From contig NZ_CP109162.1 of NCBI RefSeq assembly GCF_035920445.1, positions 2,170,001 to 2,234,000 of the forward strand: DNA of 64,000 bases, written 5' to 3'. This DNA is from Nocardia sp. NBC_01730 (GTDB taxonomy: Bacteria > Actinomycetota > Actinomycetes > Mycobacteriales > Mycobacteriaceae). The stretch's first letter is position 1, and the number at the start of each line of letters is the position of its first letter. A program made the position numbers and the translations under genes. Shown one piece after another: positions 1 through 64,000 of the stretch. Under the pieces are notes generated by a model, which saw nothing but the letters and a program-made list of their open reading frames with translations, ran no database searches and was not told the DNA's origin.

Positions 1-3000
1 CGGCTCGCAGGACCGCATAGACCGCGACCAACTGCTGCATCGAACGCCGAACAGCGATGCCCACCCGTGATTCCGGACCGACTCCGGCCGCGACAAGATA
101 CCGTGCGAGCCGGTTCACCCGCGCATCGAACTCCCCGTAGGTCCACTGGTCGTCGCCGAAGACCAGCGCCGTGGCATCAGGCGTTCGGATGACCTGGGCG
201 TCGAACAAGTCCAGCAGCGTTCCGGACGGCGCGGGTGCGGCGGTGTTGTCGGATGCGCCGAGTAGTGCGCTCTCGGATTCGGACAGGATCGCGATATCAC
301 CGACTGGTGTGAACTCGTCGCGACTTACCGATTCGAGTACCGCGATATATCTGCGTGCGAACGATTCGGCAGTGGCGTGGTCGAACAAGTCCTGCGCATA
401 GCCGATTTCGCCGAGCAGGATGGACTTGCCGTCTTCGTCGGTGTTCTCGGTGAGCGTCACTCCCAGATCTACCTTGGCGACCTCGGTGTCGAATACCATC
501 TGGGTGATGCCGAGTCCGGGGAGCTCGATCCGAGGCTGCGCGAAGTTCTGCAGCATGAGCAGCACCTGGAACAACGGCGCATAGGACAACGAGTGTCCCG
601 GCCGCAGCAGCTCGACGACCCGATCGATACTCAGGTCCGCGTGATCGTAAGCGGCCAGGTCGGTGTCGCGGACGCGGGCGAGCAGGCGGGAGAAGGACTC
701 CTCCGGCTGCACCTCGGCGCGCAGCACAAGGGTGTTGCCGAACATCCCGACCAACTCGTCGAGTGCGCCGTCCCCGCGGCCGGCGACCTGTGTGCCAACT
801 GTGATGTCGGTATTGCCGGACAGCCGGGCCAACACAGCGACCAATGCCGTGTGCACCACCATGAACAGTGTCGCGCTGTGCTCTGCGGCCAGCCGCCGCA
901 GCCCATCGGTGACGTTCGCGTCGACCGAGAACTCCACGATGCCTCCGCGACCCGACGGTGTCGTCGGTCGCGGTCGATCCCAAGGAAGAGCAAGCAACTC
1001 GGGTGATCCGGTGAGCTGGCGCACCCAGTATGCGGCCTGCCGCGACGACAACGACTGCTCGTCGTCCTCATCGCCGAGCAGTTCGCGCTGCCACAGCGCG
1101 TAGTCCGCATACTGGACAGGTAATCGGCGCCATCCCGGCACGGCACCAGCCACACGCGCTTGATAGGCGGCCGCGAAGTCTCGGGCCAACGGTGCCAGCG
1201 ACATACCGTCGCAGGCGATGTGATGCGCCACCAGAACCAGGACATGCTCGTGCGGCGCGAGCCGGAACAGACTGGCGCGCATCGGCACATCCGACGTCAG
1301 ATCGAAACCGACCGAGACTGCTGTCCGGATCCGTGCCGGGATGTCGGTGGCCGTCGTCGGCTGCGGCTCCAGCGTCGGTGCCGTCTGCGGTGAAAGTAGT
1401 TGCTGGAATGGACCATCCGCGGAGTCGGGATAGATCGTCCGCAACGGCTCGTGTCGTTCGACCACATCGCGCAGCGCCGCCTGCAGTGCGTCCGGATCGA
1501 TGGTGCCGGTCAACCGCAGGGCGAAGGGAATGTTGTATGCCGCCGATGCGGTGTCGAACTGGTTGAGGACCCACATGCGTTGCTGGGCAAACGACAAGGG
1601 AATCCGCGCGGGCCGCGGTCTCGGGACCAGCGGCGGCCTGCCGCCCTGGCCGGCCAAGGGCGAAATCCGAGCCGAGAACTCTGCCACGGTCGATACCTCG
1701 AACAGCACCCGAGCCGAGAACTCGGCGTCGATCCGCGCCTTGATTCGCGCGACCGCCTGGGTGGCCAGCAGCGAGTTGCCACCGAGTGCGAAGAAATCAT
1801 CGTCCAGGCCGACTCGTTCTACGCCGAGGACGTCAGCGAAAATGTCGGCGACCGTGACCTCGATCAGGCTTGCCGGAGCGCGGAAGACCGCCGTGGCGAC
1901 TACCGGCGCGGGTAACGCCTGGCGATCCAATTTGCCATGCGCAGTCAGTGGAATCGCATCGATCACGACGAATGTCGTGGGCACCATGTGGGCGGGCAGC
2001 ACACGTGCCACCGCGTCGCGGACCACCGCGACATCCGGTCGGCCTACGAGATAGGCGACGATCCGTTGATCGCCGGGCGTGTCCTCACGGACGATGACGA
2101 CCGCCTGGTGCACCGATTCCACGGCAAGCACGGCGGCTTCGATCTCACCGAGTTCGATTCGGAACCCACGCACCTTTACCTGGCTGTCCGCGCGGCCCAG
2201 GTACACGAGATCGCCGTCGGAGTTCCATCTGGCCAGATCACCGGATCGGTACAGGCGGGTGCCGTCGGCGGCGAACGGGTCGGCCACGAAACGCCCGGAC
2301 GTCAGCCCCGCACGGCCGAGATAGCCGCGCCCCAATTGCTCACCGGCAATGTAGAGCTCGCCCTTGACACCCACTGGAACCGGACGTAACCACTGATCCA
2401 ACACCCAGATCCGCAAACCGGGGATGGCAGCGCCGATCGTGCTGCTGGTCGCCGCCGAGAGCCGGTAATGAGTCGCATGCACGGTCGTCTCGGTGGTGCC
2501 GTACATGTTCACCAATTTCGCGGTGGACGCACCGCGGTCGAACCAGTCGCCGAGTCTGCGGAAATCCAGCGCCTCCCCGCCGAACACGATGTAGCGCAAC
2601 GACAGCGGAGCGTGCTCGGTAGCCGCCGACGCTGCGCGATCGGCATCGGCCAGCTGGTAGAACGCCGAGGGCGTCTGATTGAGCACAGTCACCTGCTCGC
2701 CGCGCAGCAACTCCAGAAACTGCTCGGGTGACCGCGAAGTCAGGTAGTCGACGACAACGAGTGTGCCGCCGTGCAGCAGCGGACCCCACATCTCCCACAC
2801 CGAGAAGTCGAACGCATACGAATGGAACATCGTCCACACGTCACGGTGATCGAAGGCGAACAGCGACCGCGTGTTCGCGAACAACGTCACCACATTGCGA
2901 TGGGGGATCTGCATGCCCTTGGGACGACCGGTCGAACCGGACGTGTAGATCACATACGCGACATTTCCGGGCCGCAGCGGAGACCGACGGTCCCGGTCGG

Positions 3001-4174
3001 TGACCGGAGAATCGTCGATATCGGACAGATCTATCCGGTCCAGTTCGAGCACGGGAACTTCGGCGAGCACCGGCACCCCGGCCGTTGTCACCACGCAGAC
3101 CGGGTCGGCGTCCGACAACAGATAGGCGATCCGGTCAACCGGATAGGCCGGGTCTACGGGCAGATACCCGCCGCCTGCCTGCACGGTTGCGAGCAATGCG
3201 ACCACCAAGTCCAGCGATCGGGGCAACACTACCGCAACCAGGGTCTCCGGACCTGCGCCCAGCGCCACCAGCTTGCGGGCCAACTTGTTGACGTGACCAG
3301 CCAACTCGCGGTAGGTCAGTGTCTCGGTACCGAACTTGACCGCGGTCGCGTCCGGGTAAGCCGCCACCACGCGCTCGAACACCTCGACCAGCGTGATCTC
3401 TTCCCCGGGATGCGGCCCGGGGGAACAGTCGTTGTCGCGCGGCGCACGGCGGAAGGTGGAGGGCGCGGACATCGCGGACAGGAAATCGCTCACCGGTTCC
3501 GACGGCGGGAGAGGGAACATGGTCCGCCGCGCGCCGATCGTCGCCACCTCGGCCTGGGTCACCCGGACAACATCGACTGTGCCGGTCGTGCTCCACGTGT
3601 AGGCCACATACGCCACGTCCTCGGCCCGAATCGGGCGCAGTCGATCCTCGTATGACACCGACTCGGCGGACCAATGGACGAGCTCACGTCGGAACTCCGG
3701 ATCATCGAGTACCAGCCACTCGATCGCACTACGCAAGTTCCGGCCCGCGCCGGATTCGCGATCGGGCAATGTCGTGCCTGTCGTGATACCGATCGCCGGG
3801 GTCGCGTCGACCAGCAGGTGAGCAACGCGCTCCACCGGAGCGGTCGCGTCAACCAAGACGAACCCCGCACCCGCTTTGGCCACTGCCCACATGGCCGACA
3901 CCGACTCGATCGACGGCGCGATCGCTACCACGACCAGATCCCCTGGACCGACATTGCGCGCTATCAGTACCCGCGCCAACCGCGACGACACCTCGTCCAA
4001 CTCGCGGTAACTGAGCGCAACCCCGTCGTGTGACACGGCCGTCCCGTCAGGATCGGCCTCGACCGCCGCGGCCAACTGCCGCGGCAACGTGTTCACCGTC
4101 TGCTGCCGCGCCCGAACCGGCCGCACCCGCACTGGCTTCTTCGCTCGGCCGACACTCACCGGACTATTGCCCAT
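1..4174 (-). CDS. Non-ribosomal peptide synthetase, 5' part (runs off left edge)
   Basis: About 1391 codons are visible. Domain order: a partial adenylation domain (residues ~20-205), a complete adenylation domain (~265-755), a carrier domain with the GGNSL phosphopantetheine serine (~798), a condensation domain with HHIACDG (~980) and the start of another adenylation domain (~1310 on). The complete A domain has YTSGSTGRPKG, and its pocket residues read by eye as D-F-W-N-V-G-M-V-H-K, the pattern known for threonine. The first partial A domain has A1-A3 only; its A3 loop reads YTWSTTGTVDV, has lost the PKG lysine, and lacks A4-A10, so it is presumably dead. I chose the ATG at 4174. GTG codons at 4177 and 4186 are alternatives, the latter just after a GGCGGA stretch. 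The gene is incomplete here, so total modules and termination are unknown. Confident as NRPS, moderate on substrate. Confidence 0.93.
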   Translation of the reverse strand, partial: MGNSPVSVGRAKKPVRVRPVRARQQTVNTLPRQLAAAVEADPDGTAVSHDGVALSYRELDEVSSRLARVLIARNVGPGDLVVVAIAPSIESVSAMWAVAKAGAGFVLVDATAPVERVAHLLVDATPAIGITTGTTLPDRESGAGRNLRSAIEWLVLDDPEFRRELVHWSAESVSYEDRLRPIRAEDVAYVAYTWSTTGTVDVVRVTQAEVATIGARRTMFPLPPSEPVSDFLSAMSAPSTFRRAPRDNDCSPGPHPGEEITLVEVFERVVAAYPDATAVKFGTETLTYRELAGHVNKLARKLVALGAGPETLVAVVLPRSLDLVVALLATVQAGGGYLPVDPAYPVDRIAYLLSDADPVCVVTTAGVPVLAEVPVLELDRIDLSDIDDSPVTDRDRRSPLRPGNVAYVIYTSGSTGRPKGMQIPHRNVVTLFANTRSLFAFDHRDVWTMFHSYAFDFSVWEMWGPLLHGGTLVVVDYLTSRSPEQFLELLRGEQVTVLNQTPSAFYQLADADRAASAATEHAPLSLRYIVFGGEALDFRRLGDWFDRGASTAKLVNMYGTTETTVHATHYRLSAATSSTIGAAIPGLRIWVLDQWLRPVPVGVKGELYIAGEQLGRGYLGRAGLTSGRFVADPFAADGTRLYRSGDLARWNSDGDLVYLGRADSQVKVRGFRIELGEIEAAVLAVESVHQAVVIVREDTPGDQRIVAYLVGRPDVAVVRDAVARVLPAHMVPTTFVVIDAIPLTAHGKLDRQALPAPVVATAVFRAPASLIEVTVADIFADVLGVERVGLDDDFFALGGNSLLATQAVARIKARIDAEFSARVLFEVSTVAEFSARISPLAGQGGRPPLVPRPRPARIPLSFAQQRMWVLNQFDTASAAYNIPFALRLTGTIDPDALQAALRDVVERHEPLRTIYPDSADGPFQQLLSPQTAPTLEPQPTTATDIPARIRTAVSVGFDLTSDVPMRASLFRLAPHEHVLVLVAHHIACDGMSLAPLARDFAAAYQARVAGAVPGWRRLPVQYADYALWQRELLGDEDDEQSLSSRQAAYWVRQLTGSPELLALPWDRPRPTTPSGRGGIVEFSVDANVTDGLRRLAAEHSATLFMVVHTALVAVLARLSGNTDITVGTQVAGRGDGALDELVGMFGNTLVLRAEVQPEESFSRLLARVRDTDLAAYDHADLSIDRVVELLRPGHSLSYAPLFQVLLMLQNFAQPRIELPGLGITQMVFDTEVAKVDLGVTLTENTDEDGKSILLGEIGYAQDLFDHATAESFARRYIAVLESVSRDEFTPVGDIAILSESESALLGASDNTAAPAPSGTLLDLFDAQVIRTPDATALVFGDDQWTYGEFDARVNRLARYLVAAGVGPESRVGIAVRRSMQQLVAVYAVLRA

Positions 4175-4646
4175 CACACTGTTCACCAATCCGCCAGCAA
4201 AGAGGTAGAGACTTCGCACCCGAAGGAGAAGCTACCGTCCGCTGATCCGTGTTGGTTTTCCAGCGCTGGTAACCGCGGAAGCCGATCGAGCGCAGGTCAC
4301 AGCGGCACTCCGCGGAATAGCCCGGTCGGGAGTGCACGCGAGCACCGCCGCCTGGCATCAACCACAGGTGACGAGCTCGGGCCTCGTCCCGTAGACAGCG
4401 GCAAACATCGCGATTCGCACGAACCGCACCGGCTGAGCCAGCACTATTTCGGGCGTGCCCCGACGAAATCCCGGTGCCGTGTTCAGAGAATCAGTGGTTG
4501 CGGCCGCGTCGAGTCCGACGCCATGTGTCCGGGCCCGACGGCGAAGCCACCATCTCCCCGACCCGCCTGCGGCGGCTCCCGGCGCCCGAGCTGCTCGACC
4601 AGTGGTTCGGGCTCATCCCCGGCCGAGGTAGCAGGAGCCGATGCGG
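4175..4646. other. Intergenic region upstream of the NRPS gene
   Basis: No convincing gene is seen. It should hold the NRPS promoter, since nothing else lies upstream on that strand. Short open frames here have no recognisable content, and the degraded EccC relic lies immediately beyond. Confidence 0.4.
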
Positions 4647-6110
4647 TCACAACGGTGGCAGATAGCTGATCTGGACCATTTCGGTGTCGCGACTGCGCGA
4701 GACGAGATGGCCGCGGCCGGGGGGCAGCTTCGAGGACCGGATGCCGCCGAGAATGACGCCCTCGTCCTTCGGCGCGCTCATCAGGAACGAGTCCACCGAC
4801 ATGTCCTTGAGCGGGCCGAGCACCGAGTCGTACAGGGCGCGGCTCGCACCGCCCGCGCGGCGGGCGATGATCACGTGCAACCCGATGTCGCGGGCCTGCG
4901 GAAGGAATTCCAGCAGGGCCGTCAGCGGGTTCTGCGACGACACCATGTCGTAGTCGTCGACAACGACGTAGATCTCCGGTCCGGACCACCAGCTACGCTC
5001 CCGCACCTGCTGCGGGGTGACGTCGGGTCCTGGAATCCGGTCCTCCAGGGACTCGGCGACTTCCTTCAGCATGGGAGCCGACGTTTGCGACGACGTCGAG
5101 TACCCGGCGAGATGGTCACCCTCGATGACGCCGAGCATGGTGCGCCGGTAGTCGATGAGAATCACCCGCGCCTGCTCCGGCGTGGTCCGCTCGACGATGC
5201 TCTCGACGATGTTGCGCAACACGGTCGTCTTGCCCGCCTCGATGTCGCCGAAGATCAGCAGATGCGGCTGGGCGTCGAAATCCAGCACGATCGGTTGCAA
5301 TCCGGACTCACCCAACCCGATCGCGACCCGGGTCGCTCCCAGATCCGCGCCGCCTGCCTCCACCCCCGCGATGACCTGGGCCCGGTCGACCTGCGCGGGC
5401 AGCATCCGCACAGCAGGGGCGCGGCAGTCGCCATCGAGCACGGACAACTGTTCCTTGGCCGCGGCCACACCGTCGGCCAGCGTCTCGGGCTCGAGCTGCG
5501 AATCCAGGCGCGGCAACGCGATCAGCATGTGCAGGCGATCCGGTGTCAGCCCACGGCCCGGGCGTCCGACGGGCACGTGCACAGCGACGCGGCGGTCCAT
5601 CTCCGAGTCCGACGGATCGCCGAGCCGCAGCTCCAGCCGGGTTCCGATCTGGTCCTTGACCACCGGACGTATCTCCACCCAGCGGGACGCGCCGAGGATC
5701 AGGTGGAGACCGTACGAAAGTCCCTGCGCGGCAATCGCGTTGACGAAGCCCTCCAGGGGTTCGAATTCCTCGCGGAATGCGGCCCACCCGTCGATTACCA
5801 GGAAGACATCGCCGAACAGGTCTGCCGACAGCGGATCCGCCGCACGTTCGTCCGCAGTCATCTGCTGCAGACCGCCTTTGCGCTTGCGGAAGTCGGCCAT
5901 GTTCTCGATGCCCAGCGCCAGGAATTGCTCCTCGCGCTGCCGCAGCAATGTGGTCAGCTCGGCGATGGTGCGGCGTACCCGATCCCCTTCCAGCCGGCCC
6001 GCCGTAGAGCCGACGTGTGGCAACCCGTTGAACGCGGCGAGCGAGCCGCCGCCCAAGTCGATGCAATAGAACTGCACCTGCTGGGGAGTGTGTGTGGCGG
6101 CTGCGGCCAT
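4647..6110 (-). pseudogene. Truncated EccC-type ESX (type VII) secretion ATPase
   Basis: The product matches the C-terminal part of EccC/EccCb, the FtsK/SpoIIIE-type ATPase that drives type VII secretion at the membrane. Visible: THTPQQVQFYCIDLGGG typical of the second ATPase domain, a Walker B of that domain (VFLVIDGW), then the third domain with Walker A (FGDIEAGKTT) and Walker B (YVVVDDYD), and the usual EccC C-terminal tail. The N-terminal transmembrane part, first ATPase domain and second-domain Walker A are missing. The frame stays open to 6302, but residues before ~6100 do not resemble EccC. No other ESX genes (esx, eccB, eccD, mycP) lie near. I read it as a 5'-deleted relic. A short but functional protein is unlikely. 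Confidence 0.8.
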
Positions 6111-6435
6111 CCCGGCAGGTGCCGGTTCAGGTTCTTGAAATGGATGCTCGACAACGGCAGATCCGGATACCGCTCCCGCAACTTCTCGACGGTCTGCACC
6201 ACAGCACGCAGCGGCTCGATCCCGTTTTACGGTGCCGGCCACTGGTTTCCACTTCAGGCTCGTCGGCGTTTTCCGGCAGACCATCCGGTGCATCCGGTGC
6301 ATCGAACCTGCTTTCAGGCGAGTCGGATTTACCCTGCGCTACCAGCGCATCGTCCTCGTCGCCGTCCTGATCCTCCTCTTCATCGCCGGGTCCCGGAAGC
6401 GGGCTGTACAGCCCCGTTGCGGGTCCACCCGGTCC
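6111..6435 (-). pseudogene. Unidentified chimeric coding remnants
   Basis: Two coding-like pieces sit in different frames. From about 6435 to 6215 an acidic Pro/Gly-rich frame contains PGPGDEEEDQDGDEDD. From about 6226 to 6110 another frame reads RERYPDLPLSSIHFKNLN before the EccC relic begins. Neither has a start codon with a ribosome binding site, and I do not recognise a family. The abrupt frame changes suggest deletions that joined parts of several genes. Confidence 0.3.
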
Positions 6436-6467
6436 ACGAGGTTTGCCATGGGGTTCGGCCGTGGAAC

Positions 6468-6566
6468 GTGCTGAGCATCGGCGCCGAGCAGGCCGTCGCG
6501 ACGATGGAACTCTTCGCCGTCGAGGTCATGCCGCAGTTGGGAGAGCGAACCGCGCGGCAGGGCTAG
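6468..6566 (+). pseudogene. C-terminal remnant of an LLM-class flavin-dependent oxidoreductase
   Basis: The short plus-strand frame ends with AVATMELFAVEVMPQLGE, the usual tail of luciferase-like (LLM) flavin monooxygenases. Nothing upstream supplies the TIM-barrel body; the sequence there belongs to minus-strand relics. It is a tail fragment only, and the identification rests on about 20 residues. Confidence 0.35.
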
Positions 6567-6676
6567 GGCGCAGCTCGCAGACCCAGCACCGCAGGTGTCG
6601 CCACACCGACCGGCGCGGGTCAGCGTCTGCCGGCAGCTGCTTGGCCTCCTTGGCTGTGGCGTGATCTGTTCCCCTA

Positions 6677-6730
6677 CCTCGAACCGGGAGTCGGCGCGGT
6701 CCGAGAACGACGCCGACTCCCGGTTCGAGG
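6677..6730 (-). terminator. Strong hairpin downstream of the MetE-like gene
   Basis: A perfect 20-bp inverted repeat (arms 6677-6696 and 6711-6730) with a 14-nt loop. It lies 92 bp beyond the stop of the minus-strand gene ending at 6822, so it probably terminates that transcript. There is no clear U tract, as is common in actinomycetes. Confidence 0.75.
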
Positions 6731-6821
6731 GCTGGAACCTGCGATTGACCTACCGTCGAGTGTTCGGCGGCCAATTGCTCAGCCAGTGCAATCACGCCGA
6801 CCGGCGCGTCGCCGATCCGGA

Positions 6822-7856
6822 TCAGGAAAGAGCGTCCGCCAACTCCGCGTGCAGATCGAACAGGGTGGCAATCTGGTCGGCCGGTCGGCGGCCCATGCCG
6901 CACTCGGTGGCGATGCCGAAGTCAGCGAGGGCGGTGCGGGCGGCTTCGATCCGGCGCACTGCGCCGTCGCGACCGTCGGTGGCGTGCACCAGGCCGAGGT
7001 AGAGATCGGTTTCGGGCGGCAGGTCGAGATCGGCGAGGGGCTTGAAGTAGTCGGCGTCGGTGCGCGACCGCGGGACCGGCATATGGATCCAATCGACGCG
7101 CCTGCCCAGCCCGGAAAGAATGCGGGTCGCGACCGAGACCAGCCGGCCGGTGTCGGCGGGTTCGGCGAAGTGACGGTGGCCGAAGTCGCCATAGCACAGG
7201 TGGTATCCGAGTTCGACCGGTTCGGGTACCGAAGCGCCCAACCGGATCAGCCGCTGTGCGACCTGCTCGAGCTGAGTCGGATAGTCGCCGCCGAACCAGG
7301 ACGGGAACACGCCTTCGAAGATGGCGAACTCGACTGCGGTATCCCATTGCACCGCAAGGTCTTCCGCCGGGATGCCGTCGATGATGCGGGCCAACTCGCT
7401 GCGCAGCTGCGCCTCGTACCTACCCTCCAACTCCCCCTGCGGTCCCGCGACGAACGCCCCGATCACCGCGATCGGCGTCGGAAGGCACACCTGAAATCGG
7501 GTGCCCTGCGGGATCACGCCTTCCTCCCGCAGCCGCCGGAAGACCCGCCATGACTCCAGGGCGGCGGCGGCATAGCCCAAGGGGCCGAAGTCGATTGATG
7601 CCGCGTCGACGCCCGGTTTGGGTTGTACTCGCTCACTCGGCCCATATTCCGGGCTCGGCGGCGGAACGGTCTCCAGGTCCGGGTGTGCCTGCATCTTGGG
7701 CAGCTGCCACACCACCCAGTTGTCGCGCACTCCTGTCTCACCATCCGGAATGCGCTTAAGCCGAGAACCTATCCGCTGCGCTGCTTCCGAGAACACCGTC
7801 TGCGCATCCGCCAACGGAACGCTGCCGCACAGATGAACTCCGCGACCTCTACCCAC
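6822..7856 (-). CDS. MetE-like (cobalamin-independent methionine synthase C-terminal-like) protein
   Basis: About 344 residues. The N terminus (VHLCGSVPLADAQTVF) and overall pattern resemble stand-alone UROD/MetE-like superfamily proteins, TIM barrels related to the zinc-dependent catalytic half of MetE. The substrate is unknown, and I could not pick out a complete Cys/His zinc site by eye. I chose the GTG at 7856 because AGGGAGG sits five bases upstream; an in-frame ATG at 7874 lies before that ribosome binding site and is the alternative. It is a single gene: a strong hairpin follows it, and the upstream 500 bp hold no same-strand gene. Family assignment is moderate; function unassigned. 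Confidence 0.7.
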   Translation of the reverse strand: MGRGRGVHLCGSVPLADAQTVFSEAAQRIGSRLKRIPDGETGVRDNWVVWQLPKMQAHPDLETVPPPSPEYGPSERVQPKPGVDAASIDFGPLGYAAAALESWRVFRRLREEGVIPQGTRFQVCLPTPIAVIGAFVAGPQGELEGRYEAQLRSELARIIDGIPAEDLAVQWDTAVEFAIFEGVFPSWFGGDYPTQLEQVAQRLIRLGASVPEPVELGYHLCYGDFGHRHFAEPADTGRLVSVATRILSGLGRRVDWIHMPVPRSRTDADYFKPLADLDLPPETDLYLGLVHATDGRDGAVRRIEAARTALADFGIATECGMGRRPADQIATLFDLHAELADALS

Positions 7857-8371
7857 CGCAACCTCCCTACACATCGCCTACCGCTTATCGAGCCGAACTG
7901 GTCGAAACCGGATTGTTGCCACGCACCGTCCCGCTCGGTGTGAGACCGGGCGACAGTGCGCGGTCGGGTCACAGGCTCGCGATGAGGTCGCGCTACGCGA
8001 TGCAGCGTAGGCGCGGCCGCGCAATGAAGTTCCCCACATTTGGGAAGTGGCCGAGCGCCCGCTCAGCCCCGGAATGCGGCGATGTTGCGGCGGACGAATT
8101 CCGATCGCAGGCACGATGCCGAAGGCCTTGTGCGTGCTCAGATCGACTGCGGAGAACGGAGATTGGGCTCGATCCCGGTAAGCTCTGATCGAGAAGGTCG
8201 GCTCTCTCCGGTGGCAGTCCTTCGGCGGCGCGCAGCGCGTGCTCCTGTTCCGGGCCGAGTAGCGGCGCTACCGCTACCGGTCGCTATGCCCTGCCGGGTG
8301 GGCACGAATCGACTTGCGCAATAAGGTTTCTGCCTGTCATCGATTCGGCGCGCACCGGAGGTCTCGTCACC
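7857..8371. other. Intergenic region with a short coding relic
   Basis: No complete gene. On the minus strand at 8063-8105 the frame reads EFVRRNIAAFRG followed by a stop, which looks like the C terminus of a lost enzyme; the frame is closed a few codons upstream. The rest should contain the promoters of the MetE-like gene (minus) and of the kinase (plus). Confidence 0.35.
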
Positions 8372-8914
8372 ATCTGCGACCTGCTCATCCTGATCAACGG
8401 ACTGCCCGGTTCCGGGAAGTCGACCCTCGCGCCGATCTTGGCACGGGAGCTCGGCGCGCACCTGATCTCGAAGGACATCATCAAGGAGGCGTTGGGTTCC
8501 GGGCTCGACAAGGCGTCTGTGATACCGAATCTCGGGGCGATCGCGATGGAGGCAATATGGGCACTGAGTGCCGCGCTACCAGGCGTCGTGGTGGTCGACT
8601 CCTGGTGGTTCAAACCGCGTGATTCACGGTTCGCCGCGAACGGAATCAGCACCTCCGGCGCGACACGAGCCGTCGAAGTCTGGTGTGCGGCGCCTCCCGA
8701 TGTCGCACTGGCGCGATACCGCGGCCGTACCCGCGCCGCGCTGTACCACGATGACGCCCACCTCGCCCACGACTGGAACCGATGGGCGCGACTCGCCGAA
8801 CCGATCGCCCTCACCCCCGTCGTCTCCGTCGACACCACTGCGCCGGTGGACTGCGCGGACCTCGCCCGGCAGGTCATGGCGGCGGCGACGGTCGTCATCG
8901 TTGACGTGCTGTAG
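8372..8914 (+). CDS. P-loop (AAA-type) small-molecule kinase-like protein, non-canonical start
   Basis: About 180 residues. A Walker A (INGLPGSGKST) opens the protein, followed by LGAHLISKDIIKEALG as in small P-loop kinases of the gluconate kinase, chloramphenicol-phosphotransferase and zeta-toxin type. A later VEVWCAAPPDVALARYRGR segment fits the lid region. The phosphate acceptor is unknown. The frame is open from about 8188 but contains no ATG, GTG or TTG until 8438, which is downstream of Walker A. A GGAGG at 8357-8361 is ideally placed for an ATC at 8372 (GTC at 8366 and CTG at 8381 are other options). Either translation starts at a rare codon, or the start has been lost by mutation. The start coordinate is therefore tentative. 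Confidence 0.6.
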   Translation: MCDLLILINGLPGSGKSTLAPILARELGAHLISKDIIKEALGSGLDKASVIPNLGAIAMEAIWALSAALPGVVVVDSWWFKPRDSRFAANGISTSGATRAVEVWCAAPPDVALARYRGRTRAALYHDDAHLAHDWNRWARLAEPIALTPVVSVDTTAPVDCADLARQVMAAATVVIVDVL

Positions 8915-9148
8915 CGCGAAATCGACCGTCTCCAGCTCGCGATCTTCCTGAGCGTCTATGCAGTTTTTTGAACCACGCACATTCCGGGTTCCACAACCCC
9001 CTCCCCCAGCCTGTAACACGAGGGCAATGCCCAAGGGCACCGGCACCGTTCAGGTCAGCCAGCTAGGTCGGCAAGTTCACCGACTCATCTTCCGACGCCG
9101 CACAACGGCATTCGCGGGCCCACACGAGGTTGAACTAATGTTCGACCG

Positions 9149-9865
9149 GTGCTTGGACATTCACATGCGACAAGTGGCGCGTTGGCCTGGTCGGCGGCGG
9201 CCGCGGCGCTGCCGGTTACAGTACTGACGTATCCAGCTCTACAGGATGCGACGGGGCATCTCGGCATCGTCGACCTACTGCTCGGGGTCTTTCTCACCGC
9301 CGGAGCAGCACTGCTCCCCGACGCGGACCATCCCAATGGGACGATCGCGCACGCACTCGGTCCGATTACGCACTCCGCATGCAAGCTCATTTCCTGGATC
9401 TCGGGCGGCCACCGGCACGCCACACACTCCCTGGCGTTCGTCGCAGCCGTCGCCTACGGCACCTGGGCGGGCGAGCACTGGCTCGGACGATGGTTCACCT
9501 TGGGTCTCGTGTTCTTCCTACTGGCGTTGGCCGTCCGCGCACTGCACCTGTGTCCGTCCGGCCATGACTTCAAGGCGTGGGGACCCATCGTCGTCCTGGC
9601 TGTCGCGGGAACCTTCGCCATGGACCATTGGATCGCGGACAAGCCGGTATGGCTGCCATTCGCCGTCGGTCTCGGCGCACTGGCCCACCTGATCGGCGAC
9701 TGCCTCACCGACCATGGATGCCGACTGTTCTGGCCCTTCGACATCCGCGTCAGCTTCCCGATCATCGATCGGACCGGGAACAAGGTCGAAATCTGGATCG
9801 TGTCACCGCTGTTCACGCTCGGCACGCTTGCCATTCTCTGGTACACGATCACACACCAGCCCTGA
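9149..9865 (+). CDS. YdjM-type (DUF457) metal-dependent hydrolase-like membrane protein
   Basis: 238 residues, with a GTG start. The sequence shows the family's His/Asp pattern: GHSHATSGAL near the N terminus, LLPDADHPNGT at ~56, GGHRHATHS at ~86 and a late AHLIGDCLTDHG. These are interspersed with several hydrophobic segments (about 30-55, 95-130, 140-180, 215-235). The family is annotated as LexA-regulated, membrane-bound, metal-dependent hydrolases of unknown substrate. The ribosome binding site is weak, so the start is moderately sure. Neighbours give no pathway clue. Confidence 0.8.
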   Translation: MLGHSHATSGALAWSAAAAALPVTVLTYPALQDATGHLGIVDLLLGVFLTAGAALLPDADHPNGTIAHALGPITHSACKLISWISGGHRHATHSLAFVAAVAYGTWAGEHWLGRWFTLGLVFFLLALAVRALHLCPSGHDFKAWGPIVVLAVAGTFAMDHWIADKPVWLPFAVGLGALAHLIGDCLTDHGCRLFWPFDIRVSFPIIDRTGNKVEIWIVSPLFTLGTLAILWYTITHQP

Positions 9866-10150
9866 CACCACGGCGTCGCCGGACGCGTTGCTCTATCGTC
9901 GAACGAGTCGATGACGGATGAACCGGTCCCGCCGGATGCCAGGCAATTCCAGCGACTCTCCAACGTGTCCCTGGGCGGTAAAAAAATGCCTAGATGCGCA
10001 TATCTACGTAAGGGCATTGTTGTACTGCTAGCCGGCGCCGCCTCCAGCACACCGGGCTCAGCCCAGCGGAGACCACCTGGATCGCAGGCGCCAGCCTTCC
10101 CTGGCACTGTTTCCCACGGAACCCCGCACTCCCCCGGCTACCCTGATTCC

Positions 10151-11149
10151 ATGCTCACATCGACAATGCGGCCGCAGCGCTGGACTCCTCCACAGGCTCC
10201 GGCTCGCGCACGCCAAAACCGCAGCGTCCCACCCCTTCCCGCAGTGAAGCGATGGGAGCTTCCCGGCAAGGGACCCGAAGATGTGGTGCTCTCCCCCGAC
10301 CGCAGGTTGATCGCAGGTACGGACAACGGAGCGATTCTCAGCATCGATCCGGCGACCGGCGACGTGCGCGAACTCGCGAACACCGGCGGCCGCCCGCTCG
10401 GCCTACACGCCGACGCCGACGGACGCATTCTGATCTGCGATTTCGAGCTAGGGCTCCTGGAGTTGACCCCCGACGGCAGGCTCGCCGTCCTGGTCGACGA
10501 GATCGACGGTGAACGACTCCGGTTCGTCAGCAACGTCGTTCGCGATATCGACGGGACGATCTACTTCTCGGCCTCGTCGAGCCGGTACTCGCTCGACGAG
10601 TACATGGGCGACATCTTGGAGCATTCCGGGACCGGCCGCCTATTCCGTCGCGACCCTTCGGGCACGGTGGAGACCCTCATCGACGACCTCCAGTTCGCCA
10701 ACGGCGTCGTCCTCGCACCCGACCGTTCCTGCGTGGTGGTCGCCGAGACCGGGGGCTACCGGGTGACTCGCTATTGGCTGACCGGGCCCGAGGCGGGAAC
10801 GTGCGATCGGCTGATCGAGAACCTGCCGGGATTCCCGGACAACATGGGCCTCGGCAGCGACGGCCTGATTTGGATCACCCTTCCCTCGCCGCGAAATCCA
10901 CTGCTGGATCGCCTTCTTCCGCTGCCGGGCATTCTGCGCCGCATCGTTTGGACGCTTCCGGAGTGGATGCAGCCAAAACCGGCCAAAACGGTCTGGGTAA
11001 TGGCGGTCGATTTCGAGGGCAAGGTCGTGCATGACCTTCAGGTCGAGGGCACCGATTACTCGATGGTGACCGGTGTGGTGGAGCAGGACGGCGTGCTGTA
11101 TCTGGGCAGTCTCACCGAGTCGGCGGTGGCTGTGTCGCGGGTGCCCTGA
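10151..11149 (+). CDS. SMP-30/strictosidine synthase-like beta-propeller protein
   Basis: About 332 residues. Repeated propeller motifs (EDVVLSPDRRLIAGT, LGLHADADGRILICD, FANGVVLAPDRSCVVVAETGGYRV, FPDNMGLGSDGLIWI) are those of the gluconolactonase/strictosidine synthase-like family. Actinobacterial members are probably lactonases or esterases; substrate unknown. The frame stays open upstream to 9911, but that extension is low in protein-like content, so I use the ATG at 10151. It stands alone, with a candidate terminator just after it and a convergent gene beyond. Confidence 0.8.
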   Translation: MLTSTMRPQRWTPPQAPARARQNRSVPPLPAVKRWELPGKGPEDVVLSPDRRLIAGTDNGAILSIDPATGDVRELANTGGRPLGLHADADGRILICDFELGLLELTPDGRLAVLVDEIDGERLRFVSNVVRDIDGTIYFSASSSRYSLDEYMGDILEHSGTGRLFRRDPSGTVETLIDDLQFANGVVLAPDRSCVVVAETGGYRVTRYWLTGPEAGTCDRLIENLPGFPDNMGLGSDGLIWITLPSPRNPLLDRLLPLPGILRRIVWTLPEWMQPKPAKTVWVMAVDFEGKVVHDLQVEGTDYSMVTGVVEQDGVLYLGSLTESAVAVSRVP

Positions 11150-11225
11150 GCCGGCGACGACGGCACGGTCTTCGAGGCCCTGACCATCGTGGCTCACGAC
11201 CGGAGCGCAGTCCTCCGTTCCACCC

Positions 11226-11249
11226 CGCCCGCGACACCACCGGCGGGCG
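11226..11249. terminator. Small hairpin between convergent genes
   Basis: A 7-bp GC-only stem (CGCCCGC at 11226-11232 and GCGGGCG at 11243-11249) with a 10-nt loop. It sits between the ends of the plus-strand propeller gene and the minus-strand gene ending at 11302. In such GC-rich DNA a stem this short can occur by chance. Confidence 0.35.
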
Positions 11250-11301
11250 TCCGCCGAGCAGGACGTAGTCGATTCGCTGCGCACCATGTCCCGTTCGTCG
11301 T

Positions 11302-12393
11302 TCAGAGGAGGTCTTCGGGGTCGGCGTCCGCTTCGAGACGGACGTCGGCGGCGAACTGGGATTCGGGGTCGGCGTCTTCGGTGTGCGCGGCATACAGCAG
11401 CTGGCAGCCACGGATGCCGTCGAGAAGGTCTTCCAGGAGGTCGAGGGCGGGGCGCGCGGGGTCGAGGCGGCTGATGCGGAAGCCGGCGAGCATCGCGTCC
11501 CGAGTGTCGGCGTCGACGCCGAATTTGTGTGCCTGAGCTTCGATGTCGGCGACCCGCGCGACGAGGCCCCACGGCGCGGGTACGCGCCCTTCGTGCACCG
11601 CCATTGCTTCGGCAATGAGGTCGACGACGACGTCGGTCGGGGTCTCTCCGGCGCAGAGCCGTTCGAGGACCAGGGTGGGAGTCTCGACTTGGAGCGCCTC
11701 GATGTCGTCGGCTTCCGCGACGACGTCGGTGGTCGGTACGCTCGCGGTCTCCCCCGCCACTTCGGCCGCCGCGTAGAGCCAATGGGCGGCGGCAACGGAG
11801 GCGGAGGCGGGATCGAGTTCGGTGAACAGTTCGATGGTGCCGAGCGGGTCGGAACGCAGGAGGGCGTCGGCGGCGTGGACCTGGGCCGGGGACACGTCGG
11901 GCCGGGATAATTCGACCGCTTGGCGTGCGCGGCCGGAGAGGTCGCCGCGTTCGGCGGATTCGATGGCCGCCTGCTCGGTGCGGACCTCGGCGAGCACAGT
12001 GTCGCGCAGGGTGTCGTCGCCGATCTCGTGGAGGGTGCGTCCAACGCAATGTGCGGATTCGACGACGCCGCTGTAGGAGACGAGCAGTCCTTCTTCGGTG
12101 GGCAGGTTGGGGGTGCGCAGGGCGGCTTCGACTTCTTTGAAGTTTCTGCGTTCCTCGGCGCGACGCCACGCCTCGCTGTTGGGGACGTCGGGGTCGCCTG
12201 CGGCGCTGGCCGGGTGGGTGTAGGTGCGCCACTGGAACCGCGACAGTGTGGTGAGGTTCGACGCCAGATCGGTGGCCTGGTCGGTGGTCACCCGCGGGGG
12301 CAGCGTGGCCACGGACTGGGCGAGGTCGCCTCGTCCGGTTGCCCAGGTGGCGACGAGGGCGGTGCGGTCGGCATCGAATGCATATCGGGTCAC
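11302..12393 (-). CDS. Conserved actinobacterial protein of unknown function
   Basis: About 363 residues, acidic, with no signal peptide or membrane segment. It begins VTRYAFDADRTALVATWATG from a GTG, the most plausible start because the longer open frame to 12540 runs through low-quality Arg/Pro-rich sequence over the divergent promoter. It is largely helical by composition (many Ala, Glu, Leu) and ends with an acidic tail (EADADPEDLL). It is divergent from the HugZ-like gene with about 100 bp between starts. I do not recognise a functional family. Confidence 0.7.
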   Translation of the reverse strand: MTRYAFDADRTALVATWATGRGDLAQSVATLPPRVTTDQATDLASNLTTLSRFQWRTYTHPASAAGDPDVPNSEAWRRAEERRNFKEVEAALRTPNLPTEEGLLVSYSGVVESAHCVGRTLHEIGDDTLRDTVLAEVRTEQAAIESAERGDLSGRARQAVELSRPDVSPAQVHAADALLRSDPLGTIELFTELDPASASVAAAHWLYAAAEVAGETASVPTTDVVAEADDIEALQVETPTLVLERLCAGETPTDVVVDLIAEAMAVHEGRVPAPWGLVARVADIEAQAHKFGVDADTRDAMLAGFRISRLDPARPALDLLEDLLDGIRGCQLLYAAHTEDADPESQFAADVRLEADADPEDLL

Positions 12394-12494
12394 CCGGCAA
12401 GTCTGCTCGATCTGTGGCGGATGCGCGCGGCCAAGCGGGTCGGCCCCGCGGCGACGTGCGACGTTTCGCGGGGGCATGCTGGGAAGATGAGGGT

Positions 12495-13292
12495 ATGACT
12501 CTCGATCACGGTGATCCCGGCGACGCACCCTCGGTTCCACGGCCGCTCGCGCCGCTGCTGAATCCGGCTCGCCCCTCGGCGGCCGAGGAGGCGAGAACCG
12601 TTGCGGCGGCGACGAATACCGCGACGTTGGCCAGTCTTGCCGAGGACGGGTCGCCGTGGGCGTCGTTGGTGACCTATGGGTTGTCGGACGGGCAGCCGGT
12701 GCTCTGTGTGTCGCGGCTGGCCGAGCATGGCCGCAATTTGGCCGGCGATCCGCGGGCGAGTCTGGCGATCGTGGCGCCGAATCCGCCGGCGGACCCGCTG
12801 GCGGGCACGAGGATCACGCTGTCAGGTGTGGTGGAGCGTCCGGTCGGGGTGGAAGCGGTAGCCGCGCGGGAGGCGCATCTCGCGGCGGTTCCGGCGGCGA
12901 GGACGTATATCGATTACAGCGATTTCTCGGTGTGGGTGTTGCGGGTGCGGCGAGTGCGGTGGGTCGGCGGTTACGGACGGATGGATTCGGCGAGCGCCGA
13001 GCACTATGCGGCGGCCGAGCCGGACCCGGTGGCGCCGGTGGCGGCGCCTGCCATCGCGCATCTGAACGACGACCATGCCGACGCGTTGCTCGAGATAGCG
13101 CGGGCGTTGGGCGGCTATCCCGATTCGACCGAGGCGAGTTGCGAGCGTGCCGACCGCTACGGGTTGGATCTTCGGGTGGTGACGCCGCGTGGGGTGGCGC
13201 GCACGAGAGTCGGTTATGCGGCGCCGATCGGTTCGATCGGGCAGTTGCGGGAGGCGACTGTGGAGTTGGCGCGGCGATCGCGGCCGGAGTGA
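12495..13292 (+). CDS. HugZ-like pyridoxamine 5'-phosphate oxidase-fold protein with DUF2470
   Basis: 265 residues. The N-terminal half is a split-barrel flavin-fold domain (AATNTATLASLAEDGSPWASLVTYG). The C-terminal half starts at IAHLNDDHADALLEIARALGG, the signature of DUF2470. This architecture is that of HugZ-type heme-utilisation and related FMN-binding proteins. Heme degradation is a family-based guess, as no heme-uptake genes are near. The ATG at 12495 follows a GAGG-type ribosome binding site closely. Confidence 0.85.
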   Translation: MTLDHGDPGDAPSVPRPLAPLLNPARPSAAEEARTVAAATNTATLASLAEDGSPWASLVTYGLSDGQPVLCVSRLAEHGRNLAGDPRASLAIVAPNPPADPLAGTRITLSGVVERPVGVEAVAAREAHLAAVPAARTYIDYSDFSVWVLRVRRVRWVGGYGRMDSASAEHYAAAEPDPVAPVAAPAIAHLNDDHADALLEIARALGGYPDSTEASCERADRYGLDLRVVTPRGVARTRVGYAAPIGSIGQLREATVELARRSRPE

Positions 13293-13379
13293 GTGGTCGC
13301 GGAACCGTGACGATACTGCGATCGGCGACACGGCTGGTTCCACACCAGGGCTCAGCAATCTGACAGTTACGCTACGGCG

Positions 13380-14705
13380 ATGCATACACGCAGACGCCGA
13401 CGAGGGTGGGCCGCGCTGTCCGCCGCGGCGGCCGTGTTCGCGGTGTCCGGCGTTTCCTCTGCTCAGCCACCCGGGCATGTGCCGGAGCTCGGTGCGGATT
13501 TCCTGTGGGGTGTGTCAGCGTCCGGGTTCCAGTCCGAAGGGCATGCGCCGGACAGCAACTGGCGGCGCTATATCGCCTCGGGTGAGACGGCGGACCCGTA
13601 CCACGATTCGGTGGACTTCACCCGCCGCTACATCACCGACATCGGTCTGGCGGAGCGGCTGGGGGTGAAGGTCTACCGGGTGGGTATCGAGTGGGCGCGG
13701 GTGCAGCCGGCGCCCGGTACCTGGGACGAGGCGGCATTCGGTTTCTATGACAACGTGATCGCCCGGATCGTCGCGGCCGGAATGCGGCCGATGCTGACAT
13801 TGGATCACTGGGTGTATCCAGGGTGGGCGCTGGAACGTGGCGGGTGGCGCAACCAGGGGATGGTCGAGGACTGGTTGGCGAACATGCGCAAGGTGGTGGA
13901 CCGTTACGCCTCGCGCAATCCGTTGTGGGTGACGTTCAACGAACCGGCGGCGTACGTCGGCACCGAATTGCGCACCGGCGGGATCAGCGTCGAGGAGGCG
14001 CCGGTGATGCTGGATCGGATCGCGCAGGCGCACAACGAGATCTACGATGCCATCCACCGGTGCCAGCCGGACGCACAGGTGACCAGCAATCTGGGTTATG
14101 TGGCCGGTGCGGAGACCGAGGTGAATCAGCCGATCGTCGATCGGATCGCGGCGAAGTTGGATTTCATCGGCGTCGATTACTATTTCGCTCGGCTGCCGGA
14201 GACCGGGGCGTCGGCGCAGGGTGGCGCCGAGGGCGGTCCGCCGCTCTGGGAGTTGCCGGTGCATCCGGAGGGTATCTACCACGCATTGCGGCATTACGCG
14301 CGTCAGTTCCCTGATCGACCGCTGTATGTGGTGGAGAACGGCATACCGACGGAGAACGGGCAGGCTCGCTCGGACGGTTACAGCCGTGCCGACCATCTGC
14401 GGGACACCGTGTACTGGCTGCAACGCGCGACGGCCGACGGCATGAACGTGATCGGCTACAACTACTGGAGTCTCACCGACAACTACGAGTGGGGCTCCTA
14501 CGCACCGCGATTCGGTCTCTACACGGTCGATGTGCTGACCGATCCGACGCTGGCTCGCCGCCCGACGGACGCGGTCGACGCGTATACCCGGCTTATCCGT
14601 GCGGGTGGGGTCGACCCGGCTTATCGGCCGACCCGCGCCCCGGTTCCCTGCCTGGAGATCGACGCGCCGGAAGCGTGCCCCGAGGACGGATCCGCCGAGG
14701 AGTGA
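13380..14705 (+). CDS. Secreted glycoside hydrolase family 1 enzyme (beta-glucosidase-like)
   Basis: 441 residues. An Arg-rich N terminus and hydrophobic segment (residues 1-28, AALSAAAAVFAVSGVSSA) form a Sec or Tat-like signal peptide. The body is GH1: FLWGVSASGFQSEG at the N terminus, acid/base glutamate in WVTFNEP (E188), nucleophile in YVVENG (E319), and YNYWSLTDNYEWG. It should hydrolyse beta-linked glycosides outside the cytoplasm by the retaining mechanism; the sugar specificity cannot be read here. Most bacterial GH1 enzymes are cytoplasmic, so the export signal is noteworthy. It is a single gene. Confidence 0.9.
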   Translation: MHTRRRRRGWAALSAAAAVFAVSGVSSAQPPGHVPELGADFLWGVSASGFQSEGHAPDSNWRRYIASGETADPYHDSVDFTRRYITDIGLAERLGVKVYRVGIEWARVQPAPGTWDEAAFGFYDNVIARIVAAGMRPMLTLDHWVYPGWALERGGWRNQGMVEDWLANMRKVVDRYASRNPLWVTFNEPAAYVGTELRTGGISVEEAPVMLDRIAQAHNEIYDAIHRCQPDAQVTSNLGYVAGAETEVNQPIVDRIAAKLDFIGVDYYFARLPETGASAQGGAEGGPPLWELPVHPEGIYHALRHYARQFPDRPLYVVENGIPTENGQARSDGYSRADHLRDTVYWLQRATADGMNVIGYNYWSLTDNYEWGSYAPRFGLYTVDVLTDPTLARRPTDAVDAYTRLIRAGGVDPAYRPTRAPVPCLEIDAPEACPEDGSAEE

Positions 14706-14950
14706 ATGGGTTTCGACCTCGTTTGCGGCACGCGCGCTCCGGCTCGGGGCGACGCACCCTGGCTCAGTGCTGGACGGTTGTTGTCGAGTCGGTCCGCGTA
14801 CGGACCGAATGTGGCGAATGGAGTTCGCGGTGACTCCGGAGGTGCGGCGACGGCCGACCTGGTGAGGGATGTGCGTGGCTGCGGTAACGTCGGCTGAGAG
14901 CCACGTGTCGCGTTCGCGGGTGGTGCACGGTCCACCCGGAAAGGTGATCA

Positions 14951-15781
14951 ATGAGGTCCGACAGCCGCCTTCCGCTTGCCATGGACTACACGACAGCGTC
15001 CTTCTCGGAGTACTTGCGCCAGTACGCACCCGAGTTACTGCCCGACAACAGTGTCGACGGTGTAGGCATCGACGGTGCGGACATCGCTCCGCATGGGACG
15101 ACGATCGTGGCGGTCGGTTATCGCGGTGGTGTGGTGCTCGCCGGTGACCGTAGGGGAACTATGGCGCATCTGCTGTCGACCCGCGATATGGAGAAGGTTT
15201 TCATCACCGACACCTACTCGGCGGCAGGTTTCGCGGGCACGGTGGGTATGGCGCTGGAGATGATCCGGTTGTTCGCGGTCGAGCTCGAGCACTACGAGAA
15301 GATCGAGGGTGCGGCGCTGACGTTCGATGGCAAGGCCAACAAGCTGTCGAAGATGGTGCGGGACAACCTCCCGGCCGCCCTGCAGGACATGGCGGTGGTC
15401 CCGGTTCTGGCCGGCTACGACCTGGACGCCACCGATCCCGAGAAGGCTGCGCGGATCGTGTCTTTCGACGTGGTGGGTGGCTATCACGAGGAGCGGTTCG
15501 GCTATACGGCGGTCGGTTCGGGTTCGCTGTTCGCGAAGTCGGCGCTGAAGAAGACCTACCGTCGTGATATCGATGAGCAGGGAGCGTTGCGGATTGCCGT
15601 TGAGGCGCTGTTCGACGCGGCCGACGACGACACAGCCACGGGCGGTCCCGATCTGCTGCGTGATATCTATCCGACTGCGGTGACGGTCGACGCCGAGGGC
15701 GCCGTCGAGGTCGGCAGCGACCGTCTCGCGGAGATCGCCCGTGCGATCGTCGACGACCGTGTCGCCTTGAAATCCGAATGA
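14951..15781 (+). CDS. prcB: 20S proteasome beta subunit, stand-alone copy
   Basis: 276 residues, clearly a PrcB homologue. A 49-residue propeptide ends HG before the catalytic threonine (T50, TTIVAVGYRGGVVLAGDRRG). Counting the mature protein from that Thr, D17 and K33 are in place, and AVGSGSLFAKSALKK carries the serine region. It should form the proteolytic rings of an actinobacterial 20S core particle. In actinobacteria prcB is normally followed by prcA in the pup-prcB-prcA-pafA locus. Here none of these genes is adjacent, so this is probably a second copy. The ribosome binding site AAAGGTG precedes the ATG. Activity looks possible; its alpha partner must lie elsewhere. Confidence 0.92.
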   Translation: MRSDSRLPLAMDYTTASFSEYLRQYAPELLPDNSVDGVGIDGADIAPHGTTIVAVGYRGGVVLAGDRRGTMAHLLSTRDMEKVFITDTYSAAGFAGTVGMALEMIRLFAVELEHYEKIEGAALTFDGKANKLSKMVRDNLPAALQDMAVVPVLAGYDLDATDPEKAARIVSFDVVGGYHEERFGYTAVGSGSLFAKSALKKTYRRDIDEQGALRIAVEALFDAADDDTATGGPDLLRDIYPTAVTVDAEGAVEVGSDRLAEIARAIVDDRVALKSE

Positions 15782-16247
15782 CGCAATCCAGAAGCTGGTC
15801 AAGCGCCCAAGATTGATGTGCGCTACCGCGGGGGCGCCATATACCCGATGGCTGATGTGATCGAACTCGCAAGTTGATTTGTTAAGCGTGTCACATGAAT
15901 TGCGCTGCGCGGCAAATCGACGCCGCTGCGACGCATTGCGATCCGGAGGGGACACCATCGAGGGGAAAGACAAAAGCCAAGATCAGCGCCACCGGCGAAA
16001 AGTTACCGGCCGGTTGGGTCACAGCGACGGTTCGCGGCGCCGGGACCGGCGACAACGCATGGGACATCGATCACGCTTGATCCGCTCTGCCTGGGCACAT
16101 ACCGTTGAGTCCGTCGATGGTCGAAGTCGCCCATTCGAATTCCACATCATCGAATAGCTGCGTAAACAACCTCCGGGCAATTAGTCCATCTCGACGTTAT
16201 TGCTCGGGTGGCTGAATAATTCACGCAGCACCGCAGAAACTGGAGCA
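15782..16247. other. Intergenic region, possible tiny ORF
   Basis: No certain gene. A plus-strand frame at 15895-16080 (61 codons, ending GTGDNAWDIDHA) is open but has no recognisable ribosome binding site or family. The stretch 15850-15900 is comparatively AT-rich and may contain promoters. Confidence 0.3.
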
Positions 16248-17159
16248 ATGGCCCACAAAACCCCCTGGCAAGTGAACGATGCGCGATCCCGTCGGAACCA
16301 GGATTCCGACCGCCTGACACCCGGCGCGCCGCCACGCGAGGTGGATCGTGGATCGAATTGGGGCTATCTGTTTGCCGCGGTCGGCAGCGTGGTCACCTTC
16401 ATCCTCTTGTTCCAGCCGTGGCTTACGGCGTCCGGTTCGGGCGGCCAGGTCAGCGCCGACGCCTTCGGTCGGGTGAACGGGGTCACCAGCAGTGGCGTCG
16501 ACGACTCGGCCAGCTACGGCGACTGGGGGGTGTCCAGCTTCGGCAACATGGAAATCACCGGCGTCTGGGGCTTGCTGGCGAGCGGCGCCATGGTGACAAC
16601 CGTGTTCGCGGTGATAGCGCACCGCAGGCTGCGCACCGAGGTGCTCTCCTTTCTGATCATCGGCTCCAGTGCCGCCGTGGCGCTTCTGGTCCTCATCATC
16701 TTGATGTACCTCGACGCCAAAGGGCCCGAACTGCGCAGCCTGACCGTCCAGCAAGAAGGGTTCGGCTCGATAATGGACAGGCTCTTGGGCGCGTCGACGG
16801 CTTCGGATACCGATTCGCGTCGCATCGCCAGCGCAGGCTTGACTCCCGCGGCGTTGATCGGCGGCTTGACGGCTTGCGGCACTGCGGTAGCCGCGCTCGC
16901 TCAGGGCACCCGCCGGTACGCGGCCAACCTGCTGTGGCGCGTCGCCGAACCACAGCCGACGACGCAGCCCGAGGCCGCGGTTGACGCACACCCCGAGCAG
17001 ACGCCGTCGGAACCGGAGAGCGGCCAACCGCTGTGGGAGGAGCTGATCTTCGACGACGATGTGGTTGCCAACGTCACCTGGGTGCGGAATCCGTTGGCCT
17101 CGCCGCTGCACGAGACACCTGAACGCTCGGCCGCGCGCACCCCGATGCTCATCGGTTAG
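16248..17159 (+). CDS. Integral membrane protein of unknown function
   Basis: About 303 residues. Hydrophobic segments occur near YLFAAVGSVVTFILLF, the GVWGLLASGAMVTTVFAVIA stretch, the FLIIGSSAAVALLVLIILMY stretch and ALIGGLTACGTAVAAL, giving about four helices. A Ser/Gly-rich extracytoplasmic-type loop lies between the first two, and a hydrophilic Pro/Glu-rich C-terminal tail follows. This layout is common in uncharacterised actinobacterial surface or division-related proteins; I do not assign a role. The ATG at 16248 has GGAG very close (2-3 nt); an upstream TTG at 16200 is possible. A strong hairpin follows directly. Confidence 0.7.
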   Translation: MAHKTPWQVNDARSRRNQDSDRLTPGAPPREVDRGSNWGYLFAAVGSVVTFILLFQPWLTASGSGGQVSADAFGRVNGVTSSGVDDSASYGDWGVSSFGNMEITGVWGLLASGAMVTTVFAVIAHRRLRTEVLSFLIIGSSAAVALLVLIILMYLDAKGPELRSLTVQQEGFGSIMDRLLGASTASDTDSRRIASAGLTPAALIGGLTACGTAVAALAQGTRRYAANLLWRVAEPQPTTQPEAAVDAHPEQTPSEPESGQPLWEELIFDDDVVANVTWVRNPLASPLHETPERSAARTPMLIG

Positions 17160-17168
17160 CCGTGTGAT

Positions 17169-17198
17169 GGGCGCCGCCACGTGACCGTGGCGGCGCCC
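17169..17198 (+). terminator. Perfect GC-rich hairpin
   Basis: A 13-bp perfect inverted repeat (17169-17181 and 17186-17198, arm GGGCGCCGCCACG) with a 4-nt loop, starting nine bases after the stop of the membrane protein gene. A clear intrinsic-terminator-like structure without a T run. Confidence 0.8.
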
Positions 17199-17299
17199 TC
17201 GACGCCGCACAGGCACCGGCTTACGCTCTCAGCAATATCCGTGGCCCCTGGAGCTGTCGATCGATAGCGTGCTCGCATCCACTGAGTTCGGAGGAGCGC

Positions 17300-18040
17300 A
17301 TGCATCGTAGCCAGGTCCAGATCCCGATGCCGGACGGCACGTGTTCGGCGAGCCTGCATACACCGCCGAGCACCGGCAGCGTGCCGGCGGTGCTCCTGTT
17401 CCCAGACGCCGCCGGAGTGCGGGAGGTCTTCGCCGTGATGGCGGATCGGCTCGCCGGTCTCGGCTATGCCGTGCTGCTCCCGGACATGTACTACCGAAAC
17501 CCTTACGCTCCCTTCGATATCGGCTCGGTGTGCGACGATCCCGCCGAGCGGGCTCGCCTGAGCGCGCTGGCCGCGAGCCTGACCCCGGCGATGTCCGTGC
17601 GCGACACCGGCGCCTACCTCGATTTCCTCACCGACCGCCCGGAGGTCGCCGGATCCAGGGTGGGCACCACCGGCTACTGCATGGGTGGCCGGTTGTCGCT
17701 GGGCGCGGCGGGCCACTATCCGGATCGGGTCGCGGCCGCAGCGTCGTTCCACGGCGGCAACCTCGCGGTGGCCGACGATTCGCACAGTCCCCATCTGCTC
17801 GCCGACCGGATCAGCGCGCACGTGCTCGTCGCCGCGGCCACCGAAGACCGCGCATTTCCCGCCGAACAGCACGAGCGATTGCGGGCGGCGTTCGACAGCG
17901 CCGGTGTGCGGCACACAATCGAAACCTATTCCGCCGCACACGGATTCGCCGTCGCAGACAATCCCACCTACGATTCCGACGCCGACCGCCGCCACTGGAC
18001 CGCTTTGACGGACCTCTACGCTGCCGAGCTGCACGCCTGA
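17300..18040 (+). CDS. Dienelactone hydrolase family protein
   Basis: 246 residues with the family's catalytic triad: nucleophile Cys in GYCMGG, Asp in AATEDRAF and His in AAHGF near the C terminus. Family members open dienelactone in chlorocatechol degradation or hydrolyse other lactones and esters in the cytosol. Without aromatic-degradation neighbours, the substrate is open. The ribosome binding site GGAGGAG lies just upstream of the ATG. The minus-strand monooxygenase relic begins within 25 bp of its stop. Confidence 0.88.
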   Translation: MHRSQVQIPMPDGTCSASLHTPPSTGSVPAVLLFPDAAGVREVFAVMADRLAGLGYAVLLPDMYYRNPYAPFDIGSVCDDPAERARLSALAASLTPAMSVRDTGAYLDFLTDRPEVAGSRVGTTGYCMGGRLSLGAAGHYPDRVAAAASFHGGNLAVADDSHSPHLLADRISAHVLVAAATEDRAFPAEQHERLRAAFDSAGVRHTIETYSAAHGFAVADNPTYDSDADRRHWTALTDLYAAELHA

Positions 18041-18061
18041 GCGCTGATGTAAGTCTTGTGC

Positions 18062-18598
18062 GTTGATCAACGCGCCCGGCTGCCAGCTGTCGAACAAGGC
18101 GTCGACGACCTCGATCGACTCGGTCGCCCGCGCGTAACGCTGCTCGGGGCTCGGCAGTTCCTGGTCGCCGTAGTTCTCCTCGCCCACCGACGAGGTCACC
18201 GCGTTCCAGGCCGCGCGTCCGTTGCTGATGTGGTCGAGCGTGCCGAACAGTCGCGCGAGGTTGTAGGGGTGATGGAAGGTGGTGGTCACCGTCGCGATCA
18301 GCCCGATACGGGAGGTCACCGCGCTCAGCGCGGGCAGGAGGATCCGCGGCTCCTGCGCGCCGATCGCGCCCTGCGCGCCGAAGCTCAGCAAGTCGGCCGC
18401 GAACAGGGCGTCGAATTTGTTTTCCTCGGCAATCTTCGCGACCTCGATCGCGGACGCCACGGTGGACGCGTAGGGATCGATCGCGGCCGCGTACACACTG
18501 ACCGCACCGCTGACGCCCGTGACGGTCTTCAGCGGTCGGCGGCGCACGCCAACATTGCCCATGGAACTGACGCTATCCGCGCCTGCCCCTGCGCTCAC
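18062..18598 (-). pseudogene. Truncated NtaA/SnaA-type flavin-dependent monooxygenase
   Basis: The frame encodes a piece of an LLM-class monooxygenase of the nitrilotriacetate/pristinamycin monooxygenase group: IAEENKFDALFAADL, LLPALSAVTSRIGLIATVTT, HPYNLARLFGTLDHISNGRA and RYARATESIEVVDALFDSWQ. It then stops resembling the family about 20 bp before the dienelactone hydrolase stop codon. A normal protein has about 430-450 residues; here only ~150 match, and the usual N terminus is also missing. The continuing open frame is just the antisense of the hydrolase gene. Likely a decayed remnant cut by insertion or deletion. Confidence 0.75.
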
Positions 18599-18854
18599 GG
18601 GTTGCGATCAGCGTGATCCTTTCCGGCCGAGCCGGATCGGGACACCCGAAGCTTCGCCGAATTCACCCTTTGTCAGAAGTGTCCCGCTTCGCACCAGCAC
18701 CCAGCAGGGCTGAGAGCGCCGAGCCAGGGGTGAACGGTGTACCGTCTTCGGCGCCGTGGACAGCCTGGTCGAGATGCCCGAGCCGGGCTACGTCACGACC
18801 GTGGTGGCGGCAAGGCCCGCGGCAGCCTGGACCGCGGACGTCGCGGTTCGTTCG

Positions 18855-20009
18855 TCAATGGCCGACGATGCCACTGATCTCGTTCGGCGCCGAAGGCAAC
18901 GTGGTCGTCGCCGTGACGGCGTCGGTGGTGAGGTCGACTCGCAGCACCCTTTTCGTCGCCGGGTCGGACACATAGGCGATGGTGCCGCGGGCGAAGAGAG
19001 CTGGGCGCGGCTGCTGCCACTGCAGCGGTTCCTGCCACGAGTCGGTGACCGGTATCGTGCGCGTCACGGTGCCCGCGACCGGGTCGATGACGTGAATACG
19101 GCCGTCGGTGCCGAGGACGAGAGCCTCGCCCTGCGGGCCGCGGGCCAGCGAGCGGAAAGTGTAGCTTGTGCCGATGCCGACAAGACGCAAGGTCCCCGTG
19201 GCGGTGTCGATCAGCGAAATCTGCTGTGGCCGTTCGAGTTCCGCATCCGGGTCTTGCTTGTAGTCGCCGAGCACGATCGGCGATGCCTCGCTTCCGGACT
19301 GGTTGCCGATACGGCCATAGGGGGTCGGGCTCGTCACCTTCGTGATCACACCATTGCGGTAGACCAGCGCACCGGTCTGGCAGCCGATCACGACGACCTC
19401 GTCCTTCGCGGTGGCTTCGCCGTGCGCGCCCTCGCAGTCGTCGTTACGGGCGATCTCCTTGCGATCGCGGTCGAGGACGGCGATGCCGACACGCTTCTCC
19501 TCGGTACCCAGAGTGACGACCAGTTGACCGTTGGCCAGTTCGATCGCGACTCCGTGGTGTGGCGCGGCCGAGCGATACATCTCCGTCCGCGGCTTGCCTC
19601 CGTCGAGTTGGGCGGGGTCGAAGACGGTGACCTCGCCAGTGCCGTCGGCGAACAGCACCGTGCGCCCGGCGTGCCGCACGACGTGACCGGGCTTCGCTGC
19701 GGGGAACGCGATACCGGTGAATTCGGCGTGCGCGGCGTCGAAGACGCGGAACCCGTCCTTGGTGGACACCATCAGGTGCTGATCGTCGCCCACGGGATTG
19801 AGCCGGTTGAAGCCGTCGAGCCGCACCTCACCGCGCCGTTCCAGCGACGTTCCATCTAGGACGTAGATGCCGCCGTCGTAGGTGAGGGCGATCGGTTCGC
19901 CGATCGGCGGGTGCGCGGAATCGTCCGAACCGCAGCCGCTCAGCGCGACTGTCGCGGCGATCAAACCGGACATGGCCACACTCATGGTGGTTCGTGACCG
20001 ACTAGGCAT
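18855..20009 (-). CDS. aztD: AztD-like zinc metallochaperone lipoprotein
   Basis: About 384 residues, with a signal peptide ending in a lipobox (ATVALSGCGSDD). Beta-propeller-type repeats and His/Cys-containing motifs follow (APHHGVAIELANGQLVV, DDCEGAHGEATAKDEVVVIGC), as in AztD, the periplasmic zinc chaperone that hands Zn to AztC. Here it would sit on the outer face of the membrane. I use the ATG at 20009 because GGAG lies six bases upstream; an ATG at 20021 is the alternative. It follows aztC by 26 bp on the same strand, so it is probably co-transcribed with it. Assignment rests on motif and gene context. Confidence 0.8.
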   Translation of the reverse strand: MPSRSRTTMSVAMSGLIAATVALSGCGSDDSAHPPIGEPIALTYDGGIYVLDGTSLERRGEVRLDGFNRLNPVGDDQHLMVSTKDGFRVFDAAHAEFTGIAFPAAKPGHVVRHAGRTVLFADGTGEVTVFDPAQLDGGKPRTEMYRSAAPHHGVAIELANGQLVVTLGTEEKRVGIAVLDRDRKEIARNDDCEGAHGEATAKDEVVVIGCQTGALVYRNGVITKVTSPTPYGRIGNQSGSEASPIVLGDYKQDPDAELERPQQISLIDTATGTLRLVGIGTSYTFRSLARGPQGEALVLGTDGRIHVIDPVAGTVTRTIPVTDSWQEPLQWQQPRPALFARGTIAYVSDPATKRVLRVDLTTDAVTATTTLPSAPNEISGIVGH

Positions 20010-20035
20010 GTGCTGCTCCATTTCTCGTACGATTC

Positions 20036-20953
20036 CTAGGCCGCGGGCCCGGTGAGTCCGCGGACGATGGCGGCGGTGTTGGCGCGCATCATGTCCAGGT
20101 AGCTGTCCGCGCCGCCGCCCGGCCGGGTGAGCGATTCGCTGTGCAGCGCGATCACCTGAACGTGTACGCCGACCTGGTCGGCCAGGACGCGGGCCAGTCG
20201 GTCGGGCTGGGAGGAGTCGGCGAAGATCGCGCCGACTCCCGCGGTGCGGACCGCGCCGGCGAGCGCGCCGAGATCCGACGGACTGGGCGAGGCGAGCGTC
20301 GTACCGCTGGGGATCACCGCCCCGATCACCTGGAAACCGAAACGCTGTGCCAGGTAACCGAAAACGTGATGGTTGGTCACCAGCTGCCGCCGTTCGGGTG
20401 GTATCACGGCGAACTGTTCGGCCATCCACCGGTCGAGCTCGTCGATCTCGGCGAGATAGCGGTCAGTGTTCGCTCGCACCGTGTCGGCGTCGATGCCGCG
20501 TACATGGTCGAGGACGTGTGCGCTGATCACCTCGACGGCGCGGTGCACGCGATGTGGATCGGTCCAGAAATGCGGGTCGGCCCGACCGGCCGACTCGTCG
20601 GCCACGTAGCTGATCGGATCGATGTGATCGGCCACCGCCAACGCGGGTACTCCCGCAGAGCGGGCCGCGGCCACGTTGCGTGCCACACCCTCCTCGAGGC
20701 CGAGTCCGTTGTGCACGACCAGGCCCGCACGTTCGAGTTCAGCTGCCTGCCTGGCCGAGATCGCGAAGGAGTGCGGATCAGTGTCGGGGGCCATCAGCAC
20801 CGTCACGTCGGCCGCGTCACCGACGACGGCGCGGGTCAGGTCGCCGAGGATGTTGGTGGTGACGACGATTCCGCTGCGGTCGGCCGTGCTACCGCAGGCC
20901 GTCGGCGCCGCGAGTAGCAGGCAGGCGACCAGGACGCGGATCAGTATCGTCAT
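20036..20953 (-). CDS. aztC: Zinc ABC transporter substrate-binding lipoprotein (AztC-like)
   Basis: About 305 residues, a cluster A-I metal-binding protein. A signal peptide with lipobox (LLLAAPTACGST) opens it. Candidate metal-ligand regions are APDTDPHSFAI, ADPHFWTDPHRVH, VTNHHVFGYLA and a late IFADSSQPD (Asp). It captures zinc (possibly Mn) and delivers it to the permease. The short loop between the second and third ligands lacks the long His-rich stretch of ZnuA, which fits AztC. Its ATG overlaps the stop of the upstream permease-lipoprotein gene by ATGA, implying translational coupling. aztD follows. Confidence 0.88.
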   Translation of the reverse strand: MTILIRVLVACLLLAAPTACGSTADRSGIVVTTNILGDLTRAVVGDAADVTVLMAPDTDPHSFAISARQAAELERAGLVVHNGLGLEEGVARNVAAARSAGVPALAVADHIDPISYVADESAGRADPHFWTDPHRVHRAVEVISAHVLDHVRGIDADTVRANTDRYLAEIDELDRWMAEQFAVIPPERRQLVTNHHVFGYLAQRFGFQVIGAVIPSGTTLASPSPSDLGALAGAVRTAGVGAIFADSSQPDRLARVLADQVGVHVQVIALHSESLTRPGGGADSYLDMMRANTAAIVRGLTGPAA

Positions 20954-22944
20954 CGGCCGGTCTCCACCATCAGTGTCGGGGCGATGTCCAAGGGGAAGGT
21001 GCGGGCCGAGCGAAGGTTGTCGTTGTAGGCGATTTCGTGCACGGTGCGGCCCGCCGGGTCGTTCACGTAGGCGCGGTTGGCATCGACCTCGATCACCGGC
21101 GGCGGCGTCCCGTCGACCACCGGCGCGGCGAGCAGCGCAACTTGCGCGGCCTGCCCCCCGGTTCCGACATCGAGGGCGTGCAAGACGCCGTCGCGGGTCA
21201 GCACCAGCAGTGCGGAGCCCTCGCCTGCGGTGTTCACCGCGACGGCGTCCGCGATCGGCACCCGAGTCCAGGTCTTCTTCCTGATGTCCAGCACCCAGAC
21301 GCCGTCGCTCCCGGCAAGGGCGGTCAGGGTGGTGCTGCCCGGGCGATGGGTGAATTCGGCGACGCGGCCGGCCATTCCGTGCGGGTACGGGATCTTCTCG
21401 GTACCGAATCCTCCGTCGCGCCGCGCGAGCACCAACGCGCCGTCGACGCAACCGATCACGAGTCCGCGCCGTGTCACCGCGTGGCCGCGGGGGTCCAGGC
21501 AGGGCTCGGTGGCGGTCGCCGCGACCGCTCCATCTCGGGTCCGCACCTCGACTCGGTCGGCGGTGGCGACGACGAGGTGCTCGGCGAAGGGCACAGCGGC
21601 ACCGCGGTCGACGCGACCGCGGTCGGTGATCGAACCGGCATCGAGCGCGCCGCGGTCGAGCAGAATCGTCCCGCCGTTGTCGAAGCCGACGGCCGCGACC
21701 ATCGGATCGCTCTGCGCGTCAGCCACTTCCGCGCCGGGCACGGCGCCGACGGTGCGGAGCTGTGCGCGGTAGTAGTGGACATGGTCCCCGTGGTCGACCA
21801 TCCATGCGCCGCTGTCGACGACTCGCACCGAGTCCGCTGCGCCAAGGTAGGCGAACCGACCGTCACCGGCGATGCGGCGTACGCCCTCGACCCGGTCGGC
21901 CGGCAGGACCCCTTCGGTGATGAGGTCGATGACCCGGACCGCGCCGGTGCTCCCGTCCGCCACCACCAGACGTGTCTGCGGCTCGGCCATTTCCTCCGCG
22001 CCCGTGACATAGCCGTGTGTCGTCTCCTCGGTGACTGAAGCGTCCCCGCCGCCCGCGCCGCAGCCCACCAATGGCAGAGCGGCGAGAACGACCATCAGCA
22101 TCGCCCCCGCTCCTCCTCTGACCGACCGGACCCGATCTCGTAGCGCGAAGGCCATTGCGGACACGAAGAACGTCCCCACCGCGACGGCAGCGATCGTGGC
22201 CCCGGCAGCGATGTCCGCATGCCATGAAATCCACAGTCCCGCAATGGTGGACAGCGATCCCAGCGCGGCGGCGGCGAGCATGATCACCGGGATGCGGCTC
22301 GACCAGTACATCGCCGCCGCGGGCGGGGCGATCAGCAACCCGAAGACGAGCAGGGTGCCGACTATGTGGAACGACGCGACGATCGCCAGCGTCACCAGAC
22401 CGACCAGCACTGCGTGCGCCGCCCTGGGGCGCAGCCCGAGCGTGTGCGCCTTGCGTGGGTCGAAGGTGAGCGCGACAAAGGCCCGATGGCCGAGGACGGC
22501 CACCGCCGCCGCGACCACGAGCGCAGCGGCCAGATAGCCGAGGTCGCGTTCCCGCACAGCCAGCACGTCGCCGAACAGGAGGCCGGTCAGGTCGACCGCG
22601 AACGACTGGGAGCGCGAAACGATGATCACACCCGTCGCAAGCATCCCGACGAACAGAAGTCCGATCGCGGTGTCGGGCGCGAACCGTCTATTGCGTCCGA
22701 GGATCGAGACACCGAACGCCATTGCCGCGCAGCTGATCGCCGCACCCAACAGCAGGTTGCCGCCGAGCAACGAGGCCACCGCGACCCCTGGCAGCATGCC
22801 GTTGGCCATCGCATCGCCGAGAAAGGCCATGCCGCGCACCACCACCCACGTTCCGGCCAGTGCGCACACGCAGGACACCAGCAGCCCGCCCCACATCGCT
22901 CGTTGCACGAAAGCCACCTCGAACGGGGCGAACAGCCACTCCAT
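20950..22944 (-). CDS. aztB: Zinc ABC permease fused to an AztD-like lipoprotein domain
   Basis: About 664 residues in one uninterrupted frame. Residues ~1-275 form an ABC-3 family metal permease (VVRGMAFLGDAMANGMLPGV, FDPRKAHTLGLRPRAAH, about eight hydrophobic helices). Then a second signal-like stretch with lipobox (VVLAALPLVGCGAGGG, cysteine near residue 290) leads into a ~370-residue soluble domain with DHGDHVHYYRAQ and propeller-like repeats resembling AztD. Two proteins normally made separately are thus joined, or translation restarts internally before the lipobox. It overlaps aztC by ATGA. The ATG at 22944 follows the divergent promoter with the palindrome at 22966. Permease identity is secure; the fusion is seen directly, its processing is inference. 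Confidence 0.85.
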   Translation of the reverse strand: MEWLFAPFEVAFVQRAMWGGLLVSCVCALAGTWVVVRGMAFLGDAMANGMLPGVAVASLLGGNLLLGAAISCAAMAFGVSILGRNRRFAPDTAIGLLFVGMLATGVIIVSRSQSFAVDLTGLLFGDVLAVRERDLGYLAAALVVAAAVAVLGHRAFVALTFDPRKAHTLGLRPRAAHAVLVGLVTLAIVASFHIVGTLLVFGLLIAPPAAAMYWSSRIPVIMLAAAALGSLSTIAGLWISWHADIAAGATIAAVAVGTFFVSAMAFALRDRVRSVRGGAGAMLMVVLAALPLVGCGAGGGDASVTEETTHGYVTGAEEMAEPQTRLVVADGSTGAVRVIDLITEGVLPADRVEGVRRIAGDGRFAYLGAADSVRVVDSGAWMVDHGDHVHYYRAQLRTVGAVPGAEVADAQSDPMVAAVGFDNGGTILLDRGALDAGSITDRGRVDRGAAVPFAEHLVVATADRVEVRTRDGAVAATATEPCLDPRGHAVTRRGLVIGCVDGALVLARRDGGFGTEKIPYPHGMAGRVAEFTHRPGSTTLTALAGSDGVWVLDIRKKTWTRVPIADAVAVNTAGEGSALLVLTRDGVLHALDVGTGGQAAQVALLAAPVVDGTPPPVIEVDANRAYVNDPAGRTVHEIAYNDNLRSARTFPLDIAPTLMVETGR

Positions 22945-22965
22945 AGCGCAGCACACTATAGTGAT

Positions 22966-22978
22966 AACGATTATCGTT
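22966..22978. promoter_or_regulatory. Candidate Zur operator in the aztB/aztA divergent promoter
   Basis: The palindrome AACGATTATCGTT (6-1-6) is embedded in TGATAACGATTATCGTTTC, between the divergent aztB and aztA starts. Its AT-rich inverted layout and place before zinc-uptake genes fit a Zur (zinc uptake regulator) box, which would repress both transcripts when zinc is ample. Confidence 0.7.
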
Positions 22979-22992
22979 TCAATTGAGGTGAC

Positions 22993-23670
22993 ATGCGACA
23001 CACTACGGTGCACGCGATCCGCGTCCAGCGGGTCCACGCCGGATACCACGGACGGCCGGTCCTCTACGACGTGACCGCGTCGATTCCGCGCGGACGGATC
23101 ACAGCGCTGGTCGGACCCAACGGATCGGGAAAGTCGACGCTGCTGGGCGTACTGGCGGGCGTCGTGCCGCCGGAGCAGGGCGCGGTGCACCGTACGACCG
23201 CGCACCGTCCCGCAATCGTGGTGCAGCACACCGCGATTCCCGCGACGCTACCGTTGACGGTCCGCGACACGGTCGCGATGGGCCGGTGGGCACATCGCGG
23301 CCCGTGGCGGCGGCTGTCCAGCGAGGACCACGCCATCGTGCATCGCTGTCTGGAACGCATGGCCGTCGGCGATCTCGCGCCGCGCCGCCTCGACACCCTC
23401 TCTGGCGGTCAGCGCCAGCGCGTGTTACTCGCCCAGGCGCTGGCCCAGGAATCCGACGTGCTACTGCTCGACGAACCTGCCGCCGGCCTAGATTCGGAGT
23501 CACACCAGGAGATTTCGCGCGTCCTCACCGAGCTCGGCGACCAGGGTGTCACCATCGTCCAAGCCACCCACGATCACGAGGAAGCACGGCGTGCCGACCA
23601 CTGCCTCGTCCTGCGCGATGGGCAGGTCCGGGCCGAGGGGCCCCCGGCAACGGCGCTGTCCGACCGGTGA
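22993..23670 (+). CDS. aztA: Zinc ABC transporter ATP-binding protein
   Basis: 225 residues with all ABC ATPase motifs: Walker A (GPNGSGKST), Q-loop region around VVQHTAIP, signature LSGGQRQR, Walker B (VLLLDEP), and H-loop ATHDH. It powers import by the permease encoded divergently. The ATG lies 15 bases past the candidate Zur box, so the two transcripts share one control region. Homology to ZnuC/AztA-type subunits plus neighbours supports the zinc assignment. It is the only gene of the system on the plus strand. Confidence 0.9.
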   Translation: MRHTTVHAIRVQRVHAGYHGRPVLYDVTASIPRGRITALVGPNGSGKSTLLGVLAGVVPPEQGAVHRTTAHRPAIVVQHTAIPATLPLTVRDTVAMGRWAHRGPWRRLSSEDHAIVHRCLERMAVGDLAPRRLDTLSGGQRQRVLLAQALAQESDVLLLDEPAAGLDSESHQEISRVLTELGDQGVTIVQATHDHEEARRADHCLVLRDGQVRAEGPPATALSDR

Positions 23671-23749
23671 CCGCGCTGACGCGAGCCCACTGCCACACGG
23701 TTCTCAGTGGTCGCGGGCGACGGGAGCCGGGGCGATTCCACCGGGTGCA

Positions 23750-24817
23750 TCATCCGATGATGTCGGCACCGGGGTGAGCGAGGCTCCATTCAGACCATTT
23801 CGAGAGATAGCCGTCCGGGGCTTGGGACAGCTGACGACCCAGATGCGGACCGCTGTGACAGGCGCCGAGATGATCCCAGGTGCCGCCGAGATGGTCGATG
23901 AGGCTGCCGGCGCGGAACTCGACGGCAGCCTCGTCCAGCTCGCGTTCGAAGACCAGCCCACGGAAGTCGCCCGCCAGGGTGAACAGCAACGGTCGCTTAG
24001 CGAGTTCAGTCTGCAGGACGCCGCCGTGCGAACGCAGTGCGGCCACCGGTATCGCGATCGCGGCGCCCGTGGCCGCGTCACCGGCGCCCAAGACCAGCTC
24101 CGCCGGCGGCAGTCGATGATCGATGAGTGCGGGACTGTGCAGGCGCACCTCGCGCAGACTGGTGTGGGCGGCGTCGGGATCGAGCACCCCGGGCAGGTGC
24201 GCCACATGCGGACGGATGCGCATCTCGTCACCGGCCAGCGCCACGGTCGTCGCAGGGAAGTCGCGCGACCAGGAACCCCAGTGGTCGATGAAGGCCGGGA
24301 GCCGGCGCAGCTGCGCGCCCGCGAGCGGTCCGCTGTGCGCGCGGCCGGTGAACGGATGCCAGCGGCTGTGCGTTTCGACATCCGCGATGGTGAAGGTGCC
24401 GAGCGCCCGGTACGGGCTGTTGGCTGTTCGCTCCACCAGGCTGAATACCAGTGGCTGCGCGCTGTCGCTGTCGGGGATCGGAACGAACGCCGATGTCGCA
24501 CTGCATGCCTCGCACAGGCTCAACACGACCGGGGTGCTGGGAAACCACGGATAGCCCGGTTCACCGGTGCCGGTCATCGCCTCGGTCCACAGGTAGCCTT
24601 CAGGCTCCTCGGACAGCAGAAACGTATCGTTGACCAGGTGGTGGTTGGCGAGGATCCACCACGGATAGGCTCGCGCCTGCGCACCGACGAGCACGCCGAC
24701 CACCGGATCGTCGTCACGCATGTGACCCGCGTGGTTCGCATCGACGACCGGCGGGTTGTTCAGCGGCAGGAACCACGGCCGCTTCCGCGCCGGGGAGAAG
24801 CCGTCGGCGCGGCTCAT
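23750..24817 (-). CDS. DUF3179 domain protein, last gene of the Rieske/LeuCD operon
   Basis: 355 residues with the DUF3179 pattern: NPPVVDANHAG, VVGVLVGAQARAYPWWIL, NHHLVNDT and a central LCEACSATSAF with two cysteines. No signal peptide is evident. The family has no established biochemical role. Its ATG overlaps the stop of the preceding synthase gene (ATGA), so it belongs to the operon that starts with the Rieske oxygenase. A C-terminal region after ~220 is not familiar to me. An enzyme or binding role in the same pathway is inferred only from coupling. Confidence 0.75.
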   Translation of the reverse strand: MSRADGFSPARKRPWFLPLNNPPVVDANHAGHMRDDDPVVGVLVGAQARAYPWWILANHHLVNDTFLLSEEPEGYLWTEAMTGTGEPGYPWFPSTPVVLSLCEACSATSAFVPIPDSDSAQPLVFSLVERTANSPYRALGTFTIADVETHSRWHPFTGRAHSGPLAGAQLRRLPAFIDHWGSWSRDFPATTVALAGDEMRIRPHVAHLPGVLDPDAAHTSLREVRLHSPALIDHRLPPAELVLGAGDAATGAAIAIPVAALRSHGGVLQTELAKRPLLFTLAGDFRGLVFERELDEAAVEFRAGSLIDHLGGTWDHLGACHSGPHLGRQLSQAPDGYLSKWSEWSLAHPGADIIG

Positions 24818-26052
24818 CGGAAATCGCCGCCTTCGTTCCTGCCGAGGAAGGCGAACAGTTCTTCCTTGTCGATGATCGGCTCATTGCGCTCGTAGGCAAC
24901 GGATTTGACCCAGCGCAACGCCGAGTCGAGTTCACCATCGGTGAGGACGATGCCGTGTTGTGCGACCACCGCCTGCAACACCCTTTTGCTGGCCAGCTGA
25001 GTGATCTCGATCCGCGGCTCTACTCCCAGCACGGCCATCGGATCGAAGGGACGGAACACACCTCGATCCAGGAATGGTGTGCCGGTGGAGATCGAATTCA
25101 CGCCGGTGCCGCAGATGGGGTCGGTAACCTTCAGCGGCACCCCGGTGATGCGACTGACACTCGCAGCGATCGGCACGACCCGGTGCAGATCGGGAGGCTG
25201 CTCCCACAGGTCGACGGGCTCCCCCACCGCGCTCTTCACGGAACAGACGACGCCGGAGAGTGCGACGATCACTTGTTCGGTCGCCGCGAGCCCGTTCCGC
25301 TCGCCCAAACCCATCCAGGAGGACGCGACCACACGGACGCCCTGCGCCACCGATTCCATGATGTTGGCCAGCGCAAAGCCGAGATCGTTGTGCAGATGGA
25401 CCCCCACCACCGCGTCCGCGATGCTGGGATCCGCGCACAGCCGTTCCACGAAATCTCTGGTCTGCCGCGGAAAGAAACGCCCGGCGGTATCGCACACCTT
25501 GACGATCGATGCTCCCGCCGCATCGAGCGCGGCAACGACGTCCGCGACGTACTGGGGTTCGTTGGCGTCCGCGCCGGACAGTGCCACGTCGATCGGGATA
25601 CCGCCACAAGTGTCGAGGGCGTAGGCGAGGCAGTCGAGACCGCGCTGGAGTGCCTGCGCCCGCGACGCCATGCCCAGCGCGTGCGCCAGCGCCTCGGACG
25701 CGGGGATCCAGAAGGTGATCCGGGGGTGTGCGGCGTCGCGCAGCGCGGTCCGTCCGAGGTCGATATCGTGCCGCGTGGCTCGGCCGTGCGAGGCGAGCGA
25801 GCAATTGTCGACACTCTCGGCGAGCACCCGCATGGCCTGCACCTCTTCGGGGCCGATCGCGGGGAAACCTGCGGCGAAGATCACCTGGCTCGGCCCTTCG
25901 GAGCCGAAGATGCCGCCGGTCTCACAGGCGATGAGCGCGCGTTCGGACCCTCTCATGATGGTCTTCGCCTGCGCTCCGTCGCGCGCGCACTCCTCCCAGA
26001 TCACAAGTCTGCCACGGGATGCGGCCTGTTTCGGCCGGTCGTGTGCGCCCAT
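24814..26052 (-). CDS. Alpha-isopropylmalate/homocitrate synthase-like (HMGL) enzyme
   Basis: About 412 residues, a DRE-TIM metallolyase. The strand-1 motif is EECARDGAQ where LeuA-type enzymes have DTTLRDGEQ, so Arg-Asp-Gly are kept but the following Glu is Ala. AGFPAIGPEEVQAM, the metal-binding HLHNDLGFALAN and GLGERNG are clear. Such enzymes condense acetyl-CoA with a 2-oxo acid; the oxo acid here is unknown. It lacks the C-terminal regulatory domain of LeuA. It lies 22 bp after leuD-like and overlaps the DUF3179 gene. Start chosen at ATG 26052, preceded by GGAGAGGAC. With LeuC/LeuD it can make and isomerise a 2-alkylmalate. Confidence 0.85.
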   Translation of the reverse strand: MGAHDRPKQAASRGRLVIWEECARDGAQAKTIMRGSERALIACETGGIFGSEGPSQVIFAAGFPAIGPEEVQAMRVLAESVDNCSLASHGRATRHDIDLGRTALRDAAHPRITFWIPASEALAHALGMASRAQALQRGLDCLAYALDTCGGIPIDVALSGADANEPQYVADVVAALDAAGASIVKVCDTAGRFFPRQTRDFVERLCADPSIADAVVGVHLHNDLGFALANIMESVAQGVRVVASSWMGLGERNGLAATEQVIVALSGVVCSVKSAVGEPVDLWEQPPDLHRVVPIAASVSRITGVPLKVTDPICGTGVNSISTGTPFLDRGVFRPFDPMAVLGVEPRIEITQLASKRVLQAVVAQHGIVLTDGELDSALRWVKSVAYERNEPIIDKEELFAFLGRNEGGDFR

Positions 26053-26074
26053 GGGACGTCCTCTCCGATGATGT

Positions 26075-26677
26075 TTATCGACCCTGGTAGACCCACGGTC
26101 GACGGTGCTGGTCGCGAGACCGGAAGTCGGCGATGGCGCCACTGTGCGCCCGGATCAGGTCGATGGCCGTGCGGCCGGTACCCAGCAGCGTGCGGTGCAC
26201 GGTCGTCAGCTCGAATCGCACCGAGCGCCCGTCCGGGAGCACGACCGCGGTCCGCGCGATATCGATGGTGAGGGCGATAGTCGTGCGCGCGGTGATCATG
26301 GCGGCGATCTCGCCGATCCAGCTGCTCGGCAACATCACGGGCACGATCTGGTTCTGCACGCAGTTGGCGGCGAAGATGGATCCGAAGCTCGGCGCGATGA
26401 TCGCTTCGATGCCTGCGTCCCGCAGCGCCCAGACCGCGGCCTCACGGGAACTGCCGCAGCCGAAATTCGCCCCGGTGAGCAGCAGGCTCGCCGCGCGAAA
26501 TTCCGGGCGTTCCAACACGAACGGTGCGTCGGACCGGCCCCGCCAGCAGGCGAACAGGTGCCGGCCGCAGTCGTCGCCCGCACGGGGCGGAATGTCGCGG
26601 GAACGGATGATGAGATCGGTGTTCACATTATCGATCAGCAGGGGAGCAACCACCCCGGTGCGGGTCGAGCCGGCCAT
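26075..26677 (-). CDS. LeuD-like isomerase small subunit
   Basis: 200 residues, the swivel-domain subunit of an isopropylmalate isomerase-type enzyme. Visible are DNVNTDLIIRSRDIPP, GANFGCGSSREAAVWAL and IIAPSFGSIFAANCVQNQIVPV, all typical of LeuD. It pairs with the upstream LeuC-like subunit, whose stop overlaps its start (TGATG). It is probably not the leucine-pathway enzyme: the operon also carries a Rieske oxygenase and ligase and lacks leuB. The divergent operon context suggests a specialised 2-alkylmalate or related hydroxy-diacid as substrate. Confidence 0.88.
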   Translation of the reverse strand: MAGSTRTGVVAPLLIDNVNTDLIIRSRDIPPRAGDDCGRHLFACWRGRSDAPFVLERPEFRAASLLLTGANFGCGSSREAAVWALRDAGIEAIIAPSFGSIFAANCVQNQIVPVMLPSSWIGEIAAMITARTTIALTIDIARTAVVLPDGRSVRFELTTVHRTLLGTGRTAIDLIRAHSGAIADFRSRDQHRRPWVYQGR

Positions 26678-28083
26678 CAGAGCGCTCTCGGGTCGGTGAT
26701 CGCGCCCGCCACGGCCGAGGCGGCTACGGTAGCCGGGCCGGCCAGGTGGGAGCGCGCCGCCGGCCCCTGGCGGTGCTCGAAGTTCCGGTTCGTGGTCGTG
26801 ATCACGCGGCGGCCGCCGAATCCTTCCCCTCCGGCGTAGAAGCACATCGAGCACCCCGGCTCCCGCCAGGCGAAGCCTGCGGCGACGAATACCTCGGCAA
26901 GACCCTCGAGTTCGGCTCGGCGCTTCACCTCCTGTGAACCGGGCACGCAGATCGCTTGCACGCCTGGGGCGACCGTCCGGCCGTGCAGCACCGCCGCCGC
27001 CGCACGCAGATCCGACAGGCGACTGTTCGTGCAGGATCCGATGAACGCCACGTCGATCGGTATGCCGAGAACCGGCTGTCCAGGGGAGAGCCCCATATAG
27101 CGCAGCGCCCGGTCGATGTCGTCGGCCCGTATTCCTTCGGGCGCGGGGACGCAGCCGCGAACCGAGACGACTTGCGCCGGGCTCGTCCCCCAAGTCACCT
27201 GCGGGGCGACAGAATCGCAGGCGACCGACAGTGCCGCGGCATAGGGTGCACCGGGATCCGAGAACAGAACACGCCACTGGCTCAGCGCTTGGTCCCAGGC
27301 GGGTCCCGTCGGGGCATGCGGTGTGCCGGACAGGAACTCGAAGGTCGTGTCGTCCGGGGCGACAATCGCCGTGCGCGCGCCGAATTCGACAGCCATATTG
27401 CAGATCGTCAAACGCTCCTCGATCGACATACGCCGCACCACGTCTCCGGTGAATTCGACCGCGTATCCGCGCGCTCCGTCGGCGCCGACCACACCGATCA
27501 GATGCAACACCAGGTCTTTGGCGGTCGTGCCCGCCGGCATCGATCCGGTCAACTCGATCCGCATCGGGCGCGGCGCTTCCATCAGCACACATCCGGTGGC
27601 GAGCGCGTACTCCAGCTCCGTCGTGCCGACGCCCCAGCCGAGCGCTCCGACTCCGCCGACCGTGCAGGTGTGACTGTCATTGCACGACAACGTCATTCCC
27701 GGCAGCGCGATCCCGGTCTCGGGCGAGATCACATGGACGATGCCCTGACCGGGATCGTTCACATCGAACAGGCGCAGCGCGTGCCGGCGCGCTCCCGCGC
27801 GCAGTTCACCGATGAATGTCGCACCACCCGGCACCGATGTCCGATCGGTGCGGCCGGGCTTCGTCTCCACGACGTGATCGACCGTCGCGAACACCGACTC
27901 CGGTCGCGCCACGGGTGTGCCCGCGTCGGTCAACTTGCGCAATACCAGCCCACCACCGCGGTCGTGCAGCATGAGTCGATCTATATGCAGGACACAGGCG
28001 CCACCGCCGAGGTCGGCCACCACATGCTGCGCCCAGATCTTGTCGATGACGCTCGACGGCGCTTTTCGCGTCGTTGTGTCCAT
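26677..28083 (-). CDS. LeuC-like isomerase large subunit (aconitase family)
   Basis: 468 residues. Three cysteines expected to hold the [4Fe-4S] cluster are seen in FIGSCTNSRL and PGCSMCFYAGGEGFG; the active-site region is CNDSHTCTVGGVGALGWG. In ordinary LeuC the second cysteine motif is followed by a Met-Asn-Pro-Asp type sequence, here replaced by FYAGGEGF, which could alter substrate choice. Function: stereospecific dehydration and rehydration of a malate derivative together with LeuD. The stop of the adenylating enzyme overlaps its ATG (TAATG). The first residues (MDTTTRKAPSSVIDKIWAQH) match the LeuC N terminus. Confidence 0.88.
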   Translation of the reverse strand: MDTTTRKAPSSVIDKIWAQHVVADLGGGACVLHIDRLMLHDRGGGLVLRKLTDAGTPVARPESVFATVDHVVETKPGRTDRTSVPGGATFIGELRAGARRHALRLFDVNDPGQGIVHVISPETGIALPGMTLSCNDSHTCTVGGVGALGWGVGTTELEYALATGCVLMEAPRPMRIELTGSMPAGTTAKDLVLHLIGVVGADGARGYAVEFTGDVVRRMSIEERLTICNMAVEFGARTAIVAPDDTTFEFLSGTPHAPTGPAWDQALSQWRVLFSDPGAPYAAALSVACDSVAPQVTWGTSPAQVVSVRGCVPAPEGIRADDIDRALRYMGLSPGQPVLGIPIDVAFIGSCTNSRLSDLRAAAAVLHGRTVAPGVQAICVPGSQEVKRRAELEGLAEVFVAAGFAWREPGCSMCFYAGGEGFGGRRVITTTNRNFEHRQGPAARSHLAGPATVAASAVAGAITDPRAL

Positions 28084-29615
28084 TACGCACCGTCGATCTC
28101 GGCCGCCAGCATGGTCGCAATCTGTGCCACAGCGGGTTTCCCGTTCGGCGTGACGGGTAGTTCCGGCCAGATCGCGATGTGCGCGGGCACCGCGGATGTG
28201 GGCAGCGCGTGCACCAGTTCCGTCGACAGCTCGGCCGCTTCGACACCATCGCGGGCCAGCACGGCGACGGCGACCGCCGTGCGGCCGTCCACGCGCACGC
28301 CCACCGCGACGGCATCGACAACCTCGGGGTGCGCGGCGAGCGCACTCTCGACCTCGGTGGGCCATACTCGGGTCCCGTCATCGAGCGTGATCACCCGGGA
28401 CCCACGGCTCTTGATGTAGACGTAGCCGTCTTCATCCTGGTAACCGAGGTCGCCGGTGTAGACCACCGTCTGTCCGGGGAAGGCGCCGTGGGTACGCAGT
28501 TCGGCCGCCGTCAGTTCCGGCCGACCGAGATAGCCATGCATGATCCCGGGCCCGATATGGGCGATCTCGCCGACGGTCCCGACCGGTGCCAGTGCCTGTT
28601 CATCGCGCGCGATGAACAATGTGGAGCCCTCGACAGCCCTTCCGACACTGTCGATCCGGTGCCGGTGCTCCGGTGCGTTGATCGGAAAGTGCGTCATCTG
28701 CCGCACCTCGGCCTGCCCGTAGATCTCGAAGACACGGACACCGGGACCGAGACGGGCGAACAGTTGCCGCAGACGTGAACGCGGCATGTGCAGTCCACCG
28801 GTGAAGATGTAGCGCAGCGTCGGAACATCGCCGAACAGCGGCTCGTCGACGGCGCCGGTCGCCAGTGCGGCCGTCCACATCGGCGTGGCCCCGCCGAGAC
28901 CGGTGATCCCCGACCGCCTGATCACGTCGCCGAGTTCCTTGCCCCTGGCCCGGCTCAAATGCAGTGCCGCGCCGGTGAACAGCGCACTGAAGATCTGGAC
29001 GAGACCGAGATTGCTGCCGAAACCGACGTTGCACAACAGCCGGTCGTTCGCCGTGATCCCACTTCCGGCGATCTGCACGTCGGCGAAGTGCTCCAACCCC
29101 CGACGGGTGCCGAGGACGGCTTTCGGGCGCCCGGTCGACCCCGAGGAAAAGTGTGCCTCCGCGATGCCCGGAAAACGGGCAGAACCGGCGCGAACCTGGT
29201 CCACCGACCGGTCGAGGCCGCCGGGCCGCACTCGAATCGGGGGGAATGCCGCCCGGTCGTCGTCCGACAGCAGCCCGGTGCCGAACTCGTCGACAAGCAC
29301 TCCGACGGGATCCATTCGCTCGACGAGCCATCGCCGATCGGCGGGCGAGAACCGTTCACTGAGAAAGCAGAACGCGGCACCTTGCAGCAGCAGCGCACAG
29401 GCCACCGCGACGGATTCCGGGGTCTGCCGGGTGAGCAGCGGCACCAGGTGGCCGGGGCCGACGCCGAGCGCGGCGAGTTGCCTGCGGTACCGGCGGACCG
29501 CCACCCGCAGCTCACCGAACGTCATCACTCGCGGGGGCGTGTGTTCTTCGTCGACGACGGCAGGGCGGTGGTCCGGCCAGGCGGCAAGCGCGGTCGCGAG
29601 TCGTTCACCGAACAT
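28083..29615 (-). CDS. Stand-alone acyl-adenylating enzyme (ANL superfamily)
   Basis: 510 residues, no carrier domain attached. Motifs: HFSSGSTGRPKAVLG (A3), EIYGQAEVR (A5, Gln-Ala instead of the usual Thr-Thr or Thr), YTGDLGYQDEDGYVYIKSRG (A7-A8) and the A10 lysine in VTPNGKPA. It should activate a carboxylate as an adenylate and pass it to CoA or to a carrier protein. The substrate is unknown. No ACP or PCP gene is in its operon, whereas the nearby PKS begins with an unloaded-looking ACP, so transfer to that ACP is an attractive inference. It overlaps the Rieske gene by 11 bp and the LeuC gene by one base. Confidence 0.85.
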   Translation of the reverse strand: MFGERLATALAAWPDHRPAVVDEEHTPPRVMTFGELRVAVRRYRRQLAALGVGPGHLVPLLTRQTPESVAVACALLLQGAAFCFLSERFSPADRRWLVERMDPVGVLVDEFGTGLLSDDDRAAFPPIRVRPGGLDRSVDQVRAGSARFPGIAEAHFSSGSTGRPKAVLGTRRGLEHFADVQIAGSGITANDRLLCNVGFGSNLGLVQIFSALFTGAALHLSRARGKELGDVIRRSGITGLGGATPMWTAALATGAVDEPLFGDVPTLRYIFTGGLHMPRSRLRQLFARLGPGVRVFEIYGQAEVRQMTHFPINAPEHRHRIDSVGRAVEGSTLFIARDEQALAPVGTVGEIAHIGPGIMHGYLGRPELTAAELRTHGAFPGQTVVYTGDLGYQDEDGYVYIKSRGSRVITLDDGTRVWPTEVESALAAHPEVVDAVAVGVRVDGRTAVAVAVLARDGVEAAELSTELVHALPTSAVPAHIAIWPELPVTPNGKPAVAQIATMLAAEIDGA

Positions 29616-30954
29616 GCGGCCCGGTCTCCGTCGTGCGGGCCGGACGGGCGTGTTCGGGAATCGTGTCCCAGGTGGCGAGGGCTTGCTCGATGAGCTCGGT
29701 GTCGGAGCTCCAGCCGTATTCGCCCGCGATTCCGCTGACCTCGCCCGGTCCTGGCTTGTAGATCGGGCGGGTCACCATGCCGTGTTTGATTCGCTCGCGA
29801 GGGAAGTCGACACACACGTTGGCCGCCGGATCCCGGAAGATGTTCATCGGCTCGTCACCCCGCTCCAGCTTGTGCAGTTCGCGTAACAGCAGCTTTCGGT
29901 ACTTGATGATGCCGGTGTCGGAGACGCCCAGCTTCTCCCGATCGCGCTCAGCGATGGCACCCTGCTCCACCCAGGCCATGTAGTCCTGGTTGAAGCTGAA
30001 ATTCAGGATCCAGTCGCCGAATTCGTCTTTCAGTGGTACGTAGCGATACGGGATCTGCCGCTGCCGAGGAGCTTTGGTTCCGGGCGCAGTGGGAAAGACG
30101 TAGAGCGAGATGTGGTTGGTGTGCGTGTCGTCGATCGGCACCCGGAATTGCATCGTGTAGGCGAACTGGCAGCCGGTGACGAGGATATGCGGAAAGATCA
30201 CCGGATGGCCGACCGTCCAGTCCTCCTCGGTTCCGATGTCGCCCTCCACCATCCGCGCTTTCGCCATGCCGTATTCGAAGTCGTAGAAGCGAATTCGACG
30301 ATGCCGCTTGCCCGCTGTCGGGCCGAGCCCTTCGAACCGGGTCTCGTCCCCCATGTTCGTGACCTGGCGCAGATAGTTCGGGTAGTTGGTGTGCAGCCAC
30401 TCGGTGTGCACCGGATCGAGCGAATTCTCCTGGCACTGAAGCCAATTGCACGGTAGCTCGGCAATGGAGATGTCACGCACGGCCTCGTCCCACACCAGCG
30501 GCGCCCACCGCGGCAGCAGCGGCGCGGATCCGGCGCCGAGATATGCCCACACCAGCCCCGCAAGTTCCTGGACCGGATACCCGGGTATGCCGCAGCTACG
30601 GGCGAAATGATCGTTGCCCTGCACGGTCATCTCGAAGGGCTGGTCGATGCACGAACCATCGGCGGCGAACTTCCAGCCGTGGTACGGGCATCGGATGCCA
30701 TCCTGCTCGACCATGCCCAACGCGAGGTTCACCCGACGGTGCGAACAGTAGCGATCGATCAGCCCCAGTCGCCCACCGCGATCACGGAACAGCACCAGAT
30801 CTTCGCCGAGCAGGCGCACCTCCTTGGTGCGCAGCGGGCTGGCGTCCAATTCCGCGACGGGCGCGATCGGATGCCAGTAATGACGCATCAATTCGCCCAT
30901 CGGGGTTCCGCTACTCACCCGCACGAGGCGTTCATTGTCGGACGATTTCAACAT
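29605..30954 (-). CDS. Rieske-type non-heme iron oxygenase, large subunit
   Basis: About 449 residues. The Rieske [2Fe-2S] ligands are CSHRRVNLALG...CPYHGW (C-x-H and C-x-x-H). The catalytic mononuclear iron motif is ENSLDPVHTEWLH, with two histidines. Such proteins hydroxylate or demethylate using O2 and electrons from a reductase; no reductase or ferredoxin gene is adjacent, so an external one must serve. It resembles phthalate dioxygenase-like one-component alpha subunits rather than benzoate-type ones. I start at ATG 30954 (MLKSSDNERLV); ATGs at 30984 and upstream are alternatives. It is the first gene of a six-gene overlapping operon. Confidence 0.88.
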   Translation of the reverse strand: MLKSSDNERLVRVSSGTPMGELMRHYWHPIAPVAELDASPLRTKEVRLLGEDLVLFRDRGGRLGLIDRYCSHRRVNLALGMVEQDGIRCPYHGWKFAADGSCIDQPFEMTVQGNDHFARSCGIPGYPVQELAGLVWAYLGAGSAPLLPRWAPLVWDEAVRDISIAELPCNWLQCQENSLDPVHTEWLHTNYPNYLRQVTNMGDETRFEGLGPTAGKRHRRIRFYDFEYGMAKARMVEGDIGTEEDWTVGHPVIFPHILVTGCQFAYTMQFRVPIDDTHTNHISLYVFPTAPGTKAPRQRQIPYRYVPLKDEFGDWILNFSFNQDYMAWVEQGAIAERDREKLGVSDTGIIKYRKLLLRELHKLERGDEPMNIFRDPAANVCVDFPRERIKHGMVTRPIYKPGPGEVSGIAGEYGWSSDTELIEQALATWDTIPEHARPARTTETGPHVR

Positions 30955-31206
30955 CGGGCACCCTATGACTTTCCCGAGCAGCATGTGACTCAGGTAACGT
31001 ACCATTGGATAACGGCCCAATCAATGAGGTGTGAAGTTTCTCCGGTCCGCTGCACGGAGTCTCCAAGGCGTGCAATTAGACTGCTAGGCAAGGGGTTCGG
31101 CGTGCCACCAGAGAGCAGGACACCCGAGCCCGGTGCTGGAACTATCGTCGGCATCCCGCGCCCATCACCGAATCCGCGCCGAGAAGAAAGGAACCAGCCC
31201 GGCGAC

Positions 31207-32622
31207 CTAGATCCTCCGCGCCGGGTGTTCTTCGGGGTTCCGGTCGGCGAGCGCCTTGGAGCCGGGACGTCGACTGCCCGAGCGGCGCGTCCCGAGAACG
31301 GCTCCGTACGCGACGCCTGCGACAAGGGATCCGACCAGGCTCAGCGGCACCGTGCGGTAGAAGCCCTCGGGCAGGAAGTCCTTCCCCCAGAAATTCACCG
31401 CAAAGCCTGCGAGGAAGCAGGCGAGCGCCGGGATGCGCCACCGGTCGGCGAAACCACGCGCAGGGCGGAAGTAACTGTCGACGTCGCGTTTGTCGACCAA
31501 GCCCCACAGCCAGTCGACGATCATGACGAAGGCGAACGGGCCGAGCAACTCTCCTGCGCCGGTGACGAACACCTCGGCGTGCGTCAGGATGCCGGCCTGG
31601 GCCAGCAGGACACCGAGAACACCGAGGACGACCGTGACGACGGGCTGTTCCCAGCTGCGCGGTTTGCGCACCGTGTTGAGGGTCACGAGCAGGTCGACGG
31701 TCGAGGGGTAGAGATTCATCGCGTTGGTATGCAGTACGGCAAGCGCCGCGCCGATCGCCGCCACCGCGCCCCAACCCGTGATCTGCGCGCCGAGGACGGC
31801 GATGTTCCAGTCGCCGGTCGCCTCCTGCGAGTAGGCGCCCATCACGCCCATGATCACGGTGGGCATCATGATCCCAAGGCTCGGCATCACGAAATACCAA
31901 GTCCGCTTGACAGTCCGGTCGGCAGGCAAACAGAAGCGCGAAATCGTCGACGTCTTATATGTCCAGGACAGAATCGAGAACCCGGCGACCGCGGAAACCG
32001 CCGTGCCCCATGCCATCGGAGCGGTCTGGCGCGGAACGTGCAGCGAGTAGTGCGTCGCCAGATAGACGGTCAGCGCGGCGTAGCAGACGATGAACAGCAG
32101 CGCCGTGTAGCGGTAGAAGTACTCGAGCCACTTGAACCCGAACAACACGAGCACGATATCGATGCCGCCGACGATCCAGTACCACGGTGTCGCAGTGGTG
32201 TGCCACAACGCCGCGATGATGAGGGCGCCAGTGGCAGTGTTCAGCCCGAAAAAGACCATATTGACAAAGGAGAACAGCGCCGAGAGCAGGAACGTCGCCG
32301 ACCATCCGTAGGTGCGGCGAGCGACCACCAACGCCGTGAGCGGCAGCTCACGGCCCATCTCGGAGAACAGGCCACAGGGAATCAGGAAGATCAGCCAACT
32401 CACCACGATCGCGCCGATCATGTACCAGAGCCCGAAGGGATACAGAATCGCGCCGATCAGTGGTGTCATCGCGGAGCCGGACGTCATGGCCCAGACAATG
32501 AACAACTTTCCCGGCGTGGCAATGCGTTGGCTGTCGGGTACGGGCGCCACGCCGACCGTCTCGACTTCGCCACCTACTCGCCGCAACCACGAATCGGAGT
32601 CGGCAGCACCGGCTTCGTTCAT
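31207..32622 (-). CDS. NCS1-family nucleobase:cation symporter-like permease
   Basis: 471 residues with about 12 hydrophobic helices. It has purine-cytosine permease features: TPGKLFIVWAMTSGSAMTPL in the first helix, then SILSWTYKTSTISRFCLPAD. NCS1 proteins import nucleobases, allantoin, hydantoins or related compounds with a cation. The gene lies 250 bp upstream of the Rieske operon on the same strand and is divergent from the TetR/MFS pair, so it may import a substrate or act in the same cluster. Ends with an Arg-rich hydrophilic tail. Confidence 0.82.
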   Translation of the reverse strand: MNEAGAADSDSWLRRVGGEVETVGVAPVPDSQRIATPGKLFIVWAMTSGSAMTPLIGAILYPFGLWYMIGAIVVSWLIFLIPCGLFSEMGRELPLTALVVARRTYGWSATFLLSALFSFVNMVFFGLNTATGALIIAALWHTTATPWYWIVGGIDIVLVLFGFKWLEYFYRYTALLFIVCYAALTVYLATHYSLHVPRQTAPMAWGTAVSAVAGFSILSWTYKTSTISRFCLPADRTVKRTWYFVMPSLGIMMPTVIMGVMGAYSQEATGDWNIAVLGAQITGWGAVAAIGAALAVLHTNAMNLYPSTVDLLVTLNTVRKPRSWEQPVVTVVLGVLGVLLAQAGILTHAEVFVTGAGELLGPFAFVMIVDWLWGLVDKRDVDSYFRPARGFADRWRIPALACFLAGFAVNFWGKDFLPEGFYRTVPLSLVGSLVAGVAYGAVLGTRRSGSRRPGSKALADRNPEEHPARRI

Positions 32623-32843
32623 CGGGTGAATGTACCGTCAATCAACGGCTCATTCAACAGAGGCTGAATTGGGAGCAGGCAGGCTCCGGATGAGTTCTCG
32701 GCGCGGGAAGCGTCGCCGGTGCGGCCGTGCGCGCACGTCGCTCGTCGACGGTCCTGAAATCACGACGGCAGTGGTGCGCAGTCGATCCGGATAGCAGACG
32801 GTCGGTTTGCCGCGCCCAGGACCGCCCAGATCCGCCCCAGAAC

Positions 32844-32886
32844 TTGCAGTTTCTGAAATTTTGCAGTTTGTGCTAAATTTTTGCGC
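32844..32886 (+). promoter_or_regulatory. Repeated motif upstream of the TetR gene
   Basis: TTGCAGTTT occurs at 32844-32852 and 32861-32869, each followed by nTG and an AAATT-type stretch, and TTGCGC starts at 32881. The repeats fill the 40 bp before the tetR start and would suit an autoregulatory operator. The palindrome is not clear. Confidence 0.4.
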
Positions 32887-35138
<2,252 letters not shown>

Positions 35139-35168
35139 GGCGCAGCACGACGCATCGAGTGACCCGCC

Positions 35169-35227
35169 GAGACGAGGACGGAGCCCCGAACCGAGTAGTG
35201 AACGGTTCGGGGCTCCGTCCTGGTCTC
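35169..35227. terminator. Long bidirectional hairpin between convergent genes
   Basis: A perfect 18-bp stem (arms 35176-35193 and 35203-35220, loop 9 nt) is extended past a 2-nt mismatch by a further 5 bp (GAGAC/GTCTC). It lies between the MFS gene (plus) and the methyltransferase (minus) and can stop both transcripts. Confidence 0.85.
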
Positions 35228-35318
35228 GGCCCGAAACGCTGTCAGTGTCGTTGGCGGACGCGACCTTGGACCGGCTCGGCCTGAGCCCCGAGAAGCGATG
35301 GACTTCGGCCGCACATCC

Positions 35319-36221
35319 TCAACGTCCGCGTGGCTCACACACTGCGGTCAGATACCTCGGTTGCTGCCACAGCTCGGTAAGCTCGTCGGGGAGTTGCGGA
35401 GCCGATCGACCGTAGGCACTGGCCAGTTCGGCTGGACTGAATGTCTGTACCGACCAGCCGCTTTCGGTCAACCATTGCACCGGATCGGCCCGTTCGTCGT
35501 CGTAGAACAGCTCGGCCAGGTCGATATCGCCGAACAGGGACTTGTCGAAATACTTCGACTCGATGGTCGCGAAGCGTTTGACATCGGTTCCGGTCACGAA
35601 ACTCTCCACGCCGAGGCGGCTACCCAGTGCGGAGAGCTCGACGATCTGCTCGAACAATGCGTCCTGCGCCGCACCGGGAAGATACGGCAGCAGCCCTTCC
35701 GCCGACCACACGGTGGGCTTGTCGGGATCGAAGCCCGCCGCCTCGAGAGCAGCAGGCCAGTCCTCTCGCAGGTCCACCGCCACCGCCCGCCGATCGGCCT
35801 TCGGTCGCGCATCGTGTTCGACGAGCACCTTCTCTTTGAACTCCAACACCTTCGGCTGGTCGATCTCGAACACCGTGGTACCCGTCGGCCAGTCGAGGCG
35901 ATACGCCCGCGCATCCAACCCTGCGGCCACGATCACCGCCTGCCGCACCCCGTTCGCGACGGCCGACAAGAACAACTCGTCGAAAAACTTCGTCCGAAAG
36001 CCCATGAACCCGGGAACCAGCGGCGTACCAGCCAGCGGGGAGGGATCGGCCAGCAATCCGGTGAAATGCGGTTCACCCGCAGCCTCGACGAACAGCGGCG
36101 CGTAATCGTCCTGGATCAACGGATCGGGATCGGCCGCCTCCAACGCCCGAAACGTCGCGACCCCCAACGCGGTGAGCCCCACACTACTGACGATGTCCCA
36201 CACGTCTCCATCAGTTCGCAT
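35319..36221 (-). CDS. Class I SAM-dependent methyltransferase, TIGR00027/PPM-like family
   Basis: About 300 residues. The features match the leucine carboxyl methyltransferase-like family common in mycobacteria and nocardiae: VAAGLDARAYRLDW (SAM-binding glycine motif), VFEIDQPKVLEFK (acidic residue of strand 2), AVDLREDWPAAL and WSAEGLLPYL. Members methylate O- or carboxylate groups, often of unknown natural products. I start at ATG 36221 (MRTDGDVWDIV). It lies 220 bp past the GNAT gene on the same strand and could be the last tailoring gene of the PKS operon or an independent unit. Confidence 0.82.
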   Translation of the reverse strand: MRTDGDVWDIVSSVGLTALGVATFRALEAADPDPLIQDDYAPLFVEAAGEPHFTGLLADPSPLAGTPLVPGFMGFRTKFFDELFLSAVANGVRQAVIVAAGLDARAYRLDWPTGTTVFEIDQPKVLEFKEKVLVEHDARPKADRRAVAVDLREDWPAALEAAGFDPDKPTVWSAEGLLPYLPGAAQDALFEQIVELSALGSRLGVESFVTGTDVKRFATIESKYFDKSLFGDIDLAELFYDDERADPVQWLTESGWSVQTFSPAELASAYGRSAPQLPDELTELWQQPRYLTAVCEPRGR

Positions 36222-36441
36222 AGCCGAACACCTACCGATCTTGTCGACATACGTGGACGTGACAACCAACCAGCAGGACGGCGAAGAGTGTCGCAAACTC
36301 GACGGCCTCACACCGAGCTACTCGTTCGCACCAAGCCGGAATCACCCATCTACTCGCGATTCTACGACGATTGGGCCCTCGACAGGATAAGTCGCATCCT
36401 TGCAGCAACGCGGCCTTCGCGTGGCGGCTCGATGACGATCA

Positions 36442-37080
36442 TCACCCGGGCGTGTCCCGCACGCTCCGCACGACGATCGCGCCGTAATCCCTGCTCGGCG
36501 GATCCGGATAGTAGTTGGGGACGATGTGCTTCCGGTCGGGCACCAGATAGTCGTGCCCCCGGTACATCTCCAGGAACGGATCGACAAGGCAGCCACCGAG
36601 CCGGCGAAACGCGTAGTCTCGGGCGTCGATCTCGCCGAACCGACGGCAGTAGGCGTCATAGCCGGGGATCTTTGCTCCGGTGAGGACATAGTTCAGCGCG
36701 AATCGCTTGGCCAGCTCAACCGGGGTCTCCATCATTACCGCGTATGCCGTGCCGCCGCGCGCGGTGCGCTTCAGTGAGCCGGAAGCAAGGTAGATGGCGT
36801 TCGCGGTGTCCAAGTCGATCTCGGGGTAATAGCCGTGGCCGGTCACCGTGTCCCAATCGCTGAGCTCGGAAATCCTGTCCGCCGTGTATCGCAGGGGGAA
36901 GCCCATCAATGTGCCGACGACCTCGTCGTGCTGCTCGAAAATCCAAAACCCCTCGGGGAACGCGCGCAGGCGAGCCATCATCTGGTCTCGGCTCGCCCGC
37001 TGGGATTCCTCCCAGTCCTGCTCGACGGCCATGATCTCGTCCAGGTCGTCCAGCGCCGCCTGCCGTACCCGGATCGTCAT
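36442..37080 (-). CDS. GNAT-family acyltransferase at the end of the PKS operon
   Basis: About 212 residues. MTIRVRQAALDDLDEIMAVE and a central EVVGTLMGFP fit the GNAT fold, but the acyl-CoA loop is degenerate. The C-terminal half (GYDAYCRRFGEIDARDYAFR) is longer than usual. GNATs transfer acyl groups, and in some PKS/NRPS systems load or release chains. With no thioesterase in the operon, a release or N-acylation role is possible but unproven. The ATG has a strong ribosome binding site (GGAGG) and overlaps by ATGA the stop of an upstream mini-ORF, placing it in the operon of the P450 and PKS genes. Confidence 0.72.
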   Translation of the reverse strand: MTIRVRQAALDDLDEIMAVEQDWEESQRASRDQMMARLRAFPEGFWIFEQHDEVVGTLMGFPLRYTADRISELSDWDTVTGHGYYPEIDLDTANAIYLASGSLKRTARGGTAYAVMMETPVELAKRFALNYVLTGAKIPGYDAYCRRFGEIDARDYAFRRLGGCLVDPFLEMYRGHDYLVPDRKHIVPNYYPDPPSRDYGAIVVRSVRDTPG

Positions 37081-37151
37081 CGCGCCTCCTGTGTCCTGCG
37101 GGGGTTCCCGCACCCCGTCGGCTCGATGAGCGCTGCGCGATTGTGTCTCAT
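37077..37151 (-). CDS. Mini-ORF B, 24 codons, identical to mini-ORF A
   Basis: Starts at ATG 37151 and stops at TGA 37079-37077, overlapping the GNAT start by ATGA. The peptide begins MRHNRAALIE, has one Cys and ends TQEAR. Preceded by its own GGAGG. It is one unit of the 71-bp tandem duplication. It may be a real coupled leader-like peptide or only a by-product of a duplicated spacer. Confidence 0.35.
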   Translation of the reverse strand: MRHNRAALIEPTGCGNPRRTQEAR

Positions 37152-37222
37152 CGCGCCTCCTGTGTCCTGCGGGGGTTCCCGCACCCCGTCGGCTCGATGA
37201 GCGCTGCGCGATTGTGTCTCAT
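37148..37222 (-). CDS. Mini-ORF A, 24 codons, coupled to the P450 stop
   Basis: Identical in sequence to the next mini-ORF. Its ATG (37222) overlaps the P450 stop by ATGA, and its TGA overlaps the start of mini-ORF B. A GAGG motif inside the P450 end serves as ribosome binding site. Together the two bridge P450 and GNAT translation without a gap. Confidence 0.35.
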   Translation of the reverse strand: MRHNRAALIEPTGCGNPRRTQEAR

Positions 37223-38427
37223 CGCGCCTCCCAGGTGACGGGAAGGCATTTCAGGCCGTTGACGAATACGCCGTTCTTCCATCGCAATGCGTCCGGATCG
37301 GCCGCGAATCGCAGTCCGGGAAAGCGCCGCACCAGGGTGCCGATGGCCACCGCCGCCTCGAGTCTTGCCAGCGACGCCCCGAGACAGAAGTGCAGGCCGA
37401 GGCCGAAACCCAGGTGCCGGTTCGGTGTCCTGGTGATGTCGAATCGGTCCGGTTCGGGAAACTGCGCGTGATCATGATGTGCAGACAGCAGCGAAGCGAC
37501 GACCAGTTCCTCGGCCGGAATGACGGTGCCCCGGAACTCGACATCGGTCAGGGGAAAGGCCCCGGTGCTGTTCGCAACCGGCGGGCAGTATCGCAACACT
37601 TCCTCGATGGCCGGTTCGATGAGTTCCGGCGTGGCGCGCAGCCGCCGCAGTTCCGCTGGATGCCGCAGCAGCGCCCACACACCGTTGCCGATGAGGTTGC
37701 CCGTCGTCTCGAAACCCGCCGCGATGAGCAGGAACACCATGCTCATCAGTTCCACCGATGACAGCCGGTCGCCATGCGTCTCCGCCTCGATCAACGCACT
37801 GGTGAGATCGTCGCGGGGCCGCCTGCGGCGCAGCGCGAGAAATTCCTCGAGGTATTGCTGAAACTCGATCGCCATCCGGCGCAGCGCATCGAAGTCTCCT
37901 TCCGACGGCGGAGCAATCAGAATCCTGGTCCACTCCCGGAAGCGCTCCTGGTCTTCGATCGGAACCCCGATCAGCTCGACCAGCACGGTGATCGGCAGCC
38001 GGAAGGCCAATGCGTCGAGCAGGTCCACCGAGTCCTGGCGCTCGGCCAGGTCCAGCAGCCGCACGGTCGCTTCGGCGATGCGGGGGCGCAGTTCCGAGAT
38101 CCGGCGGGGAGTGAAGGCCTTGGCCACCAATGCGCGCATCCTGGTGTGCTCCGGCGGGTCGGCGTAGAGCATGTGTTTGTCCAGCCGGTCGAATTCGGTG
38201 ACCCGGAAGTACCGGGAGCGCGCCTGATCGGACAGCTTCCGCTTGTCCTTGCTGAAACGGGGATCACGGAGCAGTTCGACCACGTCGGCATAGCGGGTCA
38301 CGCGCCACTCGGGCGCACCCTGGTGCGGGTTGAACAGCCGGACGATCGGCGCTTCGGCGCGCATCAGCGCCAGCGTCGGCAACGGATCGACGCGCATCTG
38401 CTCACCCCAGAGATCGAACCGGTTCAT
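37219..38427 (-). CDS. Cytochrome P450, bacterial class I type
   Basis: About 402 residues. I-helix AAGFETTG (oxygen activation), ExxR in EEVLRY, and heme-binding loop FGLGLHFCLGASLARLE with the Cys ligand are all present. Function: hydroxylation or epoxidation of the polyketide or its precursor, using an external ferredoxin system (none adjacent). Start at ATG 38427 overlaps the GST-like gene stop (ATGA). The C terminus (TWEAR) coincides with the repeat boundary of the tandem duplication. Substrate unknown; membership of the PKS operon is clear from coupling. Confidence 0.92.
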   Translation of the reverse strand: MNRFDLWGEQMRVDPLPTLALMRAEAPIVRLFNPHQGAPEWRVTRYADVVELLRDPRFSKDKRKLSDQARSRYFRVTEFDRLDKHMLYADPPEHTRMRALVAKAFTPRRISELRPRIAEATVRLLDLAERQDSVDLLDALAFRLPITVLVELIGVPIEDQERFREWTRILIAPPSEGDFDALRRMAIEFQQYLEEFLALRRRRPRDDLTSALIEAETHGDRLSSVELMSMVFLLIAAGFETTGNLIGNGVWALLRHPAELRRLRATPELIEPAIEEVLRYCPPVANSTGAFPLTDVEFRGTVIPAEELVVASLLSAHHDHAQFPEPDRFDITRTPNRHLGFGLGLHFCLGASLARLEAAVAIGTLVRRFPGLRFAADPDALRWKNGVFVNGLKCLPVTWEAR

Positions 38428-39089
38428 TCGGGCCGCTCCAGCACCTTGCCGACCCGGAGCCAGGTCGGTCTTCCGCTGATCTCCCGCCACCACCGCGCCA
38501 GGTTCGGCCGCGCAGTGATCAGGTCCGCGCCGTTGGAGGCGACCAGATACTGCAAATAGGGCAGCCAGGTGACCTCGGCGAGTGAGAACTCGGGGCCGGC
38601 GAGGAACTCCTGTCCGGCCAGCGTGGCGTCCGCGACGTCGAATGGTGCGGCCAGCGCAGCGCGGGCCGCGGCGATCGCGTCCTGGTCCGGGGGCGGCGGC
38701 AAAAGCGGCGCCGCGGGGCTTTCCCGGATGATCTCGTAGACCGGCCCGCCGCGGACCAGCTCCCAGACCGGGCCGCTGACATAGCTTTGCTCGATGCTGA
38801 TCCACTGTTCCATCAGCCCGCGCAGCTGGAGGTGATCCGGCGTCAGCGCGGGGCCCGGCAGCCGCTGATCGAGATAGCGGATGATCGCCCGCGATTCATA
38901 CAGCAGGAACCCATCGTCTTCGAGTACCGGAATCTCGCCGAAGGGCTGGCGTTCCCGGTGTTCGGGCGACTTGTCGTGTCCTTGGAGGACACTCACCTCG
39001 ACCAGCTCGGCGTGTTGATCTTTCTCCGCGAGCACCATCAGCACCTTGTGCGTGCACGCGCTGGTGGCCGTCCCGTATACCTTCATCAT
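38424..39089 (-). CDS. Glutathione S-transferase-like protein in the PKS operon
   Basis: 221 residues with a thioredoxin-like N-terminal domain (MMKVYGTATSACTHKVLMVL, then GEIPVLEDDGFLLYESRAI) and a helical C-terminal domain. YESRAI is the glutathione-binding Glu-Ser motif. Actinobacteria of this group generally use mycothiol, not glutathione, so a GST may here serve as an isomerase, cyclase or dehalogenase on a polyketide intermediate. The ATG at 39089 overlaps the PKS stop (ATGA). Function within the cluster is inferred. Confidence 0.8.
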   Translation of the reverse strand: MMKVYGTATSACTHKVLMVLAEKDQHAELVEVSVLQGHDKSPEHRERQPFGEIPVLEDDGFLLYESRAIIRYLDQRLPGPALTPDHLQLRGLMEQWISIEQSYVSGPVWELVRGGPVYEIIRESPAAPLLPPPPDQDAIAAARAALAAPFDVADATLAGQEFLAGPEFSLAEVTWLPYLQYLVASNGADLITARPNLARWWREISGRPTWLRVGKVLERPE

Positions 39090-42076
39090 GATCCATTTTC
39101 TCCCTGCGCAGCGAGCACCTTCAGCAAGTACCGAGTGATCGCCCGTGGAGTCGGATGATCGAAGGCCAGGGTCGCCGGCAGCGCGAGGCCAGTTCGCGCG
39201 GCCAGTTCGTGCCGCAGTTGCACCGTCATCAGCGAATCCATGCCCAGTTCCATGAACATGCCGTCGACCGGCACATCGGAAGGCGAAGCCAACTGGAGCA
39301 CGGCAGCCGCGTCTGCGCGCACGGCTGACTCGATCGCGGCCTCCTGCTCGCCGTCCGGCAATTCGATCAGCTCCTCGACCCAGTGCACCGGCTCCACGGC
39401 CGCCTGTTCTCTCGGCGGTTCCGTGGCGTCGAGCCAGTAACGCCTGCGCTGCCACGGATACCGCGGCAACGACACCACCCCGCGGCGATCCCGGTAAAGG
39501 CCGGCGAAGTCCACCGGATACCCCGCGGTGTAGAGCTCGGCGACCGAGTTGAGCAGACCGTGCAGTTCCGGGCGCTCCCTGCGCAGGGTCGGTATCGCCG
39601 CTCCCCTGCCGAGACAGTTCGCGACATGGCCGGACAGCACCGGATGCGGTGCTATCTCGAGGAAAACCTGCTGCCCATCTCTGGCCGCGGCGTGCACAGC
39701 CTCGGCGAACCGGACCGGATACCGGACATTGTCCGCCCAGTAGTCCCCGGTCAATTCATTTCCGGCGATCCGGCCGCCGCGGGCCGTGCTGTACAGGGGG
39801 CACACGGTACGACCGGCTTCGACCGTGCCGAGTTCCTCCGCGAGTTCGACGGCCAGCGGCGCCATCGACGGCGAGTGGAACGCGTAGTCGACCGGTAGCC
39901 GGCGGCAGCGAACGCCTCGTCGCTGCAGCGGGTCGAGCACCACGTGCAGCTCGTCCACCGTGCCGGACAGCACGACGGACCTGTCGTCGTTGACAGCCGC
40001 CACCACGACCGAAGTGTCCATTGTCGACATCGAGGCCGCGATCTCATCCTGGCTGAGCGCGACCGACACCATCGCCCCCGAACCGTCTGCCTGGGCCATG
40101 ATGCGGCCCCTCGCCACCACGATCCTGATGGCTTCCGCAAGAGTCAGCGCACCCGCGACCTGCGCGGCGGCGATCTCGCCGACACTGTGCCCGATGACCG
40201 CGTCCGGTCGAACACCCCATCTGGACAGCAGGGCGGACAGCGCGATCTGAATGGCGAACAGCGCGGGCTGGGCGATCTCCGTGCGCTGTAACCTCGACCG
40301 GTCCGGCGGCGCGGCCAGTTCCTCGAGCAGCGAGAACGACGCGTTCTGCGCGATGAGCTCATCGCATCTACCGAGCGCGGTGGCGAAGACCGGCTCAGTG
40401 GCTTGCAACTGCCGTCCCATGCCGATCCACTGCGCGCCCTGTCCGGAGAAGACATAGGTGAGCGCGGGCGGTGCGCCGACTCGGGCCGCGGTGACACCAT
40501 CCCGCGCCAAGGCGCGCAGCTTCTCGGCCAGCTCGGTTGCGGACTCGCCGACCACCGCGATCCGCCGCTCATGATGATCACGCCGGGCGCCCGCGGTGTA
40601 GGCGATGTCGTGCGGATCGCTCTGCCGCTCGAGGACACTCGCGTGTGCCGAAGCCAGCTCGGTCAGTGCCGCCCGGCTTCGTGCCGACAGCGGAAGCAGA
40701 ATCGGTCCGGCGTGCGGTGGCACCTGCTCGGCGGTGGGCGCTTCGGCGACGACGACATGCGCGTTGGTGCCGCTCATGCCGAACGAGCTGACGCCGGCGA
40801 TCCGTGGCCGCTCGCCTTCGGGCCACGCGATGGCCGTCTTCGGTATCACGAATGGTGTTCCGGTCAGGGAAATCCGCGGATTCAGAGTGCTGAAGTGCAG
40901 GTTGCGGGGGATCTCCGCGTGCCGCAAGACCAGCACCGCCTTGATCAGTCCAGCGATACCGGCGGCGGCCTCGAGATGCCCGATGTTGGTCTTGACCGCG
41001 CCGAGCACACAACCGCCGCTGTCCGGATCCGACTCGCCGAAAACCTCGGTCAAGGCCTCGATCTCCACGGGGTCCCCGAGCGCGGTTCCGGTGCCGTGGG
41101 TCTCCACGTATCCGATGTCGCCAGGGCGCACGCGCGCATCGGCGAACGCCTGACGCAGCATGTCCTGCTGCGCCAGTGGATTCGGCGCGGTCAGTCCGGC
41201 CGAGCGACCGTCCGAGTTCATCGAGGAACCCCGCAGCACGCCGAGCACCCGATCACCGTCGGCCAGCGCGTCGGACAGCTTCTTCAGCACCACGATTCCG
41301 CAACCCTCGCCCCGGACGAACCCGTTCGCGCGCGCGTCGAACGTGCGGCAGCGGCCGTCCGGTGACAGCGCCTGCAGATCCGCGACCATCTCGGTCACCG
41401 AGTCGTCGAGAACGAGGTTCACCCCGCCGGCCAGCGCGAGCGAGCTCTCCCCTGTTCGCAGGCTCCGGATCGCCAGGTGCACCGCGACCAGCGACGACGA
41501 GCACGCGGTATCCACCGACAGACTCGGCCCGCGCAGCCCGAGCAGGTACGACAACCGGCCTGCGCCGAAACTGTGGGCTGTTCCAGTGCCCGCGTACCCG
41601 CCCATAGCGCCGGATCGGGCGCTGAGCAGCAGGTAGTCGTTGCCGCTCATACCGACGAACACGCCGGTTCTGCTGCCGGCCAGCCGCTCGGTCACCACTC
41701 CGGCGTCTTCCAGCGCCTCCCATGCGACTTCGAGCAGCAGCCGGTGCTGCGGGTCCAGCGCAGCGGCCTCTCTCGGCGAGATCCCGAAGAACGCCGCGTC
41801 GAAACCGTCCACAGCGGACAGAAAGGCCCCTGTTCTCGCGGCATCCGCGGTGGCGCGGGCTGATCGCTCGGAGACTGCGTCGACGCCGTCGGAAAGCAGT
41901 GTCCAGAATGATTCCGGGTCATCGGCGCCGCCGGGGAAGCGGCAACCCATGCCGATCACCGCGACAGGTTCGGTGTGCAGCCGCGTCAGCCGCGCGACCT
42001 CGGCCTCCAGACTGCGCAGCGCGGACGCGGCTTTGACAAGACGTGAGCGGTAGCCTTCCTCGTCGACGAGGGTCAC
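39086..42076 (-). CDS. Type I modular PKS, one module: KS-AT-ACP
   Basis: 996 residues. An N-terminal coiled-coil docking helix (KAASALRSLEAEVARL) precedes KS (~37-460; Cys192 in DTACSSS, HGTGT, KTNIGHLE), AT (~540-850; GHSVGE with Ser ~629, YAFHS, mixed between malonyl and methylmalonyl signatures) and ACP (GMDSLM, Ser ~946). No KR, DH, ER, MT or thioesterase, so it adds a beta-keto unit and does not release by itself. Probably the last module of the line. The GTG start overlaps the stop of the upstream PKS (GTGA), and its stop overlaps the GST-like gene. Catalytic residues look intact. Confidence 0.95.
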   Translation of the reverse strand: MTLVDEEGYRSRLVKAASALRSLEAEVARLTRLHTEPVAVIGMGCRFPGGADDPESFWTLLSDGVDAVSERSARATADAARTGAFLSAVDGFDAAFFGISPREAAALDPQHRLLLEVAWEALEDAGVVTERLAGSRTGVFVGMSGNDYLLLSARSGAMGGYAGTGTAHSFGAGRLSYLLGLRGPSLSVDTACSSSLVAVHLAIRSLRTGESSLALAGGVNLVLDDSVTEMVADLQALSPDGRCRTFDARANGFVRGEGCGIVVLKKLSDALADGDRVLGVLRGSSMNSDGRSAGLTAPNPLAQQDMLRQAFADARVRPGDIGYVETHGTGTALGDPVEIEALTEVFGESDPDSGGCVLGAVKTNIGHLEAAAGIAGLIKAVLVLRHAEIPRNLHFSTLNPRISLTGTPFVIPKTAIAWPEGERPRIAGVSSFGMSGTNAHVVVAEAPTAEQVPPHAGPILLPLSARSRAALTELASAHASVLERQSDPHDIAYTAGARRDHHERRIAVVGESATELAEKLRALARDGVTAARVGAPPALTYVFSGQGAQWIGMGRQLQATEPVFATALGRCDELIAQNASFSLLEELAAPPDRSRLQRTEIAQPALFAIQIALSALLSRWGVRPDAVIGHSVGEIAAAQVAGALTLAEAIRIVVARGRIMAQADGSGAMVSVALSQDEIAASMSTMDTSVVVAAVNDDRSVVLSGTVDELHVVLDPLQRRGVRCRRLPVDYAFHSPSMAPLAVELAEELGTVEAGRTVCPLYSTARGGRIAGNELTGDYWADNVRYPVRFAEAVHAAARDGQQVFLEIAPHPVLSGHVANCLGRGAAIPTLRRERPELHGLLNSVAELYTAGYPVDFAGLYRDRRGVVSLPRYPWQRRRYWLDATEPPREQAAVEPVHWVEELIELPDGEQEAAIESAVRADAAAVLQLASPSDVPVDGMFMELGMDSLMTVQLRHELAARTGLALPATLAFDHPTPRAITRYLLKVLAAQGENGS

Positions 42077-45000
42077 GGCAGCTCCCCGCTTTCGAGCCGG
42101 TCGATCGAACCATCGATCTGCGCGAGAAGGTCGTCTATGGCCAGGTCGTCGAACTCGTCGGTGGCCGCCTGCGGCTCTGCCATGCCGAGCACGCCGAGTA
42201 GCTGTTCGGTCAGTGCTCGCACCGTCGGCGCGGCGTACAGCAGCGTCGCGGACAGCCGGACGCCCAGCGCCGACTCCAGCCGGTTCCGGAGTTCGAGCGC
42301 CATCAGCGAGTCGACTCCCGCGGCAGTCAGCGGCGCCTTCCGGTCGATGAGAGCGGCGTCGAGGTGCAGGATCTGGCCGAGTTGCTCAGTCACGACGGCG
42401 TCGATCAAGCTCGGGCGTTCGGCAGGGGTGGCCGCACGCAGCCGGTCTGCGAACCAAGGAGCCGATGGCACCCTGCCGCTCTCCCCGCCGTCGTCAGGGA
42501 GTTCCGCGAACAGCGACGCACCGGCCGAAGCCGGGTAGAACGCCAGCCACTGTCGGAGATCGAGATCGGCCGCCGCGATCTGACTGGTGCTGCCACTCAG
42601 CAGCCGACCGAGGATGTCCATGCCTTGCTCGGGGGTCAGGGTGCCGACCCCCCGATGCGCGAGGCGCTCCCCTTCCGCGTTCCGTCCTGCCATGATGCCT
42701 TCCTGCGAGTACAACCCCCAGTCCACGCACAATGCCGTCAGGCCACCGTGTTCCCGATGCCGCGCGAGCGCGCCGAGGAATGCGTTGGCGGCCGCGTAGT
42801 TGGCCTGTCCCGGTGAGCCGAGCAGGGCCGCGGCCGACGAGTACATCACGAAGAACTCCAACTCTCGGTCGCCGGTCAGCTCATGCAGATTCCATGCGCC
42901 CCGCATCTTGGGTGCCAGCACGCGGTCGTACCGTTCAGCGTCCAGTTCCAGAATGGTTCGATCGTCGAGCACCATGGCCGCGTGCAGCACTCCACGCAGT
43001 GGCGGCATCCGCTCGTCGATATCCGAGAGCACCCGGGCGACGTCCTGGCGCCGGGCCACGTCCGCCCGCGCGACCACGACCTCGACGCCGTCCCTCCTGA
43101 GCTCAGCGATCCTGGCCTGCACGTCCGGAGCCGGATCGTGCCGTCCGGCCAGCACGAGGTGCCGCGCCCCGCGCGCGGCAAGCCAGGCCGCCAGGCCGAT
43201 GCCGAGCCCGCCGAGCCCGCCGCTGATCAGGTATGTCCCCCCGCTGAGGGTCAGCTCGGCGTTTCCGGTCTCGAACGAGGCCCGTACCAGCCTGGCCAGG
43301 TTCCGCCCTTCCTCGCGTAACGCGACCTCGTCTTCGCCGTCCGCCCCGACCAGCTCGGGGAGGAGTTCTGCAGCGGAACGGCTTCGCGCCCATCCCGATT
43401 GGAGGTCGACCCGCGTGCACTCCAGTTCGGGATGTTCGACGCTCAATGTCCTTGCCAGACCCCACAACGGCGCTTGCGACACCGCGACCGGTTCGCGGCC
43501 CACCTGCTGCGCTCCCTTGGTGACCAGAAACAGCCGGGGCTGGTCCCGCAGGCGAAGGCGAACGAGCGCGCGGACCAGGCGCACCGTGCTGAGGCCGGTG
43601 ATCTGCTGATCGGCGGTCAGCGTGTCGGCGGTGACGTGTTCGGTACCGGTGGTGTCCAAGCTCCACAGGTGCACCACCCCGACGCAGGCCCGCCCACCGT
43701 CGGCGACGTTGTCGAGCAGCGCGCTCCACGCATCGTCGTCGGCGATATCGATGTCCTCCTTGTCGAGCAGTACGCAGGTCTGGCCACGCTGTTCGAGCAG
43801 CGTGGCCAGCGACGTGCCGACACCGGTGGAATCGGTGAGCACCAGCCAGGTCCCGACAGCCCTTTCACCGGGATCCGGTGCCACGAGCCGTTCCCCCACA
43901 CGCCATGTCACCTGGTAGAGCCAGTCCCGGTAGGGCTCTGCTTCGGCAGGTCTTGCCACCGTGAGCCCCTCGACCTCGACCAGCACCGTTCCGTCCTCGT
44001 CGAGGACCAACAGATCCCCACTGTCCTCGGTGGACCGTGCGCGCGCGTGTACCCACACGCGGCCACCGGGTGGCCGGTGGACGCGGAGCCGGTCGATCCG
44101 CACCGGTATGACCCCGCCGGTCGCCCGTCGGTCGAGCAGCACACCCCCGAGTACCTGGAAGCAGGCGTCCAGCAGCGCCGGGTGGCAGACATATCCCGAG
44201 GGCGACCCGGCCAGCTCGACCAACGCAACGCCCTCACCGTCACCGGCCCAGATCCGTTGCACACCACGGAAAGCCGGGCCGTAGCCGATGGTTCGCCTGG
44301 CATACCGTTCGTAGTGCTCGGCCACGGCGACCTCGGTGCGGCACCGGTCCCGCACCGACGATGGCGGCTCGGCCGTCGGTGGCCCGTCGTCGCTCACACG
44401 AACCGTTCCGTGCGCGCACGGAACCCACGGCTCGTCTCTCGTCGCTCGGCCGTAGACCTGAAAACGGCCGGAGTCGTCGATGAACTGGACGTGTCCGGAG
44501 CCGTCCTTCCCGAGAATCGCCATCCGGTCGAATGCGAGCTCCTCCAGCGCCGACGATCGCCCGAACGCACCGAGCGCCATCTCCACGTAGCCCGACGCCG
44601 GGAACACCACCACGCCGTCCACCGTATGGTCGGCCAGATACGGCAGATCCAGTTCGCGCTCCCAGATCCGGGTGCCCGGCGAGGTCGCCGGGCTGACCGG
44701 CTCACCGAGCAATGGATGCCCATGATCGGCGCGGGGACCCGGAACTCGGTCCACCCAGTGCCGCTCGCGCCGCCACGGGTAAGCAGGCAGCGGCACGCAG
44801 CGCCCGCCCCTCGGGTGGAGCGCGGACCAGTCCACCTGGCGGCCCCGGACATACAGCGCCGCAAGCGATTCGAGAAACACCGCGCGCTCGTCCTGTTCGC
44901 GCCGCCCGGACGGAACGGCCGTGCCCCCGTCCTCTTCGATCGAGGGCAGCAGGATCGGGTGCGGGCTCAGCTCGACGAATACCGTGCGCCCCTGCGCCAT

Positions 45001-47370
45001 GCAGTCACGGACCGTCTCCGAGAACAGCACGGGTTCACGAAGGTTGCGTATCCAGTACGCGGTATCCAGCTCGGCCGCGGCACAGACCTTTCCGAGCACA
45101 GTGGACCACATCGGCACCGCGGCGGCCTCCGGTGTCAGCGTACCGAGCAGGCGACTCAGCTCATCGGTGATGGCGTCGACTTGCGGGCTGTGCGCGGCGA
45201 CCTCGACCTTGATCCGACGACAGAACACCCCCGCACCGGCCAGCTCGGCCAGGAGTTCCTCCAGCGCGTCCGGGTCGCCGGAGAGCACGGTCGAGCGTGC
45301 GCTGTTGCTCGCCGCGATCGACACCCGATCGACGAATCCGGACAGCACCGCGCGCGCCGCCGCTATCGGCAGATCCACCAGTGCCATCGCACCGCGCCCG
45401 GCCAGTCCGCGCAGCAACCGACTGCGGCGGCAGATGATCCGCGCCGCGTCGGCCAGGGTGAGCGCGCCGGCCACATGCGCGGCGGCGACCTCACCCATGC
45501 TGTGGCCGATGACAGCGTCCGGCTCGATGCCCTTCGACTGCCACAGAGCGGCCAAGGCGACCTCGATCGCGAACAGCACCGGCTGCACGATATCGACCCG
45601 GTCCAGCCGAGACCTGGACGGCTCGGCGGTCAATTCAGCAAGAACCGACCATCCGGTCTCGTTCCGGATCGCGTCGTCGCACGCCTCGATGGCCATGCGG
45701 AATGCGGGCTCACCGGCGAGCAGTGCGCGTCCCATACCGAGCCATTGCGAGCCCTGGCCGGGAAACACGAACACCACTCGCGGCCGTTCGCCTGGCGCGG
45801 TGCCCGGCACCAGTCGCGCAGGCCCGTCGCCCGGTAGCACCAGTGCGGCGCGGTGCTCGTGATGGTGCCTGCGGACAGCCGCGGTGTAGGCGATATCGGC
45901 GACCTCGGCCTTCCGTTCGGCGACACCGGCCAGGAAGGCGGCGACCAGATCTGCCAGCGCGCCCGCATGGCGCGCGGAGATCGGCACCAGTGCCGGTCCT
46001 GGTTCGGTCGCGTAAGGCTCGGCGTGCTCCGGCGGATCCGCGACGATGACGTGCGCGTTGGTGCCGCTGATACCGAACGAGCTGACGCCCGCCATCCGCG
46101 GCGTGCCGTCCTGTTTCGGCCACGGGACCGGTTTTTTCGGCAGTACCAGGGCGGTTCCGGTGAGGTCGATCCTGGGGTTGGCGGTGCGCAGGTGCAGGTT
46201 CGCCGGGATACGCTCCCGCTGCAGCGCGAGCACGACTTTGATCAGCCCGATGACCCCGGCCGCCGCCTCCAGATGCCCGATATTGGTCTTCAGCGCGCCG
46301 AGCACGCACCGCGAACCGTTGTCCCGCAGCCCGCCGAGCACGTCGACCAGCGCATCCACCTCGATCGGGTCGCCGAGCGGCGTTCCGGTGCCGTGTGTCT
46401 CGACATAACCGATGTCCGCCGCGTCGGCGCGAGCGCTGCGCAAGGCCTGACGCAGCAATGCCTTCTGCGCTGAGACGTTCGGCGCGGTCAGTCCGGAGGA
46501 ACGGCCGTCGGAATTCACCGCGGAACCACGGATGACCGCGAGCACCGGATCGCCGTCTGCCACCGCGTCGGAAAGCCGTCTGAGGACCAGCATCCCGCAG
46601 CCCTCGCCCCGGACATAGCCGTTGGCCAGCGCGTCGAAGGTCTTGCATCGCCCGTCCTCGGACAGCGCACGGGAACTGGCCAGCATGTCGGTCATGTCTC
46701 TGGCCAGCATCAGATTGACCCCGCCGGCCAGCGCCATCGTGCTCTCTCCGGATCGCAGGCTTTGGACCGCGAGATGCACGGCAACCAGCGACGACGAGCA
46801 CGCCGTGTCCACGACCATGCTCGGGCCCTGAAGCCCGAGCACGTAGGACAACCGTCCCGCGGGGAACGAGTGCCCATTGCCGGTCACGGTATAGATGTCC
46901 CGCCTTCCGACGCTGAGCCGGTCGTAGTCGGTGACGACGACGCCGGCGAACACGCCGGTCCTCGAGCCGGTCAGCCGGTCGGGCCGAGCATGCCCGGCGC
47001 GTTCCAACGCCTCCCAGGCCACTTCCAGCAGCAGGCGCTGTTGCGGGTCCATCGCCTCGGCCTCCCGTGGCGCGATACCGAAGAAAGCCGCGTCGAATTT
47101 GTCCACATCGGACAGAAAACCGCCCCAGCGTGTCGGAGCTCCGGCGTCCTCGCCCGCCCACCGGTCTGGGGGGACCTCGGTGATGGCGTCGACGCCGTCG
47201 TCGAGTAGCCGCCAGAACTCGTCAGGGCTGGTGCCGCCGCCCGGCACCCGGCACCCCATGCCGATGACGGCGATCGGCTCGGTCTTCGCCAGCAGCTCCC
47301 GGTCCAGTCTTGTTTGCAAGGTCCGCATGGCCGCCAGGGCCTGCTTCACCGGCGACACCGACTCAATCAT
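42073..47370 (-). CDS. Type I modular PKS, one module: KS-AT-DH-KR-ACP
   Basis: 1765 residues. Domains: docking helix; KS (Cys191, HGTGT, KTNIGH); AT (Ser ~624, GHSMGEVAAAHVAGAL, with VAAHS at the specificity loop, unusual); DH (HTVDGVVVFP, His ~913, and HPALLDACFQ); KR with GGLGGLG (~1385), LDD typical of B-type stereochemistry (~1469) and the catalytic Tyr in QANYAAAN; ACP (GVDSLMALE, Ser ~1686); acidic C-terminal docking tail. Expected product step: an alpha,beta-unsaturated extension. The first PKS overlaps its start by 8 bp, and its stop overlaps the next PKS start. No ER. Confidence 0.95.
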   Translation of the reverse strand: MIESVSPVKQALAAMRTLQTRLDRELLAKTEPIAVIGMGCRVPGGGTSPDEFWRLLDDGVDAITEVPPDRWAGEDAGAPTRWGGFLSDVDKFDAAFFGIAPREAEAMDPQQRLLLEVAWEALERAGHARPDRLTGSRTGVFAGVVVTDYDRLSVGRRDIYTVTGNGHSFPAGRLSYVLGLQGPSMVVDTACSSSLVAVHLAVQSLRSGESTMALAGGVNLMLARDMTDMLASSRALSEDGRCKTFDALANGYVRGEGCGMLVLRRLSDAVADGDPVLAVIRGSAVNSDGRSSGLTAPNVSAQKALLRQALRSARADAADIGYVETHGTGTPLGDPIEVDALVDVLGGLRDNGSRCVLGALKTNIGHLEAAAGVIGLIKVVLALQRERIPANLHLRTANPRIDLTGTALVLPKKPVPWPKQDGTPRMAGVSSFGISGTNAHVIVADPPEHAEPYATEPGPALVPISARHAGALADLVAAFLAGVAERKAEVADIAYTAAVRRHHHEHRAALVLPGDGPARLVPGTAPGERPRVVFVFPGQGSQWLGMGRALLAGEPAFRMAIEACDDAIRNETGWSVLAELTAEPSRSRLDRVDIVQPVLFAIEVALAALWQSKGIEPDAVIGHSMGEVAAAHVAGALTLADAARIICRRSRLLRGLAGRGAMALVDLPIAAARAVLSGFVDRVSIAASNSARSTVLSGDPDALEELLAELAGAGVFCRRIKVEVAAHSPQVDAITDELSRLLGTLTPEAAAVPMWSTVLGKVCAAAELDTAYWIRNLREPVLFSETVRDCMAQGRTVFVELSPHPILLPSIEEDGGTAVPSGRREQDERAVFLESLAALYVRGRQVDWSALHPRGGRCVPLPAYPWRRERHWVDRVPGPRADHGHPLLGEPVSPATSPGTRIWERELDLPYLADHTVDGVVVFPASGYVEMALGAFGRSSALEELAFDRMAILGKDGSGHVQFIDDSGRFQVYGRATRDEPWVPCAHGTVRVSDDGPPTAEPPSSVRDRCRTEVAVAEHYERYARRTIGYGPAFRGVQRIWAGDGEGVALVELAGSPSGYVCHPALLDACFQVLGGVLLDRRATGGVIPVRIDRLRVHRPPGGRVWVHARARSTEDSGDLLVLDEDGTVLVEVEGLTVARPAEAEPYRDWLYQVTWRVGERLVAPDPGERAVGTWLVLTDSTGVGTSLATLLEQRGQTCVLLDKEDIDIADDDAWSALLDNVADGGRACVGVVHLWSLDTTGTEHVTADTLTADQQITGLSTVRLVRALVRLRLRDQPRLFLVTKGAQQVGREPVAVSQAPLWGLARTLSVEHPELECTRVDLQSGWARSRSAAELLPELVGADGEDEVALREEGRNLARLVRASFETGNAELTLSGGTYLISGGLGGLGIGLAAWLAARGARHLVLAGRHDPAPDVQARIAELRRDGVEVVVARADVARRQDVARVLSDIDERMPPLRGVLHAAMVLDDRTILELDAERYDRVLAPKMRGAWNLHELTGDRELEFFVMYSSAAALLGSPGQANYAAANAFLGALARHREHGGLTALCVDWGLYSQEGIMAGRNAEGERLAHRGVGTLTPEQGMDILGRLLSGSTSQIAAADLDLRQWLAFYPASAGASLFAELPDDGGESGRVPSAPWFADRLRAATPAERPSLIDAVVTEQLGQILHLDAALIDRKAPLTAAGVDSLMALELRNRLESALGVRLSATLLYAAPTVRALTEQLLGVLGMAEPQAATDEFDDLAIDDLLAQIDGSIDRLESGELP

Positions 47371-50300
47371 CGCGCTGTTCCTGTTCGACGAGCCGGATGC
47401 TGGCCAGCAGCATGGCCTCGGCTTCCGCGTCGGAGAGCAGATCGATGTCCGCTGCGACAGAAGACCAATCGTCCGGGTCCGGGTCCGCAGCCGGAGGTTC
47501 GGCCACCCCGAGTTCGGCCACCCCGAGTTCGACCGCGATGAACTCGGCGAGCGCGGCGATGGTGGAGTAGGTGAAGACCAGCGCGACCGACAATCGGACG
47601 CCGAGCGTGGATTCCAGCCGGTTGCGTAGCTCCACCGCCATCAGCGAGTCCATACCCATGTCCTGGAACGTCGCCTTCCGGCTCGGGCTCGCGGGATCTC
47701 GGTGCAGCGTCAGGGAAACCTGCTCGATCAGGTGCTCTTCGATCACCCCGGCCCGTTCCTGGGCGCTGGTCGCGGCCAGCCTGCCGGCGAATGCGGTGGC
47801 GATGTCCGAGGCACGGGATTCGATCTCGTCGAACAGCGGTGTCCCCGCCACGCTGGGAAACGACTCGAACCAGTGCCGGAGGTTCAGCTTCATGACCGCG
47901 AGCTGCCCGAGGTCCGCGCGCACCCCATTGTCCAATGCCCGCGCGAGACCCGCCGAGGACGCATCGGTGATGCCCTGTACCGCCATACCATCCTGCGCGA
48001 GATTCAGGCTCAATGCCCGCAGGCCGATGGCGCGGCGATGGTGTGCGATCGCGTCCAGCCGCGCGCTTCCCATCGGGTCGCCCAGGCACCCGAACAACGA
48101 GGCGACCGATGAGCAGAGCACGAAGAGATCGAGTGTGCGATCGAGCGTGTGCTGATGCCAGCGCCACGCGCTGTCGTCGCCCCCGGCGTGGATGAGTCCG
48201 CGCACGGTGCCCGCGGCGGCCTCGATCGCGGCGATCAGCCTGATCATCTCGCGGTCGTCGGTAACGCAGGTGTCGATGGTCAGGACCCGTGCCCCAGGAA
48301 AGCTGATCGGCCCGACGGCACCGGTCCGGTCCAGGATCACGACGTTGCGCGCACCGCGGTCGGTCATCCACCCGGCGAACGACTCCGCGAGTGCTGCGTC
48401 CTCGCAGACGATCACGTATGAGCCGTCGGGCCGCAACGTCGCTGCCCGCTCACGGACATCCGGCACGCGGATCAGCCTGGCCACGAACCGGCCACCGGGG
48501 CGAAGGGCGATATCGGTCTCCCGATCGTCGCTGAGCAATTCCGACACAACCGTGGCCACCGCATCCGGTGTCGGCCGCTCGGCAAGGTCCACCCGCGTGA
48601 CGCACAGCTCCGGATGGTCGAGCCCGATTTCCCTGCCGAGTCCCCACAACGCCGCCTGGTCGACATCCACCGCCGAGGTGTGCTCGCCGACCGCTTGTGC
48701 GCCACGGGTCACCAGCCACAGCCGTGGCTGATCGCGCCATCCCATTCCGGCCAGCGCGTCGGCCAGCATCCGCGCGCTCGCGCTGCCGAGACTTCCGATA
48801 TGCACCACTCCGGCCGGCGCCGGTCCAGCCAGAACCGCCCGCAGGGACGCTATTCCGGTCAGGTCCGCTGTCCGCGCAGCCACCAGATCGCACTGCTTGC
48901 CCCGAGCCCGCAGCTCGTCCACGAGCTCGGCGCCGAGGCGATCCTCGCCCGCGAACACGATCCACGGCTCAACTCGGTCTCGCACCGGTTCTCGGTGGGC
49001 TCGCTCGCGCCATTCCACGGTATACAGGCAGTCCGCGACCGGATCGGGATAGTGGAGCGGCTGCAGGCGCACCTCCTCGGCTTCCACCAGTACCCGGCCG
49101 TCGTCGTCGAGCAGGTAGAGGTCGAAACCCGGCCCCGCCGGTCGGCCATGCGCCCATACCGGGCCCTCCGGCGTCCGATGCACTCGCAACCGACCGATCC
49201 CGGTCACCACGTTGCTGCCGGACGAACCGTTGCACAGGGCGATCAGCGCCTGCAGACCGGCGTCCAGCACCGAGGGATGGATGCGGTAATCGGTGCCTCG
49301 TCGGTGTGCCTGCTCCGGCGGCACGAGCAGGGCCAGCACTTCGTCCTGGCCGAACCACAGCTCCGAGACCCCACGAAGGTGCTCTCCGATGTCCAGCCCC
49401 GCCCCGGCCAGCGCGCGGTAGTGCACGGTCCCGTCCCTGTGTTCGGTGCAGCGGTGCCGGATCAGTGCGGGCTCCTCGCGCATATCCGGATTGCCGGTGT
49501 CCGGGCCGACGGTGGCCAGCGCATGCCGTACCCAGTCCGGACCGTGGTGGCTGAATACCTGGAAGAGTTCATCCCGCGTGCTGATCACTGCCTGGGTCGC
49601 GGGTAGCACTGCCTCGGAAATTTCCAGCATTCGCTCGAACGCCAGATCAGTAACGGCGATGTCCTCTGTTCCGTACGCTTCGGCGCCCGAAGCCAGTGCC
49701 ATTTCGGCGAAAATGGCCGCCGAGAGCACGGTGTTCCCGCGCACCGTGAGGTCAGTGAGATACGGCAGCCTTGCCGGGTCCAGCGCGCGTTGCCAGTAGC
49801 GGGTTCCGTGCTCTACCGCCGAGACCAAGCCCGCGCCGAGCAGCGGATGGCTCCCGTCAGCGCCGGAGGGCGCGGTGCGCCGGTCGGCCGCGAGCCAGTA
49901 CCGCTTCCGCTGCCATGGGTAAGCGGGCAACGAAACGACCCGGCCGGTATCGAGTAGCCGATCGAAGTTCGGCAAGCAGCCACCGGCGTACAGTGCGCCG
50001 ACCGCGCGGCGCAGCGCGGACCGTTCGTCCACGCCTCTGCGCAGCGAACCGATGGCGTGACCATCGATCGGGTGGGCGGCAAGGCATCGCTGGATGTTCT
50101 CCAGCAGAACCGGATGCGGCCCGATCTCCACGAAAACCCGGTACCCATCGGAGATCGCGCCGTTCATCGCATCCGCGAACCGCACGGTTTCGCGCACGTT
50201 TCGCACCCAGTAGTCCGCATCGAATCGCTGATCATCAACGAGCTTCCCGGAAACCGTGCTGTAGACGGGCAACCGGCTCGGCCCCGGAGCAAGCAGGCCG

Positions 50301-53300
50301 AGCGCCTGAGACAATTCGTGCCCGGCCGCGTCCATCCGCGCACTGTGGAACGCGTAGCCGACCCGGAGCTCACGGCACGCGGCCCCATCGCGGCGCAGCC
50401 GTCCGAGCAAGTCGGCCAGTGCGGTGGCGTCGCCGGAAACGACGGCCGAATCGGGGTCGTTGATCGCACCGATCGTGAGCTCACCTCGGTACCCGCTCAG
50501 CAGGTCGCGCACCCGCTCAGCGGGCAGTTCCACCGAAGCCATCCCGCCTTCCCCTGCCGTGGCCTGCATCAACCGTCCCCGGTGGTACACCACCTCGACC
50601 GCTTCGGCGAGGGACAGCGATCCGGCCAGGTACGCGGCGGTGACTTCACCGACGCTGTGGCCGATCAGCGCGTCCGGGGCAAGTCCCCATGCCTGCCACA
50701 GCCACGCGATCCCCACTTGGATCGCGAACAGCGCCGGTTGCGCGACCGCGGTCTCATCGAGGCGACTGCGCTCCGGGGGCGCGGTCAGCTCGGCCGTCAG
50801 CGACCACCCGGTCAGCGGCCGTAGCCATTTCTCGCATTCCTCGACCGCGGCGCGAAACACCGGTTCGGCACGCAACAGGTTCCGACCCATTCCGGCCCAT
50901 TGCGAACCTTGGCCGGAGCACACAAACACGATCCCTCGCGGCTCGCCATGCTCCACGCTGCCCATCCACGTGTTGCCGGGCATAGTGCCGGCAACCGTCG
51001 CACGCAACGAATCGGCCAGCTCCTTCGAAGACGAACCGGTCGCCGCGAGCCGGTGTTCGTGGTGGTCCCGCCGTACCGCGGCCGTGTAGCACAGGTCGCG
51101 TAGCGCGACGTCGTTGCCACTGCTGAGCTCGCGCGCCATCGTGGTCGCCGATGCCAGCAGGGAATCGTGCGAGCGGGCGGAAAGCACCAGCAACTCCGTC
51201 CGGCACTGGTCCGGCGGCGGCTGGGCGGCGCCCAGCGTGTACAGCACGCCCAGTGAGTCGATCAAGGTCGAGCGGTCGCGGTCCGCACGGCGCAATGTCG
51301 GCAGCGCCGTGCCGCCGTGCTGCTCGACCACCGACGTAAGAATCGGATGCGGGTCGACGTCAACGAAGATCTGGCGGCCCCCGGCGAGCAGGTGTTCCAT
51401 CACGGTGTCGAATCGCCATGGTTCGCGTTCGGTGCGCACCCAGTGCTCGGCATCGAGCAGCGCGCCCTTCATCTGTGCCCCCGTGGCCGAGGAATAGAAC
51501 GGTATTCGGGTCTCTCCGGGCCGCAGATCGGCGAGCGCGGCCCGCAGGCCAGGCAGCACCGAGTCGACGTAGGGACTGTGCGAGGCGTAATCGACCCTGA
51601 TCCGCGCCGACGCGACCGATCGCGCGGCGAGTTCGTCCCGTATCGCCTGGATAGCTGCTCGATCGCCGGAGATCACCGTGCTTCCCGGGCTCGCGCTGCC
51701 CGCGACCCATACGTCACCGCCGTGCCGGGACAGCAGCTCGTTCGTGTCTTCGGTGGACAGGTCGAGAACGGCCATGCCGCCGTGACCGGACAGTCCGGCG
51801 GCGATCGCGCTGCGCCTGCACATGATCAACGCGGCGTCGTCGAGGCTGATCGCTCCGGCGACGTGCGCGGCGGCGACTTCACCCATGCTCATTCCAGCGA
51901 CGGCGTCCGGCTCGACTCCCTGTGATCGCCACAGGTCGGTCAGCGCGAGCTGCATCGCGAAGATCGCAGGCTGGGCCAGCTCGGTACGCTCGATCCAGCT
52001 CTCGTCGGCCGCGGTCAGCAGCCGGGTAAGGGACCAGTCGACGTGCCTGCGCAGCGCGGTCTCGCACCGCGTGATCGCCGACCGGAACGCGGGCTCACGC
52101 AGCAATCGCGCACCCATCCCTGTCCACTGCGCGCCCTGACCGCCGAACAGAAACGTGATCGTCGCCCGTTCGCCGTCGACCTTTCCGGCACTGATTCCGG
52201 CTCCGGCGTGGCCGCTGAGGAATTTCTCCGCGCCCGAGGCGAGATCGTCGTGGTCGCGAACGGATAGCGCGAGCCGGTGCGAGCCGTCCGCCTTCGCCGA
52301 CGCGGTGGCGCACAACCGGGAGATCGGGCGCCGGTCCCGAGTGATCGCCAGCTCCCGCACCGCGGCACGGAGGCCGTCTTCGGTGTCCGCGGTAAGAGGC
52401 AGCAGGTGGACCGGAGCGTCCTCGCCGCTCTCGAGGACCACATGGCAGTTCGTGCCGCCGAAACCGAACGCGCTCACCCCGGCGACGAGGCGACCGGCCG
52501 CATCGCCTCGCCATTCCTCCGACCGCGAAGGCACCCGTAGACCCCATTCGTCGAACGGGATATGTGGGTTGGCCTCCTCGAACTGACCGCATGGCGGCAC
52601 GGTGCGATGCCGCATCGCCAGCAGTACCTTGATCAGCCCGGCGATCCCGGCCGCCGCTTCGAGATGCCCGATCGCGCTTTTGACCGAACCTATCGGCAGC
52701 AGCTGGTCGCGAGCCCGGCCCTCGCCGAGCACCGCGCCAAGCGCGCTTGCCTCGATCGGGTCACCGAGCGCCGTTCCTGTCCCGTGCGCCTCGACGTATC
52801 CGACGTCGGACGGCGCGACTCCCGCTCGGCGATAAGCGGTGCGCAGCAAGGATTCCTGAGCCAGCGGGCTCGGCGCGGTCAGGCCATTACTGAACCCGTC
52901 GTGGTTCACCGCGCTGCCCCTGAGCACGCCATGAATCGGATCGCCGTCGGCGAGTGCCCGGTCGAGCGGCTTCAGCACGATCATCCCGGCACCTTCGCCG
53001 CGACCGTATCCATCGGCACGCGCGTCGAACGCCTTCGACCGCCCGTCCGGTGCCAGCGCGCCGAGCCGGACCAGCGCGTGCACCGTGTCCGGCGCAAGCA
53101 TCAGGCTGACTCCACCGGCGAGCGCGAGATCGCACTCGCCTTCACGCAGGCTCTGTGCCGCAAGGTGCACCGCGACCAGGGACGATGAGCATGCGGTGTT
53201 CACCTGAAGGCTCGGCCCGCGCGCACCCAACGTGTAGGACAGCCGGGCGGGAATAATGCTCGGATCGCCCCCGGCCAACGTGTGCTGGGTGACCAGGTCG

Positions 53301-53944
53301 GGGTCCGCCCGAATTCCTGCCCCGTACTCACTCCACATCGCACCGACGAACACTCCGGTCCGGCTGCCCCCGAGACTGCGAGGCGGAATGCCCGCGTCAT
53401 CGAGAGCTTCCTGCATCAGTTCGAGCATGAGCCGTTGCTGCGGGTCTACGTGCGGAGCCTCCCGGGGAGAGATACCGAAGAACTCCGGGTCGAACTCGTC
53501 GACCCGGTCGAGGAACCCGCCGCGCGGCGGACCCTCTCCTGCCCATCGACCGTCCGGCGGTTCGGTGAGCGCGTCCGCACCCGAGCTGAGTAATCGCCAG
53601 AATGCCGTCGCGTCGGGAGCGCCGGGGAACCGGCATGACAGACCGACGATCGCGATCGGCTGCTCCTGACCTGGCGATTCGTGCTGCGCCGATGGCGTCG
53701 ATCCGGCTCCGGTGAGCCGACCTGCCAATGCGACCGGCGTCGGATGCGCCCATAACAAGACAGGCGACACCGGATGGCCGCCTACCTCACTCAATTCGTC
53801 GGCGAGCGCCGTCAACGCCAGTGAATCGAGCCCATAGCGGGTAAACGGCTCACGTCCATCGATCGCAGCGGGATCCAGCCCACTCAGTGCGGCGGTTCTG
53901 GCTATGAGCCAGTCCCGCACGGCCTCCATAGACCATGCCAGCAT
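47363..53944 (-). CDS. Type I PKS: ACP-KS-AT-AT-(DH)-(KR)-ACP with tandem AT domains
   Basis: About 2193 residues. Order: N-terminal ACP (YGLDSLAL, Ser ~40), KS (Cys251, EAHGTGT, KSAIGHLE, ~95-505), AT1 (~605-915; active-site loop GMSMGE instead of GHSxG; YASHS), a second KS-AT-type linker with AAVRRDHHEHR (~925-1005), AT2 (~1012-1310; GHSVGE, YAFHS), DH-like region (~1380-1650) that has LTVRGNTVLS in place of HxxxGxxxxP, KR-like region without the GGxGxxG loop or catalytic Tyr (SARLDA where YAAAN is expected), and ACP (GMDSLMAVE, Ser ~2097). Start at ATG 53944, with GGAGG ten bases upstream; a TTG at 53965 is the alternative. First gene of the operon and probably the loading/first-extension protein. 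Its starter acid must come from outside, as no loading AT, CoA ligase or A domain precedes the ACP. Confidence 0.95.
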   Translation of the reverse strand: MLAWSMEAVRDWLIARTAALSGLDPAAIDGREPFTRYGLDSLALTALADELSEVGGHPVSPVLLWAHPTPVALAGRLTGAGSTPSAQHESPGQEQPIAIVGLSCRFPGAPDATAFWRLLSSGADALTEPPDGRWAGEGPPRGGFLDRVDEFDPEFFGISPREAPHVDPQQRLMLELMQEALDDAGIPPRSLGGSRTGVFVGAMWSEYGAGIRADPDLVTQHTLAGGDPSIIPARLSYTLGARGPSLQVNTACSSSLVAVHLAAQSLREGECDLALAGGVSLMLAPDTVHALVRLGALAPDGRSKAFDARADGYGRGEGAGMIVLKPLDRALADGDPIHGVLRGSAVNHDGFSNGLTAPSPLAQESLLRTAYRRAGVAPSDVGYVEAHGTGTALGDPIEASALGAVLGEGRARDQLLPIGSVKSAIGHLEAAAGIAGLIKVLLAMRHRTVPPCGQFEEANPHIPFDEWGLRVPSRSEEWRGDAAGRLVAGVSAFGFGGTNCHVVLESGEDAPVHLLPLTADTEDGLRAAVRELAITRDRRPISRLCATASAKADGSHRLALSVRDHDDLASGAEKFLSGHAGAGISAGKVDGERATITFLFGGQGAQWTGMGARLLREPAFRSAITRCETALRRHVDWSLTRLLTAADESWIERTELAQPAIFAMQLALTDLWRSQGVEPDAVAGMSMGEVAAAHVAGAISLDDAALIMCRRSAIAAGLSGHGGMAVLDLSTEDTNELLSRHGGDVWVAGSASPGSTVISGDRAAIQAIRDELAARSVASARIRVDYASHSPYVDSVLPGLRAALADLRPGETRIPFYSSATGAQMKGALLDAEHWVRTEREPWRFDTVMEHLLAGGRQIFVDVDPHPILTSVVEQHGGTALPTLRRADRDRSTLIDSLGVLYTLGAAQPPPDQCRTELLVLSARSHDSLLASATTMARELSSGNDVALRDLCYTAAVRRDHHEHRLAATGSSSKELADSLRATVAGTMPGNTWMGSVEHGEPRGIVFVCSGQGSQWAGMGRNLLRAEPVFRAAVEECEKWLRPLTGWSLTAELTAPPERSRLDETAVAQPALFAIQVGIAWLWQAWGLAPDALIGHSVGEVTAAYLAGSLSLAEAVEVVYHRGRLMQATAGEGGMASVELPAERVRDLLSGYRGELTIGAINDPDSAVVSGDATALADLLGRLRRDGAACRELRVGYAFHSARMDAAGHELSQALGLLAPGPSRLPVYSTVSGKLVDDQRFDADYWVRNVRETVRFADAMNGAISDGYRVFVEIGPHPVLLENIQRCLAAHPIDGHAIGSLRRGVDERSALRRAVGALYAGGCLPNFDRLLDTGRVVSLPAYPWQRKRYWLAADRRTAPSGADGSHPLLGAGLVSAVEHGTRYWQRALDPARLPYLTDLTVRGNTVLSAAIFAEMALASGAEAYGTEDIAVTDLAFERMLEISEAVLPATQAVISTRDELFQVFSHHGPDWVRHALATVGPDTGNPDMREEPALIRHRCTEHRDGTVHYRALAGAGLDIGEHLRGVSELWFGQDEVLALLVPPEQAHRRGTDYRIHPSVLDAGLQALIALCNGSSGSNVVTGIGRLRVHRTPEGPVWAHGRPAGPGFDLYLLDDDGRVLVEAEEVRLQPLHYPDPVADCLYTVEWRERAHREPVRDRVEPWIVFAGEDRLGAELVDELRARGKQCDLVAARTADLTGIASLRAVLAGPAPAGVVHIGSLGSASARMLADALAGMGWRDQPRLWLVTRGAQAVGEHTSAVDVDQAALWGLGREIGLDHPELCVTRVDLAERPTPDAVATVVSELLSDDRETDIALRPGGRFVARLIRVPDVRERAATLRPDGSYVIVCEDAALAESFAGWMTDRGARNVVILDRTGAVGPISFPGARVLTIDTCVTDDREMIRLIAAIEAAAGTVRGLIHAGGDDSAWRWHQHTLDRTLDLFVLCSSVASLFGCLGDPMGSARLDAIAHHRRAIGLRALSLNLAQDGMAVQGITDASSAGLARALDNGVRADLGQLAVMKLNLRHWFESFPSVAGTPLFDEIESRASDIATAFAGRLAATSAQERAGVIEEHLIEQVSLTLHRDPASPSRKATFQDMGMDSLMAVELRNRLESTLGVRLSVALVFTYSTIAALAEFIAVELGVAELGVAEPPAADPDPDDWSSVAADIDLLSDAEAEAMLLASIRLVEQEQRDD

Positions 53945-54305
53945 AGATAGGGCCACCTCCAGCAACCAACTAGATCTTGGCGTGTCGCCGGCGGCTCGCC
54001 TGAATCGGACCAGATAGTATCCCTGCCGAATTCGCCATGTAAAGGTGAAAGCCGTCTGGTCGGTTTGGGTCTGGATCTGTCGCCTTCAGTACCCGCGCCG
54101 CCAGGATCCGGGCCCTACAATCGCCGCCAGCAGTCAAAACTCTGATAGCTCACGATCATTGAGGTTTTCTCACCGGGCATGAGTGGCTACTTCCCCGATC
54201 TCGAGCAGTCCCGCGAACGACGGCGTATCCAGGTAATCGTCCCGGTTGCAGCGCAAGCGCCTTCCCGAGCCTGCGTAGGTTCGGGCAAGTGCTCCGTTAC
54301 CGCAA
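53945..54305. other. Intergenic region with the PKS operon promoter
   Basis: Contains no recognised gene. A minus-strand frame ending near 54170 (ending AGLLEIGEVATHAR) is short and unassigned. Somewhat AT-rich sequence around 54000-54050 probably holds the promoter for the PKS operon. Confidence 0.4.
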
Positions 54306-54385
54306 GGTCGGTTGTTTGAGCCGTCCGGGATCCGGTGGAGACTCAGCGCCTCCAACCAGCCCAAGACGGCTCAAAGCAACCGACC
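54306..54385 (-). terminator. Extended hairpin downstream of the permease gene
   Basis: A 20-bp arm (54306-54325) is complementary to 54365-54385 with a single bulged base, and a smaller GGTGGAG/CTCCAACC-type pairing sits inside. It is placed 21 bp after the end of the permease gene on the minus strand, and separates it from the PKS operon. Confidence 0.65.
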
Positions 54386-54405
54386 GGGCATCGATGGCGC
54401 GTTGG

Positions 54406-55878
54406 CTAGCGCAGATGCGTTGGATGCGTTCGGATTTCAGGAGTCTCGTGACGCCGAGCGACGCTCGCCACGTTTTTGCGCGCGAGGAGCCAGCCGACGA
54501 CAAGCGCAGGAACCATGATGACCACGGCCGCGATCACGGCGCCGCGCTGCACGTCATCGTCGCTGAATGCCATCAATATGACGACACCGACGAGAAACAG
54601 CAATGTCGCCACGCTCGTATAAGGCGCGCCGATCAACCGGAAAGACGGACGTTCGACAAGCCCGCGGCGCGACCGACGCCACAACTGCAACTGACACACC
54701 ACGATTGCCATCCACGACGCGATGGTGCCGAGTGCTGACATGTTCAGCACGATCTCGTATGCCTCCTCCGGTACCACAGCGTTCAGCCCGACACCGATCA
54801 GCGCGATCGCGCCGGTGGCGAGAATGCCGACATAGGGCACGCCGCCCTTCGACATTCGCGACGCCACCGCCGGTGCGCTGCCGTTCATCGACATCGAGCG
54901 CAGAATGCGACCTGTCGAATACAGACCGGCGTTCAGGCTGGAGAAGGCTGCGGTCAACACGACCATGTTCATGATCGAATCGGCCCCACCGATTCCGAGT
55001 GTGGAGAAGAACGTAACGAACGGACTCTCCCCCGCTTTGAACGCCGTGTATGGCAGCAGTAGACCGAGCAGCACGAGCGATCCGACGTAGAACAGTGCGA
55101 TCCGGGCGATCACGGAGTTGATCGCGCGCGGCATGATCTTCTCCGGATTCTCCGCCTCACCGGCCGCCGTGCCGACCAATTCCACTGCGGAATAAGCGAA
55201 GACGACACCTGTCGTCACTGTCACCAGCGGTAGCAGACCGACCGGGAAAAGGCCGCCGTGCTCGACGAGCACACCGACACCGGTCGGCATGCCCTGCAGT
55301 GTGGACCGGCTGGCCAAGAAGACCGTGCCGACAATCAAGAAGGCGACCAGCGCGACCACCTTGATCAGCGCGGCCCAGAACTCGAGCTCGCCGAACCACT
55401 TCACCGAGACGAGGTTGACGCTCACCACCAGCGCGAGGGCCACCAGGGCGATCAGCCACTGCGGTAGCACCTCGAACGCTCCCCAGTAATGGACATACGT
55501 GGCGATCGCGGTGATGTCCACGATTCCGCTCATGCACCAGTGGAAGAAGTACATCCACCCGACCGCGAATGCCAGCTTCTCGCCGTAGAACTCACGGGCG
55601 TAGGAGACGAATGATCCCGAGGAGGGGCGATGCAACACCAGCTCGCCGAGCGCCCGCAGGATGAAGAACACGAACACGCCACAGATGGCGTACACGATGA
55701 ACAATCCGGGGCCGGCACTGGCCAAACGCCCACCCGCGCCCAGGAACAGTCCGGTGCCGATGGCGCCACCGATCGCGATCATCTGCAGCTGACGCGGCCG
55801 CAGCGACTTGTGATAACCGGCGTCCTCGGCGTACATCGCGTCTGAGGGAGCCTCCGAAAGAGGTCGATCGATTGCCAC
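54406..55878 (-). CDS. Amino acid permease of the APC superfamily
   Basis: 490 residues with about 12 helices. [19 protein letters not shown] in helix 1, [18 protein letters not shown], and [20 protein letters not shown] place it in the amino acid transporter (AAT) family with GabP, AnsP and CycA. It imports an amino acid with protons; the substrate is not readable. It lies directly upstream of the PKS operon on the same strand but a hairpin and about 460 bp separate them, so co-transcription is doubtful. Confidence 0.9.
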
Positions 55879-56041
55879 GGCCGAGACCTCTCGAGCGATG
55901 AACTATATCGTCAGGTAATGTACCGCCATTGAATGGCACGACGATCAATACTGTGAAGATTGCCGTTCTGCCGCCGCTCTGGTCACCGAAAAGCTCCTCA
56001 GCCTCGCGCTGAGCACGCCTATCTGCGGCGGGTGCTGCCTG

Positions 56042-56223
56042 GCCCATCCTGATCGCGGCCGGCATCCTCGGCCGCGGGATCACGCTACTGAGCCTGTCGT
56101 GGCTGGAACCGCTCGGCTTCGCCCTCCTCGCCGCCGGAGCCGCCGGACTGCCTGGGGCATGGCCGACGCCACCATCTGCCTGATCGGCGTCGCCGTCATC
56201 ATGTACGCACCACGCAGCGCCTG
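56042..56223 (+). pseudogene. Frameshifted remnant of a small membrane protein
   Basis: One plus frame reads LEPLGFALLAAGAAGL, then after a one-base shift GMADATICLIGVAVIMYAP and a stop at 56223. The two hydrophobic pieces look like the last two helices of a membrane protein. No upstream body and no start; weak identification. Confidence 0.25.
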
Positions 56224-56257
56224 AGTGGTCGACAGGCCCTGGGCCGGTCGGGGCAGC

Positions 56258-58431
56258 TCAGCCATGGGCAAGCGCGCGGTCGACAAGCGCGCCGATGACC
56301 GGTCCGAGGGTCTGGGCGTAGCTGACTGTGAGGTGATTGTCATCGCGGTACACCAGGTTGTTACCGACGATCAGGGGGCAGCGGGAGGCGGTGCAGAAGA
56401 GCGCGGTCAGGTCTGCGTACTGCCCGCCGCCGGTAGTGGCCGCCGCCTGCTCGGCGGCGATACCAGTGTCGTTCACCGCGACCGGCCGCGCGGGGGTGCA
56501 TGCGGAGGCATCGTCGATATGTTCCGACAGGCACGCCGGCACGGTGGAGTGTGGATCGGGGACCCCCCCGAGAACGAGGACGGCCGAGCCGAACTCTCTC
56601 ATCTGGGCAACCAGGCGGTTGAGGCCGGCGATCCACGCCTGGTCGTAGGAGACGAAGCCGAAGTCGCCACCATAGCGCCGGGACATGCTCACCACGATCA
56701 GCCGCGGGCGTTCGTCCCGCAGCCGGGCCAGGATCTGGCCACGCCATTGATCGCATTCGGTGTACTCGCGGCCCAGATAGGGGCTGGTGATAGGCAGGTC
56801 GAGCAGTGGGCAGGTGACCTTGGCCATGGTTTCCAGCCGCCAGTGCCGCGAGGCGGCGATCTGCTCGAACGCCGGAGTCCACATCGCGGCATGTGAATCG
56901 CCGACCAAGGCCACCGTGGTGGCTGAGCCCGTATCGCCGGAGGCGCACTGGGCGCCGCCCACATCATGCCAGGACCGTACGCAGCCGTTGACGAATACCT
57001 CCGCCTTGTCGCCGGCCGCGTTGGCGAGCGAGGGGGTGAGATTCGAAGGGACAGCACGAATTTCCGCCGAGGCAGCAATCGCGGACTGCGTTTGTGCGAC
57101 CAACTGCCCGACCGCCTCATCGCGCGGGTCGACGGCGGGAACGGCCGGTGTCTCGGGTGCCGTGAGCGTCAGGGTCGGCGCCGCCATGCCACGGCCGACC
57201 GGTGCGGGCACCAGCACGAGCAGCATGAGCGCCACACCGATGGCGACTGCGGTACTCGCGCCGCCACAAGCGAGGCTTAGTGTGGCCGAACTTCGCAGCC
57301 GGACGGCGAAGCGGACCGGATTCTCGACCAACCACTGGGTGAGCATGGCGAGTCCGCCGGCCATGGCGACCGCGCCCAGTGAGCCGACCAGCCCGAGCGG
57401 GTGGCCGAGCACCTGCGGTGCCAGCACCAACACCGGCCAGTGCCAGAGGTACCAGGAGTAGGACACTGTGCCGATCGCCCGCATCTCGGGCACGGCCAGG
57501 ACGCGACCGACTCCGAATCGTGTTCGACACAGCCGGATACGATCACCAGGGACGCTCCCAGGACGGGCACCAGCGCCGCGGAACCTGGATAGGGTGTTGT
57601 CCCGCTCAGTCGAGTGCAGGCCACGCCGATCAAGATCAGCCCGACCCATCCGGCGGCAACAGCGACCGATTTCGGCAGCCGGGACCATACGACGGCCGAG
57701 AGCGCCACCATGCCGCCTGCGGCCAACTCCCAGGCCCGTGCGGGCAGCGAGAAGAACGCCCATGGGCGCAGCCCGCCGGTCCAGATCAGCGAGATCGCGA
57801 AAGAGAGCGCGGCGACGACCGCGAGAACGATCAGATACGGGAGCGGGGAGGCCGAAGCGGTTCGGCGCCGCCGCACGAGCCAGGCTGTGGCGATGATGAG
57901 CGCAGGCCACACCAGATAGAACTGCTCCTCCACACCGAGCGACCAGAAGTGCTGAAACGGCGAGGGAGGCGCGTCGGCGGCAAGATAGTCGGTGCCGTGC
58001 AGGGCGAGTCGATAGTTCCCGGCATACAGTGCGCTGGCGATCCCGTCGCCGAGCACTTGGCGGGCCTGCAGCGGCGGCAGCAACACGGCCGCGAAGACCG
58101 CGGTGGCGACCAGAACAATACCTGCCGCGGGCAGCAGCCGGCGGGCGCGGGCGCCGTAGAACCGGGCCAGCCAGAAAGTGCCGGTACCCGCCGCTTCGCG
58201 GCAGAGGATTCCGGTGATGAGAAAGCCGGAAATGACAAAAAAGACGTCCACGCCGACGAATCCGCCCTTGATCCCCGGCACACCCGCATGGAAAAGCATG
58301 ACAGCCAGTACGGCCACCGCACGCAATCCCTCGATATCGGACCTGAATCCCCGTTGCGGCGCCGCGTCGAGAACCCGATCTGCCCGCCGATTTCGCAATC
58401 CGCTTCCGACCGTGGCCGTCATGGGCAGCAT
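56258..58431 (-). pseudogene. OatA-type acyltransferase 3/SGNH protein with an internal frameshift
   Basis: Frame A (58431 to ~57515) encodes the N-terminal acyltransferase-3 membrane domain: GFRSDIEGLRAVAVLAVMLFH, GGFVGVDVFFVISGFLITG, FWSLGVEEQFYLVWP. Frame B then continues with RFGVGRVLAVPEMRAIGTVS and YSWYLWHWPVLVL, a hydrophilic linker and an SGNH esterase-like domain (VALVGDSHAAMW, DDNHLTVSYA) to the stop at 56258. Both halves are well preserved, total about 720 codons. The frames meet near 57515-57530, where one base appears missing. Family members O-acetylate cell-wall or surface glycans. Either a recent loss-of-function mutation or an assembly error. Confidence 0.82.
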
Positions 58432-58791
58432 TGTTATCGGCCTCGTCGGCTATGTCGCGACGACTCGCCGCACGCCGGGCATCCTGGCCTCGATCTTTCA
58501 TACAGCCCTGCGTGATCGGATCGGGTGGCCGCGGGTCGTCGAGTCGCTCACGAAAAGTGAATCAGCCAGCGGGCCGCCAAGACCGACGAGATGGTTCATC
58601 ACGCAACATTTATTTCCATACTTTCCGTTTCCTGCAATAGAATCCGGCCGTTTCATTTCACCGTCGAGATGAATCACAGGCCACAGAAGTGTAATTCTGG
58701 CAAGTGCTTGGTGAAACAGGCAAAGGCGGCGGCGGGCATCCCCGAGTATCGGTGGCCTGGTGCCACTGTGCTCATCCCAGGTCAGCTGGGA
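58432..58791. other. Intergenic region, AT-rich patch
   Basis: No gene seen. The patch 58605-58690 is notably AT-rich for this genome. It probably carries the acyltransferase promoter on the minus strand, while the far end is downstream of the alpha/beta hydrolase. Confidence 0.35.
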
Positions 58792-59682
58792 TCACTTACG
58801 CAGGTGGTGGACGAAGAAATCACGCGCGGCGGTCGATGCCTTGCCGAACCGTTCCTCGTACACCGAGAAGTGCCCGCCCTCTAGCAGCTCGAGCTGCTTG
58901 GGTTCCAAGGCCTCGGCGTAGCTCCGCAACGCCAGATCGGCCGGTGTGAGCGTGTCGTTCTCGGCAACGATCATCAGCAGCGGCGTGGGCGAGACCCGGC
59001 GGATGAAGGCCTCGGGAGCGTAGGACTGGAACTTATCGATGCTGGAGACCGTCACCTCGTTACGCCAGGCGGGGACCTGAGGCCCGTTGTCCATGAGCCA
59101 TCGGTAGACCTCGGCGCCGGGCATGGCGACCAGTTCCAACGGATCGTCGGACGCCGCCTTGATCGTCGCGTGCGGTGCGCCGGCGAAGCGTTGTTTCCGA
59201 TCGTCGGCGATCGCCTCCCGCACGAAAGGCAATTGCACCGACGGAACCAACCGCGTGAAGGTCGCCCAGCCCTGGGTCAGCGGAACCTGCGACACCACCG
59301 CATGCACCCGACGGTCGGTGGCCGCCACCACGAGCACATGTGCGCCCGCGTAGCTCGTCCCCCACACCCCGATTCGTTCCGCGTCCACGCCGCCGAGCTG
59401 CTGTGCGAAGGTGATCGCATCGCGGTATCCGTCGATCTGCGCCTCCGGATCCACCTCGAAACGGGGCTCGCCGTCGGAGGTTCCGAATCCGGGATGGTCG
59501 TAGACCAGGCACGCCAGGCCGGCATCGGACAGCACCTCGGCAAAGGGGGCGACCCACTCCTTCACTCCCGCGAAACCGTGGGTCATCACGACCAGCGGAG
59601 CGTCAGCCGCGGTATCGGTCGGGCGGTACAGCCATCCCCGCAATGTCACACCCCTGCTGACGAACTCCACGTCGGTGCGCAC
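58792..59682 (-). CDS. Alpha/beta hydrolase
   Basis: 296 residues. VVMTHGFAGVKEWVAPFAEVL (oxyanion region), nucleophile Ser in GVWGTSYAGAHVL, acid in IVAENDTLTPADLAL and His in LEGGHFSVYE are present. Resembles the DLH-like/acetyl-xylan-esterase-like hydrolases; substrate unknown. GTG start at 59682. It follows a TetR gene with a 66-bp gap that contains a small palindrome, so it is probably regulated by that TetR. Confidence 0.85.
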   Translation of the reverse strand: MRTDVEFVSRGVTLRGWLYRPTDTAADAPLVVMTHGFAGVKEWVAPFAEVLSDAGLACLVYDHPGFGTSDGEPRFEVDPEAQIDGYRDAITFAQQLGGVDAERIGVWGTSYAGAHVLVVAATDRRVHAVVSQVPLTQGWATFTRLVPSVQLPFVREAIADDRKQRFAGAPHATIKAASDDPLELVAMPGAEVYRWLMDNGPQVPAWRNEVTVSSIDKFQSYAPEAFIRRVSPTPLLMIVAENDTLTPADLALRSYAEALEPKQLELLEGGHFSVYEERFGKASTAARDFFVHHLRK

Positions 59683-59716
59683 AGCAGACCCCTTTCGTTA
59701 CAATTTGGAACGTAAT

Positions 59717-59729
59717 TATTCGAAGAATA
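59717..59729. promoter_or_regulatory. Palindrome before the alpha/beta hydrolase gene
   Basis: TATTCGAAGAATA (5-3-5) inside an AT-rich 30-bp stretch directly upstream of the hydrolase start. A plausible operator for the TetR encoded just upstream. Confidence 0.45.
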
Positions 59730-59748
59730 GTGACAGACCCGAGTGGCG

Positions 59749-60357
59749 TCAATCACGCCCCGAGAACCCGACGGCGTCCAGCGCGGATCGCACCGTCAGC
59801 CGTACCAACCGCTCATCGATCGGTCCGACGGCCGGAAGCAGCGCACGCATCAGCATTGGTCCCGTGATGAGATCGCAGATCCATTCCGGATCGATGCCCG
59901 GCGCTATCTCGCCCCTTGCCACCGCCCGATCCAGGATGGAAGCGGTGGACCTGCGGCGGGGCCGCAGGAATCGCTCGTAGAAACTGGCAGCAAGCGCCTC
60001 GTTGCGCGACAGGTCGTCGAGCAGGCCGGGCAACGCGTTGCCCAGGACCTCGTCGGTGAACAACTCCATCTGGTGGCGCTGGATCGCGAACAATTCCGCC
60101 TCGATACCGCCCAGATCCGCCGAACCGGGATGCAGCCCGTAGCGGTCGATCAACACCGCGACCACCAGCTCCGCCCGGTCCGCGTAGCGCCGGTACAGCG
60201 CCGGTCGCGTCGTAGCCGCCTCATCCGCCACCGCTTGCAGGCTGAGCGCACCGTAACCACGCTGTGCGATCAGCCGGGCGGCGGCATCGAGCAGCGCCCT
60301 GTCCACTGTGCGGTTCCGCGGCCGCCCCACACTCGGCAAGTCTTGACCGTCAGGCAT
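59749..60357 (-). CDS. TetR-family transcriptional regulator
   Basis: About 202 residues. The DNA-binding region is typical (LLDAAARLIAQRGYGALSL, then VADEAATTRPALYRRYADRA), with a TetR_C-type C-terminal domain. I start at ATG 60357 (MPDGQDLPSVGRPRNRT), where the sequence takes on the common GRPRNRTVDRALL opening. It stands upstream of the alpha/beta hydrolase on the same strand and likely controls it. Confidence 0.88.
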   Translation of the reverse strand: MPDGQDLPSVGRPRNRTVDRALLDAAARLIAQRGYGALSLQAVADEAATTRPALYRRYADRAELVVAVLIDRYGLHPGSADLGGIEAELFAIQRHQMELFTDEVLGNALPGLLDDLSRNEALAASFYERFLRPRRRSTASILDRAVARGEIAPGIDPEWICDLITGPMLMRALLPAVGPIDERLVRLTVRSALDAVGFSGRD

Positions 60358-60453
60358 CCGACCACCGTACGACGGCCGATAACGCCGGCGAACGAGCACG
60401 AGCACGAGCCCGATGGCGTGGCAACCGGTCTCGACTGTCGTTCGCCGCTGCTT

Positions 60454-61185
60454 CTAGCCGTCCGAAGCCTGGATCAGCGCCTCCGCGAGCGCTTCGGGTT
60501 GCGTCAGCTGCGATTCGTGGCTGCCCGGCGTGTAGATCACCGGAGCTCCGGGAAGACGCTCGGGAAATCGCGGCGCCCAAGCGAACTCGCCAGGCGGCAG
60601 GGCGAGGTCGTCCTTGGAGAGCACATACGCGGACGGCAGCCGTAGCCGTTCCCATTCGTCGAGGTCGAGCGCTTCGTTCATGGTGTGGAACGGCTGGCGC
60701 TCGAGCAGCGGGTACACCACGTTCTGTGTCTCGGGGGAGGCGTCCTGCATGAATGCTGCGCAGAAGACCTCGAACGGGAACATCACCGAGTTGTCCGGCG
60801 ACGCCGCTGCCGACGCGCGGAACATCTCGCCGTAGGCGGGCGGGCACAGGTCGATCAGGGTCTCGCCGCTGTGCGGAACGAACGCGCTCCAGTACACGAG
60901 GCGCGAGAGGCGGGTGGCAAGCCGCGCGGCCGCACCGGACACCGGGAAGCCGCCCCAACTGTGCCCGACTAGGACGGCATTGCGCAGGTCGGCCCGCTCG
61001 ACGTAGTCGACGAGGTAATCGACGGTATCGGCGAGGTGGACATCCGCGCGCTGGTCGCCGGCGTTCAGACCCGGCAGTGTCGGCAAGTACACGACGTGGC
61101 CGTGCGCCCGCAAGTGCTCGGCCACCGGCCGCCAGGTCCATCCGGCATGGCAGGCGCCGTGGACGAGGACGAACGTACGCGACAT
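60454..61185 (-). CDS. Alpha/beta hydrolase, salicylate/methyl-ester esterase-like
   Basis: 243 residues. FVLVHGACHAGWTWRPVAEHL is the opening of the plant salicylic-acid-binding-protein-like and EstC-like esterases; the nucleophile is in VLVGHSWGGF and the His in TPGSHESQL. GGAGACA precedes the ATG at 61185. It is divergent from paaX-like, sharing its promoter region, which contains an ATGTCA inverted repeat. An esterase feeding an aromatic acid to the neighbouring CoA pathway is a reasonable but unproven link. Confidence 0.85.
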   Translation of the reverse strand: MSRTFVLVHGACHAGWTWRPVAEHLRAHGHVVYLPTLPGLNAGDQRADVHLADTVDYLVDYVERADLRNAVLVGHSWGGFPVSGAAARLATRLSRLVYWSAFVPHSGETLIDLCPPAYGEMFRASAAASPDNSVMFPFEVFCAAFMQDASPETQNVVYPLLERQPFHTMNEALDLDEWERLRLPSAYVLSKDDLALPPGEFAWAPRFPERLPGAPVIYTPGSHESQLTQPEALAEALIQASDG

Positions 61186-61343
61186 CGTTGTCTCCTTCTG
61201 CAAGTGGTGACAGTCGAGAAAGCGAGATGCCGCCGCGAGTGCGGGCAGACTTTCCTACGACTCGGTTCTCTCGATCGCGCGCGGACGACGGACGCCCGAG
61301 GGCGACGTTTCGAAATCGGCGATCTGTGAGCCCTGTCACTATG

Positions 61344-61366
61344 TGACATGAACGGATAGTATGTCA
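61344..61366. promoter_or_regulatory. Inverted repeat upstream of paaX-like gene
   Basis: TGACAT (61344-61349) and ATGTCA (61361-61366) form an inverted repeat, 11 bases apart, in the divergent promoter of the hydrolase and the PaaX-type gene. Possible PaaX or other operator. Confidence 0.4.
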
Positions 61367-61416
61367 AGAGAAGTGAAACATATTGCGGCAATGAACAGCG
61401 GCCCGAAAGGAGTGCG

Positions 61417-62229
61417 ATGCGACCACGCGCACTGGTGTTCGACCTATACGGCGAGTTCTTCCGATACACGGGAGGCGGCGCCAAGCTCGGGGTCCTCACC
61501 GAGCTGATGGGCGTTTTCGGCGTCGAATCGGCGACGGTGCGGGTGGTGATGACCCGCCTGCGCAAGGAAGGTTGGTTCGATTCCACGAAGTCCGGTCGCG
61601 AGGTGTCCTACCTGCTCAACGACAAGAGCTGGCGGCTGCTCGACGACGGCCGCAGCCGCATCTTCCAGCGAAACCACGATGCGTGGGACCGTACCTGGAC
61701 TCAAGCGTTGGTCGACGAGTCCGGCCTTGACCGCGAGCAGCGCAAGCGGATCGCGAAGTCGCTGAGTTGGTGGGGCTTCGGCACCTACGGTGGCACGGTC
61801 TGGTTCTCGCCACACGACCGGGAAAAGCAGCTGCGCGAGGCACTGGACGGCGAGGACGACCTGCGGATCCAGTTCCTGCGCAGTAGAACCGCAGGCCTGC
61901 CAAGCGACCGCCTGATCGCCCAGCGCTGCTGGGATCTCAGCGAGCTCGGCGCCGACTATCAGACATTCATCGAAGAGTTCCGCCCGCGCCTGGCCCGCTA
62001 CCGGCGCGGCCCGACCGGCAGTACCGCGCTGATCGAGCACATAATGCTGGTGCAGCACTACCGGCGCTACCCGTTCCGCGATCCAGACCTGCCGGAGACG
62101 CTGCTGCCTACCGGCTGGCGCGGCCGCGCCGCGCACGAGGTGTTCACCGAGTGCCACGACGTCCTGCGCGCCGAAGCCGAGTCGTTCGTCGCGTCGGTCG
62201 CCGCAGCCCCGACAGCCGGCGTCACCTAG
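61417..62229 (+). CDS. PaaX-family transcriptional regulator
   Basis: 270 residues. The N-terminal winged helix (ATVRVVMTRLRKEGWFDSTKSGREVSYLL), central domain and C-terminal ELGADYQTFIEEFRPRL match PaaX, which represses phenylacetate and other aromatic CoA-pathway genes until the acyl-CoA binds. AAAGGAG precedes the ATG. The next gene on the same strand is an aromatic acyl-CoA-type monooxygenase, and an inverted repeat sits between them, so that gene is the probable target. Confidence 0.9.
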   Translation: MRPRALVFDLYGEFFRYTGGGAKLGVLTELMGVFGVESATVRVVMTRLRKEGWFDSTKSGREVSYLLNDKSWRLLDDGRSRIFQRNHDAWDRTWTQALVDESGLDREQRKRIAKSLSWWGFGTYGGTVWFSPHDREKQLREALDGEDDLRIQFLRSRTAGLPSDRLIAQRCWDLSELGADYQTFIEEFRPRLARYRRGPTGSTALIEHIMLVQHYRRYPFRDPDLPETLLPTGWRGRAAHEVFTECHDVLRAEAESFVASVAAAPTAGVT

Positions 62230-62230
62230 A

Positions 62231-62273
62231 TATGTAACACATCAATTGACGAATGGGAGAAATCTGTTACATA
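62231..62273. promoter_or_regulatory. Inverted repeat between paaX-like gene and monooxygenase
   Basis: Perfect 9-bp arms TATGTAACA (62231-62239) and TGTTACATA (62265-62273), 25 bases apart, in the 100-bp gap before the monooxygenase. Two arms separated by a few helical turns suit a dimeric regulator; most likely the PaaX operator. Confidence 0.6.
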
Positions 62274-62328
62274 CTGCCAATAGCTTCGTACGTGCGATCC
62301 GCGCCACAGTCAGATAGGGCCGACACCG

Positions 62329-64000
62329 ATGTCACTCCCAGATCAGCACCCCGCTCCCCCGCCGCCCCTGCGCGTCGCGTGTATAGGCGGTGGCCCTGGT
62401 GGTCTATTCGCCGCCATTGCGCTCGCGCACGCCGTGCCGGGCTCCGTCATCGACGTGTTCGAGCGGAACAGCGAATCCGATGTGTTCGGTTTCGGGGTCG
62501 TATTGTCCGACGCAACACTGGAGAATGTCGACACGGTCGACACGGTGCTGCGGGATGCGCTGGCCGCCCACGGGCGGCACTGGGACAGCATCGAGGTCCA
62601 CCTCAAGAACGCCACGGTCGCGGCCGGCGGCAACGGGATGTCGGCCATTCACCGTCGCGAACTGCTCAGCGCCCTGCGGCAGCGGGCGACAGCGCTGGGC
62701 GCGCGGCTGCACTTCTCGACCGAGGCGGATGTCGATGAGCTCGACGCCCGGGGTGAGTACCACCTGATCGTGGCGGCAGATGGCACCAATTCCGCTGTGC
62801 GGCAAAGATTCCTCAACGAACTCGGACATTCGGTCGAGCAGGCGGCGGTCGAGTTCATCTGGTTCGGCACCACCTACCAGTTCCGGGGGCTGACCTTCCT
62901 GCACGAACAGTCCGAGCACGGCAATTTCGCCGTGCATGGATACCCGATCGGCTCCGGTCTGAGCACTTTCATCGTCGAGACCGACGAAACCACCTGGCGC
63001 CGTGCGGGTCTCGACAGATTCGACATGTCCGCCCCGCCAGGTACGTCGGACGAGGTGACCCAGCGCTACCTCGAGCGGCTGTTCGCCGACCAGATCGACG
63101 GACAACCACTGGTGGCCAACAACTCTCGCTGGGCCAACTTCCGCACCCGCCGGACCGACCGCTGGCATACCCGCGGCACCTGCGGCACACCGGTGGTGCT
63201 GCTCGGTGACGCCGTACACACCGCGCACTTCTCGGTCGGTTCGGGCACCAAGATGGCCATGGAGGACGCCGCCGCGCTAGCCGCTACCGTTGCCGAGCAT
63301 CCCGCCGATCTGGAGGCCGCGCTCACTCGATTCCAAGAGATCCGCAGGCCGCAGGTGGCGAAGATCCAGGACTCGTCGATGCCGAGCCTGTCGTGGTGGG
63401 ACCACTTCGGCGAGTACTACCGCGCCTTCGAGCCGTGGCAATTCGGATTCCACTTCTTCAGCCGATCCATCTCGGCGGAGAAGATCCGCGTGCGCGACGG
63501 CGAGTTCATCGCGGCCACCGAGCGTGCGTGGCACGCCGAATTCGGTGCGGCCCCGCTCGACACGCCGCTGCGGCTGGGGTCGACCACGTTCGGCTCCCGG
63601 ATGCTTCAGCTGACCGAGTGCGGAGACGACCGGATACGCCTCGGGGACGGCGGCTCAGCACTGTCCGCGGTGCGTGGGGCAGCAGGCGGTGACGGCACGG
63701 TCCCCCTCGTCATCGCCCCCGACATCGATGCCAACTCGCTGCCTGCCGATGTTCGCGCCGAGTTGGACCGGCTGTGCGCGTCGCGGCCCGACGCGGTTGT
63801 CGTGCGCGGCGGCACCCCGCTGTCGCGAGTCCTGTGCTCGGAGCACGTGCGCTTGAACCGCCACATCCCGTCGATCCTCGTCGACGCGCCCACCGCCGTC
63901 CGTGCGCGCCGGGCCGTCGACGAGCACGATTGTGCGGCCACGCTGATCCTGTCCGGGCGCGCCGACGCGGTGGCGTTCGAACCGGATCCGCAGCCTGCCG
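62329..64000 (+). CDS. FAD-dependent monooxygenase, salicylyl-CoA/2-aminobenzoyl-CoA hydroxylase-like (runs off right edge)
   Basis: 557 codons visible. N-terminal FAD-binding Rossmann motif VACIGGGPGGLFAAIAL, then DVFERNSESDVFGFGVVLSD, which is the hallmark of the bifunctional salicylyl-CoA 5-hydroxylase/anthraniloyl-CoA monooxygenase group; VVLLGDAVHTAHFSVGSGTK is the second FAD motif. After ~420 a linker and the start of a second domain follow, which in relatives is an old-yellow-enzyme-like FMN domain. It would hydroxylate an aromatic acyl-CoA ring during degradation. Start at ATG 62329. The gene is truncated by the window edge, so domain count is unsure. Confidence 0.85.
   Translation, partial: MSLPDQHPAPPPPLRVACIGGGPGGLFAAIALAHAVPGSVIDVFERNSESDVFGFGVVLSDATLENVDTVDTVLRDALAAHGRHWDSIEVHLKNATVAAGGNGMSAIHRRELLSALRQRATALGARLHFSTEADVDELDARGEYHLIVAADGTNSAVRQRFLNELGHSVEQAAVEFIWFGTTYQFRGLTFLHEQSEHGNFAVHGYPIGSGLSTFIVETDETTWRRAGLDRFDMSAPPGTSDEVTQRYLERLFADQIDGQPLVANNSRWANFRTRRTDRWHTRGTCGTPVVLLGDAVHTAHFSVGSGTKMAMEDAAALAATVAEHPADLEAALTRFQEIRRPQVAKIQDSSMPSLSWWDHFGEYYRAFEPWQFGFHFFSRSISAEKIRVRDGEFIAATERAWHAEFGAAPLDTPLRLGSTTFGSRMLQLTECGDDRIRLGDGGSALSAVRGAAGGDGTVPLVIAPDIDANSLPADVRAELDRLCASRPDAVVVRGGTPLSRVLCSEHVRLNRHIPSILVDAPTAVRARRAVDEHDCAATLILSGRADAVAFEPDPQPA

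Follow-up and report, generated by a model that had tools for sequence, protein, structure and literature searches.

The 64-kb stretch of DNA analysed here (the window) contains a compact operon of six genes on the minus strand, and the ORF table and translations confirmed the position of every gene (Table 1). The joints read from the same sources agree with the earlier note, which described the genes as linked by overlaps or a 22-bp gap. The Rieske oxygenase and ligase ORFs overlap by 11 bp (29605-29615), LeuC and LeuD by 1 bp (26677), and HMGL and DUF3179 by 4 bp (24814-24817). LeuD and HMGL are separated by the 22-bp gap (26053-26074). The ligase/LeuC overlap depends on the start codon of LeuC: 4 bp with GTG 28086 and 1 bp with ATG 28083. 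All six products have Pfam matches above the gathering score: Rieske and LigXa_C, AMP-binding and AMP-binding_C, Aconitase (LeuC), Aconitase_C (LeuD), HMGL-like, and DUF3179. NCBIfam is concordant with Pfam for LeuC and LeuD and gives no match for DUF3179. No riboswitch or other Rfam family was found in the window at gathering thresholds. Scanning of positions 23400-33600 detected no promoter-like site (0.8 in shuffled sequences) and three terminator-like sites (4.1 in shuffled sequences).

Table 1. The six-gene operon in the window.
Feature	Position	Strand	Characteristics
Rieske oxygenase, phthalate-dioxygenase-like	29605..30954	-	Cluster ligands C-x-H...C-x-x-H start at residue 70; the motif for the mononuclear iron, DPVHTEWLH, starts at residue 180
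Free-standing class I adenylate-forming ligase	28083..29615	-	Asn202 where NRPS A domains have the amino-binding Asp
LeuC-like large subunit	26677..28086	-	Retains the GSCTN and CSMC cysteines; scores above cut-off for the NCBIfam subfamilies PRK12466 and PRK05478
LeuD-like small subunit	26075..26677	-	His to Ala change in the SREHA motif (SREAA)
HMGL-like (LeuA-fold) enzyme	24814..26052	-	Subfamily with R25, D26, Q29, H220 and H222; lacks the LeuA Glu and loop His
DUF3179 protein	23750..24817	-	Internal duplication; CEAC motif at residues 102-105

The earlier note proposed a search for these families in the same order in other genomes. Pseudonocardia sp. TRM90224, from a second genus, has all six genes in this order, likewise on a single strand. 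Among 148 to 150 genomes of the window's genus, only the window's own genome matched. When the six genes are compared between the window and Pseudonocardia sp. TRM90224, the divergence at third codon positions exceeds that at first and second positions in every one of them. The differences at first, second and third positions are 0.135, 0.090 and 0.384 for the Rieske gene and 0.198, 0.193 and 0.460 for the DUF3179 gene. The recurrence of order and strand, together with this codon-position pattern, indicates that the arrangement is more than chance. The cassette is a real conserved unit, present as a set in both genomes, and the earlier selection of the six genes as one unit stands. Further afield, equal longest-contig sizes and shared sources among the matches listed suggest that the HMGL gene travels with a Rieske gene, a DUF3179 gene or both, including a Myxococcota MAG (Rieske and HMGL); short contigs may coincide in size by chance. 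Contigs of 2.98 Mb, 41.5 kb, 28.1 kb and 16.2 kb appear on this basis to bear both HMGL and Rieske matches. The HMGL subfamily that lacks the usual catalytic residues is found in several phyla, and close ligase relatives appear only near the window. No second copy of the operon was detected on plasmids (searches with the HMGL, ligase, DUF3179, LeuC and Rieske proteins) or in viral scans (HMGL and DUF3179 alignments). The cassette is rare, patchily distributed and probably spread by horizontal transfer.

The genes next to the operon are not the same in the two genomes. An NCS1-type permease gene is located 252 bp upstream of the operon in the window and was not found by tblastn in the Pseudonocardia sp. 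TRM90224 locus, where a molybdopterin subunit and an amidohydrolase are encoded nearby. Given this difference in neighbours, a possible link to purines counts as no more than a weak hint.

LeuC and LeuD constitute the large and small subunits of a LeuCD-type hydro-lyase with the cysteines for a [4Fe-4S] cluster. NCBIfam model TIGR00171, like PRK12466 and PRK05478, scored above its cut-off; TIGR00170 and PRK01641 scored below. With E. coli LeuB as the query, tblastn (E up to 1e-4) gave no match in the window or in the 21-kb Pseudonocardia sp. TRM90224 locus. The window genome carries a separate LeuC/LeuD pair at 3.81 Mb, and an Iso_dh gene about 7 kb from that pair shows a 40% match to E. coli LeuB. 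A second Iso_dh gene with a match to E. coli LeuB is found at 2.09 Mb. Five Iso_dh matches, spread over four places, were counted in this genome; one lies about 98 kb from the operon. The absence of leuB from the operon was thus correctly noted, and a leuB homolog that always accompanies the operon, named in the earlier note as evidence against its reading, was not seen in the two readable contexts, the window and the Pseudonocardia sp. TRM90224 locus. Since leuB is lacking and a separate leuC/leuD/leuB-like set is present, the operon is unlikely to be the leucine pathway of the cell, and a leucine or homo-leucine duty was thought unlikely on the same grounds. The operon LeuCD seems not to be used for leucine. 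Like E. coli leuABCD, the operon encodes a LeuA fold with metal and oxo-acid residues and a LeuC/LeuD pair with Fe-S cysteines. Unlike leuABCD, it has no LeuB, its HMGL lacks the Glu and His, and Rieske, ligase and DUF3179 genes are added.

The HMGL enzyme has the TIM-barrel (DRE-TIM) fold and contains the R-D-G-x-Q and H-x-H motifs of LeuA; the LeuA metal and oxo-acid residues are kept. It is approximately 23% identical to E. coli LeuA, and its sequence matches isopropylmalate synthase 3rmj up to residue 373. The best fold match is a methylthioalkylmalate synthase (BjMAM, PDB 6e1j), but the catalytic loop differs. The Glu and loop His (Glu227 and His388 of MAMS) are absent: 0 of 25 aligned rows have the Glu and 0 of 25 the His (24 have Pro and one has Ala). 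The LeuA-type SGxH..G loop, present in E. coli LeuA, was found in none of the 120 listed HMGL homologs. A report on methylthioalkylmalate synthase describes the Ala mutants of the Glu and loop His as inactive, while Gln and Asn substitutions kept some activity (PMC11532901). The term "LeuA-like" therefore holds for the fold and the metal/oxo-acid site; with the Glu and loop His missing, the enzyme is not simply LeuA-like.

The ligase is free-standing, as proposed earlier, and belongs to the class I adenylate-forming enzymes (A3, A5 and A10 type motifs and both Pfam domains). Its Asn202 faces an Asp of LgrA domain 1, at the position of the A4-motif Asp that binds the amino group in NRPS adenylation domains. 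The enzyme thus lacks this Asp of NRPS amino-acid adenylation domains. Asn is also found at the equivalent position in P0242, P0244 and P0245. The Asn for Asp exchange is compatible with a non-amino acid as the substrate. The Rieske protein contains the CxH/CxxH cluster ligands and the D-x2-H-x4-H iron motif of Rieske non-heme iron oxygenases. The best PDB match is phthalate dioxygenase of Comamonas testosteroni KF1 (7fjl, 7v25), with iron and cluster motifs kept. The phthalate anchors reported for phthalate dioxygenase are Ser182, Arg207 and Arg244 (PMC10511449); in a phmmer alignment that is weak in this region, they face Thr184, Gly211 and Val248. Phthalate was rejected as the Rieske substrate since the anchors are not kept.

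The DUF3179 protein matches Pfam PF11376 with 91.6 bits (gathering score 27). CEAC at residue 102 and SRWH at residue 151 are the sole matches to the patterns C..C and S.WH, and C102 and C105 are invariant in 11 aligned rows. Tables in two reviews list DUF3179 as a selenoprotein family. The protein resembles that family in its Pfam match and in its Cys-x-x-Cys (cf. the reported motif UxxC/T), and differs in its own CEAC and SRWH signature and in sharing an operon with a Rieske oxygenase. The C-x-H and C-x-x-H ligands of Rieske ferredoxins are absent from the translation. A model of the protein weakly resembles Rieske ferredoxins. The sequence-profile search for a Rieske fold was negative: the best result among several comparisons, for the C half, had P of 0.008 and a probability of 5%. 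The protein is an internal duplication with a CxxC, and the weak resemblance of its model suggests that DUF3179 may be a redox partner.

We tentatively favor a rare peripheral-pathway cassette, distinct from leucine synthesis, in which the LeuA-family-type HMGL, LeuCD, the ligase and the Rieske oxygenase with DUF3179 would act in series. At its metal, HMGL would couple an activated unit of two or more carbons to a 2-oxo acid, in a LeuA-family reaction whose catalytic base has changed. LeuCD would dehydrate and then rehydrate the resulting substituted malate. With no LeuB step, a dicarboxylic acid (3-substituted malate or maleate) would be retained. The ligase would activate one carboxylate, probably as a CoA ester since the operon encodes no carrier protein. 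Assisted by DUF3179, either as a redox partner or as a helper of another kind, the Rieske oxygenase would use O2 to add or remove a group. On two agrobacterial plasmids (pAtS4b and pAtG3_79b), HMGL and LeuCD relatives co-occur in the surroundings of genes for NRPS and HisC-like transaminases, a context compatible with alkylmalate-type chain building in biosynthesis; the window operon differs in having no transaminase or dehydrogenase. The earlier note knew of no described pathway with exactly this gene set, and our searches of the open-licence literature found none. The same literature gave no match for DUF3179 together with Rieske, for isopropylmalate dehydratase with Rieske and biosynthetic gene cluster, for five of the six operon terms together, or for YrdC with isopropylmalate synthase and Streptomyces. 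Publications on plasmid pJE1 were unrelated by title among the matches listed.

Other relatives may point in the opposite direction. We read the neighborhoods of 6 of the 34 plasmid records matching at E up to 1e-118. The plasmid genes that match LeuC best, two in number (56-57%), are preceded by a CaiB/BaiF CoA-transferase gene and face an HMG-CoA lyase gene; isochorismatase, polysaccharide-deacetylase-family and isocitrate-lyase-family genes adjoin them. One polysaccharide-deacetylase-family protein was scanned and gave a weak PuuE match below the cut-off. A similar set is found in Acidiphilium, and Azospirillum LeuCD adjoins isocitrate-lyase-family and ABC transporter genes. leuB is named in none of the four annotated regions (two plasmids, with incomplete gene tables, Acidiphilium and Azospirillum). 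The HMG-CoA lyase and CoA-transferase beside the best LeuC matches indicate that the pathway may also run in reverse, as degradation. The interpretation in the earlier note, which predicts a possibly hydroxylated alkylmalate or an alkylmaleate as the product, is partly supported, with the NRPS-side relatives in keeping with chain elongation and these clusters looking catabolic. In the catabolic case, which we consider somewhat unlikely, the Rieske oxygenase would start the breakdown of a compound taken up by the cell, LeuCD would hydrate or isomerize a dicarboxylic acid that is unsaturated or substituted, the ligase would form the CoA ester, and HMGL would act as a lyase to release a 2-oxo acid and acyl-CoA. 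The permease gene upstream of the operon in the window is in keeping with this case. The clusters of Sphingomonas sp. JE1 (pJE1), Sphingobium sp. TomTYG65 and Acidiphilium multivorum share with the operon LeuCD, a CoA-activating enzyme, an enzyme of the wider HMGL family and the lack of a named leuB. They have a CoA-transferase for the ligase and an HMG-CoA-lyase-type lyase, and Rieske and DUF3179 gave no tblastn match in them (E up to 1e-4). The lyases near these LeuC relatives are of HMG-CoA lyase or isocitrate-lyase types, whereas the operon HMGL shares an alignment of only 86 residues (36%) with the HMG-CoA lyase of JE1, matches an isopropylmalate synthase up to residue 373 and has family members beside NRPS genes. 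The missing His would presumably impair a retro-Claisen reaction too, and tblastn did not find the permease in the Pseudonocardia sp. TRM90224 locus.

It is very unlikely that the operon supplies a building block to the window's type I PKS cluster (39-54 kb). The operon strand also carries PKS, P450 and methyltransferase genes about 4-23 kb away, but divergent TetR and MFS genes stand between, and Pseudonocardia sp. TRM90224 has the whole operon with no PKS seen among the called flanking ORFs (three Pfam-scanned). Least probable of all is a second leucine or homo-amino-acid elongation set that borrows leuB from one of the four Iso_dh places (the two that were read are 40% matches to E. coli LeuB), given the separate leu set, the low identity to LeuA with its base missing, and the fact that leucine needs no Rieske, ligase or DUF3179.

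Returning to the peripheral-pathway cassette, a more specific and rather improbable proposal is that DUF3179 is a duplicated Rieske-ferredoxin-like protein in which the [2Fe-2S] cluster was exchanged for Cys-x-x-Cys (probably selenocysteine in some relatives), and that it serves the Rieske oxygenase as a dedicated redox partner; the pathway itself would rest on a LeuA-fold subfamily whose catalytic base is new. If true, the cassette would link O2 activation to thiol or selenol chemistry; we know of no such electron supply for Rieske oxygenases. A confirmed link between DUF3179 and the Rieske oxygenase would give a large oxygenase class a redox partner of a new type. The operon provides a concrete, testable context for the DUF3179 family, for the HMGL subfamily in which the usual catalytic residues are missing, and for a LeuCD that seemingly works outside leucine synthesis.

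The six cassette genes follow one another on the minus strand in the order Rieske oxygenase, ligase, LeuC, LeuD, HMGL-like protein and DUF3179. All six scored above the Pfam gathering score (NCBIfam agrees for LeuC and LeuD). Neighboring genes overlap by 1 to 11 bases, except for LeuD and HMGL, which are 22 bases apart, and the earlier note's description of one linked unit holds. Its claim that leuB is missing also stands: a tblastn search with E. coli LeuB found no match within the window. Elsewhere in the genome, a second LeuC (44% identical to the cassette LeuC in the genome search) with an adjoining LeuD is found at 3.81 Mb, and an Iso_dh gene about 7 kb away matches E. coli LeuB at 40%. 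A further Iso_dh gene matching E. coli LeuB is located at 2.09 Mb. An NCS1-type permease gene lies 252 bp upstream of the operon on the same strand; no such permease was found by tblastn in L013, a Pseudonocardia sp. TRM90224 locus.

Positions of the cassette and other genes in the window
Feature	Position	Strand
Six-gene cassette	23750-30954	minus
NCS1-type permease	31207-32622	minus
Three type I PKS genes	39089-53965	minus
Amino acid permease, beside PKS genes	54409-55878	minus
P450, beside PKS genes	37222-38805	minus
Glycosyl hydrolase family 1	13380-14702	plus

Scanning the genome collection for a pattern derived from the HMGL alignment yielded 67 loci. One of them, L013, carries all six genes in unchanged order, the co-occurrence in another genome that had been proposed as a check. 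Identities between window and L013 are 83% (Rieske), 61% (ligase), 70% (LeuC), 61% (LeuD), 68% (HMGL) and 67% (DUF3179), and third codon positions are more divergent than first and second positions in all six genes. In whole-genome searches, the window's own genome was the only match for HMGL among 148 genomes of the genus (E up to 1e-30), for Rieske among 150 (E up to 1e-150) and for the cassette DUF3179 among 397 genomes of the order (E up to 1e-10). Judged from the names of protein matches, Nocardia strains outside the searched genus set carry cassette genes. The wider DUF3179 family (PF11376) is common (53 of 296 sampled genomes of the phylum); the operon-type profile matched 18 of 396 (E up to 1e-10). 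Three DUF3179 matches in the phylum (G708, G591 and G619) each contain one in-frame TGA, consistent with a putative selenocysteine.

Equal longest-contig sizes among the matches listed (the best 120 for HMGL and Rieske) suggest that subsets of the cassette share contigs in other genomes; the contigs are named here by that length. HMGL, Rieske and ligase coincide on 145189 and 12082, joined by DUF3179 on 9883. HMGL and ligase coincide with DUF3179 on 110294 and 273018. Among more distant contigs, 2976144 and 16169 have HMGL with both Rieske and DUF3179, 30384 has HMGL with DUF3179, and 28122, 14018 and 41536 (the last named Myxococcota) have HMGL with Rieske. The HMGLs of these six distant contigs show 42 to 55% identity. 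Among the 19 matches of the search that included a piece of the ligase, this piece hit none of the six and had a single other distant match, P0259 (34%). Contigs 2976144 and 16169 are probably alphaproteobacterial because their HMGLs cluster in the tree with one named Stellaceae. For some Rieske relatives, such as those of Nocardia colli (77%) and N. brasiliensis (69%), the matches listed include no HMGL from the same contig.

In 56 of the 67 HMGL loci, a same-strand YrdC/Sua5-like gene comes next, from an 8-base overlap to 198 bases apart. This arrangement is seen in Actinomycetota and Planctomycetota (L020-L079 and L083, e.g., L083:9242-9970). Two of these partners were compared with Pfam; the planctomycete protein matched Sua5_yciO_yrdC and the other did not. 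The pair is a separate conserved two-gene module. In a quick HMGL tree (186 rows, 121 unlabelled; P0002 omitted for length), the 11 rows labelled as operon-linked (L013 from its sequence, P0003 and P0007 via ligase and DUF3179) are separated from the labelled YrdC group by one branch with support of 90, below the starred level. P0020 and P0062 form long branches. Another homolog, P0032 (692 aa), combines HMGL and methyltransferase Pfam domains in a single protein.

GSCTN and CSMC are intact in the cassette LeuC; LeuD has SREAA in place of SREHA. Among solved structures, the ligase comes nearest to NRPS adenylation domains; CoA ligases rank lower. Its Asn202 aligns with an Asp in LgrA domain 1; aryl-acid adenylating enzymes also typically have Asn at this position. 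The Rieske enzyme, whose family has 12 matches in the genome, retains both cluster and iron motifs. Its nearest PDB relative is phthalate dioxygenase, whose phthalate anchors are not conserved in the printed alignment.

The favored reading, held tentatively, is a peripheral pathway of the alkylmalate type: it would end short of oxidative decarboxylation and activate the acid, with the Rieske enzyme contributing an O2 step. The degradative reverse direction is a less likely alternative. Six neighborhoods were read among 34 matching plasmid records. On agrobacterial plasmids pAtS4b and pAtG3_79b, relatives of HMGL (42%) and LeuCD (LeuC 50-51%) flank NRPS genes, and genes for a HisC-like transaminase and TauD are also present; their HMGLs, like that of the cassette, lack the LeuA-type catalytic Glu and loop His. 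These At-plasmid regions (L160, L161) also contain sulfation genes, and the set possibly makes a homo-amino-acid building block. The best two plasmid matches to the operon LeuC (56-57%), on pJE1 and pTomTYG65b, lie downstream of a CoA-transferase gene and opposite an HMG-CoA lyase gene. Acidiphilium and Azospirillum LeuCDs adjoin HMG-CoA lyase or isocitrate-lyase-family genes. Plasmid clusters L155, L156 and L159 (CoA-transferase, LeuCD, HMG-CoA lyase, isochorismatase and two polysaccharide-deacetylase-family genes) look like catabolism of some compound. Given the NRPS-linked versus CoA-transferase/HMG-CoA-lyase-linked relatives, relatives of the individual cassette enzymes seem to work in both the synthetic and the degradative direction. 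Searches of an open-licence library found no description of this gene set, in agreement with the earlier note within that scope. The kinds of enzyme are known; their combination in the cassette appears to be new.
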